In this document: piece by piece, positions 1 to 64,000 of the stretch
Numbering within the stretch: the first letter of the stretch is position 1
Layout: each line of letters opens with the position of its first letter
Assembly (NCBI RefSeq): GCF_000969415.1
Contig: NZ_JZEX01000119.1
Span: 1-64,000 of the forward strand
Direction of reading: 5' to 3'
Length of the DNA stretch: 64,000 nt
Source of the DNA: Devosia geojensis
GTDB taxonomy: Bacteria; Pseudomonadota; Alphaproteobacteria; Rhizobiales; Devosiaceae
Notes under the pieces: generated by a model
Told to the model about the DNA's origin: nothing
Database searches by the model: none
Seen by the model: the letters and a program-made list of their open reading frames with translations, nothing else
Made by a program: the position numbers and the translations under genes

Positions 1-6
1 CCCCAG

Positions 7-29
7 CCCCTCCCCTCAAGGGGGAGGGG
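7..29. repeat. GC-rich hairpin downstream of the CUT2 ABC operon
   Basis: Perfect inverted arms CCCCTCCCC and GGGGAGGGG with a five-base spacer. It lies just past the 3' end of the ABC operon read on the minus strand. There is no T-run, so a rho-independent terminator is not shown. It resembles the palindromic intergenic elements found elsewhere in this window. Confidence 0.5.
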
Positions 30-51
30 AGCGATGCCGCGGCGCCCCGGG

Positions 52-805
52 TCAGACAAACGCGGCTTCTCCTTCGACGCCGGATTTGACGCCGGTGATG
101 AGGGAGAAAAAAAAAAACGCCGACGATCCTGCCGCGGCGCCAGACCCAGATGCGGTCGACGAGGTCGAGCACCTGGCGCAGGTTGTGGCTGACGAGGATC
201 AGGGGAATGCCGCGCTGCTTGAGGCCGCGGATGATGTTCTCGACCTGGGCGGTTTCCTGCACGCCGAGCGCGGCGGTCGGCTCGTCCATGATGATGAGCT
301 TGCTGGCAAAGGTCGCAGCGCGGCTGATGGCGACGCACTGGCGCTGGCCGCCGGACATGTTGCGGATCTTGCTCTTGAGGTCGGGAATCTTGACGCCGGT
401 GGTCTTCAAGGCCTCGGCGGAGCGGCGGGTCATCTCGCGCTCGTTGAGGATGGAGAAGGGACCGAGATTGAACCAGGTCCGCTCGCGGCCGAGGAAGAGA
501 TTTGACGGGACGTCGAGATCATCGGCGAGGGCGAGGTTCTGGAACACGGTCTCTATGCCATGGTCGCGCGCATCGATCGGGGTCTTGAACGCGACTTCCT
601 CGCCGTCGAAGAAAATCTGGCCGGCGGAGGGCTGCTCGACACCGGTGATCTGGCGGACGAATGTCGACTTGCCCGCGCCATTGTCGCCGACGATGGCGAC
701 GTGCTCGCCTTCGCGCAGCACGAAGTTGGCGTCCTCCAGCGCATGGATGCCGCCGTAGCGTTTGCTGAGGCCGCGTGTCTCGAGGATGACCTTGCGTTCG
801 GACAT
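52..805 (-). CDS. CUT2 sugar ABC transporter ATPase (FrcA-like), frameshifted near the C-terminus
   Basis: ATP-hydrolysing subunit of a CUT2 (ribose/fructose/inositol class) importer, single nucleotide-binding domain. Starting at the ATG at 805 (RBS AGGAG) the frame shows Walker A GDNGAGKST, signature MSGGQRQC and Walker B LIIMDEP followed by TAALGVQETAQVE, typical of FrcA-type subunits. Around 107-117 there is a run of 11 A. In the starting frame the product then becomes arginine-rich and runs off the window. One frame over, the residues SLITGVKSGVEGEAAFV and a stop at 52-54 give the expected family end. About 10-12 residues of the usual linker are also missing there. This is either a true frameshift/deletion or a sequencing or assembly error. 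The permease and SBP genes lie upstream in the same direction. Confidence 0.8.
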
Positions 806-825
806 TTGCTACTCCTTTTGGTGTC

Positions 826-870
826 GCGCTCTCGAACCGCAAAAGTGGTATCCACTTTTGCTGAGAGCGC
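826..870. repeat. Nested palindrome between permease and ATPase genes
   Basis: Two nested inverted repeats: outer GCGCTCTC/GAGAGCGC and inner CAAAAGTGG/CCACTTTTG around a three-base loop. It sits between the permease stop (877) and the ATPase start (805). A degenerate copy (aaagcggcgtccacttttgc) lies near 11608-11630. This AAAAGTGG-type palindrome is common in Hyphomicrobiales intergenic DNA (recalled, not searched). It could modulate expression of the downstream ATPase. Confidence 0.65.
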
Positions 871-876
871 TCCTTC

Positions 877-1902
877 CTAACCCCGGCCGCGGGCGCGCTG
901 GCGGTAGACGTCCTGGACGACGGCGATGACGATGATCGCGCCCAGGATCATCTCCTGGTAGTAGGCCCCGACCCGGAGGAACGTGAAGCCGGAGGTGATG
1001 ACGCCGAGGATCAGCATGCCGAGCGCGGTGCCGACGATGGAGCCGCGCCCGCCGGCCAGCGAGGCGCCGCCGATGACGGCCATGGAGATGGCGTGGAGCT
1101 CGTACATGGTGCCCATGCCGGACTGGGCGGTGAGGCCGCGGGCCGAGAGCACGATGCCGGCAAGGCCAGCCAGCACCCCGGCTATGCAATAGACCAGGAT
1201 GATGTGGCGCTCGACGTTGATGCCGGAGACGCGGGCGGCCTGCTCGTTGGAGCCGATGGCGTAGGTGCGCCGGCCATAGACGGTGTAGCGCAGCGCAAGC
1301 TGGAAGAGGACCGCGACGGCGAGGAAGATCAGCACCGGGTTCATGCCGGCGCCGATGGCGGCGAAATCGGGCGTCGGGAAGGAGACGGGCTGGCCTTCGG
1401 TGTACCATTTAGCGACGCCGCGGGCGCTGACCATCATGCCGAGCGTGGCGATGAAGGGCGGTATCTTGGTGTAGGCGATCAACGCGCCGTTGATGAGGCC
1501 GGCGAGGAGCCCACAGCCAAGGCCGACGGCGACGGGAACGATGACCGGCAGATCGGTCAGGTGCGGATAGACGGCGCGGGCGTAGGTCGACACCTGCGCG
1601 AAGCTCATGGCGATCATGGCGGTGGCGCCGACGACGGAGCCGGAGGAAAGATCGATGCCGCCGGTGATGATGACCTGGGTGACGCCGACGGCAATGATGC
1701 CGATGACGCTCACCTGCAGGATCATGATGCTGAGGCGCTGGAAATTGAAGAGGAAGCTCTGGCCCTGGAAGATCCAGCCGAGGATCTCGAAGAGCACGGC
1801 GATGATAACGAGGCCGATGAAGACATTGAACTCGGCCGGCCAGGGGCGGCGATCGGTTTTCTCCGCGGCGGGCTTGGCCGTTGCGTCTGCTACCTGGGCC
1901 AT
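877..1902 (-). CDS. CUT2 sugar ABC transporter permease (RbsC/FrcC family)
   Basis: Inner-membrane permease of 341 residues, the usual size for the RbsC/FrcC (BPD_transp_2) family. After a charged N-terminal tail the protein is almost entirely hydrophobic helices. It carries the family signature [14 protein letters not shown] and the later stretch [19 protein letters not shown], a hallmark of ribose/inositol/fructose permeases. It lies between the SBP gene upstream and the ATPase downstream, all on the minus strand, forming one importer. Substrate cannot be read from the permease itself. The IolR-like box before the operon favours a cyclitol. Confidence 0.88.
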
Positions 1903-2024
1903 GGTGTCCTCTCTTTTTTCGCCATTCTACGCCTGCCGATGGCGGGGTTTAACCGGAATCGACGGGTGGGCTCCCCTTCCTTGAGAGCGGAGCTAATACA
2001 TAAGTCTCCGACCTGGGAACCGGC

Positions 2025-2190
2025 CCCCTTCCCTCTCCCCTTGTGGGAGAGGGACAGATTTTCCGCGTTCAGCGGAAAATCAGGGTGAGGGGTCTGCGAT
2101 GCCGCCGCTTACGCTGACGTTTGCCTCGGCATCGTTGACCCCTCATCCGCCCCTTCGGGGCACCTTCTCCCACAAGGGGAGAAGGGGGTG
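2025..2190. repeat. Composite palindromic repeat between SBP and permease genes
   Basis: A roughly 165-bp element. Its outer arms (ccctctccccttgtgggag and the mirrored ctcccacaaggggagaagg) are complementary, and an inner hairpin ATTTTCCGC/GCGGAAAAT sits at about 2059-2081. It fills most of the 307-bp gap between the SBP and permease genes. Such an intercistronic structure can leave the SBP message more abundant than the permease message; that role is inference. A related pyrimidine/purine element occurs at about 17218-17335. Confidence 0.6.
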
Positions 2191-2209
2191 CCCTACTCCG
2201 GCCCCTTGG

Positions 2210-3154
2210 TCAGTTCGCTTCGAAATAGTCCTCGATGTTCTCGGGGGTGACGAGCTCGAAGGGCACCCAGATGACCTGCTCGACTTCCTCGCCGGCGGCG
2301 AGCGCGATGGCGGCGTCGAGGGAGCCGGAGCCCTGGGCGGCGGCGTTCTGGAAGACGGTGACGTCGAGGTCGCCGGCCTGCATGGCCGCGAGGGCGTCCT
2401 GCGTCGCGTCGACGCCGCCGACGATGACGTCTTCCATCGACATGCCCGCCGCCTTCATCGACTGGATGGCGCCGATGGCCATCTCGTCGTTGTTGGAGAC
2501 GAGCGCATCGAACTGAACGCCGGCCGAGAGCCAGTTGGTCATGAGGTCGGCGGCCTGGGTGCGCTGCCAGTTGGCGGTCTGCTCCTCGACGATGGTCATG
2601 AACGAGCATTCGTCGGTGGCGATGACGTCGTGCACGTCCTGAGTGCGCTGGCGGGCGGCCTGGTTGGAGAGCTCGCCCATCATGACGACGATATTGGCGC
2701 CCTCGCCCTTGCCGACCTCCTGCAGCAGGCGGCAGACTTCCTGGGTCTCGAGGGTGCCGGAATCGACCTCGTTGGAGCCGACGAAGGCCTGGTTGTCGGG
2801 CAGGGTCTCGAGGTTGACCGGCTGGCGGTTGACGTAGACCAGCGGGATGTTGGCCTGTGCGGCCAGCGCCGACATGGCTTCGGTGGCGTCGGTGTCGACA
2901 GGATTGACGATGATGGCGTCGACGCCTGAGGCCACGAAATTCTGGATCTGGTTGAGCTGACGGCCGACGTCGTTCTGCGCGTCCTCGATCTGCACCTCGA
3001 CGCCGTCGAGTGTGCCGGCGTATTCCTCGATGCCGTTGCGCAGGACGGTGAGGAAATTGTCGTCGAAAAGCGCCATGGATACGCCGACGGTCTGGGCGGC
3101 GGCGGTGCCGGTCATCAGGCCGACGGCAAGGCCGGCCAGTACGAGCTTCTTCAT
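2210..3154 (-). CDS. CUT2 sugar ABC transporter substrate-binding protein (possibly inositol)
   Basis: Periplasmic sugar-binding protein of 314 residues (Peripla_BP_4 family). The N-terminus is a signal peptide (lysines, hydrophobic core, cleavage likely after TAAA). The mature part begins QTVGVSMALFDDNFLTVLRN and carries typical motifs: IIVNPVDTDA, VGGVDATQDALAAM and DLDVTVFQNA. The pattern resembles rhizobial SBPs annotated for inositol uptake (IntA/IbpA type); this is from memory. It is the first transporter gene after the isomerase-like gene, with a short gap, and ahead of the permease. ATG has a good RBS (AGGAG). Confidence 0.88.
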   Translation of the reverse strand: MKKLVLAGLAVGLMTGTAAAQTVGVSMALFDDNFLTVLRNGIEEYAGTLDGVEVQIEDAQNDVGRQLNQIQNFVASGVDAIIVNPVDTDATEAMSALAAQANIPLVYVNRQPVNLETLPDNQAFVGSNEVDSGTLETQEVCRLLQEVGKGEGANIVVMMGELSNQAARQRTQDVHDVIATDECSFMTIVEEQTANWQRTQAADLMTNWLSAGVQFDALVSNNDEMAIGAIQSMKAAGMSMEDVIVGGVDATQDALAAMQAGDLDVTVFQNAAAQGSGSLDAAIALAAGEEVEQVIWVPFELVTPENIEDYFEAN

Positions 3155-3230
3155 TTATGTTCTCCTCCTCATGGAGCGTCCGGTGGCGCTCCTGTTCTTG
3201 ACCGGATGTTCCCCGAGCGGGAATCCTCCT

Positions 3231-4067
3231 CTATGCGGCGCGCTCCTCCAGCGCGTCGGAAACGAAATCGATGCTCTGGCCGATGGCCTTGGCAGGATCG
3301 GCGAGCGTGCGCAGTTCCTCGGCGAAGGGTTCGAGCGAAAGCAGCGCGCGGCAACCGGCGGCGCGCAGCGCCGCGATCTGGCCGAGATTATCGAGCCGGT
3401 CGCGCGGACCGACGAGGACGCGGTGGGAATCGCGCATGTCGGTGAACGCCACGGCGGGGTCGTCGACCCCGGAGATGTGGATGAGGCCTGTCTCCTGCGG
3501 AAAGAGCTGCGCCTCGCCGGCAAGGCGATGGTGAAACGTATCGTGGACGAGGCGGAACGCGCCCTGCCCGTTCGCGGCGGCGATGGCGGCGACGGCTTCG
3601 CTCTTGAGGCTCAGCGAACAGGCGGCAAAGCCGAGGCATTCGATGAGGCCGGTGAGGCGGCGCGCGGAGAGGATCGGCGACAGGCCGGCGAGCGCTTGCG
3701 TCGCGTTGGCGACCCGCTCGCTGCGGTCAAGGCCCGTGCCGTCGTTGGCGGCGACGAGAACGAGCGCCCCGGCGCCGCAGGCTGCCGCATAGTCGGCGAG
3801 CGCCTCGGCTTCGGCGGCGCGCTCGGGCGACCAGTGATTGAACTTCTGCAGGGCGTTGATGGAAAGGATCGCGACCCCAGCCTCTTCGGCGAAGGCACGC
3901 ACGGCAGCCGGCGGCGTGCCGTCGAGGATGGGCAGGCCCGGCAGGTCGTTGCGAATCTCGACAGACGAGATGCCGAGGCTGCGCGCAAGGGAAAAGAACG
4001 CCGGCAGAGGCAGTTGCGGAGCGACCATGTGGTTGAGCGCAAAAACAGGCCGGTCGTTCAAGCTCAC
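3231..4067 (-). CDS. Sugar phosphate isomerase/epimerase-like TIM-barrel protein
   Basis: Protein of 278 residues of the xylose-isomerase-like TIM barrel superfamily (AP endonuclease 2 fold; IolE/IolI/hydroxypyruvate isomerase relatives). Visible landmarks are SSVEIRNDLPGL near residue 35, AILSINALQKFNHW near 75, GLIECLGFA, and FRLVHDTFHHRLAGE with a likely metal-binding Asp-His pair. It is the first gene of the minus-strand CUT2 importer operon. With the IolR-like box upstream this fits inositol or inosose metabolism, but the exact reaction is not determined. Confidence 0.75.
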   Translation of the reverse strand: MSLNDRPVFALNHMVAPQLPLPAFFSLARSLGISSVEIRNDLPGLPILDGTPPAAVRAFAEEAGVAILSINALQKFNHWSPERAAEAEALADYAAACGAGALVLVAANDGTGLDRSERVANATQALAGLSPILSARRLTGLIECLGFAACSLSLKSEAVAAIAAANGQGAFRLVHDTFHHRLAGEAQLFPQETGLIHISGVDDPAVAFTDMRDSHRVLVGPRDRLDNLGQIAALRAAGCRALLSLEPFAEELRTLADPAKAIGQSIDFVSDALEERAA

Positions 4068-4146
4068 CCTCCCTCGACGCCGGGCTCTTGGCGGCCCGTC
4101 CGCTTATGCCCTCAAATGAAACACGGGTTCCGCTTCTTTGTCAATC

Positions 4147-4162
4147 TGGAACTAATATTCCA
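4147..4162. promoter_or_regulatory. Probable IolR-type operator (GGAA-N6-TTCC)
   Basis: Perfect palindromic arms TGGAA and TTCCA around six bases (TGGAACTAATATTCCA). They are nested in further arms TGTCAA (from about 4139) and TTGACA (to about 4171). GGAA-N6-TTCC is the motif reported for inositol regulons of Sinorhizobium and other alphaproteobacteria. It lies 80 bp upstream of the isomerase/importer operon. A minus-strand TTGACA with a 17-base spacer to TTTCAT could be the promoter. The gap 4068-4388 otherwise shows only one loose GGAAC/GTTCC pair. Confidence 0.6.
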
Positions 4163-4388
4163 AATTTGACAGTGATGGATGCGATTTTCCGCGCATTCTA
4201 CGGAACAAACGGACGCTGTGACGTTCCAAAAAGATGCGTTGCTCGTGGATCGTTCAAATCCTTGCACAGCCCCGCGACGGCGACAGACGCGCCGGCACCA
4301 AGAGACGCTTGAGGTATTTCGGACCTATCGGGTAGGAGCATAGGCAATTCGATCCGCCGGGTCGCATGGAATAAATCGAGGACGACAA

Positions 4389-5261
4389 ATGAGTGAAGTC
4401 GCGGGCTCGCAGCAGGCGACCTATGTGCTGACGCTTTCCTGCGCGGACCGGCCGGGGATCGTGGCCGCGGTGACGACGGAGCTGGCGGCGCTGGGCGGCA
4501 ACATCGCCGAGAGCAACCAATTCTGGGACCGGCAGACCGGCCAGTTCTTCATGCGCATCGCCTTCACCATGCCGGCGGGCACCGGGCGCGAGAGCATCGA
4601 GCGGGCGCTGAAGCCGGCATTCGAGCGGTTCGGCATGAAGACGGCGATCGCCGACCAGGCGCGCAAACCGCGCATGATCATCATGGTCTCGAAGTTCGAC
4701 CATGCGCTGCTGCACCTGCTGTATCAGATCCGGGTGGGCTGGCTGGACGCGGAGGTCGCCGCGATCGTCTCCAACCATGCGGACGCCGAGCGGATCGCCA
4801 GGGCCGAGGACATCCCCTTCCACCTCTGGCCGGTGACCAGGGAGAACAAGGCCGAACAGGAGGCCAAGGTCATCGCGCTGGTCAAGGAAACGGACGCGGA
4901 CCTCGTCGTGCTGGCGCGCTACATGCAGGTGCTGTCCGACAATCTCTCCAACCGGCTCTATGGCAAGGCGATCAATATCCACCACTCGTTCCTGCCGAGC
5001 TTCAAGGGGGCCAAGCCCTACCATCAGGCGCACGAGCGCGGAGTGAAGCTCATCGGCGCGACGGCGCACTACGTGACGGCCGCCCTCGACGAGGGGCCGA
5101 TCATCGAGCAGGAAACGGCGCGGGTGACGCATTCGATGAGCCCGGACGACCTGATCGCGGCCGGGCGCGACATCGAGAGCCGCGTGCTGGCGCGGGCGGT
5201 GAAGCTGCACCTGGAAAGCCGGGTGATGCTGAATGGGCATAAGACGGTGGTGTTCGGGTAG
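4389..5261 (+). CDS. purU: Formyltetrahydrofolate deformylase PurU
   Basis: Hydrolyses 10-formyltetrahydrofolate to formate and tetrahydrofolate, balancing one-carbon pools in the cytoplasm. It is 290 residues, normal for PurU. An N-terminal ACT domain (about 10-88, beginning YVLTLSCADRPGIVAAVT) is followed by a formyltransferase domain. Catalytic residues by analogy with PurN are N196, H198 (NIHHSFLPSF) and D234 (DEGPIIEQ); the N-to-D spacing of 38 matches PurN. It is monocistronic and ends just before a large inverted repeat and the convergent MarR gene. Confidence 0.95.
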   Translation: MSEVAGSQQATYVLTLSCADRPGIVAAVTTELAALGGNIAESNQFWDRQTGQFFMRIAFTMPAGTGRESIERALKPAFERFGMKTAIADQARKPRMIIMVSKFDHALLHLLYQIRVGWLDAEVAAIVSNHADAERIARAEDIPFHLWPVTRENKAEQEAKVIALVKETDADLVVLARYMQVLSDNLSNRLYGKAINIHHSFLPSFKGAKPYHQAHERGVKLIGATAHYVTAALDEGPIIEQETARVTHSMSPDDLIAAGRDIESRVLARAVKLHLESRVMLNGHKTVVFG

Positions 5262-5269
5262 GTAGAGAC

Positions 5270-5404
5270 GTGCCACGCCCTCGTGGTTCGAGGCCGCTTC
5301 GCGGCACCTCACCATGAGGGCTACTGGGACGACTCTGGATTCTCATCAGCCCCCATGGTGAGGCGCGAAGCGCAGCGGAGCCTCGAACCACGAGGGCGTG
5401 GCAC
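5270..5404. repeat. Large inverted repeat between convergent purU and marR genes
   Basis: Perfect 25-bp inverted arms at 5270-5294 and 5380-5404 (containing CACGCCCTCGTGGTTCGAGG and its complement). Inside are second-order arms CACCTCACCATG and CATGGTGAGG. Single copies of the same unit occur at 13353-13405 and 15845-15899. Placed exactly between two converging genes, it could act as a bidirectional transcription barrier. Confidence 0.75.
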
Positions 5405-5998
5405 TCAGTCCTTCTCGCCAGCCGCTTCCGCGTCCCTCGCCCGCTTGGCGTCCGCCTCGGCGATCCAGCCGCTGAACTTGGTGAAGAGGCGGGCGAACTC
5501 GACGACTTCTTCTTCCGGCCAGTCGCCCAGGGCGTCGGCGAAGCGCTGCCACTTGTACTTGCGCACGGCCAAGGCGTGGCGGCGGCCGGCGTCGGTCAAT
5601 TCGAGACAGATGCGGCGGGCGTCGGCCTGGGAGGCGACACGCTTGACGACGCCGGCCTCGACGGCGTCGGAAACGATGCGGCTGGCGCGGGAGGGATCGA
5701 CGTTGAGGCGCTCGGCGACGGTGCCGACGGTCACCTCCCGGTCGCTGCCGGCGCAGGATTCGACGACGGACATGACGTCGAAGACGCCGGGATCGAAGTC
5801 GAGCTTCAGGTCGCGCACGGCCATGCGCATGAGCTCGCGCCGGGCCATGGAGCGGCGGATGTTGCCCATGATGGAATCGATGGCGACCGCCGCCTCGGCC
5901 GCGCGCGGCGACATCCCGTTGCCGATGAGCTGCAGGACATGATGATCCTGCAATTGATCGACCGGCTTTTTTTGGCCTTGGGCGTTGTCCTTGCTCAT
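5405..5998 (-). CDS. MarR family transcriptional regulator
   Basis: Winged-helix regulator of 197 residues, longer than a minimal MarR (about 150). The DNA-binding core runs about 95-150, with REVTVGTVAERLNVDPSRASRIVSDAVEAGVVKRV as helix-turn-helix and the charged wing ASQADARRICLELTDAGR. The N-terminal extension is polar. It is transcribed away from the adjacent MFS efflux gene, and a near-perfect palindrome lies in the shared promoter. Repression of the pump, relieved by a ligand, is the usual arrangement and is inferred here. Confidence 0.85.
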   Translation of the reverse strand: MSKDNAQGQKKPVDQLQDHHVLQLIGNGMSPRAAEAAVAIDSIMGNIRRSMARRELMRMAVRDLKLDFDPGVFDVMSVVESCAGSDREVTVGTVAERLNVDPSRASRIVSDAVEAGVVKRVASQADARRICLELTDAGRRHALAVRKYKWQRFADALGDWPEEEVVEFARLFTKFSGWIAEADAKRARDAEAAGEKD

Positions 5999-6058
5999 AA
6001 TAGGCTCATATCAAGTCTCGGGCGCGCTGCAAACCGACGGTGCGGGACAGGCAAATTA

Positions 6059-6090
6059 TGTGCTATTGACATATAAGTGACAATGGCACA
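6059..6090. promoter_or_regulatory. Candidate MarR operator in the marR/MFS divergent promoter
   Basis: Arms TGTGCTATTG (6059-6068) and CAATGGCACA (6081-6090) pair at nine of ten positions around a 12-base spacer. The element overlaps a TTGACA (6066-6071) suited to be the -35 of the rightward pump promoter. It lies 61 bp before the regulator start and 31 bp before the pump start. Confidence 0.55.
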
Positions 6091-6120
6091 TTTTCTAGCG
6101 CCTTCAGCAAGAGCTTTGCC

Positions 6121-7695
6121 ATGACCGAAACCGCTTCGCCTGCCCCTGCCCCGATGTCGTTCTCGCGCAAGATGACGATCTATGTGGCGCTTCTCGCCGG
6201 CCTCTTCATGGCCGTGCTCGACGCGCAGATCGTGGCGACGGCGCTGCCCACGATCGCCGCCGACCTCGGGCGGCTGGAGCTCTTCGGCTGGGTGGGCGCG
6301 GCGTACCTGCTCGCCACGGCAGCGGTGACGCCGTTCTACGGCAAGCTCGGCGACCTCTTCGGGCGCAAGCGCGTGTTCATGGCGGCCATCGTCATCTTCG
6401 TCATCGGCTCGCTCGCCTGCGGGCTCGCGCGGTCGATGGAGATGCTGATCGCTGCCCGCGTGATCCAGGGTCTCGGGGGCGGCGGGCTGATGACCTCGGC
6501 CTTCGGCATTCTCGCGGACCTCTTCGAGCCGCGCGAGCGGGCCAAGTACCAGGGGTTCAGCTCGGCGGTGTTCACGGTGGCGAGCCTCATCGGCCCCGTG
6601 GCGGGCGGCGTCATCAGCCAGACGATCGGCTGGGAGTACATCTTCCTCATCAACCTGCCGATCGGCATCGGCGTCATCATCGTCCTGATCTTCGCCATGC
6701 CCAATTTCGAGACCGGGCGGAAGCCCAGCATCGACTACATGGGCGGGTTCCTGCTGGCGGCGGCGGTGACGGCGCTGGTGTTCTGGGCCGAGGAAGCGCT
6801 AGGCGGCGGCTATGGCGGAGTGATGGTCTACCTGCTGCCGGCGGTGGTGGTCGCGGCGCTCGTCGGCTTCGTGGTCGTCGAGCGGCGGGCGGACGAGCCG
6901 ATGGTGCCGCTGCACCTCTTTTCCAACCGCAGCATCTCGCTGGCGCTCGCCATCTCGGTGGTCTCGGGCGTCGCAACGCTCGGCATGCTCAACTACTTCG
7001 CCCTCTTCCTGCAGACGGTGACCGGGTTGCCGCCGGCGCTGGCGGGTCTCCTGTTCCTGCCCTCCTCCGTCGGCTCGCTGCTGGCTTCGGTCGGCTCGGG
7101 CATGCTGGTCTCGCGCACGGGGCGCTATAAGATCTTCCCGGTGATCTCGATGGTGCTCGGGGCCGTGGTGATGATCGGCTTTTCGACCGTGCACGCGACG
7201 ACACCGCTCTGGTTCATCGGCATCCTGATGTTCTTCTTCTCGGTCGCCATCGGCCTGCAGATGCAGACGCTGATGACGGCCGTGCAGGCGGCCGCGCCCA
7301 TGCGCGACGTGGGGGCGGCGACGGGCACCATCACGCTCGCCCGCATGATCGGTGCTTCGCTCGGGCTGGCGGCCAATGGCGGGCTGCTGACGGCGGCGCT
7401 GATGCGGGGGCAAGAGGGGATCTCCGCCGGCACGCTGGCGGCGATGCCCGGGCCGATGAGCGAGATGACGCCGACCGCGATCGCGACCCTGCCGCCGGAA
7501 GCGGCGAGCGAGGTGGTGGAGGTGTTCGCCACGGCTTTCGGCACCGTGTTCTACTTCGGCGCGGCGCTCTTTGCCGTGGGGTTCTTGTGCGCGCTGCTGA
7601 TGCCGAACGTGAAACTCGCCGGGCGCGGCGGCGAGGCGCCGACGGGCGGACGGGCGGCTCCCGCGGGGGTGCCGGCGCAGGCGGCGGGGGAGTGA
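6121..7695 (+). CDS. MFS multidrug efflux transporter, DHA2 (14-TMS) family
   Basis: Drug:proton antiporter of 524 residues, consistent with the 14-helix DHA2 (EmrB/QacA) family. Helix 1 carries LFMAVLDAQIVATALPTIAADL, the DHA2 motif D1. The loop after helix 2 has GKLGDLFGRKRVF (motif A). Motif C follows as FTVASLIGPVAGGVISQTIGWEYIFLINLPIG. The C-terminal tail is Gly/Ala-rich. It is divergent from a MarR regulator, which suggests inducible export of a toxic compound. Confidence 0.9.
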   Translation: MTETASPAPAPMSFSRKMTIYVALLAGLFMAVLDAQIVATALPTIAADLGRLELFGWVGAAYLLATAAVTPFYGKLGDLFGRKRVFMAAIVIFVIGSLACGLARSMEMLIAARVIQGLGGGGLMTSAFGILADLFEPRERAKYQGFSSAVFTVASLIGPVAGGVISQTIGWEYIFLINLPIGIGVIIVLIFAMPNFETGRKPSIDYMGGFLLAAAVTALVFWAEEALGGGYGGVMVYLLPAVVVAALVGFVVVERRADEPMVPLHLFSNRSISLALAISVVSGVATLGMLNYFALFLQTVTGLPPALAGLLFLPSSVGSLLASVGSGMLVSRTGRYKIFPVISMVLGAVVMIGFSTVHATTPLWFIGILMFFFSVAIGLQMQTLMTAVQAAAPMRDVGAATGTITLARMIGASLGLAANGGLLTAALMRGQEGISAGTLAAMPGPMSEMTPTAIATLPPEAASEVVEVFATAFGTVFYFGAALFAVGFLCALLMPNVKLAGRGGEAPTGGRAAPAGVPAQAAGE

Positions 7696-7728
7696 GAAAA
7701 GCGGGGATCGGCACAAATCCCCCACCGG

Positions 7729-7876
7729 ATGTCACCCCGGCGAAGGCCGGGGCCCATCCTGAGATGGCGTAGCGGCCGCCAGGTGGGAGTGGTGAGCACC
7801 TGGAGGTGCCAGTTTCATACACCTTGCGGTTGGGGGGATATCTCAGGATGGGTCCCGGCCTTCGCCGGGATGACAT
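7729..7876. repeat. Dispersed palindromic repeat, copy 1
   Basis: About 148 bp beginning atgtcaccccggcgaaggcc and ending in the mirror image (ccttcgccgggatgacat). The interior contains CCCATCCTGAGAT, ACACCTTGCGGTTG and ATCTCAGGATGGG. The same unit recurs at 13425, 13641, 17378, 19196 and 23083, with a stub at 8281. It occupies most of the gap between the MFS gene and the convergent GIY-YIG gene. Confidence 0.75.
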
Positions 7877-7929
7877 CGGGGTTGAATGAGGCTCGGTGCC
7901 AGTCCTCCAATTTCAATCCCTGACAGGCT

Positions 7930-8229
7930 TCAACGCTGATCGGTCAGGTCCCACCACAAGTCACGCCAGTCGGGATTGGTTTCTTCGATCAACCTCCCCT
8001 TCCAGGCACGCTGCCATTCCTTGATCAGCTTCTCGCGCGTGATCGCCGCGTCGATGTTGTCGTGGACCTCGAACCAGACGAGGTGCCCGATGCCGTGCTT
8101 CCTGGTGAAGCCCTCGACGGCGCCTTCGCGGTGTTCCCAAGCCCGGCGCACGATGTCGTTGGTCACGCCGATATAGAGCGTTCCGTTCCTGCGGCTGGCC
8201 ATGATGTAGACGCAGAAGGTACGGTGCAT
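7930..8229 (-). CDS. GIY-YIG nuclease superfamily protein (UPF0213-like)
   Basis: Small protein of 99 residues. It begins MHRTFCVYIMASRRNGTLYI, carrying the motif pair Y-I ... Y-I-G of single-domain GIY-YIG proteins, followed by VTNDIVRRAWEHREG. The conserved Arg is present and a Glu (REKLIKEWQRAWK) lies in the expected second half. Start is the ATG at 8229, because the open frame further upstream runs antisense-like through the next gene. Function of these stand-alone domains is not established. It is flanked by palindromic repeats. Confidence 0.8.
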   Translation of the reverse strand: MHRTFCVYIMASRRNGTLYIGVTNDIVRRAWEHREGAVEGFTRKHGIGHLVWFEVHDNIDAAITREKLIKEWQRAWKGRLIEETNPDWRDLWWDLTDQR

Positions 8230-8280
8230 GGTGCCCCCAAGTATGCCCACGCAAGGGCACGATGCTTTCACATCCACCGT

Positions 8281-8308
8281 TGTCACCCCGGCTTTCGCCG
8301 GGATGACA
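8281..8308. repeat. Short copy of the dispersed palindromic repeat
   Basis: TGTCACCCCGGCTTTCGCCG followed by GGATGACA forms a compact hairpin, the terminal unit of the larger repeat family. It lies in the 130-bp gap between the GIY-YIG and MerR genes. Confidence 0.6.
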
Positions 8309-8360
8309 GGCGGTGGGTGGGGTGGGTTTGTACCTCGAGCCGCCCCTTCGCGGCCCCGCC

Positions 8361-8816
8361 CTACGTCTCCCTGGCCCGCTCGAGGATGCGCTTGCAGTCG
8401 AGGAGTTCTTTCAGCACCTCGGAGAGCTTGTCGCGGGCGTCGCGGTCGAGGGTGGGGTTGGCAGTCATGCGGGCTTCTTCGAGCTCGGCTTCGTCGCCGG
8501 CGACTTCGGCCTGCTCGATCATGGGCAGGAGCTCTTCGATGGGCTTGCCCTCGCCCACGGCGATGACGTAGCGCGGGCCCTGGTCTTTCAGGATGCGCTG
8601 GACGCCCTTGATGGTGAAACCCTGATCGTAGAGGAGGTGGCGGATGCCCTTCAGGAGCATCACGTCGTCGGGCCGATAATAGCGGCGCCCGCCGCCCCGC
8701 TTCAGCGGCTTGATGTTCGAGAAGCGGGTCTCCCAGAAGCGCAGCACGTGCTGGGGAAGGTCGAGCTCCTCGGCCGCCTCGGAAATGGTTCGGAAGGCGT
8801 CGGGTGACTTGTCCAA
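8361..8816 (-). CDS. MerR family transcriptional regulator
   Basis: Regulator of 151 residues. The winged helix-turn-helix is at 10-75: [20 protein letters not shown], then [20 protein letters not shown] and [20 protein letters not shown]. An acidic helical C-terminus follows, with no metal-binding cysteines, so it is not a metal sensor. The frame opens with TTG at 8816 preceded by GGAG seven bases upstream; no ATG fits. It lies 18 bp after ihfA on the same strand, a conserved neighbourhood in Hyphomicrobiales, where it is called a MerR-like regulator of unknown target. Confidence 0.85.
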
Positions 8817-8834
8817 ACCGCACTCCAGAATGCT

Positions 8835-9146
8835 TTATTTTCCAGCACGTACCATAGATTTGTTGATCTTGGATTTCAACACGTTGCTGGGTTTGAACAC
8901 AAGAACCTGGCGGGGAAGGATCGGAACCTCCTCACCCGTCTTGGGATTTCGTCCGATCCGCTGGTTCTTGGACCGGACCTGAAAGGAGCCGAAAGAGGAG
9001 AGCTTGACGTTTTCCCCCCGCACAAGGGCGTCGCTGATGAGGTCGAGAACCCGCTCGACCAGCTCCGCCGACTCGGTTCGGGAAAGGCCGACCGTGCCAT
9101 AGACCACCTCGGCCAAATCCGCCCGAGTCACCGTCTTCTGAGTCAT
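8835..9146 (-). CDS. ihfA: Integration host factor subunit alpha
   Basis: Nucleoid DNA-bending protein of 103 residues, forming a heterodimer with IhfB. The sequence shows the HU/IHF fold: [20 protein letters not shown], then [20 protein letters not shown] and the arm region [20 protein letters not shown] with the conserved Pro that intercalates DNA. Start is set at 9146, behind the strong GGGGGTG RBS, rather than 33 bases further upstream, giving the usual length. It probably shares a transcript with merR. Confidence 0.93.
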
Positions 9147-9366
9147 TCGCACCCCCGTATTGCCATCAAGGCCAATCACAGGTCCGGCACCCGAATCGGC
9201 GGCCGGCCTTGGTTATTGTCGGCACGATCACGACGTCATCGAGGCAAAACTCGACAGCCCCGTCTGGCGTTTCCTCAACCCGCAAAGAGACTAACGCCTT
9301 GAAACGGTTAAGGTCAATGCGCGAGATGGCGGGCGCCGGACGGCGCGATCGGCCGGTGGAAAACCC

Positions 9367-10341
9367 TCACCAGCGGATGAGCGACGCGCCCCAGGTGAAG
9401 CCGCCGCCCATGGCCTCGAGCATGACGAGGTCGCCGCGCTTGATGCGCCCGTCGGCAACCGCGACGCTCAGCGCCAGCGGCACGGATGCCGCCGAGGTGT
9501 TGGCGTGGCGGTCGACGGTGACGATGACCTTCTCGGGCGGCAGGCCGAGCTTGGCCCCTGCCCCGTCGATGATGCGCTTGTTGGCCTGGTGCGGCACGAA
9601 CCAGTCGAGGTCGTCGACGGTGACGCCGGCCTGGTCGAGGGCTGACTCGACGACGTCGGTGATCTTGCCGACCGCGTGGCGGAAGACCTCCGGCCCCTGC
9701 ATCTTGACGTGGCCGGCAATGCCCGTCGAGGACGGGCCGCCATCGACATAGAGCTTGTCCCAGTGATGCCCGTCCGAGCGAAGCGCCGAGGCGATGACGC
9801 CCCGGTCCGGCTCGCCGTCGGCGATCTCGACGAGCTCCATGACGGCTGCGCCCGCGCCGTCGCCGAAGAGCACGCAGGTCGACCGGTCGGTCCAGTCGAG
9901 AAGGCGCGAGAAGGTCTCGGCGCCGATGACGAGGGCGCGTTTGGCAAGGCCGTTCTTCAGGTAGCTGTCGACGACGGCGACGGCGTAGACGAAGCCGGAG
10001 CAGACGGCCTGAATGTCGAAGGCGGCGCCGTGATGGATGCCGAGCTTCATCTGCACGAGAGCGGCGACGGCCGGGAAGGTGTAGTCGGGCGTGGTGGTAG
10101 CGACGACGATGAGGTCGATGTCCTCCGGCCCGACGCCGGCCTGCGCCATCGCGGCGCGCGCCGCATGAACGGCGAGATCGGACGTCATCTCGCCTTCGGC
10201 CGCAATGTGCCGCTCACGGATGCCGACGCGCTGGACGATCCACTCGTCCGAGGTGTCGACCATTTTCGCCAGGTCTGCGTTGGTGAGAACTTTTTCCGGA
10301 AGGTAGCCGCCGACACCACGAATTATGGAACGCGTCTTCAC
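9367..10341 (-). CDS. fabH: 3-oxoacyl-ACP synthase III (FabH)
   Basis: Condenses acetyl-CoA with malonyl-ACP to start type II fatty acid synthesis. It is 324 residues, standard length. The catalytic triad is visible: C114 ([10 protein letters not shown]), H251 ([10 protein letters not shown]) and N281 ([14 protein letters not shown]). The C-terminal [13 protein letters not shown] is the family end. The start codon overlaps the plsX stop by four bases (ATGA), so the two are translationally coupled. The 220-bp gap to ihfA contains no other gene that I can see. Confidence 0.96.
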
Positions 10342-11405
10342 GCCGGTTTTGCCTCCGGTTGGGTTTGTTCGGGCTCGGCCGGCTTCACGGGGAAGCGGCG
10401 CAGACCCTCGTCGATCTTGTCGATCAGATGGCTGCGGGCCATCTCGTAGGCGAGGCCGAGGGCGCTCTTGTAGCCGATTTCGTCGGTGCCGCCATGCGAT
10501 TTGATGACGATGCCGTTAAGGCCGAGGAAAACGCCGCCGTTGACGGTGCGCGGATCGAGCTTGCGGCGCAGGGCATCGAGCGCCTGGCCGGCGAACAGGG
10601 CGCCGACCCTCGACATCAGATTGGCCGTGAGGGCGTTGCGCACATAGGTACCGACCTGCCGGGCGGTGCCCTCGGCGGTCTTGAGGGCGATGTTGCCGAC
10701 GAACCCTTCGGTGACGACCACATCGACGGTGCCCTTGCCGATGTCGTCGCCCTCTACGAAGCCGTGATAGCGGAAGCCCGCGCCGCTGGCGGCGGAGAGC
10801 AGCCGGGCGGCGTCCTTGATGGAATCGAGGCCCTTGACCTCCTCGGTGCCGACGTTGAGCAGACCCACCGTCGGCTGGTCGTCATCGAAGAGGGCGCGGG
10901 CGAGCGCGGCGCCGAGAATGGAGAAATCGACGAGCTGCTGGGCGTCGGCCCCGATGGTGGCGCCGACGTCGAGCACGATGATATCGCTGCGCAGCGTCGG
11001 CCAGATGGCGGCGATGCCCGGGCGCGAAATGCCGTCGATGGGGCGCAGGCACATGGTGGCCATGGCCATCAGCGCGCCGGTATTGCCGCCCGAGATGCAC
11101 ACATCCGCCTCGCCGTCCTTGACCGACTGCAGAGCCGCCCACATGGAGGAGTTGCCGCGGCCCTTGCGCAGGGCCTGACTCGGCTTTTCGTCCATGGCGA
11201 TGACGGTGTCGCAATGACGGATGGCGGAAACGGGCTTGAGCGTCGGAAACTCGTCGAGCAGGGGTTTGAGCTCTTCCTCACGGCCGTGGAAGACGAAGCT
11301 CGTATTCTTGCGCTCCTTCAAGGCAAGGCTCGCGCCGTGGAAGACGATGCGGGGGCCGTTGTCGCCGCCCATGGCGTCCACCGAAATGCGAATTCTGTCG
11401 GTCAT
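10338..11405 (-). CDS. plsX: Phosphate acyltransferase PlsX
   Basis: Makes acyl-phosphate from acyl-ACP for phospholipid synthesis, acting peripherally at the membrane. It is 355 residues from the ATG at 11405, which gives the family start [18 protein letters not shown]. Other landmarks are [31 protein letters not shown], in the order expected for PlsX, and [19 protein letters not shown]. It is the first gene of the plsX-fabH pair. The upstream 233 bp (11406-11638) holds a degenerate AAAAGTGG-type palindrome near 11608-11630 and no further gene. Confidence 0.95.
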
Positions 11406-11638
11406 TTGTGCTCGCGAGAGGGGCGTTGGAACCACGAGAGAGAAGTCATCCGATTACAAGCGGTTCCGTTGTGATTTGCCGCATCGCGCGGCGGAAACCG
11501 GGCTTCCGCGCCCCCGGCGCAACGCTTGCGTGAACATAACCCATCGGGGGTCGCACGCAAGTCCCGCGCAACGAAGGGGTGGCTGGAACCGTCGTGTTCC
11601 GAACCGTGAAAGCGGCGTCCACTTTTGCCGGAAACACT

Positions 11639-12187
11639 CTAACGCCCGTCCGAGCGGGGCTTCAGGTCCTTGAGCCGCGCGAACGGGGACTCCTCGACAT
11701 CGCCGTCGTCGAGCTCGAGCGTATCGAGACTGGCGCCGGGCGCGCGCGGATAGGGATCGATGGCGAGCGCGAGGGTTTCGACGAGAAGCTCGGCCAGGTC
11801 GAGATCGGGGCCGTCGATGTAATCCGGCGGATCCTCGCCCTCGAGCTCGACAAAGATCTCGGAGCCGGGCTCCGGCTCGTGCGCACGCTGCGAAGCGGGC
11901 AGGAACACGCGGTCGACGGGCTCGTCGATCTCCTGCGTCACCGGTTCGGCGGTGATGACACAGGGCTGTACCACCCGCCCCTGCAAGCGGCCGACCACCC
12001 GCACGCCGCCGCGGAAGCGCGTGGCGGTAAGGCGGGCCGAGAGGCGTTCGAGGGCCGAGACCTTCAGCCGCTCGGTGAGCCGCGCAAGCGCCTCGGCATC
12101 CGCCTCGACCTCGATCTGCCGGCCGGTGGCGGAGATCTGGTCGATGCGCACGAGCGCATCCGGCAGGAGCGGCGACGGCCGGCTCAT
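11639..12187 (-). CDS. DUF177 (YceD-like) protein
   Basis: Cytosolic protein of 182 residues of the DUF177/YceD family, whose bacterial and plant members are linked to 23S rRNA accumulation and lie next to rpmF-plsX-fabH. The sequence shows RLQGRVVQPCVITAEPVTQEID, matching the conserved C-V-T-hydrophobic core, and the acidic C-terminal half ending EESPFARLKDLKPRSDGR. Start is the ATG at 12187, overlapping the stop of the upstream chaperone gene (ATGA). No Zn site is evident because only one cysteine is present. Confidence 0.85.
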   Translation of the reverse strand: MSRPSPLLPDALVRIDQISATGRQIEVEADAEALARLTERLKVSALERLSARLTATRFRGGVRVVGRLQGRVVQPCVITAEPVTQEIDEPVDRVFLPASQRAHEPEPGSEIFVELEGEDPPDYIDGPDLDLAELLVETLALAIDPYPRAPGASLDTLELDDGDVEESPFARLKDLKPRSDGR

Positions 12188-12711
12188 GCGGGCGCCTCGA
12201 AGGAAAGCCGGCCAGCGCGGATGGCCTCGACCGGCTGGGCCGCAAGATTTGCATCGAGCGCGATGACGTAGTCGGCCAGGCGCCGCGCGCCCTGCGTCCC
12301 GACCTCGTCGAAGATGTTGCGGACGAGGACCCCGGCCAGCGCCTCGCGGTCGCCGGCATCGAGCGCCTGGTCGATGGCGGCGAGCAGGCCATAGAAGATG
12401 TTGCCCATCTTCTGGATCTTCTTGGGCACCCCGATATCGGTGACGCCCATCTCGCGCAGCTGCCGATCCATGTCCTTGAAGAAGAGATCGAACACGGCCT
12501 GGGCGAAATCGCGCTGGCCGGAATCGCCGCCGCGCAGGCGCCGGAAGAGCAGCGCCAGATGCAGGCTGATCATGTCGAAGCGGCCGGTGACCGTATCGGG
12601 CACGGACCACTCGGCGTAGAACAGCGGCTGCCGGGATTGCGCCACAATGGCGCTATAGACGGCGTAGACCGACTCGGTTTCGGTGTTTTTTCGGAACAGC
12701 GACAGGATCAT
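12184..12711 (-). CDS. Ubiquinol-cytochrome c chaperone family protein (CBP3-like)
   Basis: 175-residue member of the Ubiq_cyt_C_chap family, relatives of mitochondrial CBP3/UQCC1 that assist cytochrome b assembly. Characteristic stretches are YSAIVAQSRQPLFYAEWSVPDT, DLFFKDMDRQLREMGVTDIGVPKKI and MGNIFYGLLAAIDQAL. The stop overlaps the start of the DUF177 gene. This gene order before DUF177-plsX-fabH is typical of alphaproteobacteria. It is divergent from bamE; the 173-bp gap holds the two promoters and no gene. Confidence 0.88.
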   Translation of the reverse strand: MILSLFRKNTETESVYAVYSAIVAQSRQPLFYAEWSVPDTVTGRFDMISLHLALLFRRLRGGDSGQRDFAQAVFDLFFKDMDRQLREMGVTDIGVPKKIQKMGNIFYGLLAAIDQALDAGDREALAGVLVRNIFDEVGTQGARRLADYVIALDANLAAQPVEAIRAGRLSFEAPA

Positions 12712-12884
12712 CGGTTGGCTTCAAGGTCTTATGCGAGGGCACCGGAAGGGCGGTGCGTTCCGGCTCGGGTCAGCTTGCCATCCGAGAACTTGGCCGCTAC
12801 ACATGCCGGCGGCGAAAGCGGTCTCGCAGGGACTGCTGCCGTGATGTCACGCCTATAGTCGAGAGCCCTGGGGAAAGTCAAACA

Positions 12885-13340
12885 ATGCCGTTGTCCGTCG
12901 TTTCCGGGCGTCTCGCGCCGATCGCCGCTGCCGCCATGCTCGCCGTCGCGCTTGCCGGCTGCACGGCCAGCAACAGCCTGGTGACGCAGCGCACGCAGGG
13001 CTACGAGATCCCCGAATCGGCACTGGCGCAGATTCGCCCCGGCCAGAGCCAGGACCTGGTGCGCACCGTGCTCGGCACGCCGCCGCTGACCAACGAGTTC
13101 GGCGGGCAGACGGCGTGGTACTACGTCGAGACCAAGCTCAACACCACCGCCTTCGGCCTCAATACGATCCGCTCGCGCACGGTGCTGGCCGTCTATTTCG
13201 ACGAGCGCGGACGGGTGCGCGAACGCGCCGTCTACGGGCTCGAGGACGGCGTGGTCATCAACATGGAAACGCGACGCACGCCCTCGTTCGGCGAAGACCG
13301 CACGTTCATCCAGTCGATCCTGGGTTCGATCGGGCTTTAA
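12885..13340 (+). CDS. bamE: Outer membrane assembly lipoprotein BamE (SmpA/OmlA)
   Basis: 151-residue lipoprotein of the BAM complex that inserts beta-barrel proteins in the outer membrane. The N-terminus is a lipoprotein signal with lipobox LAGC, the lipidated cysteine at about residue 27. The SmpA/OmlA domain follows with IRPGQSQDLVRTVLGTPPLTN, TAWYYVETKL and VLAVYFDERGRVRE. ATG at 12885 is chosen because an open frame further upstream would push the signal peptide inside. It is transcribed divergently from the chaperone-DUF177 pair. Confidence 0.93.
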   Translation: MPLSVVSGRLAPIAAAAMLAVALAGCTASNSLVTQRTQGYEIPESALAQIRPGQSQDLVRTVLGTPPLTNEFGGQTAWYYVETKLNTTAFGLNTIRSRTVLAVYFDERGRVRERAVYGLEDGVVINMETRRTPSFGEDRTFIQSILGSIGL

Positions 13341-13352
13341 GCCTCGGCATTC

Positions 13353-13405
13353 GCCACGCCCTCGTGGTTCGAGGCCGCTGCGCGGCACCTCACCATGAGG
13401 GCTAC
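13353..13405. repeat. Copy of the CACGCCCTCGTGG repeat
   Basis: 53 bp matching one arm of the large inverted repeat at 5270-5404, including the internal hairpin ggccgctgcgcggc and CACCTCACCATGAGGGCTAC. It lies 12 bp after the bamE stop. Confidence 0.7.
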
Positions 13406-13424
13406 CGATAGCGCCTACCCACCG

Positions 13425-13571
13425 ATGTCCTCCCGGCGAAAGCCGGGATCCAGCCTGAGATATGTCCCCGGCCGCAAGGTGGTTGCGGCTGTTCCTTGAT
13501 GTGCCCTCTTCATACACCTTGCGGCTGGTGAGGCATCTCAGGATGGGCCCCGGCCTGCGCCGGGGTGACAT
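13425..13571. repeat. Dispersed palindromic repeat, copy 2
   Basis: 147 bp with the same ends and core as the copy at 7729: starts atgtcctcccggcgaaagcc, contains CACCTTGCGGCTGG and ATCTCAGGATGGGCCCC, ends GGGGTGACAT. It is followed 70 bp later by another copy in the same orientation, so this gap is a tandem repeat cluster. Confidence 0.75.
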
Positions 13572-13640
13572 CTGGGTGGGTGAGCGTGGTGCCAGAGCTT
13601 GCGCAAACGGCGCGGGCACTATTCATCCCGCTCACTGCGT

Positions 13641-13785
13641 GTCATCCCGGCGCAGGCCGGGATCCAGCCTGAGATGTGTTCACCGCCGCCAGGTAGTTGG
13701 GGCGGTCCGTCAACGTGCCCTCTTCATACACCTTGCGGCTGGCGAGGCATCTCAGGATGGGCCCCGGCCTGCGCCGGGGTGACAT
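13641..13785. repeat. Dispersed palindromic repeat, copy 3
   Basis: 145 bp starting gtcatcccggcgcaggccgg and ending gcgccggggtgacat, again with the CACCTTGCGGCTGG core. The 498-bp gap between bamE and the next gene consists almost entirely of three repeat copies. Confidence 0.75.
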
Positions 13786-13838
13786 CGTGGGGGAAGCGGC
13801 ATGGTGCCCAAGTTAGGCTTCGCCACGAAACTCCCGCA

Positions 13839-15647
13839 CTACGCGAAACCGAGGCTCAGGGTGTAGGTCAGCGGGCTCTTTGCGGTGATGTAGACCTTGG
13901 GGCCGGGGATCGAGAGGCCGCCGTTGTGCCAGGCGTATTGCTCGCCCGGGCGGGCCTCGATGAGGCCTGGGCCGTTGCCGGGGCCGAAGGTGATGCGGTC
14001 TTCGCCCAGGGTGTAGGTCCCCTCCCCTTCGATGAGATGGAAAGTGCCGTCCTCCAGCGCCTCGGCGCCGGAGAGCTCGCCGCCTTCGCGGAAGGTGAGC
14101 TCGAAGGTCAGTTCCACGTCCGCCTCACCCGAGATGTCGAAGGCGAGGTCAAAGCCGGTATCGGTTCCGGAGATGGCGACGTTCGTCGTCAGGTCGCGGG
14201 TCGAAACCGGGCGATTGTCGAAGTCCATCATAGAATAGAAGCGGCCATCGACGGAGCGCGAGAGGGCATAGACGGCATCTGCGCTACGCCGCTCGGCGGG
14301 CATGGGCAGGTAGTAGGGAATGGCGAGCGCGTTGCCGAGGCGGATCTCGCCGTTTTCGAAGGCGATGCCGTTGGAGCGGAAGTGGCCCATGGAAAAGAAG
14401 TTGGGCACCAGGCGCACGGCCTCCAGCACCGCCTTGCCGTTGAAGGCGCGCAGCATCGTGGGATTGGTGGAAAGGCCCGAACCGAAGCGGTTGTAGAACG
14501 GGGTCGGCTGGCCGTCCGCGTACCAGTCCGTGCCGCCGAAGGCGGAGGCGTTGAGCTTGCCGCGGCGGATGCGCACCAGGCCGGCACCGGGATAATAGCG
14601 CTTGAGATCGGCGAAGGGCTCCTCGTCCGCCGGGAGGGTAGCGGCGATCTCGGGGCGCTCGATGAGATCGCCGAGGAAATCGCCGATATCGGCGGCGAAC
14701 TGCCGCTCGATGAGACGGGCCATGGCGGCGAAGCGCCCGTTGCCATCGAGAAGCGAAAGCTCGCGGAACTGGGTGTAGAAGTAGCGGATATTGACGACAC
14801 GCTGGTCCTGGTCCTGCCGGCGGGACTGGATGGTCTCGATCTCACCGTTGGGCTCGGAGTGCTCGATGGTCAATTCGAGGTTGCGTCGCACGTGCTCGAG
14901 GAGCTCGGGCCGGTCGAGGACGTGGGCGACGACGAGGAGCGAGGGGTTGGTGACCTCGGAATAGTAGATGCCGCTGCGCTCCGAATAGATGCCGTCGGCG
15001 TCGATATCGATGCCTTCGGCGAGCCATTCGTCGATGCGGTCGTTGTAGGAGACGCCGGTGACGTGCCCGATGCGGGCGAGCGCGGCGCAGAGCTTCCAGC
15101 GGTGGTTTGGCGTATGGACGCCGCCGGCGGCAAGGCCGGGACCGGCTTTGCCCATCATATCGCGGATGCGGCCGGCCATCTCGGCGCTCGCGGCGTGATC
15201 GTCCGCTTCGAGGAGCGAAACCATCAGGCCCATGTCTTCGATGAGGAAGCCGGTATCGGGCGGAGAATGGCGGTTGCCGACGCTGAAGGTGCCGTCCTCG
15301 TGCTGGCGTGAGGCGAGGGTCGCGAGCATCTCGTCCAGGGAATCGAGGAAGGATACGTCGTGATGGTGGGCGGACCGGCTCCAGACGAACGGCGTCACCA
15401 GCCGGCGTACCTGGCGGGTCAGGCCGCGCGGCGAGCCGGAGAGGGCGGCTGACAGCTCGGCGAGGGTCTTGCCAGCCTGGGCGTCGGCGGCGGTGGTGAG
15501 GACCGAGAGGCTGTCGGCGTCCTCTTCCTGTGCGGAAGCGGCCCCGGCGAGCCCCAGGGTGATGGCGGAACCTGAGAGCCAGCGGCTGCGCAGCGCAGCG
15601 CGCGCACCGAGCGCGGCTGTCGCGCCGATGAATTGACGACGATCCAT
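13839..15647 (-). CDS. Exported protein of unknown function, possibly polysaccharide-lyase-like
   Basis: 602 residues from the ATG at 15647, which has a strong AGGAGGAG RBS. The N-terminus MDRRQFIGATAALGA looks like a twin-arginine signal and ends in a likely cleavage site ASA-Q near residue 39. The first two thirds are helical with aromatic/charged motifs (NDRIDEWLAEGIDIDADGIY, NPTMLRAFNGKAVLEAVRLV). The last 200 residues are rich in predicted beta strands (FDLAFDISGEADVELTFELT). A helical toroid plus beta-sandwich would fit heparinase/alginate-lyase-like enzymes, but I recognise no catalytic signature. It stands alone, flanked by repeats. Confidence 0.7.
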   Translation of the reverse strand: MDRRQFIGATAALGARAALRSRWLSGSAITLGLAGAASAQEEDADSLSVLTTAADAQAGKTLAELSAALSGSPRGLTRQVRRLVTPFVWSRSAHHHDVSFLDSLDEMLATLASRQHEDGTFSVGNRHSPPDTGFLIEDMGLMVSLLEADDHAASAEMAGRIRDMMGKAGPGLAAGGVHTPNHRWKLCAALARIGHVTGVSYNDRIDEWLAEGIDIDADGIYSERSGIYYSEVTNPSLLVVAHVLDRPELLEHVRRNLELTIEHSEPNGEIETIQSRRQDQDQRVVNIRYFYTQFRELSLLDGNGRFAAMARLIERQFAADIGDFLGDLIERPEIAATLPADEEPFADLKRYYPGAGLVRIRRGKLNASAFGGTDWYADGQPTPFYNRFGSGLSTNPTMLRAFNGKAVLEAVRLVPNFFSMGHFRSNGIAFENGEIRLGNALAIPYYLPMPAERRSADAVYALSRSVDGRFYSMMDFDNRPVSTRDLTTNVAISGTDTGFDLAFDISGEADVELTFELTFREGGELSGAEALEDGTFHLIEGEGTYTLGEDRITFGPGNGPGLIEARPGEQYAWHNGGLSIPGPKVYITAKSPLTYTLSLGFA

Positions 15648-15844
15648 GATTTCTCCTCCTCGGCACGCCAGCAAATCCGTTGGTTCGGCCTTCTGGCCGG
15701 CGATGAATGGATGAGGAGAGAGTTTCAATCGGCAGAGGCGACGTCAATACATTTTCATGAAGTGACGACCGATAAGTTGCCCATACTCAGCATGTGCACG
15801 AGCCATTGCGTGCCGCAGTATGAAAGAAATTTCATAAGCGAGAT

Positions 15845-15899
15845 GTGCCACGTCCTCGTGGTTCGAGACCGCTTCGCGACACCTCACCATGAGGGCTAG
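15845..15899. repeat. Copy of the CACGCCCTCGTGG repeat
   Basis: 55 bp closely matching the unit at 5270 and 13353, with small substitutions (cacgtcctcgtggttcgaga). It ends 29 bp before the MFS stop. The remaining DNA between 15648 and 15844 shows no gene or clear signal. Confidence 0.65.
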
Positions 15900-15927
15900 C
15901 GAACCCACGAAGGCGTGGTGCGCGCCC

Positions 15928-17136
15928 CTACTCTGCCGGCTGCGGGCGGCGGCGCGTGATATCGCCCCAGGCCAGCAGCAGGATGGCGAGGGCGGCCAGG
16001 GGAATGGCGAGGATGTTGATCGACTGCCAGCCGATGAGCTGCAGGAGAAGGCCCGAGCCGATGGAGGCGAGCGCCATGGTGCCGAAGACGATCTGTTCGT
16101 TGACGGCCTGCACGCGCGCGGCCTCCTCCGGACGGTAGGCTTGCGTGAGGAGCGTCGTCGAGCCGATGAAGCCGAAGTTCCAGCCAACGCCGAGGAGGAT
16201 CAGCGCCAGGTTGAAGTGGGCAACGCTGAGCCCCAAGAGGGCGATTATGGCGCAGCCGACGATGAGGACGAGCCCGATGGCGGCGGTGAGATGCGCGCCG
16301 ATGCGCTTGATGATCGCGCCGGTGATGAAGCTCGGGGCGAACATGGCGACGATATGCCACTGGATGGCGCCGCTCGCCTCGGCCGGCGAATGGCCGCAGG
16401 CATAGACCATGGCAAGGGGCGCGGCGACCATCACCAGCGTCATCAGCGCGTAGCTGACGGTGGCGCCGACGATGGGCACGGCAATGGCGGGCGTCGAGAG
16501 CAGGACGCGCAGCGGGCGGCCCTGCGGAGCGCCTTGCTGCGGCTTGTGGGCGGGCGCGAGGCGGGTGAGGCTGACGATGCCGATGGTGACGACGGCGATG
16601 ACGGCCATGACGATATAGCCGGCGGCGAACGGCGCGCCGGGCACCCAGCCTTGCGAGATGGTGCTCAGTTGCGGGCCGAGGAAGCCGGCGGCGACACCGC
16701 CGAACATCACCCAGGAGATGGCCGTGCTCTTCAGAGCGGGCGCGACGCTGTCGGCGGCGGCGAAGCGGATCTGCTGGAAGGCGGCAGCCGTGGTGCCGAC
16801 AACGAAGAAGGCGGCGCAGAAGAGCCAAAAATTGGACAGGACGACCGCAAGCGCGGCAACGAGCGCGGCGGGCGCAGCGATGGCGCCGGCGAGCATGAAG
16901 CCGCGACTGCGCCCGAGGCGGTGGAGAAGGAAGGTCGCCGGCGTCGTGCCGAGGGCAAGGCCGATGATCATGGCCGTGACCGGGAGGGTCGCGAGCGCGG
17001 GGTTGGGCGCCATGCCGGCCGCGGTCAGCGCGCCGATGGACATGATGATCGCCTGGCTCGAGCCGCCGAGGGCCTGGGCCAGGGCGAGAAGCGCGATGTT
17101 GCGGACGGATTGCGTCCGGGTCGGAGCGTCGGTCAT
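15928..17136 (-). CDS. MFS transporter
   Basis: 402 residues from the ATG at 17136, with twelve predicted membrane helices. The first helix pair contains ALLALAQALGGSSQAIIMSI, and the loop before helix 3 has LLHRLGRSRGFM, a motif-A-like basic loop. A long central loop with LAPAHKPQQGAPQGRPLRVL separates the two halves. The family resembles uncharacterised alphaproteobacterial carriers, and no substrate can be assigned. No regulator is adjacent. Confidence 0.82.
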   Translation of the reverse strand: MTDAPTRTQSVRNIALLALAQALGGSSQAIIMSIGALTAAGMAPNPALATLPVTAMIIGLALGTTPATFLLHRLGRSRGFMLAGAIAAPAALVAALAVVLSNFWLFCAAFFVVGTTAAAFQQIRFAAADSVAPALKSTAISWVMFGGVAAGFLGPQLSTISQGWVPGAPFAAGYIVMAVIAVVTIGIVSLTRLAPAHKPQQGAPQGRPLRVLLSTPAIAVPIVGATVSYALMTLVMVAAPLAMVYACGHSPAEASGAIQWHIVAMFAPSFITGAIIKRIGAHLTAAIGLVLIVGCAIIALLGLSVAHFNLALILLGVGWNFGFIGSTTLLTQAYRPEEAARVQAVNEQIVFGTMALASIGSGLLLQLIGWQSINILAIPLAALAILLLAWGDITRRRPQPAE

Positions 17137-17217
17137 GGGACGGACTCGCGGTGGAGGTGCATATTCGCACGGCTGGGGGGCGAGTGCCATGGTGGGATGG
17201 TGCTACAGGCAGGATGC

Positions 17218-17481
17218 ATCTCCCTCCTGGGGAGGGAGGTGCGGGAGCCGCCGCTCTTGTGCAGGTGGGAAGGCCCCCTCACCCGGCCCGCCGGGGCCGA
17301 CCTCTCCCCCGCAGGGAGAGGTGGGGGGCTCAGGGGTACGCCAGTGGATCATCCCACCCATCCCCGGATGCCTCGCCGATCGCAAGGTATCCGAAACCGG
17401 CACTGGCGAGGGTGCCCAGCACTTCCACCTTGCGGTTGTGGGGCTATCTCAGGATGGGCCCCGGCTTTCGCCGGGGTGACA
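17218..17481. repeat. Palindromic repeat cluster in the MFS/nusB gap
   Basis: Two elements side by side. The first, 17218-17335, is a C/G-rich palindrome (ctccctcctggggagggagg, later cctctcccccgcagggagag) like that at 2025-2190. The second, 17378-17481, is a partial copy of the dispersed repeat with CACCTTGCGGTTG, ATCTCAGGATGGGCCCC and CGCCGGGGTGACA. The 391-bp gap upstream of nusB contains no gene that I can see. Confidence 0.65.
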
Positions 17482-17527
17482 GCCGGTGGGTAGGCCAAGA
17501 TGGTGCCCAAGGCGTCAGGGCCTGGAC

Positions 17528-18028
17528 CTACAGCTTCACCCCTGCCCGGCGCGCGATGGCGTCGAGGGTGGCGTTGACGAGGTTGGCGGCGTCGTCTTCG
17601 TGGAAGGCCTTGGCGATGTCGACGTATTCGGTAATGACGACGCGGGCCGGGATGTCCTTGCGGCGGGTGAGCTCGAAGGTCGCGGCGCGCAGGATCGCGC
17701 GGATGGTGGCGTCGACGCGCTCGACCGGCCAGTCATCGGCCAGGGCCTTGTCGACGGACGGATCGATCTCGAGCTGGTGCTTGATGACGCCGGTGACGAT
17801 CTGGCGGAAGAAGTCGGCGTCGGCGGGCAGGTATTGCTCGCCCTCGATCTCGCGGCCGAGGCGGAAGGCGCCGAACTGGGAGAGGGTTTCCTCCAGCGTC
17901 TGGCGGCCGATGTCCATCTGGTAGAGCGCCTGCACGGCGGCAAGGCGCGCGGCCCCGCGCTGGTTGGCGGGACGCGCCATGGCGGGATCGCGTTTCGCGG
18001 GGCCGGAGGTGGGTTTATCGGCAGGCAT
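17528..18028 (-). CDS. nusB: Transcription antitermination factor NusB
   Basis: All-helical 166-residue protein that binds boxA RNA with NusE (S10) and promotes rRNA antitermination. The family pattern is clear: RGAARLAAVQALYQMDIG, then DADFFRQIVTGVIKHQLEID, ERVDATIRAILRAATFELTR and VVITEYVDIAKAFHEDDAANLVNATLDAIAR. A basic Ala/Pro-rich tail of about 25 residues precedes the domain. It lies three bases downstream of ribH, the standard ribH-nusB arrangement. Confidence 0.95.
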   Translation of the reverse strand: MPADKPTSGPAKRDPAMARPANQRGAARLAAVQALYQMDIGRQTLEETLSQFGAFRLGREIEGEQYLPADADFFRQIVTGVIKHQLEIDPSVDKALADDWPVERVDATIRAILRAATFELTRRKDIPARVVITEYVDIAKAFHEDDAANLVNATLDAIARRAGVKL

Positions 18029-18031
18029 CGC

Positions 18032-18511
18032 TCAGGCTCCCAGCCGTGCGCGCAGCTCGGCCATGGCGAGAGCGGCGCGGGCGGCTCCGCCACCCTTGTC
18101 CTCTCCGGACACACGGGCGCGAGCCCAGGCCTGAGCTTCGTTCTCGACGGTCAGGATGCCGTTGCCGAGAGGAATGGCCTCGTCGACGGATAGCTGCATC
18201 AGGGCGCGGGCACTCTCGCCCGAGACGATCTCGTAATGCGTGGTCTCGCCGCGGATGACGCAGCCGAGGGCGACGAACCCGTCGTACTCGTCGGGCTGGC
18301 CGTCGAGGGCCATGGCGACGGCGGCGGGGATTTCGAGGGCGCCGGGGACGGTAACGACATCGAAGGTCGCGCCGGCCGCTTCGAGGGCGGCGGACGCGCC
18401 GGCCAGCAGCTCATCGGCGATCGCGTCGTAGAAGCGCGCCTCGACGACAAGGAAATGCCGGCCGCGGGCCGAACCCGGCTCGATTGGAAAGGTGCCGCCC
18501 GAGGAGGCCAT
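18032..18511 (-). CDS. ribH: 6,7-dimethyl-8-ribityllumazine synthase
   Basis: Penultimate riboflavin step: condenses the ribityl pyrimidine with dihydroxybutanone phosphate in a multimeric cage enzyme. It is 159 residues, normal size. Motifs are [33 protein letters not shown] and [14 protein letters not shown] with the general acid/base H92, then [13 protein letters not shown] where most homologues have G-[IVL]-L-T. Located six bases after the riboflavin synthase gene. Confidence 0.95.
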
Positions 18512-18517
18512 CGTTTG

Positions 18518-19141
18518 CTAGTCCTGCTTGTTGAGCCCGCCGAGGGTTTCCATCAGCCGCGCCGCGTAGCGGGCCATCGGATCCACCTCGATGTTGACGA
18601 AATCGCCCACCTCATAGTCGCCCCAGGAGGTGACTGCAACCGTATAGGGGATGAGGTGCACCGAGAAGCGGTCTGCCTCGACCGTATTGACGGTCAGCGA
18701 GGTGCCGTTGAGGGCAACGCTACCCTTCTTGGCGATGAAGGGAGCAACATCGGCCGGGGCGCGGAAGGTGAGGGTCAGTTGCTCGCCGGTCGCCTGCTTT
18801 TCGACGATCTCGGCCATGCCGTCGATGTGGCCGGAGACGATGTGGCCGCCGAGCTCGTCGCCGACTTTCAGCGAACGCTCGAGGTTGAGGCGGCGGCCGA
18901 TGCGCCATTTGCCGACATGGGTGACGGCGAGGGTTTCGAGGGCGGCGAAGACCTCGAACCAGTTCTCGTCTCCTTGCCGGCCCTTGGCCGTCACCGTGAG
19001 GCAGATGCCGTCATTGGTGATGGAGGCGCCGAGATCGATGCTATCGGCGTCATAGCTGGTGGCGACACGCAGGAGACGGCCGTCGTTGCGGTCCTCGACC
19101 TTCACGAGGCGACCGACGTCGGTGACGATACCGGTGAACAT
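18518..19141 (-). CDS. ribE: Riboflavin synthase alpha subunit
   Basis: Final riboflavin step, dismutation of two lumazines. 207 residues from the ATG at 19141, which gives the canonical start MFTGIVTDVGRL; a second in-frame ATG six bases upstream is possible. The protein shows the duplicated lumazine-binding halves: ITNDGICLTVTAKG in the first with GGHIVSGHIDGMAEIV at the junction, and KKGSVALNGTSLTVNTVEAD in the second. Followed immediately by ribH. It is separated from ribD by 255 bp containing a repeat element. Confidence 0.94.
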   Translation of the reverse strand: MFTGIVTDVGRLVKVEDRNDGRLLRVATSYDADSIDLGASITNDGICLTVTAKGRQGDENWFEVFAALETLAVTHVGKWRIGRRLNLERSLKVGDELGGHIVSGHIDGMAEIVEKQATGEQLTLTFRAPADVAPFIAKKGSVALNGTSLTVNTVEADRFSVHLIPYTVAVTSWGDYEVGDFVNIEVDPMARYAARLMETLGGLNKQD

Positions 19142-19195
19142 GATCATGAGGTTCCCATACCTGGGTGCATCTGCACCGGAATTTCCACGTCCCCG

Positions 19196-19338
19196 ATGTC
19201 ACCCCGGCGAAAGCCGGGGCCCATCTCCGAACTTTTCAACACGCAGCAACGGATCGGTTGGTCATCGCTGCCTCGTTCACATACCTTGCGGCTGCGACTG
19301 CATCTCAGGATGGGTTCCGGCATTCGCCGGAATGACAC
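19196..19338. repeat. Dispersed palindromic repeat inside the riboflavin gene block
   Basis: About 143 bp with the usual ends (atgtcaccccggcgaaagcc and gcattcgccggaatgaca) and the cores ACCTTGCGGCTGCG and ATCTCAGGATGGG. It separates ribD from ribE-ribH-nusB, which would otherwise be a compact operon. Confidence 0.75.
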
Positions 19339-19396
19339 CGAGTGTGTAGTAGCTGCGGTGACAAACCCGCTGATCTGCAGGGATGGTACCATCAAC

Positions 19397-20494
19397 TCAG
19401 TCAGCGTTCTCAAAAGTACGCAGCATATCCTCACCCAACGCGGTGCTCGCGACCTCATGGAAACCGGCGGCGGCGAGAAGCTTTTCTATAGTGCCCCTGG
19501 CAGTGGCGCGCACGCCGCCCGCGCCGATGGTGACGGCGCCCTGCAAGAGCTCGAAACGGTCGACAAGGCCGGCGGCGAGAAAGGCCGCCGTCAGCGTCGC
19601 GCCGGGCTCGACAAGCAGGCGAGTTATGCCCCTGGCGTGGAGGGCTTTCAGGGCTTCGGCGAGATCGGGGCGGCCGTCGGCGCCGGGGACTGCGATAACC
19701 GCGATGGATGCGGGCACGGAGACCTCGCGGCCGGATTCGGCAATGATCGCAACGCGATGGCCGGAAAAGCCGCCAATCAGATTCAAGCGGCGATCGATGC
19801 CGCGCGTGCCTGCGAGGATGACGCGAAGCGGGGTGCGGGACTCGAGGCCGGGGAGCCGCACGGTCAACTGCGGATCGTCGATCTCGGCGGTCGCGCCGCC
19901 GATGAGGATGGCGTTGGACATGGCGCGCTGGAGGTGGGTCCAGCGGCGGGCTTCCTCGCCGGTGATCGCCACCCTGCCCTCGTCCTTGCGCCCGATCATG
20001 CCGTCGGCGGAAACGGCAAGCTTCAAGGTGACGAAGGGACGGCCGAGGGTGTGGCGGACGCGATGGGCCTCGTGGAGGCGACGCGATGGGGCGTGGTCGG
20101 CGACGACGACCTCGATGCCGTGACTGCGCAGAAGGGCGACGCTCTCGCCGCTCGTGCGCGGATCGGGATCGGCGGTGCCGATGACGACGCGGGCGATACC
20201 GGCGCGCACCACCGCATCGACGCAGGGCGGCGTGCGGCCCCAGTGATGGCAGGGCTCGAGGGTGACGTAGAGCGTGGCGCCGCGGGCGAGATCGCCGGCG
20301 GCTTCGAGGGCCAGCGGCTCGGCATGCGGACGCCCGCCCCTGGCGGTGACGGCGCGGCCAAGGAGGATATTTTCGCCCGGATCGACGACGAAGGCGGCGA
20401 CGGTCGGATTCTCGGCGGTGGCGCCGAGAAAGGGCTCGGCCGCGCGCACGGCCGCGTCGAGCCAGCGGATATCGTCGGGCGTGGCGGGGCTCAC
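19397..20494 (-). CDS. ribD: Bifunctional deaminase/reductase RibD
   Basis: 365 residues, both early riboflavin steps after GTP cyclohydrolase II. The N-terminal deaminase domain has the zinc site H57-x-E59 ([20 protein letters not shown]) and C82/C91 ([12 protein letters not shown]). The C-terminal reductase half includes [34 protein letters not shown] and [14 protein letters not shown]; the last is usually [EVG]GGxx[ILV], so a glycine is replaced by proline here. GTG start at 20494 overlaps the nrdR stop (GTGA). Confidence 0.95.
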
Positions 20495-20970
20495 TCGTCC
20501 TCGACCTTTTCGGCCTCGTCGGCCTTGTGGAGCTCGGCGAGGAAGGAGCGGAAGTCGTCGGCGGACGCGAAGTTGCGGTAGACCGAGGCGAAGCGCACGA
20601 ACGCCACGTCGTCGAGGCTCTTGAGGCCTTCCATGACGAACTCGCCGATCTGGTCGGAGGTGACTTCCACGTCGCCGAGGCTTTCGAGCTGGCGGACGAT
20701 CCCCGAGATCATACGCTCGACGCGCTCTGGATCGACCGAGCGCTTGCGCAGCGCCGTATAGACGGAGCGGGCGAGCTTTTCGCGATCGAACGGCACCTTG
20801 CGGCCGGACTTCTTGACGACGGTCAGGTCACGCAGCTGCACGCGCTCGAAGGTGGTAAAGCGCCCGCCGCAGGCGTTGCAGATGCGCCGGCGCCGGATGG
20901 CCCCGGAATCCTCGGTCGGACGGCTGTCCTTGACCTGGGTGTCGTCGTTGCCGCAGTAGGGGCAGCGCAT
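20491..20970 (-). CDS. nrdR: Transcriptional repressor NrdR
   Basis: Zinc-ribbon/ATP-cone repressor of ribonucleotide reductase genes, 159 residues. The zinc ribbon is C3-P-Y-C6 with C31-N-A-C34 ([16 protein letters not shown]). The ATP-cone starts at about 49 ([20 protein letters not shown]). The C-terminal tail DEAEKVEDE is acidic. It lies nine bases after glyA and overlaps ribD, the typical glyA-nrdR-ribD order of alphaproteobacteria. Confidence 0.96.
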
Positions 20971-20979
20971 GGCGCGTCC

Positions 20980-22281
20980 TTACTGGCCGTAGATCGGGAA
21001 GCGGTCGGTCAGCACCTTGACCTTCTCGCGAACGGCCTCCTCGACGGCAGCGTTGTTCTCGTCGCCGTTGGCGGCGAGGCCGTCGAGGACTTCGAGGATC
21101 AGCTCGCCGACATGGCGGAACTCGGCCTCGCCGAAGCCGCGGGTGGTGCCGGCGGGGGTGCCGATGCGCACGCCCGAGGTGACCGCGGGCTTTTCCGGAT
21201 CGAAGGGCACGGCATTCTTGTTGCAGGTGATGTGAGCGCGCCCGAGGGCGGTTTCGGTCGCCTTGCCGGTGAGGCCCTTAGGACGCAGGTCGACCAGCAT
21301 CAGGTGGTTCTCTGTGCCGCCGGTGACGATCTCGAGCCCGCCCTTGACGAGAGTGTCGGCCAGCACCCTGGCGTTGGCGACGACCTGACGGGCATAGAGC
21401 TTGAACTCGGGCGAGAGCGCTTCCTTGAAGGCGACGGCCTTGGCGGCGATGACGTGCATCAGGGGCCCGCCCTGGATGCCCGGGAAGATGGCCGAGTTGA
21501 TCTTCTTGGCGATGTCCTCGTCGTCGGTGAGGATGAGGCCGCCGCGCGGACCGCGCAGGGTCTTGTGGGTGGTGGTGGTCGCCACGTGCGCGTGCGGGAA
21601 CGGGCTCGGGTAGACGCCGCCGGCGACGAGGCCGGCGACATGGGCCATGTCGACGAAGAGGATCGCCCCGACCTCGTCGGCGATGGCACGGAACTCGGCC
21701 CAGTCCATGATGCGCGAATAGGCCGAGAAGCCGGCAACCAGCATCTTCGGCTTGTGCTCGCGGGCGAGCTGGCGGACCTGGTCCATGTCGACGCGGCCGT
21801 CCTGCTTCCTGACGCCATACTGGATGGCGTTGAACCACTTGCCGGACTGGTTCGGCTTGGCGCCGTGGGTCAGGTGCCCGCCGGCATCGAGGCTCATGCC
21901 GAGGATGGTGTCGCCGGGCTGCAGCAGCGCCTGGTAGACACCCTGGTTGGCCTGCGAGCCGGAATTGGGCTGGACGTTGGCGAAGCCGACGCCGAAAAGC
22001 TGCTTGGCGCGCTCGATGGCGAGGGTTTCGGCAACGTCGACGAACTGGCAGCCGCCATAGTAGCGCCGGCCCGGATAGCCTTCGGCGTATTTGTTGGTCA
22101 GCACCGAACCCTGCGCTTCCAGCACCGCCTGGGAGACGATGTTCTCGGAGGCGATGAGCTCGATCTCGCCCTGCTGGCGCGCGAGCTCGTCGCTGATGGC
22201 CTTGGCGAGCTCCGGATCGGTCTCTGCCACCGAATCCGAGAAGAAGTGCGGAAAGAGCGGAAGGCTGGTGGCGGCGCTCAT
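20980..22281 (-). CDS. glyA: Serine hydroxymethyltransferase
   Basis: PLP enzyme interconverting serine and glycine with tetrahydrofolate; 433 residues as expected. Diagnostic segments are [59 protein letters not shown], and the PLP lysine K240 in [15 protein letters not shown]. It heads the glyA-nrdR-ribD run. The 226-bp upstream gap shows promoter-like spacing only; I saw no riboswitch fold. Confidence 0.97.
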
Positions 22282-22507
22282 GGTATTCTCCGGGCGGTCT
22301 CCTGGGCAGCCGCCCGGGCGTACCCAAGATGTGGTGCTTGAAGGGCGATACGGACGCAGCCTCTAGCACAAAGGCACGCGCCAGTCCAAGCGCGCGAGGC
22401 CAAGTTCAGCCACGATTTTCTCCTATGCGCAGGCAACCGACGGCATGCGCCCGGCATTTCAAATATGCCGGCGATGTGACGGCCCGCCGGGGGGCGGAAG
22501 GAGAACG

Positions 22508-22987
22508 ATGATGAAGAAGAGTTTTGCAACCATGGGCGCGATATGCCTGGCCGTTCTGACCGGGGTCACCGGCGTCGTGCCGGCGCAGGCGCAGGCCTTT
22601 GGCGACCGCGACCGCGTGGTCGGCATCTATTGCGAGCGTTATAACGACCGCGAGTGCCGGAACCGGCATCGCTGGGGCGATGACGACTATCGGGTGTTCT
22701 ACCGCGACCGTCGCGACAACCTCGATGCCATCGCAGCAGGCGCCCTCGGGCTGACGTTCGGCGCGATTCTGGGCAGCGCGCTTTCCCAACCGCAGCCGCG
22801 GGTCAACGACCGGGTGATCTATCTCGACGACGAGCCCTACTATCGCGACCGGTATCCGAGCCATCCGCGCTACAGCGATGCCTGGGAGGCGCATGTCGCC
22901 GCCTGCTACGCGCGCTACCGTTCGTACGACGAGCGCACCGATACCTTCATGGGATATGACGGCTACCGGCATCGCTGCATGATGTAG
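22508..22987 (+). CDS. BA14K family exported protein
   Basis: 159 residues from the ATG at 22508 (RBS GGAAGGAG). The signal peptide is KSFATMGAICLAVLTGVTGV, with cleavage likely near AQAQA. A second hydrophobic stretch, AIAAGALGLTFGAILGSAL, is bounded by Arg/Asp/Tyr-rich segments. The C-terminus HVAACYARYRSYDERTDTFM followed by GYDGYRHRC matches the BA14K motif first described in Brucella, with two conserved cysteines. It is probably envelope-associated, and its molecular role is unknown. It is divergent from glyA. Confidence 0.85.
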   Translation: MMKKSFATMGAICLAVLTGVTGVVPAQAQAFGDRDRVVGIYCERYNDRECRNRHRWGDDDYRVFYRDRRDNLDAIAAGALGLTFGAILGSALSQPQPRVNDRVIYLDDEPYYRDRYPSHPRYSDAWEAHVAACYARYRSYDERTDTFMGYDGYRHRCMM

Positions 22988-23082
22988 GGGACTCGGGGCG
23001 GGTGTGCCCCGCCCCGACCTCGGCGTCGGCCGGAGCATTGCTGCCCCTCCCTTCTTCCTCAAGGGGAGAAGGAGGAGCGTCC

Positions 23083-23256
23083 TCCTGAAATACCGCATCA
23101 GCCGCAAGGTGGGTGATCAAGGCCGGGGAGCGCTGCCGCGTTCCAGGACTGGTCCTGCCTGCTTTCTTAAGATGGAGAAGGTGGCGGCACTTGTTCGCAC
23201 ACCTTGCGGCTGTGGCGGTATCTCAGGATGGGCCCCGGCTTTCGCCGGGGTGACAT
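23083..23256. repeat. Dispersed palindromic repeat, expanded copy
   Basis: Contains ACCGCATCAGCCGCAAGGTG, an extra roughly 60-bp insert, then ACACCTTGCGGCTG, ATCTCAGGATGGGCCCC and CGCCGGGGTGACAT. It fills the 318-bp gap between the BA14K gene and the phosphatase gene; no gene is seen there. Confidence 0.65.
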
Positions 23257-23305
23257 CCGGCGGTGGGTGCGGGGCCGCTTTCCCATAAGGATGGGCCCCC
23301 TACCC

Positions 23306-23836
23306 TTATGCTTCCACTTCGCTCCGCGGCGTCCAGAACGCCATGAGGGCACCGGTGCCTTCGGTGACGTCGGACCAGCGGGGGACGTTGAAGTCGATGA
23401 CGGCGAGCGCCGCCGTCGGGTATCCCGTCTCCATGGCGGCAAGGGCATCGGGGTCGCCCATGCCGCAAAGCGCCAGCGCGCTCGACTGGGTGGCGCTGTT
23501 GTGGCCGACGAGCATGACGGAGGCGGCCTCGCCCCCCTCCTCGCGAATGAACGCGACGTAGTCTTCTTCCATCAGATCATAGAGGCGGCGGCTGCGGACG
23601 AGCTCCGGCGCGGAACCGGCTTGGGCCAGCGCGGGCAGAACCGGCTCGATGGTCTGGAGCGTGCGGATGGCGGTGGAGCAGATGATGCGCCGCGGCAGCC
23701 ATCCGCGTTCGCAAAGCGCCCGGGCAAGCACGGCGGCGGCGTGTCGTCCGCGCGGAGCAAGGGGCCGATCGAAATCGGCCATGCCATCCTCCTTCCAGGA
23801 GGACTTGGCATGGCGAAGGAGATAGAGCCGCAACAT
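23306..23836 (-). CDS. SixA-like histidine phosphatase
   Basis: 176-residue member of the branch-1 histidine phosphatases. It begins MLRLYLLRHAKSSW, with R8-H9 as the phosphorylated-histidine motif. It continues DFDRPLAPRGRHAAAVLARA and has the second histidine in MLVGHNSATQSSAL. SixA acts on phosphohistidine in phosphorelay proteins; rhizobial homologues are uncharacterised. Start overlaps the stop of the small upstream gene by one base. Confidence 0.85.
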   Translation of the reverse strand: MLRLYLLRHAKSSWKEDGMADFDRPLAPRGRHAAAVLARALCERGWLPRRIICSTAIRTLQTIEPVLPALAQAGSAPELVRSRRLYDLMEEDYVAFIREEGGEAASVMLVGHNSATQSSALALCGMGDPDALAAMETGYPTAALAVIDFNVPRWSDVTEGTGALMAFWTPRSEVEA

Positions 23837-24036
23837 CAGAAAAGCCGTTGCGGCGGTTCTGCCGCCGAGAGCTCGGCGAGGCGCTTCTTCAGCTTGGCCA
23901 GCGCGATCACCTGCATCTGGTGGCGCGTGGCCGCGATGGGCGCGATCACGATCACCTCGACATTGGTGTCGGCATCGATCGCCGAAACCCGCATCTGCTG
24001 GCCGATCTGGACGAACTCGTAGAGGACTTCGCCCAC
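23836..24036 (-). CDS. Small conserved hypothetical protein (DUF6898-like)
   Basis: 66 residues, MGEVLYEFVQIGQQMRVSAI followed by DADTNVEVIVIAPIAATRHQMQ and a basic amphipathic helix ALAKLKKRLAEL. The beta-rich N-terminus and helical end resemble a small family found next to SixA genes in Hyphomicrobiales, which I recall as DUF6898. No catalytic residues are obvious. It is coupled to the phosphatase by a one-base overlap, so the pair is probably co-transcribed. Confidence 0.65.
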   Translation of the reverse strand: MGEVLYEFVQIGQQMRVSAIDADTNVEVIVIAPIAATRHQMQVIALAKLKKRLAELSAAEPPQRLF

Positions 24037-24039
24037 CGT

Positions 24040-24075
24040 AAAACCCCTCGGGTATGTTGATACCTCAACATACCC
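24040..24075 (-). terminator. Probable terminator downstream of the L,D-transpeptidase gene
   Basis: Perfect 11-bp stem GGGTATGTTGA/TCAACATACCC with a four-base loop (24050-24075). On the minus strand it is followed by GAGGGGTTTT. It lies 46 bp past the L,D-transpeptidase stop and just before the DUF6898-like gene. The spacer before the T-run is longer than ideal. Confidence 0.5.
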
Positions 24076-24120
24076 TAGAGCATTTCCCCTCGTGAGGGAA
24101 ACCGGACCGGGCCGCCCGGA

Positions 24121-25371
24121 TCAGGCCTCGAACGTCACCTTGCCCTGCGCGTCGAACTGGTAGACGTCGTCGCGGAACGACACGGTGCCCTGCCTGTTGG
24201 CCCAGGCGGAGATGTAGGTGGTGTGGATCGGCACGGGGTTGGTGAGCGCCTCGTCGTGGCGCGCATTGGACGCGAAGGTCGAATCGACCCGCGACAGGTC
24301 CCAGCCATTGTCGCGCAGCAGCCAGGCGACGAGCTGGTTGACGCCCTCGACGCGCACGCAACCGGAAGAGTGGAAACGCGCGTTCTCGCCGAACAGCGCC
24401 TTGGTCGGGGTGTCGTGGAGATAGACGTCGTGGGGGTTGTGGAAGTTGATCTTGCAGTGCCCCATCGAGTTCTCGGCGCCCGGCTCCTGGCGGAACATGT
24501 ACTGCACCGCCTCCTCGGTCTGCCAGTTGATCTGGCTGGGCTGAATCTCGTTGCCGCTGCCGTCGTAGATGTGGATGCGGAACTTGGCCAGATACTCCGG
24601 ATCCTCATTCATGTACTTGATGAGGTCGTTGCGGATGATCGACTTGGGGACGTGCCAGTAGGGATTGAAATTGATCTGGTGGATCTTGCTGGCAAGGATC
24701 GGCGTGGCGCGATCGACGCGGCCGACGACCGCGGTGTGCCGCTGGACGACGAACCCGCCCTCGACCGCCTCGATGGTGGCGGCGGGAATGTTCACCACCA
24801 CATAGCGCTCGGAGAGCGTCGCGGCCATGTTGGTCACGCGCTGGAGGTTGAGGTAGAGCTGGTTGAGGCGCGTCGCGGCGGGCACCGCCATCGCATAGAA
24901 CGTCGCCTCGTCCACCTGGCCGGTGAGCTGCAGGCCGTGGCGGGCCTGGAAGGTGCGGATGCCGGCGTCCGTGGCCGGATCGATCAGGTTGTTGACGCGC
25001 TCGACATAGGGCATGTCGCCGGACGAGATGAGGCGGCGCTTGAGGGCGATGCCCCCATCGCGATCCTCGCCGAGGCGCAGGCCATAGACCTCGCGCGGGA
25101 TCTCCTCCCAGCCGCCGGCGGCAACGAACGGCTCGTACTGCGAGATGGCGAGCTGGAGGTTGTAGGCCGTATCGTAGGAGAGGATGGGCTCCTGCGTCTC
25201 GATCAGCGCCTGGGCGGCGGCCGATGCGCCGGCCGTATCGGCGTTCCGCAGAACCCGATCGCGCGCCATCATGTCCCAGATCGACTCGGCCCGCGCCATC
25301 GCCGGCGGCAGGACCACCGAGGCCCCGGCCACTGCCATCGACCGGAGCAGAGTACGTCTATTCAATCGCAT
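24121..25371 (-). CDS. Murein L,D-transpeptidase (YcbB/LdtD-like)
   Basis: 416 residues from the ATG at 25371, forming 3-3 crosslinks or attaching peptides in peptidoglycan. The N-terminus MRLNRRTLLRSMAVAGASVV has a twin-arginine-like signal ending near AMARA. A peptidoglycan-binding segment (DAGIRTFQARHGLQLTGQVD) precedes the YkuD domain (about 188-350) with catalytic HSSGCVRV (H334, C338). The spacing and long domain with inserted capping region fit the YcbB branch. The 290-bp gap upstream contains the promoter region and the tRNA-Pro terminator. Confidence 0.92.
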   Translation of the reverse strand: MRLNRRTLLRSMAVAGASVVLPPAMARAESIWDMMARDRVLRNADTAGASAAAQALIETQEPILSYDTAYNLQLAISQYEPFVAAGGWEEIPREVYGLRLGEDRDGGIALKRRLISSGDMPYVERVNNLIDPATDAGIRTFQARHGLQLTGQVDEATFYAMAVPAATRLNQLYLNLQRVTNMAATLSERYVVVNIPAATIEAVEGGFVVQRHTAVVGRVDRATPILASKIHQINFNPYWHVPKSIIRNDLIKYMNEDPEYLAKFRIHIYDGSGNEIQPSQINWQTEEAVQYMFRQEPGAENSMGHCKINFHNPHDVYLHDTPTKALFGENARFHSSGCVRVEGVNQLVAWLLRDNGWDLSRVDSTFASNARHDEALTNPVPIHTTYISAWANRQGTVSFRDDVYQFDAQGKVTFEA

Positions 25372-25627
25372 GCATTCACCCGAATTGCAGCTCGACCTAT
25401 CGCCAGTGGGTATCACCGGCCCGCGGACGCGACAACGTCCGTCAACCACCTGTGAACCACCAGCACCGACTTGATACAGAATGCGGGGAAATGGTTTCCA
25501 AACCGCATATGCGAAAAGCTTCATACCGGGCTTTGCGGCACAAATAAGAAAGGAATGCAGCCCGACCCGCGGCGGAACACCGAGTGTGGCGGCGCGGACA
25601 CAGCAGGCCATCCTGGCCATGCCGGAC

Positions 25628-25661
25628 GAAAAACCCCGGCCTCTTGCGAGACCGGGGTTCG
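25628..25661 (-). terminator. Rho-independent terminator of tRNA-Pro
   Basis: On the minus strand AACCCCGG, a loop containing TCTCGCAAGAGG, then CCGGGGTTTTTC. The GC-rich stem and T-run begin directly after the encoded CCA end of the tRNA. Confidence 0.8.
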
Positions 25662-25663
25662 AA

Positions 25664-25740
25664 TGGTCGGAGTAGCGTGATTCGAACACGCGACCCCCTG
25701 CTCCCGAAGCAGGTGCGCTACCAGGCTGCGCTATACTCCG
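25664..25740 (-). tRNA. tRNA-Pro (anticodon CGG)
   Basis: 77 bases including an encoded CCA. The acceptor stem CGGAGTA/TACTCCG pairs fully. The D arm has AGCCTGGTAGC, the anticodon arm CTGCTTCGGGAGCAG exposes CGG, and the T arm has GTTCGAATC. Reads the CCG codon. Confidence 0.95.
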
Positions 25741-25897
25741 ATAAGGGTTCGAGGCTGGCCGGGAACCGCCCACGCGTTGCGGGGCACGCCTCGATGCGGC
25801 GCTATATAGCCGTCTCGCCCGCTCGGTTCAAGCGCTTCGCGACACGTTTTGCACGCGGTTGCGCGCCCTGGGCAAACCGTGTAGGAACCCGCCGAGT

Positions 25898-25972
25898 TGG
25901 GGCGTCGCCAAGTGGTAAGGCATCGGTTTTTGGTACCGACATTCCTAGGTTCGAATCCTAGCGCCCCAGCCA
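25898..25972 (+). tRNA. tRNA-Gln (anticodon TTG)
   Basis: 75 bases including CCA. The acceptor stem TGGGGCG/CGCCCCA pairs fully with discriminator G. The anticodon arm TCGGT-TTTTGGT-ACCGA exposes TTG, and the T arm contains GGTTCGAATCC. It marks the right edge of the housekeeping part of the window; the catabolic region begins 80 bp downstream. The interval 25741-25897 between the tRNAs shows only promoter-scale sequence. Confidence 0.95.
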
Positions 25973-26050
25973 GTTCCGACACCATTGTCCACATAGATGG
26001 GGAATTTCCATGCCCCCCACGTACGGGTCTCCCTAGCCTGGCGCAATTGG

Positions 26051-27292
26051 TTATGAGATGGTGGCGAGGTCAGCCAAGAGGATGGCTTTGCCGTCCCGGC
26101 GGGCGCTTTCGACCGCGGCTAAGCCGCACAGAACGGATATCGCGCCCGCGCGTGAGCCGGCGCGCTGCCCCAGAGGATCGGGCGTGCCGGGCTTGAACAG
26201 CGCGTCGCGCAAGCGGTCATCGCCTCCAAAGTGCCCACCGGAGTAGTGTGGGATCCAAATGCGTTCCACACCTTTGAAATTGCGGATCACCAGAATCTCG
26301 TCGGCTGGAGGCTCCGTCCAGGGCTGACGGTGGAACTGGCGGATCTCGATGCGGCCATGCGTGCCGTTGATGGCCAGGTGGTGCCCTTCGATCGGCATGT
26401 AGGTGTTGAGCGAATAGGTCGCCTGTACTCCGTTCGAGTACCGCACCAGCGCGCTCATCGTGTCGGGAATGTCGATGTCCTCGCGGTAGACGCAGGCGTC
26501 CCTGACATAGCCGTCGATACTGGAAGGGTCCTCGTAGAGGGCACTCAGGTAGTCATTCCCCGTGATGTCGAAAAAGAACTCACACTTCCCAGCATGCGAG
26601 CAGCCTTTGCAGCGGGCGCTGCGGAATGAGCCCGCCTTGCCGTATTTGCGCTGGCTCGACATTGCGCTGACCGAAATCGGATCGGCGTCCAGGAACCAGT
26701 TGAGGAGGTCGAAATGGTGCGTGGCCTTGTGCACGAAGAGCCCACCCGAGGAGCCTTCGTAGGCATGCCAGCGCCGGAAATAGGCGGCACCATGGGTCGT
26801 GTCGAGGAACCAGTGGAAGTCCACCGACGTCACCTTGCCTATAGCTTGCTCGAGGAGCAGCTCCTTGATTTTGGCCGAGAGCGGGGCAAAGCGGTAGTTG
26901 AACGAGACATCCACATGCCTGCCGCTGGTTTTCTCCGCATGGAGGATACGATGGATCTTGTCCACCGTGGTGGTCAGCGGCTTCTCGCTCACCACATTGG
27001 CACCGGCTCCCAGCGCCTTGACGATCACCTCGTCATGATCGCTGTCGCGCGTGCACACGATGACCGTATCCGGCCGATGCCGTTCCAGCATTTCGTCGCG
27101 ATCGGCATAGATCGGAGCGCTGGAATTCATCATCTCGCGCGAGCGCTCGGCGCGCAGAGTATTGAGATCGCAGATACCGACCAGATCGACGTAGTCGGAC
27201 CAGCCCTTGAGCAATCCCCTGCCCCACATGCCGGTGCCGCGATGACCGGTTCCAACCAAGGCGTATCGGTTTTTCAGGCTGGCATGTTTCAT
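26051..27292 (-). CDS. Gfo/Idh/MocA family oxidoreductase with a Cys-rich insertion
   Basis: NAD(P)-dependent sugar or cyclitol dehydrogenase of 413 residues. The Rossmann fold begins YALVGTGHRGTGMWG, EKP (103-105) holds the catalytic Lys, and HHFDLLNWF (192-200) replaces the usual catalytic HxxD/H region. Residues 225-240 contain C228-x2-C231-x5-C237 within an insert, which could hold a metal ion. Start is the ATG at 27292; the frame upstream lacks conserved sequence. It is transcribed away from the GntR gene of cluster A and probably belongs to the same pathway. Confidence 0.85.
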   Translation of the reverse strand: MKHASLKNRYALVGTGHRGTGMWGRGLLKGWSDYVDLVGICDLNTLRAERSREMMNSSAPIYADRDEMLERHRPDTVIVCTRDSDHDEVIVKALGAGANVVSEKPLTTTVDKIHRILHAEKTSGRHVDVSFNYRFAPLSAKIKELLLEQAIGKVTSVDFHWFLDTTHGAAYFRRWHAYEGSSGGLFVHKATHHFDLLNWFLDADPISVSAMSSQRKYGKAGSFRSARCKGCSHAGKCEFFFDITGNDYLSALYEDPSSIDGYVRDACVYREDIDIPDTMSALVRYSNGVQATYSLNTYMPIEGHHLAINGTHGRIEIRQFHRQPWTEPPADEILVIRNFKGVERIWIPHYSGGHFGGDDRLRDALFKPGTPDPLGQRAGSRAGAISVLCGLAAVESARRDGKAILLADLATIS

Positions 27293-27390
27293 TTGCGCAA
27301 ATCTCCCCAAGGCTTCTGTTGGCTGCGCGCCGCGGGTTGTGCCTGAGGCCGCATCGCTCAGAGCTGCGGCGGGTTGGGCGGCGGGAACGC

Positions 27391-27433
27391 TTGACAGGTG
27401 TAATTTTGAATTATAATTATGAATAATGAATTC
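27391..27433. promoter_or_regulatory. AT-rich promoter/operator between the Gfo/Idh and GntR genes
   Basis: Rightward TTGACA (27391-27396) and TATAAT (27412-27417) are both perfect but only 15 bases apart, shorter than ideal. Overlapping is the perfect 10-bp palindrome AATTATAATT (27409-27418), and GAATT/AATTC arms bracket 27408-27433. In a GC-rich window this AT-rich patch stands out and is the likely GntR-controlled divergent promoter of cluster A. The rest of 27293-27602 has no gene. Confidence 0.5.
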
Positions 27434-27602
27434 CAGCGTCAAGCGGGTTGCTCGCGGCAAGGCAAGATGGAGACGATCAGGTGCTGATCACGGCCCCGAC
27501 ACGGCGAAAAACGCTGCTGATACCCGCGACCATGAATGGTACAGATCGCGTGTCTCACCGCGCTGCTGTGCGGCTCAGGCGTTGGAAATCAGGGAGTAGC
27601 GC

Positions 27603-28289
27603 ATGCTGCCGACACGAATGGTCAGGAAGTCTCTTCACAACGAACTGGTGGAGATTCTGCGCGAGATGATCATCGAAGGAGCGATTGCCACCGGCCGACG
27701 GATTCCCGAACTCGAACTGTGCGAGCAATTGGGGGTGTCCCGCACGCCGCTACGGGAAGCCCTCAAGGTTCTCGCCAATGAAGGCCTGGTCGAACTCACG
27801 CCCAATCGTGGTGCCACGGTGGTCGAGCTCAAGATCGAGGATATCGAGGAGATATTCCCGGTAATCGGCGCGCTGGAATCGCTGGCTGGTGAACTGGTCT
27901 GCGCGCGAGCCAGCGATGATGCCATCACCACGATCGAAGGGCTCCATGCAGAAATGGCCGCACATTTCCAGGCCGCTGACCTGCCGAACTACCTCAAGGC
28001 CAGCCAGACCTTCCACGACACCATTCTCGAAAGCTCCGGCAATACCGCCCTGATCGCGAGCTATCGCAACCTGACGCAGCGGCTCCGCCGCGCGACCAAT
28101 TCGGCCCACATGACCCGGGAGCGTTGGGAGGAGTCGATGCGCGAGCACGAGAAGATCCTGGCTGCGCTGAAACAGCGAAATGCACCGCTGTTGGGCGAGC
28201 TCTTGCGCCAGCATCTGGAGTCGCGGGGCCAGTCCGTCATCGAAGTACTGCGCCGGCGCGCCGAGAAACCGGCACTCGCGGAAACCTGA
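27603..28289 (+). CDS. GntR family regulator, FCD (FadR) subfamily
   Basis: 228 residues. The N-terminal winged helix-turn-helix has PELELCEQLGVSRTPLREAL and the wing ELTPNRGATVVEL. The C-terminal all-helical FCD ligand domain has FHDTILESSGN and REHEKILAALKQRN, carrying metal-binding histidines. It lies first in the cluster A operon, 58 bp before the ABC ATPase gene, so it likely senses the transported sugar acid or an intermediate. An earlier in-frame ATG is absent; the chosen start MLPTRMVRKS could also be the Met at codon 6. Confidence 0.88.
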   Translation: MLPTRMVRKSLHNELVEILREMIIEGAIATGRRIPELELCEQLGVSRTPLREALKVLANEGLVELTPNRGATVVELKIEDIEEIFPVIGALESLAGELVCARASDDAITTIEGLHAEMAAHFQAADLPNYLKASQTFHDTILESSGNTALIASYRNLTQRLRRATNSAHMTRERWEESMREHEKILAALKQRNAPLLGELLRQHLESRGQSVIEVLRRRAEKPALAET

Positions 28290-28347
28290 ACAAGCTCGCG
28301 GCAAACAAACGAACAGGCGGGGCAAACCGCCAGAGGGAGGGGAGACA

Positions 28348-29454
28348 ATGGCCGATCTGAAATTGGTGAACGTGTGCAAGAGTTACGGGCAAGTCGACGT
28401 CATCCATGGCGTCGACCTGGAGGTGAAGCACGGCGAATTCGTCGTCTTCGTCGGCCCCTCGGGTTGCGGTAAGTCCACCCTGCTGCGAATGATCGCGGGG
28501 CTCGAGGAGATCACCGACGGCGACGTCGTCATCGACGGTGACTATGTGAACGATGTCGATGCCACCGACCGGGGGCTCGCCATGGTGTTCCAGTCCTATG
28601 CGCTCTACCCGCACATGACGGTCAGGAAGAATCTCTCTTTCGGGCTCGAGATCGCCAGGGTTGCGCGTCAGGAGATCGACCGGCGGGTCGCCGAGGCTGC
28701 CCGCATCCTCAAGATCGAGGACTATCTCGACCGCCACCCTGCCAAGCTTTCCGGCGGCCAGCGCCAGCGCGTCGCCATCGGCCGCGCGATCGTACGCGAG
28801 CCCAAGATCTTCCTCTTCGATGAGCCGCTGTCCAACCTCGATGCCGAGTTGCGCGTAGCGACACGTGTCGAGATCGCCAAACTGCACGAGCGGCTCGGCG
28901 CCACGATGATCTATGTGACGCACGACCAGGTGGAGGCCATGACCATGGCCGACAAGATCGTCGTGCTGCGCAATGGCGTGGTCGAGCAAATCGGCGCGCC
29001 GCTCGATCTCTATAATCACCCCGCCAACCTGTTCGTCGCCGGTTTCATCGGCTCGCCCAGGATGAACCTCCTGGAAGGACGCGTCATCGGGAGCCGCACG
29101 GGCGAAATCGAGATCGAGATTGCCGACAATGTTCGGATTACCGCGCCGATCGGCCCCCTGCCCGATGTCGGCAAGGTGACGCTCGGCATTCGCCCCGAAC
29201 ATTTCGCGCGAGTGGGTGCCGAGGAGGCGCAGTTGGCATTGACGATCGATTTCGTCGAGGCCTTGGGGGGTGAGACGCTGGTCTACGGCTCCCTTCCGGG
29301 GGGCAGCCAGCCGATCATCGTCAAGCTCGACGGACAACATCTGATCGAGAATGGCGCAAGCTTGTCGCTGACTGTGCAGCCGGGACAGATGCACGTCTTC
29401 GATGCCACTGGCCGCGCCTTGCCAAAAATGCGCGCCACAGCCGCGGCTGCCTGA
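28348..29454 (+). CDS. CUT1 sugar ABC transporter ATPase (UgpC/MsmK-like), cluster A
   Basis: 368 residues, the size of UgpC/MalK-type subunits. Walker A GPSGCGKST, signature LSGGQRQRVAIGRAI, Walker B IFLFDEPLSNLDAELR and switch THDQVEAMTMAD are all intact. The C-terminal OB/TOBE domain includes VTLGIRPEHF. Start at 28348 has GGGAGGGGAGA as RBS. It is followed after 132 bp by the binding-protein gene, with a hairpin spanning the stop codon. Confidence 0.92.
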   Translation: MADLKLVNVCKSYGQVDVIHGVDLEVKHGEFVVFVGPSGCGKSTLLRMIAGLEEITDGDVVIDGDYVNDVDATDRGLAMVFQSYALYPHMTVRKNLSFGLEIARVARQEIDRRVAEAARILKIEDYLDRHPAKLSGGQRQRVAIGRAIVREPKIFLFDEPLSNLDAELRVATRVEIAKLHERLGATMIYVTHDQVEAMTMADKIVVLRNGVVEQIGAPLDLYNHPANLFVAGFIGSPRMNLLEGRVIGSRTGEIEIEIADNVRITAPIGPLPDVGKVTLGIRPEHFARVGAEEAQLALTIDFVEALGGETLVYGSLPGGSQPIIVKLDGQHLIENGASLSLTVQPGQMHVFDATGRALPKMRATAAAA

Positions 29455-29469
29455 ACCGGGCAGCCGCGG
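29441..29469. other. Hairpin over the ATPase stop codon
   Basis: Arms CCGCGGCTGCC (29441-29451) and GGCAGCCGCGG (29459-29469) flank TGAACCG, including the stop codon. No T-run follows. It may weaken read-through or protect the downstream binding-protein message. Confidence 0.5.
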
Positions 29470-29586
29470 ACCAGCCAACAACCCTTGAGCAAGGGAAACC
29501 ATGCGCCGGCCCATAGGACCCGGCCGGCGCAAACGAGAAGTCGTGTTCAGACGGCCGGGGACAGGGACCTGTGAGGAGATCATCCA

Positions 29587-30873
29587 ATGACCAATATTTC
29601 GCGTCGGTCGTTCAATCGCTACCTACTGGCCTCGGCAGCCGGTGCGGCCGCCTTTGGCGGGTTGACCGGTTCTGCCTTCGCCGATAGCCGGCTGCGTTTC
29701 ATGTGGTGGGGCAATCCCACACGCGACGAGCGCACCAATGCCGTCGTCGATCTTTTCGAGAGCGCCAATTCGGGCATCGTCGTCGATACCGAGGCGCTGG
29801 CTTCGAACGATTACTGGCCCAAGATCGCGACCCAGGCGGCCGGCGGCAACATGCCGGACGTCATGCAGATGGACTACCGATTCCTGTTCGAGTATGCGCG
29901 CCGCGGGCAGATCGTTCCGCTCGATGGCTATGTCGGCAACCAGATCGATCTCACCAATTTCGATCCAGGATTCGTCGACAGCGGGCGCGTCGATGGTCAG
30001 CTCTTCGGCATTCCGTTCGGGGCCAATTCGCCTTCGGTCATCTACAACATGACCAAGCTTGCCGAATATGGGGTGACCCTGCCGGATCCGAGTTGGACCT
30101 GGGATCAGTTCTGGGATTTCGCGCGCGAGATCCAGGCTGCGGCACCGGAAGGCCAGTGGGCCGTGGCCGACAAAGGATCGTGGGAGCCGGCGTTCGACAT
30201 CTTCCTGCGTCAGCAGGGCAAAATGCTCTACACCGAAGAGGGCGAGCTCGGGTACACCGCTGCCGACGCCGCCGAGTTCTTCGACATGTGGCGCGTTGCC
30301 CGTGAAAACGGCCTGGTGCCGCCCGCCGACATTACCGCGCAGGATTCGGACGGTCTCGACACGCGTCCGATCTCTCGTCGGCGCGTCGCCATCGACTTCG
30401 CGCATTCCAACCACCTTGGCGGGCTGCAGGGCCAGAACCCCGACGAGCTCGGCATAACCCTCTTCCCGCACCGTGAGGGTGGCATTCCGGGCCAGTACAT
30501 GAAGTGTGCGACCTTGCTCTGCATCACGGCCAACAGCCAGGCCAAGGAAGACGCGGCCCAACTCGTGGACTTCCTGCTGACCGATCCGGAAGCCAACAAC
30601 ATCCTGCGCATGGAGCGCGGCGTGCCGGGCGACAATGCCGTCGCACAGGCGCTGCTGGAAGATCCGGACGATATCGAGCGCAAGACGATCGAGTATTTCG
30701 AGATCGTGCAGGGCAACGTCTCGCCGATGCCGCCGCCCCCGCCATCGGGCGCCGGCGAGGTGGAAGTGATGCTGGTCCGCCTCTATGGCGAGCTGATCTT
30801 CGATCGCCTTACTCCTGAGCAAGCAGGCGAACGCCTGGTCAACGACGCCCAGACGATCCTGGCGCGCGCTTGA
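29587..30873 (+). CDS. CUT1 extracellular solute-binding protein, cluster A
   Basis: 428 residues. The signal MTNISRRSFNRYLLASAAGA has twin-arginine character (SRRSF) and a probable cleavage after SAFA. The mature protein is an SBP_bac_1 fold: RLRFMWWGNPTRDERTNAVV at its start, then the ligand-pocket-like QMDYRFLFEYARRGQIVPLD, FGIPFGANSPSVIYN and FAHSNHLGGLQGQNPDELG. It delivers a sugar or sugar acid to the permeases encoded next. Confidence 0.9.
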   Translation: MTNISRRSFNRYLLASAAGAAAFGGLTGSAFADSRLRFMWWGNPTRDERTNAVVDLFESANSGIVVDTEALASNDYWPKIATQAAGGNMPDVMQMDYRFLFEYARRGQIVPLDGYVGNQIDLTNFDPGFVDSGRVDGQLFGIPFGANSPSVIYNMTKLAEYGVTLPDPSWTWDQFWDFAREIQAAAPEGQWAVADKGSWEPAFDIFLRQQGKMLYTEEGELGYTAADAAEFFDMWRVARENGLVPPADITAQDSDGLDTRPISRRRVAIDFAHSNHLGGLQGQNPDELGITLFPHREGGIPGQYMKCATLLCITANSQAKEDAAQLVDFLLTDPEANNILRMERGVPGDNAVAQALLEDPDDIERKTIEYFEIVQGNVSPMPPPPPSGAGEVEVMLVRLYGELIFDRLTPEQAGERLVNDAQTILARA

Positions 30874-30878
30874 TTCTG

Positions 30879-30908
30879 CCGGTCCGACGACTTCGCCCGT
30901 CGGACCGG
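30879..30908 (+). other. Hairpin after the cluster A binding-protein gene
   Basis: Perfect 11-bp stem CCGGTCCGACG/CGTCGGACCGG with an eight-base loop, starting six bases past the SBP stop. No T-run follows. Stem-loops here commonly stabilise SBP mRNA relative to permease mRNA; that function is inferred. Confidence 0.6.
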
Positions 30909-30931
30909 TCCTTCCCTGCGAGGTATCGTCC

Positions 30932-31864
30932 ATGGCCACCACCACAATTCCACGCTCGCGCCGGGACGCGATCGCCAAGCGATGGCAGCGCGGTCGCTCG
31001 GGCTACATGTTCCTGATTCCCTGGCTCATCGGCTTTTTCGCCCTGACGCTCGGGCCGGCCTTGGCCTCGCTCTATCTGGCTTTCACCAAATACGACGTGC
31101 TGACACCGCCGGTGTTCACCGGTCTCGACAACTTCGGCTACATGTTCTTCCAGGACTACCGGTTCCGCCAGGCACTGCAGGTGACCTTCACCTATGTGCT
31201 CTGGTCGGTGCCGCTCAAGCTGGGCCTGGCCCTCCTGATCGCCATTGCGCTCGACAAGGGCACGCGCGGGGTCGACCTTTACCGCGCCATTTTCTACCTG
31301 CCGTCGCTGATCGGCGGTTCCGTGGCCATCGCCGTCCTCTGGCGCCAGCTCTTCGATCGCGACGGCCTGACCGACCAACTGCTGCAGCTGCTTGGCTGGC
31401 CGCCCGGGACCTCGCTGCTCAACAATCCCGACCATGCGCTCAAGACGCTGATCGTGCTCTCGGTGTGGCAGTTCGGTGCGCCGATGGTGATCTTCCTCGC
31501 CGGGTTGAGACAGATACCGCAGCACCTGCACGAGGCGGCACGGATGGACGGCGCCAAGACCATGCAGCGCTTCTCGCGCATCACCCTGCCGCTCCTGGCT
31601 CCGGTGATCTTCTTCAACCTCATCATGCAGACAATCGACGCCTTCAAGGCCTTCACGCAGGCCTTCGTGGTCTCGGCGGGCACCGGCGGCCCGATCGACT
31701 CGACGCTGTTCTACACGCTCTATCTCTACCAGGAGGGCTTCGCCTTCTTCCGCATGGGCTATGCCTCCGCGCTCGCCTGGTTCCTGCTGATCATCATCGC
31801 GGCGTTCACCGCGCTGACCTTCCTCTCCGCAAAATACTGGGTGCACTATGACGACGGTCGCTGA
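30932..31864 (+). CDS. CUT1 sugar ABC permease (MalF type), cluster A
   Basis: 310 residues with six core helices. The first helix is SGYMFLIPWLIGFFALTLGP. The cytoplasmic EAA loop is LHEAARMDGAKTMQRFSRITLP, the coupling motif of this family. Paired with the next permease, whose start it overlaps by 17 bases. Confidence 0.92.
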   Translation: MATTTIPRSRRDAIAKRWQRGRSGYMFLIPWLIGFFALTLGPALASLYLAFTKYDVLTPPVFTGLDNFGYMFFQDYRFRQALQVTFTYVLWSVPLKLGLALLIAIALDKGTRGVDLYRAIFYLPSLIGGSVAIAVLWRQLFDRDGLTDQLLQLLGWPPGTSLLNNPDHALKTLIVLSVWQFGAPMVIFLAGLRQIPQHLHEAARMDGAKTMQRFSRITLPLLAPVIFFNLIMQTIDAFKAFTQAFVVSAGTGGPIDSTLFYTLYLYQEGFAFFRMGYASALAWFLLIIIAAFTALTFLSAKYWVHYDDGR

Positions 31865-32756
31865 GAACGCCGGGTTCGATCCCTATCGCGAAGCGCGGGC
31901 CCGCTCCAAGGCGCTCAAGCAGCGCCGCGACGTCGTCCGCGCCATCATCAAGCACATCGTGCTGATCCTGTCGTCGATCGGCATGCTTTATCCGCTGCTG
32001 TGGCTGGTTTCGAGCTCGTTCAAGCCCGACACCGCCATCTTCTCGGATTTCTCGCTGATCCCCGAAGCGTTCTCGTTCGCCAATTACGTGAATGGCTGGA
32101 CCGCCCTACGCACCAGCTTCACCACGTTCTTCACCAATTCCTTCTTCATCGCCGCCCTGGCGGTGATCGGCAACCTCATGGCCTGCTCGCTCACCGCATT
32201 CGCCTTCGCCAGGCTCGAATTTCCGCTGAAGAAGCTGTGGTTCACACTGATGCTGGCGACGCTGATGATCCCCTATCACGTGACGCTCATTCCCCAGTAC
32301 ATCCTCTTCCTCAATATCGGCTGGGTGAACACCATCCTGCCGCTGGTCTTGCCGAAATTCCTCGCCACCGACGCTTTCTTCGTCTTCCTAATGGTGCAGT
32401 TCTTCCGCGGCATTCCGCGCGAACTGGACGAGGCGGCACGCATGGATGGCTGCGGGCCCTGGCGCATCTACTGGCGCATCATGCTGCCGCTCTCGGTGCC
32501 AGTCATGGCCACCGCCGCCATCTTCTCGTTCATGTGGACCTATGACGACTTCCTGGGTCCACTGATCTATCTCAACGACATCAACCAGTACACGGTGCCG
32601 CTGGCGCTGCGTACCTTCGTGGACTCAACCGGCGTGTCCGCGTGGGGACAGCTCTTTGCAATGAGCACTCTTTCGCTCCTGCCGGTCTTTTTCTTCTTCC
32701 TCTTTTTCCAGCGTCTCATCATCCGGGGCGTCGCGACCTCTGCGATGAAGCGCTGA
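31848..32756 (+). CDS. CUT1 sugar ABC permease (MalG type), cluster A
   Basis: 302 residues. Charged N-terminus, then the membrane segment HIVLILSSIGMLYPLLWLVS, and the EAA loop RELDEAARMDGCGPWRIYWR followed by IMLPLS. Its start lies inside the 3' end of the first permease gene, so the two are translationally coupled. The next oxidoreductase gene begins three bases after its stop. Confidence 0.92.
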   Translation: MTTVAENAGFDPYREARARSKALKQRRDVVRAIIKHIVLILSSIGMLYPLLWLVSSSFKPDTAIFSDFSLIPEAFSFANYVNGWTALRTSFTTFFTNSFFIAALAVIGNLMACSLTAFAFARLEFPLKKLWFTLMLATLMIPYHVTLIPQYILFLNIGWVNTILPLVLPKFLATDAFFVFLMVQFFRGIPRELDEAARMDGCGPWRIYWRIMLPLSVPVMATAAIFSFMWTYDDFLGPLIYLNDINQYTVPLALRTFVDSTGVSAWGQLFAMSTLSLLPVFFFFLFFQRLIIRGVATSAMKR

Positions 32757-32759
32757 ACG

Positions 32760-33806
32760 ATGAGATACCGCATCGCCGTTGTCGGCGCGCGCATCGGCGC
32801 AAAACATGTCGAGGCCATCCGGGCCCTGCCGGATCGCTACGAGTTGTCCGCAGTCTGCGACCTCGACCGGGTTCGTGCTGCCCGGATCGCGGACAAGGTG
32901 CCGATCGTTGCCGATTACGCACGCCTCTTAGAGCAAAATGATATCGATATCGTCGCGCTCTGTACGCCCTCGCACCTGCATCTGGAGCAGACGCTGGCAG
33001 CCCAGGCTTCGGGCAGGCACGTCGTCTGCGAGAAACCTGTCGCCGCGACAATCGAGGAACTCGACCGTCTCGCCGCCGCCGTGAGGGAGACAAATTGCCT
33101 GGTCTTCCCCGTACTGCAAAAGCGGCATGGCAATGGCCTCCAGAGGCTCCGTTACCTTGCCGACCGAAATCTGCTCGGACGGCTCTATGTGGCAAGCGCG
33201 GAAAGCCATTGGTCACGTGGTGCCGACTATTACGCCAATCCCTGGCGGGGACGCATTGCCACCGAACCCGGTGGAACGCTGATGACCCATGCCATCCATC
33301 AGCACGATATGATGCTGAGCATCGTGGGGCCCGTGCGCTCCGTCTTTGCGCGCATTGCGACGCGCGTCCACGATATCGAAACCGAAGATTGCGCCAGCAT
33401 CGTCGCGACGACCGAGGACGGTGGATTGCTGTCCCTCAGTGCAACCGTGGGATCGCATGCCCCGGTTTCTCGTCTGCGTTTCTGCTTCGAACACCTTACG
33501 GCCGAGAGCAGTTCCTCGCAGAAAGCGCCGCATCACGACCCTTGGACCTTTACACCTGCCGAGCCCATGCGCGGTCAGATCGAGGCGGCGCTCGCCGATT
33601 TCGCGCCGGGGGCGGAGGACTACGTCGCGCTCTACCGGTCCATACATGCCGACCTCGAGACGGGCCGGAACACGGGCCGGTTGGACGAGTTCCGGCCGGT
33701 CCTGGCCCTCACGCAGGCCGCTTACCAATCCGCCCGCGAGGGCCACGAAGTCACGCTGTCCGATCCCCTTCGGGCGGCAGCCGTGTCGGCCACGCATTCC
33801 CAGTGA
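32760..33806 (+). CDS. Gfo/Idh/MocA family oxidoreductase, cluster A operon
   Basis: 348 residues. The N-terminal MRYRIAVVGARIGAKHVEAI is a Rossmann start with a degenerate G-x-G-x-x-G. The catalytic region has CEKPVAATIEELDRL, and the C-terminal half has MTHAIHQHDMMLSIVGPVRS with the histidine pair expected near the substrate. It likely oxidises the imported sugar or a lactone/acid derived from it. It lies between the permease and COG4091 genes with almost no spacing. Confidence 0.85.
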   Translation: MRYRIAVVGARIGAKHVEAIRALPDRYELSAVCDLDRVRAARIADKVPIVADYARLLEQNDIDIVALCTPSHLHLEQTLAAQASGRHVVCEKPVAATIEELDRLAAAVRETNCLVFPVLQKRHGNGLQRLRYLADRNLLGRLYVASAESHWSRGADYYANPWRGRIATEPGGTLMTHAIHQHDMMLSIVGPVRSVFARIATRVHDIETEDCASIVATTEDGGLLSLSATVGSHAPVSRLRFCFEHLTAESSSSQKAPHHDPWTFTPAEPMRGQIEAALADFAPGAEDYVALYRSIHADLETGRNTGRLDEFRPVLALTQAAYQSAREGHEVTLSDPLRAAAVSATHSQ

Positions 33807-33813
33807 GATCATC

Positions 33814-35268
33814 ATGGTTTACCACAACCTCTATACGCACTTCGCCAAGAAGGACCTTGTAAGAGTCGGGGTCATCGGTGCTGGAAACTACGGCACCGCC
33901 ATCGTCACCCAGGATCCGCACACTCCCTTGATGACTGTCGTCGCTGTGGCCGATATTTCCATAGAGGCGGCGCGGCAGGCCTATATCAAGACAGGCCTTG
34001 ATCCCGAGACGATCGTCTATTGTGCCGACCTCGACGCAGCGGAGGCGGCCCTGGCCGCCGGGCAGCGCGTCTATACGGATAATTGCCGCCTCGTCGCCGA
34101 GATCGGCGCCGTGGACATCGTCTGCGAGAGTACGGGCATACCGGAAGCGAGCGCCGTCTATGCCCTCGCTGCGATCAACAATGGCAAGCACGTGGCGATG
34201 ATCACCAAGGATTGCGACGTGACCATCGGACCGATCCTCAAACATCTCGCCTCGCAGGCGGGCGTCATCTACACGCCCGTGGATGGCGACCAGCACGGTC
34301 TTCTGATCCAGTTTTACGAGTGGGCGAGGTCGGTAGGACTGACCGTCCTCAGTGGCGGCAAGGCCACCGACGGAGAGTTCATTTATGACGAGGCCGCCGG
34401 CACGGTCACCATCAAGACCGACAAGAAGATCCATGCGCCTGCCGTCGAAACCATAACGATCGCACCCGAGGATCGCCCTTATCTCGGCATGATCCCGCAG
34501 GGCAAAGTGGAGGAGTACGTGGCAAGACGCGCGGAAATCCTCTCGCGCCTCCCCCAGCCGGGCGCCTACGATCTCTGCGAGATGACCATTGCCGCCAACT
34601 ACACGGGGCTCGCTCCCGCGGTCGACACGCTCCATCACGTTCCGATGCGGATCACCGAACTCCCCGTCGTCTACTGCGAGCGCGAACATGGTGGGCTGTT
34701 CGAGGGTCAGGAGCATATCGACCTTGCCACCTGCCTGCGCGGCCCGACCGAATCCGGACTTGGCGGCGGCGTCTTCCTGGTCGTTCGCTGCGACAACGCC
34801 TATTCCAATCACATCCTGACCACCAAGGGGCAGATCGCCAACTACGACGACACAGCGGCCGTCATCTACCGTCCCTACCACCTTTGCGGCGTGGAGACGT
34901 CCAGTACGCTGCTGCTGGCGGGGCTACTCGACATAGACACCGGTGCGCCGGACTTCCGCCCCCGCTACGATCTGGTGAAGGTTGCCTCCCGCGACATCGC
35001 CGTCGGCGAAATCTTCGGCAACGATCATAGCCCGCAGATGACGGCGCGCATCGTTCCGGCGCAGCCGGTCGGACCGGGTAATCTCGCCTGCGCCCATCTC
35101 CTCACCGGTAATCGTGCACGCGTCGACATTCCCACCGGAACGCCGATCACCTACGACATGGTCGAAGAACCGGCAGGATCATTCCTCTGGCGGTTGCGCC
35201 GCCAGCAGGACGCTGTGTTCGGCTTGGGGCATGAGGCAGAAGCGCTCGCCCCGGCCGGCATCGCCTGA
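33814..35268 (+). CDS. SAF-domain homoserine-dehydrogenase-like oxidoreductase (COG4091)
   Basis: 484 residues. The N-terminal Rossmann domain begins VRVGVIGAGNYGTAIVTQDP. The middle contains VCESTGIPEASAVYALAAIN and KHVAMITKDCDVTIGP, typical of the COG4091 family. The C-terminal SAF domain (about 385-470) includes VASRDIAVGEIFGND and RARVDIPTGTPITYDMV. Homologues act on branched or acid-sugar intermediates, and the reaction here is unproven. Start ATG at 33814 follows the upstream stop by seven bases, and the gene sits inside the cluster A operon. Confidence 0.85.
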   Translation: MVYHNLYTHFAKKDLVRVGVIGAGNYGTAIVTQDPHTPLMTVVAVADISIEAARQAYIKTGLDPETIVYCADLDAAEAALAAGQRVYTDNCRLVAEIGAVDIVCESTGIPEASAVYALAAINNGKHVAMITKDCDVTIGPILKHLASQAGVIYTPVDGDQHGLLIQFYEWARSVGLTVLSGGKATDGEFIYDEAAGTVTIKTDKKIHAPAVETITIAPEDRPYLGMIPQGKVEEYVARRAEILSRLPQPGAYDLCEMTIAANYTGLAPAVDTLHHVPMRITELPVVYCEREHGGLFEGQEHIDLATCLRGPTESGLGGGVFLVVRCDNAYSNHILTTKGQIANYDDTAAVIYRPYHLCGVETSSTLLLAGLLDIDTGAPDFRPRYDLVKVASRDIAVGEIFGNDHSPQMTARIVPAQPVGPGNLACAHLLTGNRARVDIPTGTPITYDMVEEPAGSFLWRLRRQQDAVFGLGHEAEALAPAGIA

Positions 35269-35277
35269 GACAACGGC

Positions 35278-35937
35278 ATGTCCCGGATCGTCCTTCTCCA
35301 CGCAACCTCGGTCGCCATCGAACCGGTGAAGCAGGCTTTCGACGCCCACTGGCCCGAGGCAGAGCTGATCAATCTGCTCGATGACGGCTTGAGCGTCGAC
35401 CGCGCCCGGGATGCGGGGCTGACCGAGGCGATGATCGACCGGTTTACCGCTCTCGGCCGCTACGGCGCCGCCCATGGAGCCGAGGGTATCCTCGTTACCT
35501 GCTCGGCTTTCGGTCCGGCGATCGATCGGCTTGCCGCCGGGCTCGATATCCCGGTGCTGAAACCCAATGAGGCCATGTTCCGCGCCGCCATCGACCTTGG
35601 CGCACGAATCGGCATGTTGGCCACCTTCGCGCCCGCCATCCCCACCATGGAGGAGGAATTCAACGACTTCGCCAGAAGCGCCGGAACGGCGGCCACTTTG
35701 GAAACTATTCTGGTCGAAGGCGCCATGGCGGAGTTGCGCGCCGGCAATGTGGCGCGGCACAATGACCTGGTAGCGGCACAGGCTCTCGCGCTTGCGGGAT
35801 GCGACGCGATCATGTTGGCTCAGTTTTCCACCGCGCAGGCGGCCGGCAAGGTCGGCGCCAAGGTGGACGTGCCGGTGCTGACGGCACCCGAAGCCGCGGT
35901 GGAACGCATGAAGGTGCTGGTTCTGGGAGGGGAATGA
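35278..35937 (+). CDS. Asp/Glu racemase-superfamily protein with one catalytic cysteine
   Basis: 219 residues of the aspartate/glutamate/hydantoin racemase fold. The first cysteine motif is present at VTCSAFGP (C75). The second, normally LGCT or similar, is replaced by LAQFS at about 180-184, so a classic two-base racemization is unlikely. The protein is embedded between a dehydrogenase and a DUF1537 kinase gene. There an isomerase converting a 2-oxo to a 3-oxo acid sugar is needed, a step done by OtnI in known tetronate pathways. That assignment is a hypothesis. Confidence 0.75.
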   Translation: MSRIVLLHATSVAIEPVKQAFDAHWPEAELINLLDDGLSVDRARDAGLTEAMIDRFTALGRYGAAHGAEGILVTCSAFGPAIDRLAAGLDIPVLKPNEAMFRAAIDLGARIGMLATFAPAIPTMEEEFNDFARSAGTAATLETILVEGAMAELRAGNVARHNDLVAAQALALAGCDAIMLAQFSTAQAAGKVGAKVDVPVLTAPEAAVERMKVLVLGGE

Positions 35938-37206
35938 ATGCTGCTGGGGGTTATTGCCGACGACTTCACGGGGGCGAGCGATATCGCCAATACACTCTCC
36001 AAGGGCATTCCGAACCAGGGCGGGTTGCGAACCGCCCAGTTCATGGGAATCCCCGATACGCCGGCACCGACGGACGTGGAAGCGGGCGTGGTAGCGCTTA
36101 AGTCGCGATCGATCCCCGCGGCGGAGGCGGTCGAACAATCGCTGACGGCCCTCGACTGGCTGCGGGCACAGGGCTGCCGACAGATCGTCTTCAAATATTG
36201 CTCCACCTTCGATTCAACGCCCGACGGCAATATCGGTCCGGTTGGGGAAGCGTTGGCGCATGCGCTCGACGCCAAGGGGGTGATCGCTTGCCCGGCCTTT
36301 CCCACGATGGGGCGGACAATTCATCAGGGGCATCTGTTCGTCCACGATCGGCTGCTGAACCAATCGGGCATGGAGAAACATCCGCTGACGCCGATGACCG
36401 ATCCAGACCTGCGCCGGTGGCTCGGCCGGCAATGCCAGGACCCCGTCGGCCTGGTGGCTGCGAGCCTGGTGCGCCAGGGACGGGACGTGGTGCGCCAGGC
36501 ATTTGCGGGTGCCGCCCAGCGGGGCGAGACCTTGGTCATTGCAGATGCCGCGACGGACGAGGACTTGCTGGTGCTTGCCCAGGCGGCCGCCGACGCCCCC
36601 CTACTCACGGGCGGCTCGGGTATTGCACTGGGCCTTCCCGCCAACTTCATCGCCCGAGGAGAGGCGGACGGCGCCGGCGTGGCATTCGACGGCGTGGCCG
36701 GGCCCGAAGCAATCCTTGCCGGCAGCTGCTCCGGTGCCACGCGGGGACAGATCGACCTGCATGCAAGCAACCATCCTGTCCTGCGCATCGACGTCGATGC
36801 CGTCATGACAGGCAGGCTGCAAGCGGAGGAGGTGGTACGGTTCCTGTTCGACAATAGCGGGCAAGCGCCACTCGCCTATTCGTCGAGCCCGCCTGAAGTG
36901 GTCGCCGCCATGCAGGATCAATATGGTCGCGAGGCCGTGTCCGACCGGCTGGATACGCTCTTTGCCGATGTCGCCGTCGCAATGCGCAGGAAGGGCGTTC
37001 GGCGCCTGATCGTTGCAGGCGGCGAGACCTCCAGTGCCGTGGCTCAGGCGCTCGAGCTTGGAGCGCTTGCCATCGGCCCGGAAATCGATCCCGGTGTCCC
37101 GATCCTCACCGACATGGACAACACGATTGCCCTGGCGCTGAAATCGGGCAATTTCGGTGCGCCTGATTTCTTCGCCAAGGCATTGCAGCGGATGGAACGG
37201 CCATGA
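35938..37206 (+). CDS. DUF1537 four-carbon acid sugar kinase (OtnK-like)
   Basis: 422 residues, standard for the DUF1537 family of 3-oxo-tetronate and related kinases. The N-terminus MLLGVIADDFTGASDIANTL holds the conserved ADDFTGA substrate motif, and FCPAFP-like residues appear as IACPAFPTMGRTIHQGHLFV. The C-terminal nucleotide-binding end carries VAGGETSSAVAQALELG. ATG follows the upstream TGA directly, and its own end overlaps the aldolase start. It phosphorylates a 3-oxo-tetronate (or close analogue) at the terminal carbon. Confidence 0.9.
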   Translation: MLLGVIADDFTGASDIANTLSKGIPNQGGLRTAQFMGIPDTPAPTDVEAGVVALKSRSIPAAEAVEQSLTALDWLRAQGCRQIVFKYCSTFDSTPDGNIGPVGEALAHALDAKGVIACPAFPTMGRTIHQGHLFVHDRLLNQSGMEKHPLTPMTDPDLRRWLGRQCQDPVGLVAASLVRQGRDVVRQAFAGAAQRGETLVIADAATDEDLLVLAQAAADAPLLTGGSGIALGLPANFIARGEADGAGVAFDGVAGPEAILAGSCSGATRGQIDLHASNHPVLRIDVDAVMTGRLQAEEVVRFLFDNSGQAPLAYSSSPPEVVAAMQDQYGREAVSDRLDTLFADVAVAMRRKGVRRLIVAGGETSSAVAQALELGALAIGPEIDPGVPILTDMDNTIALALKSGNFGAPDFFAKALQRMERP

Positions 37207-37841
37207 TCCTGGAACAGACCTTGCGCGGCGAGATCGTGCGTTTCGGCACCATGCTCTACCAGAAGGGATTGGCCCATGGCAGCGCGGGCAACCTCTCGGT
37301 CAGGCTGGAGGACGGTTCGATACTCGTGACGCCGACCAACTCTTCTCTGGGCTTTCTCGAGCCGCAACGGATCTCGAAGGTGTCGCGTGAAGGCGAGTTG
37401 CTTTCCGGCGATCCGCCCTCCAAGGAGGCGTTCTTCCATCTCGCCGTCTACGAGCAGCGGCCGGAAGCGAGGGCGGTTGTCCATCTGCATTCCACCCACA
37501 GCGTCGCGATGTCATGCCTCTGCCACGACGACCCGGCTGACGTCCTGCCGCCACTGACCGCCTACGCTGTCATGCGCGTCGGAAAATTACCGCTCCTGCC
37601 CTATTTCCGGCCCGGCGACCGCAAGCTGGCCGCGTGTGTTCGTTCGGCGGCGCAGGATCATCGCGCCATGCTACTCGCCAACCACGGTCCTATCGTTTCA
37701 GGATCCAGCCTGGCCGAAGCGGTCTTTGCCTACGAGGAATTGGAGGAGGTGGCCAAGCTGTTCTTCCTGACCGATGGACGCAAGACATCACCGCTCAGCG
37801 CGGCCGCCATCGCCGAACTCAACGCCGTGTTCGGTAACTAG
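37203..37841 (+). CDS. Class II aldolase/decarboxylase (OtnC-like)
   Basis: 212 residues, class II aldolase/adducin fold. Metal and active-site motifs are GSAGNLSVRLEDG, PSKEAFFHLAVYEQRP (catalytic Glu) and VVHLHSTHSVAMSCL (metal His pair), then LANHGPIVSG. OtnC enzymes decarboxylate 3-oxo-tetronate 4-phosphate to dihydroxyacetone phosphate. The coupling to a DUF1537 kinase (four-base ATGA overlap) strongly supports that role. It is the last gene of the cluster A operon. Confidence 0.88.
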   Translation: MILEQTLRGEIVRFGTMLYQKGLAHGSAGNLSVRLEDGSILVTPTNSSLGFLEPQRISKVSREGELLSGDPPSKEAFFHLAVYEQRPEARAVVHLHSTHSVAMSCLCHDDPADVLPPLTAYAVMRVGKLPLLPYFRPGDRKLAACVRSAAQDHRAMLLANHGPIVSGSSLAEAVFAYEELEEVAKLFFLTDGRKTSPLSAAAIAELNAVFGN

Positions 37842-37847
37842 CCGGCC

Positions 37848-38462
37848 TCAGTCGTCGTCCCAGATATTGTCGACACCTGCCACGCGGTCTGGCATCGTCC
37901 GCAACAACCGGTTGCGACCTGCCAGACTATGGTCACGCAGGATGCGGGCGAGCCGCGTTGGATTGCCGCTGCGCAATTCCTCGATGATCCGTACGTGATC
38001 GGCAGAGGATGCACGTACATTGCCATCAAGGATCAGGGCGCGCTTGCGCCAGATATGCAGCTCGCGGTCCAGATTATCATAGATGTCGGCGAGGTGCCTG
38101 TTGCCGGTAAACTCCATGATCTTGGAATGGAACCTGCGGTTGAGATCGTAGAAGCGGTCGGATTCGTCGGCCTCGATGGCCGCTTCCATATCGTCCTGCA
38201 AGCCCTGCAGTTCGTCGATCTGTGCCTGGCTGATGTTGCGCGCTAGAATACGGCCGGCCTGGGCTTCCTGCAGGCGCCGGCAGGCTTCTCGGATCGGGCC
38301 ACGGCTCACGCCCCGGGACTCCGCCAACTGCTTCTCGTTGATCCGCTCGCCGGGCACGAGCTGCCCATCGATAATCAGGTTCTCGAGGTAAGAGAAGATA
38401 TCCTGGGACAGGGCGCGACCATGCGCCACCGACCCGCTGGAATAGAGGGCAACCTCAGCCAT
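37848..38462 (-). CDS. GntR-family regulator with an internal deletion
   Basis: 204 residues from the ATG at 38462 (RBS AGGGAG). The recognition helix region LAESRGVSRGPIREACRRLQEA is normal. The sequence then jumps straight to GRILARNISQAQIDELQGLQ of the FCD domain. Alignment by eye with the GntR at 27603 shows about 34 residues missing, comprising the DNA-binding wing and first FCD helix. The remainder, including FHSKIMEFTGN, DHVRIIEEL and RDHSLAGR, is intact and in frame. It is probably non-functional or altered. Its promoter region contains GACACTTTATGTC-type palindromes. Confidence 0.75.
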   Translation of the reverse strand: MAEVALYSSGSVAHGRALSQDIFSYLENLIIDGQLVPGERINEKQLAESRGVSRGPIREACRRLQEAQAGRILARNISQAQIDELQGLQDDMEAAIEADESDRFYDLNRRFHSKIMEFTGNRHLADIYDNLDRELHIWRKRALILDGNVRASSADHVRIIEELRSGNPTRLARILRDHSLAGRNRLLRTMPDRVAGVDNIWDDD

Positions 38463-38708
38463 GCTTCTCCCTGACAATGAGCGACATAAAGTGTCAGCAA
38501 TAATAGACGAGTGGTTGAGCTTGGCAAGCAGTTGAGCTCCTATTGCGACCTTTCGCTGTGCAAAAATCCAGCAAAAACCACGGAACAGGGCGACATTCAA
38601 CGCTGATCAGAAGTGTCGGCAATCTTGGCGGAATATTGCCGCAGAGACGGCGTTCGTCAGGTCCAGACTGCGGCTGGCGGGATCGCCAGCTGCTTGCGCC
38701 AAGGCCCG

Positions 38709-38750
38709 CTTTGGCACCGCGGCGTACCGCGGTGCCAAAGGCAGATTTTT
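38709..38750 (+). terminator. Strong plus-strand intrinsic terminator with no obvious gene
   Basis: Perfect 14-bp stem CTTTGGCACCGCGG/CCGCGGTGCCAAAG with loop CGTA, followed by GCAGATTTTTT. Orientation terminates rightward transcription. No rightward gene lies between 38463 and 38708, and the TctC relic on the opposite strand begins only at 38759. The 296-bp gap holds no coding frame that I recognise. It may be a remnant or may end a small RNA. Confidence 0.6.
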
Positions 38751-38758
38751 TCGGCCGG

Positions 38759-39350
38759 TCAGTTCTGCTGGCTCTCGACCAGTTCCAGGATGCCCGTATC
38801 GGTGACGATCGCGGTCCAACGCTCGCCCGCATCCGACCAGCGCTGCGCGAAGTCGGCGCTGTCGAGATATTCAGGATCGGAACCGAGGTCGCGGATGGCC
38901 TGCTGCACCTCATCGTCCGCCTTTGCGGCCGCAAAGGCGGCTTCGAGGCGCTGGGCAACCTCCTCGGGAATGCCGGCTGGAGCGCTTACACCGGTCCAGG
39001 ACGCGACCTGAATGTCGTAGCCGAGTTCTTACGCAGTCGGGATATCGGCCAGCACCGGATCAACACTGCGCTCGGCGGCGAAAGTGACGAGCCCACGGAC
39101 CGCGCCGGCCGAGATCTGATCCCTGTAGTCGACCGGGCTGCCGGCCGCGGCCGGGATGTGACCGCCGAGCAGGGCCGTCATAAGCGATGAACCACCGTCG
39201 AAGACGACATGAGGCATGTCCACTCCGGCCTCAAGCGCCGTCTGGGCCGGCCCGAGATGAGACGAATTGCCCACCCCAGTGATGCCGTACTTGACGGAAC
39301 CGGGTTCCGCTTCCGCCGCGGCGAGCATCTCTTCGAGCGACTGCCAGCTA
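38759..39350 (-). pseudogene. Truncated and interrupted TctC/Bug-type solute-binding protein
   Basis: The minus strand encodes the C-terminal part of a tripartite tricarboxylate (TctC) binding protein: SWQSLEEMLAAAEAEPGSVK, GVGNSSHLGPAQTALEAGVD, then ADIPTA and an in-frame TAA at 39029-39031, followed without frame change by ELGYDIQVASWTGVSAPAGI and ending LVESQQN at 38759. An in-frame TGA lies nine codons before SWQS, and neither the signal peptide nor the first half exists. Intact TctC proteins are about 320 residues. No tctA or tctB is nearby. The gene is dead. Confidence 0.85.
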
Positions 39351-39478
39351 CATCCGCTTCTGGAATGCGGTCACATCCTGCTCAACGGTTGAATTGGAGT
39401 CGAAGCGGACGTCTACTATGGAGTCGGCTGTACGTTTACCGCGACCCAGCGCAAGCAGCACCGACGTTAGCGAACGCA

Positions 39479-40318
39479 CTACGCATGACGAGGTGAAAGA
39501 CCGACGAACGCCTCGACCTGATCCCGAATGGCGATCTCAGTCGGCAATCGCTCCATGGAGCTGGCGCCATAGAAGCCGTGGCAAAGCCTAGTGCGCTCAA
39601 GCACGTATAGGGCATCTCGCGGCATCGCGATGGGCCCGCCATGGCAGAGGACGATCACGTCATCCTTGACGGAGCGTGCCGCGTTGGCCCACGCGTCGAT
39701 CTTCTCGATGCAATCGTTGAGAGTCAGCGCCGTTTCGGCCCCGATCGCCCCGCCGGTGGTCAATCCCAGGTGGCACACGATAATGTCGGCCCCGGCCCCC
39801 GCCATCGCCGCCGCATCAGCCTCACTGAAGACATAGGGCGTGGTCAGGAGATCTATGTTTGCCGCCCGCGCGATTATCTCGACTTCGAGCTCGTAGCTCA
39901 TGCCGGTCTCCTCGAGATTGGCCCGGAACACACCGTCGATGAGCCCGACCGTCGGGAAGTTCTGCACGCCGGCAAAGCCGACGCGCTTTAGGTCGGCAAG
40001 GAACGTATTGGGCAGCATGAAGGGGTCCGTGCCGTTGACGCCTGCCAGCACCGGTGTGTGGCGTACGACTGGCAGGACCTCGCGCGCCATCTCGACGACG
40101 ATGTCGTTGGCATTGCCATAGGCCATCAGCCCGGCAAGGGAACCGCGGCCCGCCATGCGGTAGCGCCCGGAGTTGTAGATGACGATGAGATCGATGCCGC
40201 CGGCCTCCTCGCACTTGGCCGACAGACCGGTGCCGGCCCCTCCCCCGATGATGGGGCGGCCGGAGGCAATCTTGGCGCGCAGCTTATCGAGGATCTGCGA
40301 ACGGGACGGACGGTTCAT
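39479..40318 (-). CDS. Phosphoenolpyruvate hydrolase family TIM-barrel protein (Tm-1 C-terminal domain type), cluster B
   Basis: 279 residues from the ATG at 40318. The sequence contains [51 protein letters not shown] and [11 protein letters not shown]. These match the family named 'phosphoenolpyruvate hydrolase' or TIM-barrel signal-transduction domain (PF09370), whose activity is not established. The same domain forms the C-terminal half of plant Tm-1. Its start overlaps the stop of the Tm-1-like gene by four bases. A second copy of the pair lies at 54832-56901. Confidence 0.88.
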
Positions 40319-41529
40319 GAGCGGTTTGACCTTTCGATGTCTTTGTAGTTCCGGACCAGCGCCGCGGCGAACTCGGGATCGTTGACGTGCAGGTCGAGCT
40401 CGATCAGTCGCCGGTTCGGCGCCTCTGCCCACCCGGAGCGGATGGCCTCGAAGAGCGCCGCGTTCGCATCGGGATCATGGAAGGGCTGGCCGGGAGCGTC
40501 GATCGCCGAGACGCCGCGCAGCGGCAGGAGGAACCGTGTCGGTCCCCGCATCCTGTTGAGCCGTTCGACGAGGAATTCCCCGAACCAGCGGTTCTCCTCG
40601 GGTGTCGTGCGCATCAGGGTGATCTGCGAATTGTGGATATGGAGGCGCCGCTGCGTGAAGGCCTGCGGCACGGTCTCGCGGCCGCCGAAATTGACCATGT
40701 CGAGCGCACCGACCGAACCCACATAGGGGCAATGCGTGCGGATCACGGCGCCGAGCCGGTCCTGCGTCGCGGCGAAGACGCCGCCGACGACGAGATCGGC
40801 AACCTCGGTGGTGGTGACGTCGATGATGCCGTCGAGAAGCCCGGAATCGAGGAGCTTTTCCATCGACTGGCCACCGATCCCGGTGGCGTGGAAGGTGAAG
40901 ACCTCATGGTCCTCCTCCAGGGCCTCGCGCGCCATCGTGACACACGCGGTCGTGACGCCGAACATGGTCATGCCGACGCTCGGCCGGTCGGCTGACGCCG
41001 CCGGCGCCCGGTTGAGCGCCATGCCGGCGGCCGCATGCGCGGCATTGCCGATGACGGTGCGCGAGATGGCGTTGAGCCCGGCGATGTCGGTCACCGAATA
41101 CATCATGGTAAGGTCATTGGGCCCGACATAGGGCGCCACGTTTCCCGAAGCGACGGTCGAGACCATAACCTTGGGCGTGCCGATCGGCAGGCTGCGCATC
41201 GCCTGCGTCACCAACGCCGTGTTGCCCGTACCGCCGAGACCCAGGATCGCGCCGATATCGCGCCGGGTCGCAAGGTACGCCGTCAGCGCCTCGCCCATCG
41301 CCGTCACGGCCTGCCCGCGATCGGAAAGACCGAGCACGGCCTGTGCCCCGCCCGCGTGGTGCAGCGCGACCGTTTCGGCAGGGACCGCCGGCACCACTCC
41401 GCTCGGCGGGCCGGCCGTACCGACGTCGACAATCTCCGGCCGTGCGCCGGCCGCCGCGACACGCTCGGCGGCGTAGGCAAGCTCAGACCCCTTGGTATCG
41501 CACGTGCCTACGATGAGAACGGTGCTCAT
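40315..41529 (-). CDS. Tm-1-like ATP-binding protein (UPF0261), cluster B
   Basis: 404 residues from the ATG at 41529 (RBS AGGAGGAG). The start [20 protein letters not shown] carries the DTK-x-x-E motif of UPF0261. [20 protein letters not shown] and [17 protein letters not shown] match the nucleotide-binding and adjacent loops of the tomato Tm-1 N-terminal domain. The bacterial role is unknown; an ATP-dependent sugar-modifying step is one possibility. It is coupled to the TIM-barrel gene and divergent from the GntR gene of cluster B. Confidence 0.88.
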
Positions 41530-41625
41530 GGCCATCTCCTCCTGTTGCGGCCGTTCCTTTGCGGATCGTTCACACACGTCGGCCTCTGCGCGTTAGGATG
41601 CGCCTGCGCTCATTCAATATGCAAG

Positions 41626-41654
41626 ATACAAAATATTCAATTTCTATATTGTAT
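41626..41654. promoter_or_regulatory. Candidate GntR operator in the cluster B divergent promoter
   Basis: Half-sites ATACAA (41626-41631) and TTGTAT (41649-41654) form an inverted pair. The interior is AT-rich (AATATTCAATTTCTATA). ATACAA/TTGTAT halves resemble FCD-GntR operators. It lies about 97 bp before the Tm-1-like start and 49 bp before gntR, so one dimer site could serve both promoters. Confidence 0.5.
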
Positions 41655-41703
41655 ATTCTTCAGATGCACTGCATACTGCAGCCACATCGAACTCGGACCG
41701 ACC

Positions 41704-42357
41704 ATGAACGCCCCACGCCATCTCACCCTTCGCGAGCGCATCTACGAGGAGATCGTCCGCATGATCGTTTCAGGGGAGTTGCCGAGCGGCGCGCCGCTTG
41801 ACGAGAAGGCGCTGACGGAGCGGTTGCAGGTCAGCCGCACGCCGTTCCGCGAGGCTCTGGGCACGCTCGCCAAGGAAGGCCTCATCGAGATCCGCCCTTA
41901 CCGCGGCTTCTACGTGCGCAGCTTCTCGCGCAAGGAAACCGAGGACCTCTACGAGCTGCGCAAGACCCTCGAGTGCTTCGCCGTCGAGCTGGCCGTGCCG
42001 CATATGAGTGACCGCCACATCGAGCAGTTCGAACGCATCCTCGATGCCGCCGTCGGCGCCCTGCAGGCGGGGGACATCCAGGCATACGGCCTGCACGACA
42101 AGGAATTTCACGAGACGATTTCCGAGCTTTCCGGCAACGCCGCGCTCATCGAGACGCTCGCGCGCCTGGCGCTGCAGATCCAGGTCGGGCGCACCATCGC
42201 CAACGAAAGCAAGGTCTTCGCCGAGCGCGCCATCCGCGAGCGCGACGACATCCTGGCGGCCTTCCGCGAGCGCAACATCGCACGCGCAAGGCAGCTCATG
42301 CACGCCCACATCTCGGACGTCCAGCGCGCGGTGCTGGAGCGGTTCGAAGGCGAATAG
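41704..42357 (+). CDS. GntR family regulator (FCD subfamily), cluster B
   Basis: 217 residues. The HTH is DEKALTERLQVSRTPFREAL, with wing GLIEIRPYRGFYVRSFS. FCD residues are LYELRKTLECFAVELA, LHDKEFHETISELSGN and RERDDILAAFRERNIARARQ with HAHISDV. All metal-binding helices are intact, in contrast to the GntR at 37848. It begins the rightward cluster B operon (SBP gene 82 bp downstream) and is divergent from the Tm-1 pair. Confidence 0.9.
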   Translation: MNAPRHLTLRERIYEEIVRMIVSGELPSGAPLDEKALTERLQVSRTPFREALGTLAKEGLIEIRPYRGFYVRSFSRKETEDLYELRKTLECFAVELAVPHMSDRHIEQFERILDAAVGALQAGDIQAYGLHDKEFHETISELSGNAALIETLARLALQIQVGRTIANESKVFAERAIRERDDILAAFRERNIARARQLMHAHISDVQRAVLERFEGE

Positions 42358-42439
42358 CCGGCACACCGCCGGCTAAGGCGGGTTCATCCGCACGATCGAG
42401 AAGATGCCGGTCAACCGGCACGCTCAAAAGGAGGAGTAG

Positions 42440-43693
42440 ATGACCAAACCCAAAGGACTTGCCCTGGCACTGGGGCTGCTGACGTCCGTCGTCATGGCGC
42501 CGGCCGCCTACGCTCAGACATTGACAGTATGGGGGTCTGAGCAGCAGTCAGACCCGCTTGTCGCCGAACTCTGGGAGGAGATCGCGACGAGCTTCGAGGC
42601 AAAGCACGACGGCGTCTCGGTCGAGTACATGGCGCCGACCGGCAACATCTCCAACGGCGCCGTGCAGGCGGCCATCCAGTCCAACGCCGGGCCGGACGTG
42701 CTGCTGACCAATTCGGGCATCGGCCGGGTGACGATCGTCGCCGAGGCCGGCCTGGTGCTCCCGCTCAGCGACCAATATGCCGAATACGGCTGGGACACCA
42801 AGCTCTACCCCTGGCTCTACGAGGAGCTGAAGACCCAGTTCGACGGCGAGCTCTACGAGGTTCCGGACGGGATCGACGCCATCGGGCTCTGGTACCACAA
42901 GGACCTCTTCGAGCAGAACGGCTGGTCGCTCGACGGCGGCTGGGCGGACTTCACGGCGACGCTCGATTCCATCCGCGGCGCCGGCATGGAGCCGATCGCG
43001 GTCGGCGTGCGCGGCTGCTGCAACGGTGGGCACCTCTTCGGCAACTTCCTGCAGGCCGCGGCCGGCAGCGAGGTGATGGGCCATGTGATGAAGGGCGAAG
43101 TTCAGTGGGCCGACCCTGCTCCGCTCTCGGGCGCCCAGAATCTCATCGAGGCGGTCAAGGCCGGCTATATCAGCCCGCAGATGACCGGGCTCGACCAGGA
43201 CGCCGCCATCCGCCTCTGGGTGAACAAGCGCGCCGCGCTCTTCGTCGGAGGCCCCTGGTTCATCGGCAACGTGCGCCAGAACGGCTACGACGTCGCCAAC
43301 CTCGGCTATGCCCCAATCCCGAGCGACCTGCCCGAAGGCTCGCGCCCGACCGGCGGCGTCGGCTGGTCGTGGATGGTGCCGACGAGCAGCGACCAGCCCG
43401 AGCTCGCCTTTGCCTGGATCGACCATATGCTCTCCGACGAGATCATGACGCTGCGTGCCGAACACCCGACCGGCAACCAGATGATGTCGCGCGACCTGCC
43501 CGACATCCAGCCGGCCGTGGCGGTGATGTCGGAAGTCTATGCGGCGGCGGCCGAAGGGGTCGGCTACAACCCCAGCGTCTACATCCCGGGTGCGGCGCTC
43601 GACACCTATTACCAAGTGATCGGTGGCCTCATCGGCGGCCAGGTTTCCGCCGGGGACGGCATGGCCCAGATCGACGCACGCATGGGCGACTGA
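42440..43693 (+). CDS. CUT1 extracellular solute-binding protein, cluster B
   Basis: 417 residues. Signal MTKPKGLALALGLLTSVVMA with cleavage after AYAQ. The mature protein starts TLTVWGSEQQSDPLVAELWE, typical of SBP_bac_1. A central adjacent-Cys pair sits in VGVRGCCNGGHLFGNFL. The C-terminus LIGGQVSAGDGMAQIDARMG is standard for CUT1 proteins. RBS AGGAGGAG precedes the ATG. It provides the ligand to the two permeases downstream. Confidence 0.92.
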   Translation: MTKPKGLALALGLLTSVVMAPAAYAQTLTVWGSEQQSDPLVAELWEEIATSFEAKHDGVSVEYMAPTGNISNGAVQAAIQSNAGPDVLLTNSGIGRVTIVAEAGLVLPLSDQYAEYGWDTKLYPWLYEELKTQFDGELYEVPDGIDAIGLWYHKDLFEQNGWSLDGGWADFTATLDSIRGAGMEPIAVGVRGCCNGGHLFGNFLQAAAGSEVMGHVMKGEVQWADPAPLSGAQNLIEAVKAGYISPQMTGLDQDAAIRLWVNKRAALFVGGPWFIGNVRQNGYDVANLGYAPIPSDLPEGSRPTGGVGWSWMVPTSSDQPELAFAWIDHMLSDEIMTLRAEHPTGNQMMSRDLPDIQPAVAVMSEVYAAAAEGVGYNPSVYIPGAALDTYYQVIGGLIGGQVSAGDGMAQIDARMGD

Positions 43694-43730
43694 CCAGCCG
43701 CTCTTCCTCCAGACCCATCGGAGTGGATCG

Positions 43731-44687
43731 ATGTCGAACGACACGACCAGGGCCGGACGCGCGGGCGCGATTGCCGCCCGCGCCGCTCCAGCCGCTGCCG
43801 AAACCTACAAGGACGGCTCGCAGGACAGCGCCGTGACGGGCTTTGCCCTGCTGCTGCCGGCCATCGCGCTCTACGCGGCCTTCTCGCTGCTGCCTATCCT
43901 GGTGACCATCTGGATCAGCTTCACCAATTCGGGCGGTTTCAATACGCAGGCCGAGTTCGTGGGTTTCGACAACTATCTGCGCGCCACGCAGGATCCGATC
44001 ATCTGGCAGAGCCTGCTGCGAACGTTCCTCTGGCTCATCTATCACGTCGTGCTGGCTGGCGGCCTCGGATTGCTCATGGCGCTGGCGATCAGCGCCATGT
44101 CGCGGGGCCGCGTGTTCTTCCGCACCGCGCTCTTCCTGCCGCACCTCGTTTCGCTGGCCGTCGTCGGCGTCATCTGGGCCAACATCTATGATCCGTTCTA
44201 CGGCCTCCTCAACACGGTGCTGCAGAACATCGGGCTCGGCGGCTGGATCCGCGGCTGGCTCTCCGAGCCGATGCTGGTCCTGTTCTCGGTGAACGTCGCC
44301 AGCTCCTGGCAGGGCTTCGGCCTCTACATGCTGCTCTTCATCGCTGGACTCCAGAACATCGACCGCAGCCTCTATGACGCAGCCGACGTCGACGGGGCGA
44401 CCGCCTGGCAGAAGCTCGTCCACGTGACACTTCCGGGCCTCCGGGACGTGATGACCTTCGTCATCTCGCTGGCGCTCATCAACGGCCTCAAGGGCTTTGC
44501 CACAGTCTTCGTCATGACCAACGGCGGTCCGTTCTACGCCAGCGAGATTATAACGACCTATATCTACCGGCTCGCCTTCTCGGCGCAGGATCACGGCCTC
44601 GCCGCCGTGCTCTGCATCATGATGAGCATCCTGGCCATCACCATCACCGTCACCTTCAACCGCTGGCGTGCAAGGGGGGCGGCATGA
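43731..44687 (+). CDS. CUT1 sugar ABC permease (MalF type), cluster B
   Basis: 318 residues from the ATG at 43731, chosen because it follows GGAGTGG and because the frame upstream overlaps the SBP gene. An Ala-rich cytoplasmic tail precedes helix 1 (TGFALLLPAIALYAAFSLLP). The EAA loop is LYDAADVDGATAWQKLVHVT followed by LPGL. It ends overlapping the next permease start by four bases. Confidence 0.92.
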   Translation: MSNDTTRAGRAGAIAARAAPAAAETYKDGSQDSAVTGFALLLPAIALYAAFSLLPILVTIWISFTNSGGFNTQAEFVGFDNYLRATQDPIIWQSLLRTFLWLIYHVVLAGGLGLLMALAISAMSRGRVFFRTALFLPHLVSLAVVGVIWANIYDPFYGLLNTVLQNIGLGGWIRGWLSEPMLVLFSVNVASSWQGFGLYMLLFIAGLQNIDRSLYDAADVDGATAWQKLVHVTLPGLRDVMTFVISLALINGLKGFATVFVMTNGGPFYASEIITTYIYRLAFSAQDHGLAAVLCIMMSILAITITVTFNRWRARGAA

Positions 44688-45508
44688 CCTGGCTCCGCGA
44701 CTTCCGCATTCTCGTCGCCCTCGTTCCGTCGACGGCCGTCATCCTCGGCCCGTTCGTCTGGCTCATCGTCTCGAGCCTCAAGACCGAGGCCGAGATCGGG
44801 GCGGGCCATCCCTTCGACCTGCCCGACAACCTGATGTGGCAGAACTACGTCGATGCCTGGAACGTCGGCAGTTTCGGATCGCTCATCGGCAACAGCCTCA
44901 TCAACGTCGCCGGCGTCGTGGCGCTGATGCTCCTCGCCTGCGTGCCGGCCGGCTATGCGCTGGCCAAGATCCGCTTCCCCGGCCGCGAATGGGTGTTCTT
45001 CGGCTTCATCTTCGGGCTGACCATTCCCATCCAGGCCATCATCATCCCGCTCTACCAGCTGTTGCAGGGCCTCGGCCTCATCAACTCGCTGACGGGAGTG
45101 GTGCTGGCGCAGGTGAGCAACGGCATCCCCTTCGGCATCTTCCTCATGCGCTCCTTCTTCCTCGGTGTGCCCAACGAGCTGACCGAGGCCGCCAAGATCG
45201 ACGGCGCCAGCCACCTGCAGATCCTCGTCAAGGTATTCCTGCCGCTCTCCACCCCTGCCCTGCAGGCCCTGGTGATCATCTCGGCGCTCTCGACCTGGAA
45301 CGACTTCTTCCTGCCGCTGGTGGTGCTCATCAGCCCCGAGGTGCAGACCTTGCCGCTTGGCCTAGTGCGCTTCGCCTCCACCTTCACCACCCAGTACCGG
45401 CTGGTGTTCTCGGGCACGGTCATCACGTTCCTGCCCGTCATCATCCTCTTCATCCTCACGCAACGGCGCTTCACCGAAGGCCTGACCCAAGGTGCCCTGA
45501 AAGGCTGA
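44684..45508 (+). CDS. CUT1 sugar ABC permease (MalG type), cluster B
   Basis: 274 residues. First helix FRILVALVPSTAVILGPFVW with the lipid-facing segment following. EAA loop NELTEAAKIDGASHLQILVK then VFLPLS. The C-terminus FTEGLTQGALKG is characteristic of MalG-type subunits. ATG overlaps the preceding stop (ATGA), and the oxidoreductase gene starts two bases after its own stop. Confidence 0.93.
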   Translation: MTWLRDFRILVALVPSTAVILGPFVWLIVSSLKTEAEIGAGHPFDLPDNLMWQNYVDAWNVGSFGSLIGNSLINVAGVVALMLLACVPAGYALAKIRFPGREWVFFGFIFGLTIPIQAIIIPLYQLLQGLGLINSLTGVVLAQVSNGIPFGIFLMRSFFLGVPNELTEAAKIDGASHLQILVKVFLPLSTPALQALVIISALSTWNDFFLPLVVLISPEVQTLPLGLVRFASTFTTQYRLVFSGTVITFLPVIILFILTQRRFTEGLTQGALKG

Positions 45509-45510
45509 CC

Positions 45511-46602
45511 ATGACCCACCACGTCCCCCGCGACCTGCTCTATAATTTCGAGTACGACCGGCGCCTCAAGGCCTGCTTCATCGGCGCGGGCGGGCACGCC
45601 TACCGCAACGTCTATCCGACGTTCCGCTACGCGCCCGTCGATCTCGTCGCCCTCTGCGATCTCGACGAGAACCGCGCAAAGGGCGTCGCCCGGGTGTTTG
45701 GCGCCGAGCGCACCTATACCGACCACAACGAAATGCTGGTGACCGAGAAACCCGACGTCGTCTTCATCGTCACCTCCTACACCCCCGACGGGCACGTGCA
45801 GGCGACGGCGCTCGCCGGCGATGCCGTTCGCGCGGGCGCCCATGTGTGGATGGAAAAGCCGACCGCTGCATCGGTCGCCGAGATCGAGGAGCTGCAGGCG
45901 CTGAGCCGCGAGACGGGCAAGCAGATCATGACCGGTCTCAAGAAGACGTTCTTTCCGGCCATCGAGAAGCTCCGGGACATCATCGACGGCCCGTCCTTCG
46001 GGGCGCTGACCTCGATTTCCGTGCGCTATCCGCAAAATCTCCCCGCGCCGCAGGATCGTGGCAATCTCAACAAGATGCGCAGCTTTCTCGACCACATCTA
46101 CCATCCCGGCGCGATCCTCGGCTTCCTTGCCGGAGAGATCGAGCGGGCGAGCTACGAGTGGGAGCCGCGTACCGGATCGAGCATCACCACGTTCCGCTTC
46201 AAGTCCGGCGCCATCGGCCAGATGCACCTGACCGCCGGCCAGGCGCGTGGGGCGCCGCTCGAGCGGGTGGAGGTCGTCGGCGAAGGCAGCCATGCCATCG
46301 TCGAGAACGGCAACCGGCTGATCCACTACCGCCCCTCCAAGCTGCCGACCTACGGGCGCTCCTCTAGCTACATCCTGCCCGAGGACACCGCCCCGCTCCT
46401 CTACGAGCCCGAGTTCTCGCTCGGCCAGCTCTACAACAACAACATGTTCACACTCGGCTACGTGCCGGAGGTGCTGCACTTTTGCGAGACGGTGCTTGCC
46501 GACAAGTCGCTGACCAAGGGCACGCTCGAGGCCGCGCACCAGATCATGAAACTCTTCGAGTTCTACCGCACGACCGAACAGGGCGTGACCGCCTCGTTCT
46601 GA
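45511..46602 (+). CDS. Gfo/Idh/MocA family oxidoreductase, cluster B
   Basis: 363 residues. Rossmann start LKACFIGAGGHAYRNVYPTF with G-A-G-G-H in place of the usual GxGxxG. MEKPTAASVAEIEEL holds the catalytic Lys. Substrate-side residues appear in NKMRSFLDHIYHPGAILGFL, with H-x-x-H in the position of the usual H-x-x-D/H. It likely oxidises or epimerises the sugar imported by cluster B, in the cytoplasm. Confidence 0.87.
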   Translation: MTHHVPRDLLYNFEYDRRLKACFIGAGGHAYRNVYPTFRYAPVDLVALCDLDENRAKGVARVFGAERTYTDHNEMLVTEKPDVVFIVTSYTPDGHVQATALAGDAVRAGAHVWMEKPTAASVAEIEELQALSRETGKQIMTGLKKTFFPAIEKLRDIIDGPSFGALTSISVRYPQNLPAPQDRGNLNKMRSFLDHIYHPGAILGFLAGEIERASYEWEPRTGSSITTFRFKSGAIGQMHLTAGQARGAPLERVEVVGEGSHAIVENGNRLIHYRPSKLPTYGRSSSYILPEDTAPLLYEPEFSLGQLYNNNMFTLGYVPEVLHFCETVLADKSLTKGTLEAAHQIMKLFEFYRTTEQGVTASF

Positions 46603-46617
46603 TTTCAGGAGATCCAA

Positions 46618-47001
46618 TTGTCTGCCGAAACCTACGTCTCTCGCACCACCGACGGCCAGAAGGTGCCGACCAGTTGGGGCGAGCTTAACTGGAAGATTAC
46701 CAACGACACCATGTCCGGCACGGAGATGACCCTAGGCACCTGCCGCATCGAGCCGGGCCAGCGTAATCCCCTCCACTCGCACCCCAATTGCGAGGAGTTC
46801 CTCTACGTCATGTCCGGGTCCTGCGAGCACAAGCTCGGCGAAGAGGTGGTGACCCTCAACGCCGGCGACGTGATCCGCATCCCGCGCGACGTGCCCCATT
46901 GGGCGCGCTGCACCAGTTCCGAGCCGATGATCGCGCTCATCGTCTTCTCCTCGGGGGAACGGCGGGCCGTCGATCACGAAGAAGGCGGCGGCGTCGCCTG
47001 A
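46618..47001 (+). CDS. Cupin-domain protein, cluster B (TTG start)
   Basis: 127 residues, single cupin barrel. Motif 1 is NPLHSHPNCEEFLYVMSG with two His and a Glu as metal ligands. Motif 2 is NAGDVIRIPRDVPHWARC, with the last His. The frame opens with TTG at 46618 preceded by AGGAG; no ATG fits the conserved N-terminus SAETYVSRTTDG. Cupins in sugar operons are often epimerases or isomerases. The specific reaction is unknown. Confidence 0.85.
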   Translation: MSAETYVSRTTDGQKVPTSWGELNWKITNDTMSGTEMTLGTCRIEPGQRNPLHSHPNCEEFLYVMSGSCEHKLGEEVVTLNAGDVIRIPRDVPHWARCTSSEPMIALIVFSSGERRAVDHEEGGGVA

Positions 47002-47013
47002 AGGGAGGTCCCC

Positions 47014-48081
<1,068 letters not shown>

Positions 48082-48115
48082 TGGAGATAAAACTGCTCGG
48101 CAAAATCGGCTTGCC

Positions 48116-49294
48116 CTATCGCTCAAGGCAGATCGCAACGCCCTGACCACCGCCGATGCACATGGTCGCAAGGCCCTTGCGTACATTGCGCCGCTGCATC
48201 TCGAGGATCAGGGTCACCACCATCCGCGCACCCGAACCGGCGAGCGGATGCCCAAGGGCGATGGCTCCGCCATTGACGTTGGCTTTCGCCACGTCCCATC
48301 CCATTTCCAGGTGCACGGCTATCGACTGCGCGGCGAAGGCCTCATTGACTTCTATCAGGTCGAGATCATCCGTTGTCCATCCAGCCCTTGCCAACGCACG
48401 GCGCGAGGCCGGCACCGGCCCCAGTCCCATCTCCATCGGCTCGACCCCGGCCGAGGCGTAAGCCGCGATGCGCACCAACGGTTCGAGCCCAAGGTCGCGC
48501 GCTCGTTCGTCGGACATCACCAAGAGGGCGGCTGCCCCGTCGTTGAGCCCCGAAGCATTGCCGGCCGTCACTGTTCCGCTTTCTTCGAAGATAGGCTTCA
48601 GCCCGGCGAGATCGGCCGCCGTCGTTTGCGGCCTGGGATGCTCGTCGGCATCGATGCGTACCGTGCCGCCCTTCACCTGAACATCAACGGGCACGATTTC
48701 CTCTGCGAATAGCCCCGCGGCTATAGCCGCGGCCGCCTTGCGCTGGGAGTCGAGTGCGAACGCGTCCTGCGCTTCACGCGTAACCTGATAGCGGCGCGCC
48801 AAGATCTCCGCTGTCACCCCCATATGCACACCATGGAACGCATCGACTAGGCCATCAACCATCATGGAGTCCTGCATCTCGACATTCCCGGTCTTGAAAC
48901 CGGCCCGGGACCTCTGCAGCACGTGGGGCGCCAAAGTCATATTGTCTTGGCCGCCAACCAGCACGACGTCGGCATCACTCGCCCGGATCGCCTGCGCTGC
49001 CATGTGCAGCGTTCGCTGCCCGCCGCCGCAGACCTGGTTGATGGTCGCCGCAGGCACCGAAATAGGCACGCCCCCTCCGATCGCCGCCTGGCGCGCGGGA
49101 TTCTGTCCAGCTCCAGCCTGCAGAACCTGACCGATCAGTACATCATCGATCATCGTTGGGTCGATATCGGTTTGCGACAGGACCGCGGCAATCGCACGGG
49201 CGCCGAGTTCGGTCGCGGGTGTGGTGGAGAAACTTCCACTAAACCGGCCTATGGCTGTTCTTTTTGCGGCGACAATGACTGCATCTCGAGACAT
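48116..49294 (-). CDS. Acetyl-CoA C-acetyltransferase (thiolase)
   Basis: 392 residues from the ATG at 49294, standard biosynthetic-type thiolase length. Catalytic residues are C89 ([14 protein letters not shown]), H349 ([13 protein letters not shown]) and C379 (CIGGGQGVA). The first motif has CGGG where CGSG is usual. It cleaves acetoacetyl-CoA to two acetyl-CoA or the reverse. Divergent from the acetoacetyl-CoA synthetase gene with a palindromic site between them, so the two enzymes probably act together on acetoacetate. Confidence 0.92.
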
Positions 49295-49378
49295 GTGCGC
49301 ACTTCCCGTCGAGACTCTATGCAACGCAGTCGGCAGAAAAAATACTGCTGCCGACTTGGCCGCCGGCATTCGGTGCTG

Positions 49379-49394
49379 TACCGTTCGGTCCATA
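49379..49394. promoter_or_regulatory. Variant TetR-type operator in the thiolase/AacS divergent promoter
   Basis: TACCGTTCGGTCCATA matches the cluster C site at 61216 in 13 of 16 positions and keeps the core ACCG-N2-CGGT. It lies 85 bp upstream of the thiolase ATG and 59 bp before the AacS ATG. A TATAAC follows at 49401-49406. Confidence 0.45.
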
Positions 49395-49452
49395 ACTGCT
49401 TATAACGAAGCACCGCGCCGATCACCACCCCTGCAACGATCGGGAAGGTGCG

Positions 49453-51402
49453 TTGGGGGAGAGAGTGGCGTCCGATATCGTCTGGTCTCCATCGGCAGCC
49501 TGGGTCCGGGATGCCAATATGACACGCTTTGCGCAGTCCATCGGATTTGCCGATTTGCCCTACGATATGATGCATCGTTGGTCGATCAGTGATCCGGGCG
49601 AGTTTTGGAGCGCCGTGTGGGACTTTGCCCGTGTTGTCGGCGACAAGGGCAGCGTAACCTTCGAGCCCCCACCGGACGGCACGATGCTCGGCGCCCGTTG
49701 GTTTCCAGAAGCACGCCTCAACTTTGCCGAAAACCTGCTGCGCGGTGCCGATAACGCACTCGCTGTTATCGAGAGCGACGAAACTGGCATTGCGCGTCGC
49801 GTCAGCATGGGCGAATTGCGGGCCCAGGTCGCACGCATCGCAGATGGTCTGTTACGTGCCGGTGTTGGTCCTGGCGACTGTGTCGGCGGCGTGCTGCCCA
49901 ATCGGATCGAGGGCCTCGTTGCCCTGCTCGCCACCGCCAGCATCGGCGCGGTGTGGTCCTCGTGCTCTCCGGATTTTGGCGCTGCCGCGATTCTCGACCG
50001 TCTTGGGCAAATCGCGCCCAAGGTGCTATTCGCAGCCCCACGCTACCGCTACGGCGGGCGCGAGCACGACATCGGCGCACGTCTGGCCGAAGTGGTCTCG
50101 GGCATTCCAAGCCTCAGCGCAATCGTCCTCACCGACGGCACCGACGCTCCGTTCGAGGCGACGTCGTGGCGGGAATTCGGCTCCGCCGGCGCCCTGTTGC
50201 GCTATGCGCGTCTGCCGTTCTCGCAGCCCCTCTACGTGCTTTATACATCCGGCACCACAGGCAAGCCGAAGGCCATCGTCCACTCTGCCGGTGGCGTGCT
50301 GCTGCAGCATCTCAAGGAACACCAGTTACACTGCGATCTCAAGCCCGGGGATACCATCGGCTGGTACACCAATACCGCCTGGATGATGTATCATTGGCTG
50401 ATCTCGAGTCTTGCCAGCGGCGCCACGATCGTCCTTACCGATGGTGCCGCGATCCCCAAAAGGGAAGATGGACTCGATGTCGGCCTGCTTTGGCGCCTAG
50501 TCGAGTCCGCCGGTCTTACGCACCTCGGCATCAGCCCCAAGTTCATGCATGCTGTCGCCGAAGCCGGCTATCGGCCCAGCGACCGGACCGACCTCGCGAC
50601 CCTCCGCGTGTTGATGAGCGCTGGCGCTCCCGTTGCGCCCGACCAGTACGATTGGGTCTACAGCGCCGTTAAACCGGACATGATGTTCGCTTCGATCTCA
50701 GGCGGCACGGAAATCATCGGCTGCTTCCTCATCGGATCGCCGACGCTGCCTGTCCGCCGCGGGCAGCTTACCTGCAAGGCGCTCGGCCACGCCGTCCAGG
50801 TCTTGGATACCCGCGGCGTGCCGGCTATCGGACGCAAGGGTGACTTGGTATGCACCGAGCCATTCCCGTCGATGCCGCTGACCTTCTGGGGGGAAGGCGG
50901 CGATGCGCGCTATTTCGACACCTATTTCTCTCAGCGCCCCGGTATCTGGACCCATGGTGACCTTGCCGAGGAGACGATCCACGGTTCCGGTGTCGTTTAT
51001 GGACGGACGGATACAACACTCAAACCTGGCGGCGTGCGCATCGGGACCTCAGAGATCTACGCCACAGTCGAGAAGTTCCACGAAATCGCCGACTGCGTCG
51101 TCTTCGGCGCCCCCAAGAACAACGACGAGGAGATCGTCCTTTGCCTGCAACCGGCCGGCGCCGGCATATCGCCGGACCTCGCCGCGCGCATCCGCAAGGC
51201 CATCCGCGAATCCGCCTCGCCCCGCCACGTGCCGCACCGCATCCATGCGGTTCCCGGCGTCCCCTATACGCTCAACGGCAAGCGCGTAGAGTCAGCGGCA
51301 CGCGCCGTCGTGATTGGCGAGATCGTCAAGAATCTGGATTCACTCTCCAACCCTGAAATCCTAGATTTCTACCGCAATCTCGCGCGAGAAACACCGCTGT
51401 GA
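49453..51402 (+). CDS. Acetoacetate-CoA ligase (acetoacetyl-CoA synthetase)
   Basis: 649 residues, the size of AacS-type ANL adenylating enzymes. The P-loop-like motif is LYTSGTTGKPKAIVHSAGG, then GWYTNTAWMMYHW and SGGTEIIGCFLIGSP, both typical of AacS. The hinge and C-terminal domain include YGRTDTTLKPGGVRIGTSEI and the catalytic Lys region PYTLNGKRVESA. It activates acetoacetate to acetoacetyl-CoA for the thiolase encoded divergently. The start of the next gene overlaps its stop (GTGA). Confidence 0.92.
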   Translation: MGERVASDIVWSPSAAWVRDANMTRFAQSIGFADLPYDMMHRWSISDPGEFWSAVWDFARVVGDKGSVTFEPPPDGTMLGARWFPEARLNFAENLLRGADNALAVIESDETGIARRVSMGELRAQVARIADGLLRAGVGPGDCVGGVLPNRIEGLVALLATASIGAVWSSCSPDFGAAAILDRLGQIAPKVLFAAPRYRYGGREHDIGARLAEVVSGIPSLSAIVLTDGTDAPFEATSWREFGSAGALLRYARLPFSQPLYVLYTSGTTGKPKAIVHSAGGVLLQHLKEHQLHCDLKPGDTIGWYTNTAWMMYHWLISSLASGATIVLTDGAAIPKREDGLDVGLLWRLVESAGLTHLGISPKFMHAVAEAGYRPSDRTDLATLRVLMSAGAPVAPDQYDWVYSAVKPDMMFASISGGTEIIGCFLIGSPTLPVRRGQLTCKALGHAVQVLDTRGVPAIGRKGDLVCTEPFPSMPLTFWGEGGDARYFDTYFSQRPGIWTHGDLAEETIHGSGVVYGRTDTTLKPGGVRIGTSEIYATVEKFHEIADCVVFGAPKNNDEEIVLCLQPAGAGISPDLAARIRKAIRESASPRHVPHRIHAVPGVPYTLNGKRVESAARAVVIGEIVKNLDSLSNPEILDFYRNLARETPL

Positions 51403-52553
51403 GACGTTCGCTCGGCTCCATTGCAGGGATCGGAGAACTGCCGGCCCAGCGCGAGACGCAGGGCGCTACTACCCTCGGCATGATCGCCGAAGTCGCGCGC
51501 CGGGCCGTCGCCGATGCCGGTCTCGAGCCCGCCGCCATTGATGGCCTGCTCGTCGGTCCGCAGGTCGGTGAGACGCCGCAGCATGTGCCCGCGACCGTTG
51601 CGGAGTATCTTGGCCTCATGCCGCGCATGGCCAACGTCGTCGATCTTGGTGGCGCTTCCGGTGCCGGCATGGTCTGGCGGGCGGCCGCTGCGATTTCGGC
51701 GGGCATGTGCGAGGCAGTGCTTTGCGTGCTCGCCAATACCCGCGAGGCAATGCAGGTACGGTCGCCCAACCGCAATCCTATCCGCGAGTTCGACGTGCCC
51801 TTCGGCGCATCGGGCGCCAACGCCACCTACGCCATGATCAAACAGGCGCATATGGCAGCATACGGCTCTCGCGACGTGGATTTCGCCCGCATCGCGGTCG
51901 CAGCCCGCGCCAATGCCCAGCGCAATCCCGATGCCATCTTCTGTGGCCAGCCCGCAACTATCGCCGACGTCCTCGCCTCTCCGATGATCGCAAGCCCCCT
52001 GCGCCTCTTCGAGATCGTCATGCGCGTAGCTGGCGGCGGGGCGGTTGTCGTCGTCTCACCTGAGCGAGCGCGCTCGTTGCCGCACGCGCCTGTCCACCTT
52101 CTCGGCGCCGGTGAGAAGGTGACCCATCGTGCCTTGTCACAGGCCCCCTCGCTCACCTCTGGCCCGCTGAAATCAGCAATGGCCCATGCACTAGCCACCG
52201 CGGGCATCGGCGCGGCTGAGCTCGATCTGCTCTCACTCTATGATTGCTACACCGTCATGGTCGCTGCCACTATCGAGGACCTCGGTCTCTGCCCGCCCGG
52301 GCGTTTCGGAGACTGGATCGCCGATCGCGACCTCGGCCCCGAGGGCGACACCCCGCTCAACACCCATGGTGGGCAGCTCGGCTTCGGCCAGCCTGATCTC
52401 GCCGGCGGCATGACCCATCTCACGGAGGCTGTGCGCCAGTTGCGCGGAACCACGCCCGGCAGGCAGATCCCAAATGCCGGCCTCGCCCTCGTCACCGGTA
52501 ACGGCGCGACGATGAGCGAGGCTACGGCGCTCGTGCTCGGAGCCGACGCATGA
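51399..52553 (+). CDS. Thiolase-fold protein (SCP-x/lipid-transfer-like), GTG start
   Basis: 384 residues. Starts MRRSLGSIAGIGELPAQRET and has a thiolase N-terminal pattern (LGMIAEVARRAVADAGLEPA, VVDLGGASGAGMVWRAAAAI) but no cysteine at the usual nucleophile position, where GGASGAG stands instead. The C-terminal part has LLSLYDCYTVMVAATIEDLG and NTHGGQLGFGQPDLAGGMTH. Such 'non-specific lipid-transfer' thiolases act with a DUF35 partner, encoded next. GTG at 51399 overlaps the AacS stop. Confidence 0.85.
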   Translation: MRRSLGSIAGIGELPAQRETQGATTLGMIAEVARRAVADAGLEPAAIDGLLVGPQVGETPQHVPATVAEYLGLMPRMANVVDLGGASGAGMVWRAAAAISAGMCEAVLCVLANTREAMQVRSPNRNPIREFDVPFGASGANATYAMIKQAHMAAYGSRDVDFARIAVAARANAQRNPDAIFCGQPATIADVLASPMIASPLRLFEIVMRVAGGGAVVVVSPERARSLPHAPVHLLGAGEKVTHRALSQAPSLTSGPLKSAMAHALATAGIGAAELDLLSLYDCYTVMVAATIEDLGLCPPGRFGDWIADRDLGPEGDTPLNTHGGQLGFGQPDLAGGMTHLTEAVRQLRGTTPGRQIPNAGLALVTGNGATMSEATALVLGADA

Positions 52554-52972
52554 TCTCCGCCGCCGATCTCGCCGCCCTCGACGTACCCGGCCCCACTGTC
52601 TCGGCCCTCTCCGCTCCTTTTTGGGAGGCTGCTGATAGCGGCCGTCTGCTGGTGCAGCATTGCAAGGCCTGCGACTATGCCTTTCTCTATCCGCGCCGGA
52701 TTTGTCCTCGTTGCTGGTCGGATGACCTTAACTGGCGCGAGGCAGCCGGCCGCGCCATCCTCAAAACCTGCAGTACTATTTTTAAGCCCGGTCACCCCGG
52801 CTGGCAGCCGGCCGCGCCCTATAGCATCGGCATCGTCGCCCTCGAGGAAGGCCCGACGCTCCTGACGCACCTGCGCGTCGATCCGGAGAACCTTGCTGCC
52901 GATATGCAACTGCGTGTCGTCTTCATGAATATCGGTGGCCGTACCCTGCCCTGTTTCGAGTCGGCGCCATGA
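52550..52972 (+). CDS. DUF35 OB-fold/zinc-ribbon protein, partner of the thiolase-like protein
   Basis: 140 residues. The rubredoxin-like zinc ribbon is C-x2-C then C-x2-C in VQHCKACDYAFLYPRRICPR followed by CWSD. An OB-fold follows (AILKTCSTIFKPGHPGWQPA, VALEEGPTLLTHLRVD). DUF35 proteins form heteromers with SCP-x/thiolase-like proteins to handle acyl-CoA substrates. ATG overlaps the upstream stop, and the downstream MFS start overlaps its own stop. Confidence 0.9.
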   Translation: MISAADLAALDVPGPTVSALSAPFWEAADSGRLLVQHCKACDYAFLYPRRICPRCWSDDLNWREAAGRAILKTCSTIFKPGHPGWQPAAPYSIGIVALEEGPTLLTHLRVDPENLAADMQLRVVFMNIGGRTLPCFESAP

Positions 52973-54177
52973 GCGGGAATGCCGCCGCTTGGCGGACCCT
53001 TGCGGTCCTCACCCTGGCGGTGATCCTGTCGATGACCACCTGGTTCTCGGCCACCGCCATCCTGCCGCAGCTTACGATCCATTGGTCACTCTCGAGCGGC
53101 ATGCAGACTTGGATGACCAATGGCGTGCAACTCGGCTTCGTGGTGGGCGCCCTGTCGCTCAGCCTCGTCAATCTGCCTGATATCGCGCCGCTCCGCCTGC
53201 TGATGAGTGCCGCCGCAATGGCTGCCGCCCTTGCCAATCTCGGGCTTCTCATCGCTCCCGGCCCCGAATGGGCCCTCACCTGCCGCATTCTCACTGGGAT
53301 AGCGCTCGCGGGCGTCTATCCCCCGGCCCTGAAGCTCGTCGCAACCTGGTTCCAGCGCGGTCGCGGCCTCGCCATGGGCACGCTGATCGGAGGCCTCACT
53401 TTCGGTTCGGCCTTTCCTCACCTCCTGCGCGCGCTCTCGCAGGGCATCAGCTGGATGGCGGTCGTCGCCGGTGCGAGCGGTCTGACCCTGATTGGGGCTT
53501 TTCTCTTCCTGTCTAAAGCGCGCGAGGGACCATATCCGTTCAGCCGGGCCGTGTTCGACCCCCGCCAGATTGGCCGGGTCGTCAGGAACCGCGGCGTCGC
53601 CCTCACCAATCTCGGCTACTTCGGCCACATGTGGGAACTCTATGCTATGTGGGGCTGGTTTCTCGCCTTCTCTGCCGCAGCCTACGGCAATGGGACCCTC
53701 CACGCGCACCAGCTCTCCCTCATGGTCTTTGCCATCATCGCTGTCGGTGTCCTCGGGTGCATCCTCGGTGGTGTCCTCGCCGACAGCATAGGGCGCACCG
53801 CCACCACCGCGCTGATGATGCTGGTGTCGGGTGCATGCGCCCTCATCATCGGTGTGGTATTCGGCGGTCCGCTTTGGCTGTTTCTGCTGGTCGCCGGCGT
53901 GTGGGGGATCGCCGTAATCGGTGACTCCGCCCAGTTCTCGGCCATGACCACCGAAGTCGGCGACCCAGACCTCATCGGCACCGCCCTCACCTTCCAGCTC
54001 GGCATCGGATTTGCGCTGACCATGATCAGCCTGGCGCTGGTGCCCATGATCGCGGACGCGATCGGCTGGCGATGGGCGTTTCTTATCCTGGTCCCCGGTC
54101 CCGTGCTCGGAGCCGCTGCGATGCTCCTACTGCGCAAGCTTCCGGAGGCTGCGCGCATCGCGCACGGCCTGCGCTAA
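52969..54177 (+). CDS. MFS transporter at the end of the acetoacetate/thiolase operon
   Basis: 402 residues, twelve predicted helices. Helix 1 region WRTLAVLTLAVILSMTTWFS, a short motif-A-like loop PDIAPLRLLMSA, and KLVATWFQRGRGLAMGTLIG in the middle, as in monocarboxylate/oxalate-type carriers. Coupled by ATGA overlap to the DUF35 gene, which suggests it brings in an organic acid or ketone body used by the operon. Substrate unproven. Confidence 0.85.
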   Translation: MSGNAAAWRTLAVLTLAVILSMTTWFSATAILPQLTIHWSLSSGMQTWMTNGVQLGFVVGALSLSLVNLPDIAPLRLLMSAAAMAAALANLGLLIAPGPEWALTCRILTGIALAGVYPPALKLVATWFQRGRGLAMGTLIGGLTFGSAFPHLLRALSQGISWMAVVAGASGLTLIGAFLFLSKAREGPYPFSRAVFDPRQIGRVVRNRGVALTNLGYFGHMWELYAMWGWFLAFSAAAYGNGTLHAHQLSLMVFAIIAVGVLGCILGGVLADSIGRTATTALMMLVSGACALIIGVVFGGPLWLFLLVAGVWGIAVIGDSAQFSAMTTEVGDPDLIGTALTFQLGIGFALTMISLALVPMIADAIGWRWAFLILVPGPVLGAAAMLLLRKLPEAARIAHGLR

Positions 54178-54186
54178 TCGTGCATA

Positions 54187-54477
54187 TCACACCAGATGAT
54201 CGTGCTCGGCCAGCCTGGTCAGGATGGGCATCGCCCGCGCGACCGCCTTCTCGTGCTCCGGGTGGGCCAGGTAACGCTCCATAGTGGCCATGTCTTCGAA
54301 ATGCGCGATCAGGCAGTAACGGAACGAGCCCGCGCGCTTGCCGAGATCCTCCGTCAGCGACCAATCGAGTATTTCGGGGATCTTACCCGGCAGGGCGTTG
54401 AGGCCGGCAATGACCTCTTGAATCTCGCGTTCGGGAACATCGGCGTAATCGAAGAGGACGACGTGGCGGATGGTCAT
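54187..54477 (-). CDS. Dabb (stress-responsive A/B barrel) domain protein
   Basis: 96 residues. Begins MTIRHVVLFDYADVPEREIQ, the Dabb start, with EVIAGLNALPGKIPEILDWS and the C-terminal YLAHPEHEKAVARAMPILTR. Small ferredoxin-like dimeric proteins of this kind act as cyclases or have unknown roles. Start overlaps the stop of the cupin gene (ATGA). Last gene of the long minus-strand cluster C operon. Confidence 0.87.
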   Translation of the reverse strand: MTIRHVVLFDYADVPEREIQEVIAGLNALPGKIPEILDWSLTEDLGKRAGSFRYCLIAHFEDMATMERYLAHPEHEKAVARAMPILTRLAEHDHLV

Positions 54478-54839
54478 GATGCGACCTTCACGCCGATGGC
54501 TTCGAGGTACTCTGCCCAGGGCAGGTCCTTGCCCTCGTGCAGATGGCCCCAGCGGCCGTGCTCCGGCATTACGCCGTAGTAGTAGACCGCGACCATCTCC
54601 TCGGTGACCTTGAGCGAGTGGTAGTCGCCGGCCTTGGTCAGCAGCATGTCGCCCGGCCCGAGCTCATAAGCCTTGCCCTCGCTCATGGCTTCCCCTCGCC
54701 CGGAAATGATGATCCAGTATTCATGGCAGTCGTGGAAGTGCGGCTCCACCTCCGCGCCGACCTTCAAGTGGCTGATGCCATAGTTCTGCGTTTCGCTCCA
54801 GTCCGGAAAATCCTTTTCCGTGGTGGTCGTTTTAGGCAT
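54474..54839 (-). CDS. Cupin-domain protein, cluster C
   Basis: 121 residues from the ATG at 54839. Motif 1 VEPHFHDCHEYWIIISGRGE holds the H-x-H and Glu ligands, and motif 2 LGPGDMLLTKAGDYHSLKV holds the final His. It overlaps the 3' end of the Tm-1-like gene by eight bases and the Dabb start by four, so translation is tightly coupled. Like the cluster B cupin it accompanies a Tm-1 pair, but the two cupins are clearly different in sequence. Confidence 0.85.
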   Translation of the reverse strand: MPKTTTTEKDFPDWSETQNYGISHLKVGAEVEPHFHDCHEYWIIISGRGEAMSEGKAYELGPGDMLLTKAGDYHSLKVTEEMVAVYYYGVMPEHGRWGHLHEGKDLPWAEYLEAIGVKVAS

Positions 54840-56064
54840 GCGTCGTGGTCTCCCAGTTGCCGAGGTGCGCAAGCAGCGCCGAGACGGCGGCCCGCGCAAA
54901 TTCCGGATCGTTGATGTGCAGATCGAGCTCTTCGAGCTGGACATTCGCTTCGAGGTTGTCTTTGAGCGATTGCAGCAGCACGGCATCCGCTTGCGGGTCG
55001 AAGAAAACCTGCCCCTCGGCATCGAGAGCCGAGAATCCGCGCAGCGGAAACAGCACCGTCACCGGACCTGCCGCCGCATTGAGCTTCTGGGCAATTCTTC
55101 GCCCGATTTCGGTATTTTCCGACGGGCTTGTGCGCAAAAGTGTCACGTTCGCGTTGTGCCTATGCAATTTACGGAGCGCAAAGCGATCGGGGACCGGAGC
55201 CATGAAGAAGTTCACCATGTCGAGCGCGCCGGGCGCCACGACCTGCGCAATTCCCAGCTTTCCCGCCGCCTCCAGTCGCGTTGCCCCCGCCGACAGCGTG
55301 CCCCCCACCACTTCGTCGGCCCATTCGGTGGTGGTGAGATCGAGGACTCCATCGAACATTCGATCTGCAATGAGATCTTCCATCGTCCGACCGCCGATGC
55401 CGGTGGCGTGGAACGGCACCAGCGTGTAACCCGCCTCTGCCAGCAACCGCCCCGCGTGCTCGATAGCAGGGGTCGTCACTCCGAACTGACTAGCGGCAAC
55501 AAGCCTTCCTTTTTTGCTGGTTAGCGGCGCTTTCAGCGCCAAAGCCATTCCCGCCGCAGCCGCAGCCGCACCCCGCAGCACCGGCTCGCTGATCGCGTTA
55601 ATTCCGGCAAAATCGACCACGGAGTTGATCATCGTGACATCGCGCGTTCCGACATATTGGCGTATGTCGGAAGCCGCTACGGTCGAAACCATCACCTTGG
55701 GCGCACCGAACGGCAGCACCCGCATTGCCGCGGTCCCGACAGCCGTTCCACCCGAACCGCCGACGGAAACGACGCCACAGATCCTCTTCTCGATATAGGC
55801 TTTTGCCGCCCACGCTGCGGCTCCGCGCATCATCACGTCGATCGCTGCCGCGCGGTTCCGCTCCTGTCGCAGCGCAGCGATGTCACCATGCCCCAAAGTC
55901 GCGATTGCTTCGGCCGGCACGTCCGGCACGAATCCCGGCTCACCGGTTCCGAAGTCGATGACCACCACATCGACCCCTTGAGCCGCGATGCGCTCGCGCA
56001 GGTATGCCGCCTCGGGAGCTTTGGTATCGAGAGAAACGATAAGCGCCAACGCCTTGCGGGACAT
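54832..56064 (-). CDS. Tm-1-like ATP-binding protein (UPF0261), cluster C
   Basis: 410 residues. MSRKALALIVSLDTKAPEAA has the DTK-x-x-E motif. GGSGGTAVGTAAMRVLPFGA and [20 protein letters not shown] correspond to the cluster B protein, and by eye the two are only moderately similar overall. [20 protein letters not shown] is shared as well. It lies seven bases after the TIM-barrel gene, the reverse of the order in cluster B. Confidence 0.88.
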   Translation of the reverse strand: MSRKALALIVSLDTKAPEAAYLRERIAAQGVDVVVIDFGTGEPGFVPDVPAEAIATLGHGDIAALRQERNRAAAIDVMMRGAAAWAAKAYIEKRICGVVSVGGSGGTAVGTAAMRVLPFGAPKVMVSTVAASDIRQYVGTRDVTMINSVVDFAGINAISEPVLRGAAAAAAGMALALKAPLTSKKGRLVAASQFGVTTPAIEHAGRLLAEAGYTLVPFHATGIGGRTMEDLIADRMFDGVLDLTTTEWADEVVGGTLSAGATRLEAAGKLGIAQVVAPGALDMVNFFMAPVPDRFALRKLHRHNANVTLLRTSPSENTEIGRRIAQKLNAAAGPVTVLFPLRGFSALDAEGQVFFDPQADAVLLQSLKDNLEANVQLEELDLHINDPEFARAAVSALLAHLGNWETTTHA

Positions 56065-56070
56065 GATGGA

Positions 56071-56901
56071 TCAATCCCACGTCCGCAGTTGCGTGAAGGC
56101 GTGGGTATTGGCGCGAAGGGGTTCTTCGATCGGCAGGCGCTCCATGCTCGAGGCACCCACAAACCCGTCCACCGGCACCATACCGAAGAGCGTCCTGGCG
56201 TCTTCCGGCCCGGCGATCGGCCCGCCATGCGCCACAACGAACACATCGGCGCGCGCGGCGCGGCTGGCTTCGGCAATCGCGCGAACGCCTTCAGTGGCCT
56301 CCTCCATCGCCATCGCGTGCTGCGCGCCGATTGCGCCACCCACCGTCAACCCCATGTGCGCAACGACTATGTCGACGCCAGTATCGACCATGGCCCGAGC
56401 TTCGTCGGGCGTGCAGACATAGGCGGTGGTCAGGAGATCGAGCCCGTGCGCCAGCCGGATCATCTCGACTTCCTTGTCGAACCCTAAACCGCCGGCCTCC
56501 AGATCCGCGCGCATGCGTCCGTCGATGACGGCAACCGTCGGATAGTTGATCACACCGGCAAATCCGGCCTCGACGATCTTGGGCAGGAAGTGCGACATAC
56601 GGCGCGTTGGATCGAAGCCGCAAACGCCGGCGATGACATTGGCGTCCGGCACCACCGGCATCACCTCACGTTCGCCCATCTCCATGACGATGGCATTGGC
56701 ATCGCCGAACGGCAGGTGGCCGACCCAGGACGACAGCCCCTGCATGCGGAAACGGCCGGAGTTGTAAATGAAAATGAGATCGGCACCGCCCTTGTGCAGG
56801 AATTTGGCTGATATGCCCGTCCCCGCGCCGGCGCCGATGATCGCGCGGCCGTCGCGGCGCTTGGCATCGAGGGCTGCCAGTATGTCGCTACGCCGGCTCA
56901 T
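56071..56901 (-). CDS. Phosphoenolpyruvate hydrolase family TIM-barrel protein (Tm-1 C-terminal domain type), cluster C
   Basis: 276 residues from the ATG at 56901. Contains IIGAGAGTGISAKFLHKGGA, FIYNSGRFRMQGLSSWVGHL, VVAHGGPIAGP and [11 protein letters not shown], each matching the cluster B copy. Start overlaps the stop of the Gfo/Idh gene (ATGA). Function unknown; a TIM barrel of this type could act as a retro-aldolase or hydrolase on a keto-acid product. Confidence 0.88.
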   Translation of the reverse strand: MSRRSDILAALDAKRRDGRAIIGAGAGTGISAKFLHKGGADLIFIYNSGRFRMQGLSSWVGHLPFGDANAIVMEMGEREVMPVVPDANVIAGVCGFDPTRRMSHFLPKIVEAGFAGVINYPTVAVIDGRMRADLEAGGLGFDKEVEMIRLAHGLDLLTTAYVCTPDEARAMVDTGVDIVVAHMGLTVGGAIGAQHAMAMEEATEGVRAIAEASRAARADVFVVAHGGPIAGPEDARTLFGMVPVDGFVGASSMERLPIEEPLRANTHAFTQLRTWD

Positions 56902-57905
56902 CTGGCTTTTCCGAAGATTTCGGCGCCGAGCGCCATGCGCATGGTGCCGAGATTGTCCCGGCCGGAGCTCCACGGCTCTTTGCCGGTCCGGATCGAGTCG
57001 ATGAAATGGGCGAGCGGCAGGTTGAACGACATGTCGTCGCCATCGTAGCGCCCGAGCCACTCGCGTTCATCCACCTGCGAGGCGTAGAGACCGTAGCCAT
57101 CCTCGAACGTGTCGAGGAGGATGGTCTTGCGGTCAAACTCGAACCGCCACTGGCCCGGCCAGGGCGTGCGCGGAGCCTTGCTGACAAGGTTGCCCGAATA
57201 GGTGAAGGGGAACGTCCCTTTCGGACCTTCCATGTCGAATAATGCCTCTATGGCGCCCCCGCCGGCATACTGGCTGTCCGCCGGCTGCCACTCGCTTACA
57301 TAGCCGCCCACCGCCTCGGCATCGAAAAATGCGCGGCACATGTCGAAATGGTGCACCGCCATCTCGAGGCCCATGGCGTGCTGCATGCCATGCTGGTAGG
57401 GCTTTCCCGGCCAGTCAAGATTGAACTCGCAGAACACCGAGGCGATCTTGCCGTAACGCTCGTCGGCAACGATCTCGCGCAGTATCTTGGCGCCGGGAAA
57501 ATACCGGTAGTTCTGACTGACCATCAGCGTCAGTCTCTTCCGCTTAGCCAGGTCAACGAGCTCTTCCGCCTCCGCCATGGTGACCGCGAACGGCTTTTCG
57601 ACCAGCACATGCAGTCCTCGCTCAAGCGCGGCCGAGACGGCCGCATGGTGGGCAATGGAGAACGCGGTGACGACGGCGGCATCAACCTCCATGCCGGCGG
57701 TGCCCTCAAGGCTCGTCACCAGCGGCAGATGGCCAACCTCGGTCGCGACCCACTCGGCCTGACGTTCGCTGCCGATCAGAGGATCGACGATGGCGACCAG
57801 GTCGGCCTGCGGCAGATTGGAGATGACACGCGCCCAACCGCGGCCGAGGCCGCCCGCACCCACGAGCGCGATGCGCATAGGTGTGCCATTGCTTGTTTCA
57901 GACAC
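56898..57905 (-). CDS. Gfo/Idh/MocA family oxidoreductase, cluster C
   Basis: 335 residues. PMRIALVGAGGLGRGWARVI is a Rossmann start with GAGGLG. VEKPFAVTMAEAEELVDLAK contains the catalytic Lys. Substrate-side residues appear in GLEMAVHHFDMCRAFFDAE, with the H-H-F-D pattern also present in the oxidoreductase at 26051. It sits between permeases and the Tm-1 pair in one operon and likely oxidises the imported compound. Confidence 0.87.
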   Translation of the reverse strand: MSETSNGTPMRIALVGAGGLGRGWARVISNLPQADLVAIVDPLIGSERQAEWVATEVGHLPLVTSLEGTAGMEVDAAVVTAFSIAHHAAVSAALERGLHVLVEKPFAVTMAEAEELVDLAKRKRLTLMVSQNYRYFPGAKILREIVADERYGKIASVFCEFNLDWPGKPYQHGMQHAMGLEMAVHHFDMCRAFFDAEAVGGYVSEWQPADSQYAGGGAIEALFDMEGPKGTFPFTYSGNLVSKAPRTPWPGQWRFEFDRKTILLDTFEDGYGLYASQVDEREWLGRYDGDDMSFNLPLAHFIDSIRTGKEPWSSGRDNLGTMRMALGAEIFGKAR

Positions 57906-57921
57906 AGCTGCTTCCTTGCGA

Positions 57922-58797
57922 TTAGCCCTTCAAGCCCGACATCGTGACGCCTTCGATAAAGTAGCGCTGGGTCAAGAAGAAGACGATGAGAACCGGAACG
58001 ATGATGACGGTCGAGGCGGCCATCAGCAGGTTCCACTGAGAGGTGTAGAGCCCGGTGAACTGGGCAAGCCCGAGGGCAAGCGTGTATTTGTCCGAGCTGT
58101 TGATGTAGACAAGAGGATCGAGGAAATCGTTCCAGGCATTGAGGCCGGAAAGGATGGCGACCACCAACAGCACCGGTCGGCTGACCGGCAGGATGATGTA
58201 CCAGAAGATCTCGAGCGGATTGGCCCCGTCGATCTCGGCCGCCTCATCCAGTTCCCGCGGCAGATTCTTGAAGAACTGGCGCAGCAGGAAGATATAAAAG
58301 ACGTGGAAGCCCAGCCAGTTAGGCACGATCAGCGGCACATAGGTGTTGATGAAGCCGACCTGGGACCACATCAGGAACGTGGGCAACAACGTGATGATAT
58401 AGGGCAACATCAGCGTCGACAGCAGCACTCCGAAGACGAGGTCCCGGCCCGGCCAGTTGAGCCGCGCAAACCCATACGCTGCCAGCGAACTGCTGACCAG
58501 CGTGCCGACGACCGACGGCACCAAGATGAGCATGGTGTTGACGAAGTATCGGAAGAACGGAATGACCGTCAACGCCTCGGGGAAATTCTCGAAGCGGAAG
58601 GGCTGCGGAATCCATTCTGGCGGGAAGATGAAGATCTGCCCCATCTCCATGAAGGACGACCGCACGAGCCAGGCCAGCGGCATCATCATTAAGAGGCTGA
58701 TGACGATGCAGACCAAGAACGCGAACCGGCGTTTGCCGACCCCCGGGCGCTGGCGGACGATCAGGTCCTTGAAGCTGGTTTCTTCCATCGCGCTCAT
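57922..58797 (-). CDS. CUT1 sugar ABC permease (MalG type), cluster C
   Basis: 291 residues from the ATG at 58797. Membrane segment FAFLVCIVISLLMMMPLAWL, EAA loop RELDEAAEIDGANPLEIFWY, then IILPVS. Family C-terminus YFIEGVTMSGLKG. The start shares one base with the stop of the other permease gene (TGATG), giving close coupling. Confidence 0.92.
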   Translation of the reverse strand: MSAMEETSFKDLIVRQRPGVGKRRFAFLVCIVISLLMMMPLAWLVRSSFMEMGQIFIFPPEWIPQPFRFENFPEALTVIPFFRYFVNTMLILVPSVVGTLVSSSLAAYGFARLNWPGRDLVFGVLLSTLMLPYIITLLPTFLMWSQVGFINTYVPLIVPNWLGFHVFYIFLLRQFFKNLPRELDEAAEIDGANPLEIFWYIILPVSRPVLLVVAILSGLNAWNDFLDPLVYINSSDKYTLALGLAQFTGLYTSQWNLLMAASTVIIVPVLIVFFLTQRYFIEGVTMSGLKG

Positions 58798-59759
58798 CAG
58801 TCGTCGCCTCCGTGATAGAAGACCCACCGGTTTGAGGTCTTGAAGACCAGGATGCTTAGGGCGCAAATCACCAGGAATAGAGCCCAGGCCAGAGCTGAGG
58901 CATACCCCATCTGTTGCTCCTGGAAGGCCTTGCGATAGATATAGAAGACGATGAAGAGCGAGCCGTTGTTCGGGCCGCCCTCCGTCATAATGAACGCCTG
59001 GACAAAGGTCTGCAGGGCCGCAACGATCGAGATCAGCAGGTTGAAGAGGATCGTCGGCGTCATCATCGGAATGGTGACGTGCCGGAGCTTGTGCCAGGCG
59101 TTACCGCCATCGATGTCCACCGCCTCATAAAGCTGGTTGGGAACATCCTGCAGTCCGGCAAGGAAGATGATCATCATCGGCCCCACGCTCCACATGCTCA
59201 TGAAGACGAGCGAGGGGATTACCTGACCTTCCTCATAGATGAAGCGCTGGCGCGGCAGGCCAAGCAGGTCGAGCCCGGCGTTGAAGAGGCCGAAATCGGG
59301 ATTGAACATCCAGAGCCACAGGATGGAGCTGGCGATGACCGGGATGATCGAGGGCAGATAGAAGAGCGTCCGGAACATGCCGAGGGCTGGTATCCTGGTG
59401 TTGAGCAGCATGGCGAGTGCGAATGCGAAAGCCATGCTGACCGGCACCGAGAACAAGGAATAGTACGCTGTGACCCAGAGCGACTTCCAAAAGAGCGGAT
59501 CGGCGGTCAGCATGCGCATGTAGTTGTTCAAGCCGATGAAGCTCGGCGCCCGCGCCACGTTCCAGTCCGTCAACGAGATCACGAAGCTCGCGACGATCGG
59601 GATGACTTTGAGCAGGATGAACCCGCCGACCGCCAGGGAAACGAACCCCAACCCCCAATAGAGTTCACGCCGCTGCCGCCTCGACAGCTTTCTCTTGGCC
59701 GCTGCAGAGCGGCCCGAAGACCGCTCTGCGAGTGTCGTGCTGGTGGAAATCTGCGTCAT
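58797..59759 (-). CDS. CUT1 sugar ABC permease (MalF type), cluster C
   Basis: 320 residues from the ATG at 59759. A basic N-terminal tail (AAAKRKLSRRQRRELYWGL) precedes helix 1. The EAA loop is LYEAVDIDGGNAWHKLRHVT with IPMM. It follows the SBP gene by 16 bp. The EAA glycine and downstream helices are intact, so the subunit appears functional. Confidence 0.92.
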   Translation of the reverse strand: MTQISTSTTLAERSSGRSAAAKRKLSRRQRRELYWGLGFVSLAVGGFILLKVIPIVASFVISLTDWNVARAPSFIGLNNYMRMLTADPLFWKSLWVTAYYSLFSVPVSMAFAFALAMLLNTRIPALGMFRTLFYLPSIIPVIASSILWLWMFNPDFGLFNAGLDLLGLPRQRFIYEEGQVIPSLVFMSMWSVGPMMIIFLAGLQDVPNQLYEAVDIDGGNAWHKLRHVTIPMMTPTILFNLLISIVAALQTFVQAFIMTEGGPNNGSLFIVFYIYRKAFQEQQMGYASALAWALFLVICALSILVFKTSNRWVFYHGGDD

Positions 59760-59775
59760 CCGTGTACCCGAGGCC

Positions 59776-61131
59776 CTACCAGCGGCCCTGCATGAGTGGA
59801 GCGGCGTTTGCCACCGCTTCATCCATGGCTTCCTGCGCCGAGACCGTGCCATCCAGCATCTTGGAGATTGCAGGAATGACCGCGTCGTTCATGATCTGGC
59901 CGATGTTGCGCAACTGATAGGTGGGGAGCTGTTCACCCGTGTAGTTGAGGCTGTAGTTAACGATGGCATCCATTGCCTCGGGCGGATACTCGGCGTCCTC
60001 GGACGTCAGCCACTTGGCGAGCCCGTCCTCGGTCTCGAAGTATTCGAGCTCGAGCGGGGCCCAAAGTCCGGACTTGAACAGTCCAACTTGCTCGGGATTG
60101 GAGACATACTGGTAGAACTCGAACGCTTCGTCCGGATGCTCGGTGCTGGCAAAGATGACCTTGGGCGTCGAGATCAGCGGCGTATAGGGCTCGTCGAACA
60201 TCGGCAGGACGCCGATCCCCCAGTTCATCCTCGTATCGTTGAAATCGGTGATGCGCCAATGACCGTCCATGCTCATGGCCACCTTGCGCGACTGCATGAG
60301 AATGTCCGCTGCCGGCAGCGTGCCGGTCTGGGTCGGTGTCGGGGTCACGTGGTGCTTGTAGATCAGGTCCTGATAAGCCTGGAGCGCTTCCACAGCCTCC
60401 GGCGAATTGAGAGTAAGCTCGGTGCCGTCCTCGTTCGCCATCCGGCCGCCGTTGGAGACGACGTAGGGATACCAGCCGCTGAAGCCTGCAGGCATCGCGA
60501 CGCCGAAAGTATCGATGCTATTCGGATCGAAGTCCGAATCGGCGGCGGTATTGCCGTTGCGATCCTTGGTCAGCAGCTTGGCATTCTCGACGAATTCGTC
60601 CCACGTCCAGGCCTCAGCGGCATTGGCCGGCGGATATTCGACGCCGGCGGCGTCGAACACATCCTTGTTGTAGTAGATCAGCATGACTCCAGTCGCCAGA
60701 CCGGTGCCCATCAGCCTGCCTTCGACGCGATAGATCGAGTTCTTGAGGTAGGTGTCTTCCGGTGTATCGCCCAGATAGGGCGTCAGGTCGAGCAGCCGAC
60801 CTTCCGCCGCCCAACCGAACGCCTGATCCTGGCTGAGATAGGCCACATCCGGCGCGGTGTTCGACGCCAACATTGAAGTAATCTTTTCCACATAGCCGGT
60901 ATTTGGGATGTGTTGGCCCGTCACCGTGATGCACGGATGGCTTTCGTTGAAGGTGCGGATCGCGTTTTCAATGTCATTCTTTTCCGAGGCAGAACCCCAG
61001 AAGGTGAATGTGAGATCGACCTGCTCGACGCAATCTTGCGCCTTGGCAGGCACGGCTCCGGCCAGACCCGCAGCTACAGCGACGCCGCCCGCGCAAACGA
61101 CGCGTCTCCAGATATTGCTTAACTCGCGCAT
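59776..61131 (-). CDS. CUT1 extracellular solute-binding protein, cluster C
   Basis: 451 residues from the ATG at 61131 (RBS GGGAGGAAA). Signal peptide WRRVVCAGGVAVAAGLAGAV with cleavage after AKAQ. Mature start CVEQVDLTFTFWGSASEKND is SBP_bac_1-like. Further landmarks: APDVAYLSQDQAFGWAAEGR, RKVAMSMDGHWRITDFND and WAPLELEYFETED. First gene of the minus-strand operon that runs to the Dabb gene, with a TetR-type palindrome 85 bp upstream. Confidence 0.92.
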   Translation of the reverse strand: MRELSNIWRRVVCAGGVAVAAGLAGAVPAKAQDCVEQVDLTFTFWGSASEKNDIENAIRTFNESHPCITVTGQHIPNTGYVEKITSMLASNTAPDVAYLSQDQAFGWAAEGRLLDLTPYLGDTPEDTYLKNSIYRVEGRLMGTGLATGVMLIYYNKDVFDAAGVEYPPANAAEAWTWDEFVENAKLLTKDRNGNTAADSDFDPNSIDTFGVAMPAGFSGWYPYVVSNGGRMANEDGTELTLNSPEAVEALQAYQDLIYKHHVTPTPTQTGTLPAADILMQSRKVAMSMDGHWRITDFNDTRMNWGIGVLPMFDEPYTPLISTPKVIFASTEHPDEAFEFYQYVSNPEQVGLFKSGLWAPLELEYFETEDGLAKWLTSEDAEYPPEAMDAIVNYSLNYTGEQLPTYQLRNIGQIMNDAVIPAISKMLDGTVSAQEAMDEAVANAAPLMQGRW

Positions 61132-61215
61132 GTGATTTCCTCCCTGTTGAGACCGGCCGTACTTCAAGCGCAGTAACTCTTGCCTCCGAACGAGACTCCC
61201 TCATTCTTGCGCCTG

Positions 61216-61231
61216 TACCGATCGGTCAGTA
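61216..61231. promoter_or_regulatory. TetR-type operator 1 (SBP operon of cluster C)
   Basis: TACCGATCGGTCAGTA, whose complement TACTGACCGATCGGTA differs from the perfect site at 62703 by a single base. It lies between the MaoC stop (61282) and the SBP start (61131), where the promoter of the leftward operon must be. Confidence 0.7.
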
Positions 61232-61281
61232 CGACTGCTTAGAACCAGCCTAATTCGCTGTCAATCGGCTTGGATGCCAAG

Positions 61282-61755
61282 TCAGCGCTCCTCGGCCGCT
61301 TGCGAGTCGGCGACGTTGAGCGGAACGGTATAGGTCGTTGCCGTCCCGCTAAGGCAGATATCCCCGGCAGCATTGCGCACCGTCGTAACGAGGGTGACGA
61401 TCGGCTTGTCGGCGCGAACCTTGGCGACCTCTACGCGGCCAGTGATTTCTTCATCGATGGTCACGGCCTTGGAGAATTTCCACTCGACACCGAGAAACAC
61501 GGTGCCCGGCCCAGGCAGATCCTCGGCGACAATGGCATTGAGGATGCCGGATGTGACGCCTCCCTGCACTATCAGGCCGCCAAACACCGTCTTCTCGGCA
61601 AGAGCCCGGTCATAGTGGAGCGGATTGCGATCACCGGTCATGTCGGTGAACGCCTCGACATCGCTCATGGTGACACGCCGCGAACGTTCCGCGAACGCCC
61701 CCACCTCCGGCATGCCCTTGATCGTGCCGGCCCAGCCGGATTTCAGCTCCGACAT
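61282..61755 (-). CDS. MaoC-like dehydratase
   Basis: 157 residues, single hotdog domain. The catalytic hydratase motif is visible as AFTDMTGDRNPLHYDRALAE (D and H of the D-x4-H motif), followed by VFGGLIVQGGVTSGILNAIV. R-specific enoyl-CoA hydratases of this type act on short acyl-CoAs. It is transcribed on its own behind a TetR-type operator, between the SBP operon and the tetR gene. Confidence 0.9.
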   Translation of the reverse strand: MSELKSGWAGTIKGMPEVGAFAERSRRVTMSDVEAFTDMTGDRNPLHYDRALAEKTVFGGLIVQGGVTSGILNAIVAEDLPGPGTVFLGVEWKFSKAVTIDEEITGRVEVAKVRADKPIVTLVTTVRNAAGDICLSGTATTYTVPLNVADSQAAEER

Positions 61756-61780
61756 CGTTTCACCTTACGGGCGCGGCATG

Positions 61781-61796
61781 TACCGATTGCTCGGTA
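61781..61796. promoter_or_regulatory. TetR-type operator 2 (maoC)
   Basis: TACCGATTGCTCGGTA has perfect arms TACCGA/TCGGTA. It ends 26 bp upstream of the maoC start. The segment 61756-62051 between maoC and tetR has no other gene and also holds operator 3. Confidence 0.7.
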
Positions 61797-61931
61797 TGGG
61801 ATGACATGCTACGCAACCACGATCGCGTGCCACTGCATTTGGGGGTTCCCCCACAACACATTGATATTGCCGGCAAATGTTTTGTCCTCCCTAATGCGGC
61901 CACCCCGGAGTGCATCTCAATGCTTGTATTG

Positions 61932-61947
61932 GGGTGACCGATCGGTA
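61932..61947. promoter_or_regulatory. TetR-type operator 3 (tetR autoregulation)
   Basis: GGGTGACCGATCGGTA keeps the core TGACCGATCGGTA and is degenerate only in its left three bases. It lies 105 bp upstream of the tetR start, consistent with autoregulation. Confidence 0.6.
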
Positions 61948-62051
61948 CATTAAAGAGATGGCGTGTGGGAGGTCAACCGGTTTGTGCGGCCAGAACATCA
62001 AGAGTGGAAGAACGCAACTTCGCCTCTCAAGAGCGGAAAACGGACGAAAAC

Positions 62052-62663
62052 ATGACTGAACAACTGACCCAGCCAAAGCCCGCTACCCCCCCGCGCAAGG
62101 CTTCACCGACGAGACTGAAGATCCTGCAGGTGGCAGCAAGTCTATTTGCCGACCGGGGGTTTTCCGGGGTGGGCGTTAACGAGATCGGTGAGGCTACCGG
62201 CCTCGGGCGCGGTGCACTCTACTATCACATCTCAAGCAAGGAAGACCTGCTCTACGATATCACGACAGCCTACATGTCCGACCTGATTGCGGACGGAAAG
62301 GCCATTCTTGATAGCGAGGTGGATCCCATCATCCGCACACAGAAGCTGAGTCGGGCGCTGATGATGACCATCTCCGAGCATCTGTCGGAAATGACGGTCT
62401 GCTTCCGCGAGATTCACGCGCTGACGGCAGAACGTCGCCGGGCGGTGCTGAGCCTTCATAGCGACTACCAGGCAATCTGGAGCCAATCTCTCTCCGATGG
62501 GCTCGCTAAGGGTCAGTTCCGACCCATACCGAGCACGGTGCTCAAGGGTCTTCTCGGAATGTACTTCTACAGCTTCCTCTGGCTCGACCCGCGCGGTCCA
62601 CAGAATGCCGCCGATATCGGCGATGCCTTTGCGGAGGTCGTGCTCCGCGCTGTCAGGGTGTGA
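62052..62663 (+). CDS. TetR family regulator of cluster C
   Basis: 203 residues from the ATG at 62052. N-terminal HTH: LKILQVAASLFADRGFSGVG then NEIGEATGLGRGALYYHISS, the standard TetR helix pair. The C-terminal ligand domain ends GLLGMYFYSFLWLDPRGPQN; its shape recalls KstR2-type acyl-CoA-responsive regulators, though this is tentative. Flanked on all sides by copies of one palindrome, it is the best candidate for their binding protein. The ligand may be an acyl-CoA, given the adjacent MaoC and nearby thiolase genes. Confidence 0.9.
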   Translation: MTEQLTQPKPATPPRKASPTRLKILQVAASLFADRGFSGVGVNEIGEATGLGRGALYYHISSKEDLLYDITTAYMSDLIADGKAILDSEVDPIIRTQKLSRALMMTISEHLSEMTVCFREIHALTAERRRAVLSLHSDYQAIWSQSLSDGLAKGQFRPIPSTVLKGLLGMYFYSFLWLDPRGPQNAADIGDAFAEVVLRAVRV

Positions 62664-62702
62664 ACTCGTTCGATTGACTCTGCCTGACAAGATCGCTACC
62701 GA

Positions 62703-62718
62703 TACCGACCGATCGGTA
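62703..62718. promoter_or_regulatory. TetR-type operator 4 (ATPase gene)
   Basis: TACCGACCGATCGGTA, arms TACCGA/TCGGTA around CCGA. It lies 40 bp after the tetR stop and 59 bp before the ATPase start. It gives the ATPase its own regulated promoter although its importer partners are 1.6 kb away on the other strand. Confidence 0.7.
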
Positions 62719-62777
62719 CAATAGTCGACCGCCGCGGGAGGGATGCGAGCGAGTCGCACGAGGGGAGCAAGACGTCG

Positions 62778-63818
62778 ATGGCTAGCGTTTCCATCAACAA
62801 CGCCGAAAAATACTACGGCGCCTTTCATGCGCTAAAGGGCGTGTCCGTCGACATTGCCGATGGCGAGTTCGTTATACTGGTCGGTCCTTCCGGTTGCGGC
62901 AAGTCGACGTTGCTGCGCATGATCGCCGGATTGGAGGACATCACCGAGGGCGAGATAGAGATCGGCGACCGCGTGGTCAACGACCTCGCGCCCAAGCAGC
63001 GCGACATCGCCATGGTGTTTCAGAATTACGCCCTCTATCCGCATATGTCGGTTGCGCAGAACATGGCGTTCTCGCTGCGTCTCAAGGGCGTGCCCAAGGA
63101 GGAGATTACAGCTAAGGTCAAGCGTGCCGCTGATATTCTCGGCCTGGAAAACCTGCTGGACAGGCAGCCACGCCAACTCTCGGGCGGGCAGCGTCAGCGT
63201 GTCGCGATGGGTCGCGCGATCGTGCGCGATCCGGCCGTCTTCCTCTTCGATGAGCCGCTTTCCAACCTCGACGCCAAACTGCGCGTGCAGATGCGCGCCG
63301 AGATCAAGGAATTACATCAGCGCCTTCGCACCACGACCATCTACGTGACCCATGACCAGATCGAGGCGATGACGATGGCGGACAAGATCGTCGTCATGCA
63401 CGACGGGGTTATCGAGCAGATCGGCTCGCCGCTCGAACTCTACGACCGACCAACCAATATCTTCGTGGCCAGCTTCATTGGCAGTCCTTCAATGAATCTT
63501 CTCAAAGGCGAGGTGACCGGCCAGGGATTCCGCTTGGCGGACGGCACGATTTTACCAGTCGCCTGCCCTCACTCCGACGCGGTGACTTATGGCATTCGGC
63601 CCGAGCATCTGCAACTGGACGACAACGGTCTCCCGCTCGAAATCTCGGTAATCGAGCCGACGGGTTCGGAAACCCAAGTGCTGGGGCGCATCGGCGGGCA
63701 GGTGGTTAACTGCGTATTCCGCGAGCGGATTACCGAAAGGGCCGGCGCTGCTATTAAGATCAGCCCGAACACGTCGATGGTTCATCTGTTCGACAGCTCA
63801 GGCGCGCGGATCAACTAA
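62778..63818 (+). CDS. CUT1 sugar ABC transporter ATPase, cluster C
   Basis: 346 residues. Walker A GPSGCGKST, signature LSGGQRQRVAMGRAI, Walker B VFLFDEPLSNLDAKLR, switch THDQIEAMTMAD and a TOBE domain with VTYGIRPEHLQL. Very similar by eye to the cluster B ATPase in the first 250 residues. It is split from the SBP/permease operon but carries the same operator. The 54 bp after its stop contain nothing obvious before the LysR end. Confidence 0.92.
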   Translation: MASVSINNAEKYYGAFHALKGVSVDIADGEFVILVGPSGCGKSTLLRMIAGLEDITEGEIEIGDRVVNDLAPKQRDIAMVFQNYALYPHMSVAQNMAFSLRLKGVPKEEITAKVKRAADILGLENLLDRQPRQLSGGQRQRVAMGRAIVRDPAVFLFDEPLSNLDAKLRVQMRAEIKELHQRLRTTTIYVTHDQIEAMTMADKIVVMHDGVIEQIGSPLELYDRPTNIFVASFIGSPSMNLLKGEVTGQGFRLADGTILPVACPHSDAVTYGIRPEHLQLDDNGLPLEISVIEPTGSETQVLGRIGGQVVNCVFRERITERAGAAIKISPNTSMVHLFDSSGARIN

Positions 63819-63872
63819 GTTTCGGGCACGGCCAGAGCTCGGGTACACGCCTATCTTGATGCCTGCACCACA

Positions 63873-64000
63873 TCAGGGGTGACCGCTCGTCCTCAGGTCG
63901 AGATCTCTGCCGATGCCCGGCACCTGCTCTGTCAGCCATGCTCTGAATTTCTGCAGCGGCGGACGGGTATAGCGGTTGCGCGAGTAGGCGATGTGGAAGT
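63873..64000 (-). CDS. LysR family regulator, 3' end only
   Basis: The last 128 bp of the window encode, on the minus strand, FHIAYSRNRYTRPPLQKFRA then WLTEQVPGIGRDLDLRTSGH and a TGA at 63873-63875. This matches the end of a GcvA-like LysR effector domain (Y-x-x-x-R ... P-x-L-x-x-F-R-x-W-L). The gene continues past the window edge, so function and start are unknown. Confidence 0.7.
   Translation of the reverse strand, partial: FHIAYSRNRYTRPPLQKFRAWLTEQVPGIGRDLDLRTSGHP

Follow-up and report, generated by a model that had tools for sequence, protein, structure and literature searches.

A gene pair related to the two halves of plant Tm-1 beside ABC importers of Devosia geojensis, predicted to encode a kinase and a partner enzyme

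In Devosia geojensis, members of the two protein families that make up the plant protein Tm-1 are encoded by overlapping genes next to an ABC importer. The best explanation for this arrangement, to which we give about an even chance, is a catabolic module in which import, phosphorylation by the UPF0261 protein and conversion by the TIM barrel would be consecutive steps, since the genes of an importer, UPF0261, the TIM barrel, a cupin and a Gfo/Idh dehydrogenase cluster in the pairs A and B described below and on the plasmid pNGR234a, and the last four of them also on pMLa. The pairing of the families and their co-evolution are already known, as passages of PMC5028733 (2016) report that UPF0261 is generally present where a genome encodes the TIM barrel, that the two families correlate at 0.886 in Mirrortree and that they are fused in plants; the evolutionary argument of the preliminary description, from plant fusion to bacterial partnership, is in print there. 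New are the four pairs in this genome, two of them in the analysed stretch of 64,000 nucleotides (the window), fusions of an ABC ATPase to UPF0261 and sigma-54-type activators headed by a TIM barrel without two histidines.

Occurrence and gene neighbourhoods of the two families

Pair A consists of two genes:

40315-41529, minus strand: UPF0261 (Tm-1 N-domain) gene, 404 residues, PF23189 and PF06792; predicted small-molecule kinase
39479-40318, minus strand: PF09370 TIM-barrel gene, 279 residues (Pfam); predicted partner enzyme

As stated in the preliminary description, a UPF0261 protein of 404 residues precedes a TIM barrel of 279 residues with a four-base overlap, which is borne out by the coordinates, by Pfam and by the ATGA at 40318-40315 that is common to the stop of the former and the start of the latter gene. 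The order of transcription, UPF0261 followed by the TIM barrel, is the same as in tomato Tm-1. A start at an alternative in-frame ATG, located six bases farther upstream at 41535, would extend the UPF0261 protein to 406 residues. In the profile comparison both proteins were matched, the first with 290 bits to PF23189 and 198.7 bits to PF06792 (curated cut-offs 27), the second with 431 bits to PF09370 (cut-off 33.8; residues 8-272, profile positions 1-265 of 267), and they are thus full-length members of the UPF0261/Tm-1 N-terminal domain family and of the PF09370 family, each above the curated cut-offs. Solved relatives identified with phmmer are Tm-1 (3wrv, 3wrw, 3wry) and 9mpy for UPF0261 and 2p10 for the TIM barrel.

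The following genes are divergent from pair A:

41704-42357, plus strand: GntR/FCD regulator (Pfam GntR and FCD on the longer open reading frame 41035-42357; start from the codon-usage gene call)
42440-43693, plus strand: CUT1-type solute-binding protein (PF01547)
43731-44687 and 44684-45508, plus strand: two ABC permeases (PF00528 in both)
45511-46602, plus strand: Gfo/Idh/MocA dehydrogenase (PF01408)
46618-47001, plus strand: cupin, 127 residues (PF07883)
47014-48081, plus strand: ABC importer ATPase (PF00005, MalK-type OB domain)

The assignment to a sugar-import locus, also made in the preliminary description, holds for pair A with its divergent CUT1-type importer from 42440 and does not extend to the whole family, which elsewhere adjoins LIV/urea-type importers. 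On the other side, the window contains at 33814-37841 (plus strand) a 3-oxo-tetronate operon, in which OtnK (535.5 bits) and OtnC (317.8 bits) are accompanied by a gene resembling Asp/Glu racemases and which is adjoined by an oxidoreductase that combines a DRL catalytic domain with a SAF domain.

A second pair in the window (pair B, 54832-56901, minus strand) shows the opposite gene order, with the TIM barrel ahead of UPF0261:

59776-61131, minus strand: solute-binding protein (PF01547)
57922-58797 and 58797-59651, minus strand: two permeases (PF00528 in both)
56898-57878, minus strand: Gfo/Idh/MocA dehydrogenase (PF01408)
56071-56901, minus strand: PF09370 TIM barrel, 276 residues (349.8 bits on the longer open reading frame 56071-57060; start from the codon-usage gene call)
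54832-56064, minus strand: UPF0261, 410 residues (PF23189 276.8 bits, PF06792 184 bits)
54474-54839, minus strand: cupin, 121 residues (PF07883 on 54474-54800; start from the codon-usage gene call)
54187-54477, minus strand: Dabb (A/B barrel) protein, 96 residues (PF07876)

These genes form one row from 61131 to 54187, with ATGA overlaps joining the stop of the Gfo/Idh gene to the start of the TIM barrel and the cupin to the Dabb gene. Between pairs A and B (48116-54177) lie genes for a thiolase, an AMP-binding (acetyl-CoA-synthetase-like) enzyme, a second thiolase-like protein and an MFS transporter.

The whole genome encodes four PF09370 and four PF06792 proteins, which form four pairs. Pair C (contig C191) follows an oligopeptide-type importer (SBP_bac_5, oligo_HPY ATPase) in the order TIM barrel, cupin, UPF0261 and short-chain dehydrogenase, with an RraA-like gene farther along, and pair D (contig C198) is found with a CUT1-type importer, a hydroxyisobutyrate-dehydrogenase-like gene, a cupin, UPF0261, the TIM barrel and an ABC ATPase. 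Sequence identity among the four pairs is 43-55% for UPF0261 and 48-70% for the TIM barrel. Every pair is accompanied by a separate importer and by a cupin, whose gene is located beside or between the pair genes in B, C and D and, in A, inside the importer operon that runs divergently. Such a set of four pairs, each with an importer to itself, may be something that specialists do not expect.

Across genomes, the two families co-occur far beyond chance. PF09370 was found above its cut-off in 25 and PF06792 in 31 of 241 genomes sampled from the class, and in 25 and 35 of 299 genomes sampled from the phylum; in either sample all 25 genomes with PF09370 contain both (Fisher p ~1e-28 in each, with samples that overlap in some genomes including the window's own). 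On the same strand and within 1.5 kb, PF06792 accompanies PF09370 at 27 of 35 places in the class (UPF0261 first in 21, second in 6) and at 31 of 36 in the phylum (first in 29, second in 2). These place counts leave out matches below the cut-off, short fragments with overlap to a longer match (e.g. G399:C144:5527-5724) and sub-fragments of single genes; G389 and G212 were entered as genomes and left out as places. We also assembled loci by their TIM barrel and used the best 80 of 560 confirmed named loci, where, judged from domain coordinates, a UPF0261 domain is located directly upstream of the TIM barrel on the same strand in 78 of the 80. Intergenic gaps are approximate because the UPF0261 starts are uncertain. 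In L031, UPF0261 is 9 kb away from the TIM barrel on the opposite strand, and in the stretch of L032 tblastn found none. The two families are on different contigs in the genomes G086 and G176, and no UPF0261 is annotated near the PF09370 gene of a Salinibacter plasmid.

The partnership proposed in the preliminary description, physical or metabolic, is well supported as a functional one, by co-occurrence, adjacency and four co-retained paralogous pairs. The same observations bear on the main rival of consecutive catabolic steps, a single two-subunit enzyme in which the TIM barrel would catalyse or bind and UPF0261 would drive the reaction with ATP, no phosphorylated intermediate being released and Tm-1 being the single-chain form. 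The direct adjacency in the best 80 loci argues for such an enzyme, as do the single chain in plants described in passages of PMC5028733 and the correlated divergence of the two proteins (r 0.79 over 88 pairs, a raw value that includes species relatedness). However, 6 of the 31 UPF0261-containing genomes of the class and 10 of the 35 of the phylum lack the TIM barrel, the order is reversed in 6 of 27 and 2 of 31 close pairs, respectively, and a cupin gene can separate the two (L089, L094), so that we regard a two-subunit enzyme as unlikely, if still worth serious attention.

The gene neighbourhoods were mapped with a codon-usage gene call for which the UPF0261 and TIM-barrel genes under study served as training set, as the longest-ORF call was too noisy in GC-rich DNA; L072, L098, L130, L135 and L139, with few or no genes called, are absent from these maps. 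Rhizobia, Devosia and Bosea share the cassette of pair A, in which a CUT1 importer, Gfo/Idh, a cupin and mostly GntR are divergent from UPF0261 and the TIM barrel (Gfo/Idh and cupin in 18 loci each among the best 80 of 560). On pNGR234a, importer genes are grouped with those for UPF0261, the TIM barrel, a cupin, Gfo/Idh and a sigma-54 regulator; pMLa has the last five of these together, and Bosea and Terrarubrum plasmids carry the same genes in an altered arrangement, in which the TIM barrel is followed by an SRPBCC gene. A second type of cassette combines UPF0261 and the TIM barrel with a LIV/urea-type importer and often with flotillin, SRPBCC, SRPBCC-ADH and VOC genes. In many of these LIV-type cassettes a flotillin/SPFH gene is located directly 3' of the TIM barrel (e.g. 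L048:10959-12611), the cluster being found in 23 of the 80 loci. For 28 of these loci, some of them on short contigs, the gene call gave neither a CUT1 nor a LIV importer gene; the importer figures are raw counts. On Vibrio and Xenorhabdus plasmids the pair adjoins a TetR gene with no importer annotated, and pairs are also present in haloarchaea. A single substrate for all pairs is unlikely because the contexts vary widely, from CUT1, LIV and Dpp-type importers to a TetR gene alone.

UPF0261 as a predicted kinase

The structure model of the UPF0261 protein of pair A (pLDDT 93.9) superposes on Tm-1 (3wrw) with a Z-score of 48.4 and an rmsd of 2.0 over 386 residues at 44% identity. It also matches 9mpy (Z 34.8, 389 residues, 30% identity), with an rmsd of 7.7 reflecting a poor whole-chain superposition. 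Latter entry, the sole solved bacterial relative among the matches listed, is according to its PDB title Saro_1862 with bound acetovanillone, and the family profile matches it with 312.5 bits. By eye, the motifs DTK, GG[ST], PK...ST.ASG, D..G.N, FH..G.GG, HN.....RT and ND..F are found in the family profile, in Tm-1 and in Saro_1862, and their residues are invariant or near-invariant in 47 homologues; the UPF0261 protein of pair A is thus homologous to Saro_1862 and shares its motifs. A passage of PMC13101465 (2026) states that in Novosphingobium aromaticivorans the single-component kinase MarK opens the catabolism of acetovanillone, and organism, ligand and family suggest that MarK is probably Saro_1862.

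Because of the match of the model to 9mpy, the statement on MarK and the common motifs, we take UPF0261 as a family of small-molecule kinases, and for the clade of pair A this activity, predicted from the homologue, appears quite likely when the kinase step is considered by itself. The view of the preliminary description that the bacterial function is uncharacterised is thus outdated for the UPF0261 half. Our literature search found no measured activity for any UPF0261 linked to a TIM barrel and no paper naming Saro_1862; the available passages of PMC13406360 contain none on MarK as a kinase, and those of PMC12607616 and PMC11837543 nothing on UPF0261.

In 33 of the 78 UPF0261 open reading frames from the best 80 of 560 loci, the UPF0261 part follows in frame on an ABC ATPase domain. 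All 33 fusions contain a Walker A pattern and LSGG, and Pfam confirmed PF00005, PF06792 and PF23189 in the eight that were submitted. The ATPase part of the one fusion scanned against NCBIfam matches UrtE best (209.6 bits, below the cut-off of 285.8) and LivF next, and 29 of the 33 loci contain a LIV/urea-type importer gene. The fusion thus ties the predicted kinase to uptake. On a UPF0261 tree calculated with a quick method, the distribution of the fusion requires two changes, its members coming from several families of alpha- and betaproteobacteria, and it may have a single origin. Two plasmid records annotate it just as 'ABC transporter permease' (L149:9004-11256, L150:7992-10154), and in the parts of the literature covered by our search we found no published description of this or of any other ABC-kinase fusion. 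The cassettes L145 and L146 combine the fused UPF0261 with flotillin, SRPBCC and a LIV importer in stretches where tblastn found no TIM barrel, which is present elsewhere in the respective genomes (G291, G351), and the predicted kinase can therefore work without a TIM barrel nearby. If active, the fusion would constitute an unusual coupling of uptake to phosphorylation, which specialists may not expect.

The TIM barrel and its copies in regulators

The model of the TIM barrel of pair A (pLDDT 83.8, residues 54-66 below 50) superposes on 2p10 with a Z-score of 36.6 and 1.9 Å over 259 residues at 65% identity. Next in structural similarity, though far lower, is 4ml9 (Z 18.9), whose title refers to a conserved phosphate-binding site, and the further rows are tied. 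2P10 is Mll9387 of Mesorhizobium, by its PDB title a 'putative phosphonopyruvate hydrolase', whose gene is probably the PF09370 gene in the row of UPF0261, TIM barrel, cupin, Gfo/Idh and regulator on pMLa. Our literature search found no statement of its activity and no paper naming mll9387, y4oP, y4oT, y4oU, y4oV or y4oX.

PF09370 also heads regulators: the ten submitted to Pfam all contain PF09370 and HTH_8, and nine, with the exception of L076, a sigma-54 domain above threshold. We aligned these ten with 48 stand-alone PF09370 proteins and compared 36 conserved polar positions. His183 and His226 are retained in all 48 stand-alone proteins, and in all 88 of a larger set that overlaps with these, and in none of the ten regulators, which have also uniformly lost K35, Y48, S50, T97, Q119 and T138, so that eight of the 36 positions are affected in all of them; E137, T187, S254 and E256 are lost in nine of the ten. 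Conversely, D43, R52, R54, S60, E80, N120, E145, S253 and E261 are retained in all ten regulators, which probably share one ancestor. In the model, the two histidines are placed at the ends of strands 6 and 7 or close to them, on the strand-end face that holds the active sites of TIM barrels. Since the histidines are lost in the regulators while the nine other polar residues stay, the stand-alone protein looks, from its sequence, like an enzyme and the regulator copy like a sensor of the same ligand. Such histidine-less sensor copies may again be something that specialists do not expect.

The regulators provide the main argument for a second rival, a regulatory pair in which the TIM barrel would receive a signal and UPF0261 would modify or report on it, and passages of PMC5028733 refer to the PF09370 domain as TIM-barrel signal transduction. 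Yet both histidines, which are retained in all stand-alone copies aligned, are missing from the regulators, the catalytic appearance of the stand-alone copies counts against a purely regulatory role, and GntR or TetR regulators already adjoin several pairs, which makes a regulatory pair improbable.

Two specific activities of the TIM barrel found no support. In class I (Schiff-base) aldolases an invariant lysine is located at a strand end. No lysine is invariant in the 48 proteins, and K35 (46 of 48), the sole near-invariant one, resides in the helix after strand 1, which speaks against such an aldolase. In the PEP mutase/isocitrate lyase superfamily, to which the Pfam name alludes, Mg is bound by acidic residues that follow strands 3 and 4. 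The corresponding segments, AGVNGTDPF at the end of strand 3 and QNFPT at strand 4, appear, compared by sequence, to be without the D-x-D and E of this superfamily, and 2dua (Z 16.7) and 1xg4 (Z 16.6) match the model no better than indole-glycerol-phosphate synthase. A true PEP/phosphonopyruvate hydrolase finds no support other than the name, the neighbours below 2p10 and 4ml9 being tied among many TIM barrels. Short divergent genes of 196 residues in two loci (L147:8268-8858, L148:3936-4526) are named 'phosphoenolpyruvate hydrolase family', and the one of L147 matches just the middle of PF09370 (73.7 bits).

Proposed pathway and relation to known systems

In the proposed catabolic module, the ABC importer of the locus would bring in a small molecule, and UPF0261 would use ATP to phosphorylate a hydroxyl of this compound or of its oxidation product generated by the Gfo/Idh dehydrogenase. 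The TIM barrel would act on the phosphorylated product as a lyase, hydrolase or isomerase, with a candidate active site at the C-terminal face that includes His183 and His226, and Gfo/Idh dehydrogenase and cupin would contribute further steps. For pair A, a sugar-like substrate is suggested by the CUT1 importer together with the Gfo/Idh and cupin genes, the ligand of the homologue Saro_1862 being aromatic.

The 3-oxo-tetronate operon at 35278-37841 offers another possible role for pair A, as an extension of four-carbon sugar acid catabolism, and its OtnK and OtnC equivalogs end 1.6 kb from the pair. However, this operon is on the other strand with a GntR gene in between, it has its own DUF1537 kinase, and a phmmer search (E 1e-10) of the DNA of 18 pair-A-type loci found no relative of OtnK or OtnC, by which we reject a common unit with pair A and consider such a link slightly less probable still than a regulatory pair. 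Anti-phage defence, by analogy with tomato Tm-1, would be in line with the homology to an antiviral plant protein and with some plasmid pairs that adjoin a TetR gene and lack an annotated importer next to them, but the four window proteins match no PADLOC family at E up to 0.01, by which we reject a defence gene, importer and enzyme contexts are common and Tm-1 itself binds tobamovirus replication proteins (as passages of PMC3855732 report), leaving this role highly improbable.

Taken further, the catabolic module may be part of a wider picture, which we put forward tentatively and judge rather doubtful as a whole. UPF0261 would couple import to phosphorylation, with a LivF/UrtE-like ATPase carrying its own kinase so that the solute would be phosphorylated and trapped on arrival, and the fused importer would do for ABC importers what group translocation does elsewhere. 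Its partner, the TIM barrel, would be a phosphate-recognising enzyme, whose domain would have been copied minus its two catalytic histidines into a substrate-sensing sigma-54-type activator, and plant Tm-1L would be a two-step metabolic enzyme of land plants that was later recruited against tobamoviruses. Tm-1-like genes are widespread in streptophytes, and Tm-1 is, according to the passages available, in use for tomato breeding. PMC5028733 proposes, in the passages available, that the full-length Tm-1-like protein should serve a function besides resistance, which we did not find named in the parts of the literature covered. The bacterial module, with an identifiable transporter, the predicted kinase half and a putative sensor derived from the other half, reduces the question of Tm-1 function to a few assays.

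Among known systems, tomato Tm-1 and plant Tm-1-like proteins (PDB 3WRV-3WRY) have both domain families in common with pair A, and their order as well. They differ in that the domains reside on one chain in plants, which defines Tm-1 proper, and on two open reading frames with a four-base overlap here, and in the antiviral use of Tm-1 as opposed to the importer locus of pair A; our comparison with Tm-1 covered its N-terminal (UPF0261) half. Saro_1862 (9MPY, probably MarK) shares the UPF0261 fold over its full length and the key motifs, but its sequence is only 30% identical and its ligand is an aromatic ketone, in contrast to the CUT1 sugar-type importer in the locus of pair A. A parallel is provided by OtnK/OtnC and the Arabidopsis L-threonate protein LTD, in which, as passages of PMC12540250 describe, a bacterial kinase and further enzymes correspond to one multi-domain protein of land plants, although these belong to other protein families than UPF0261 and the TIM barrel.
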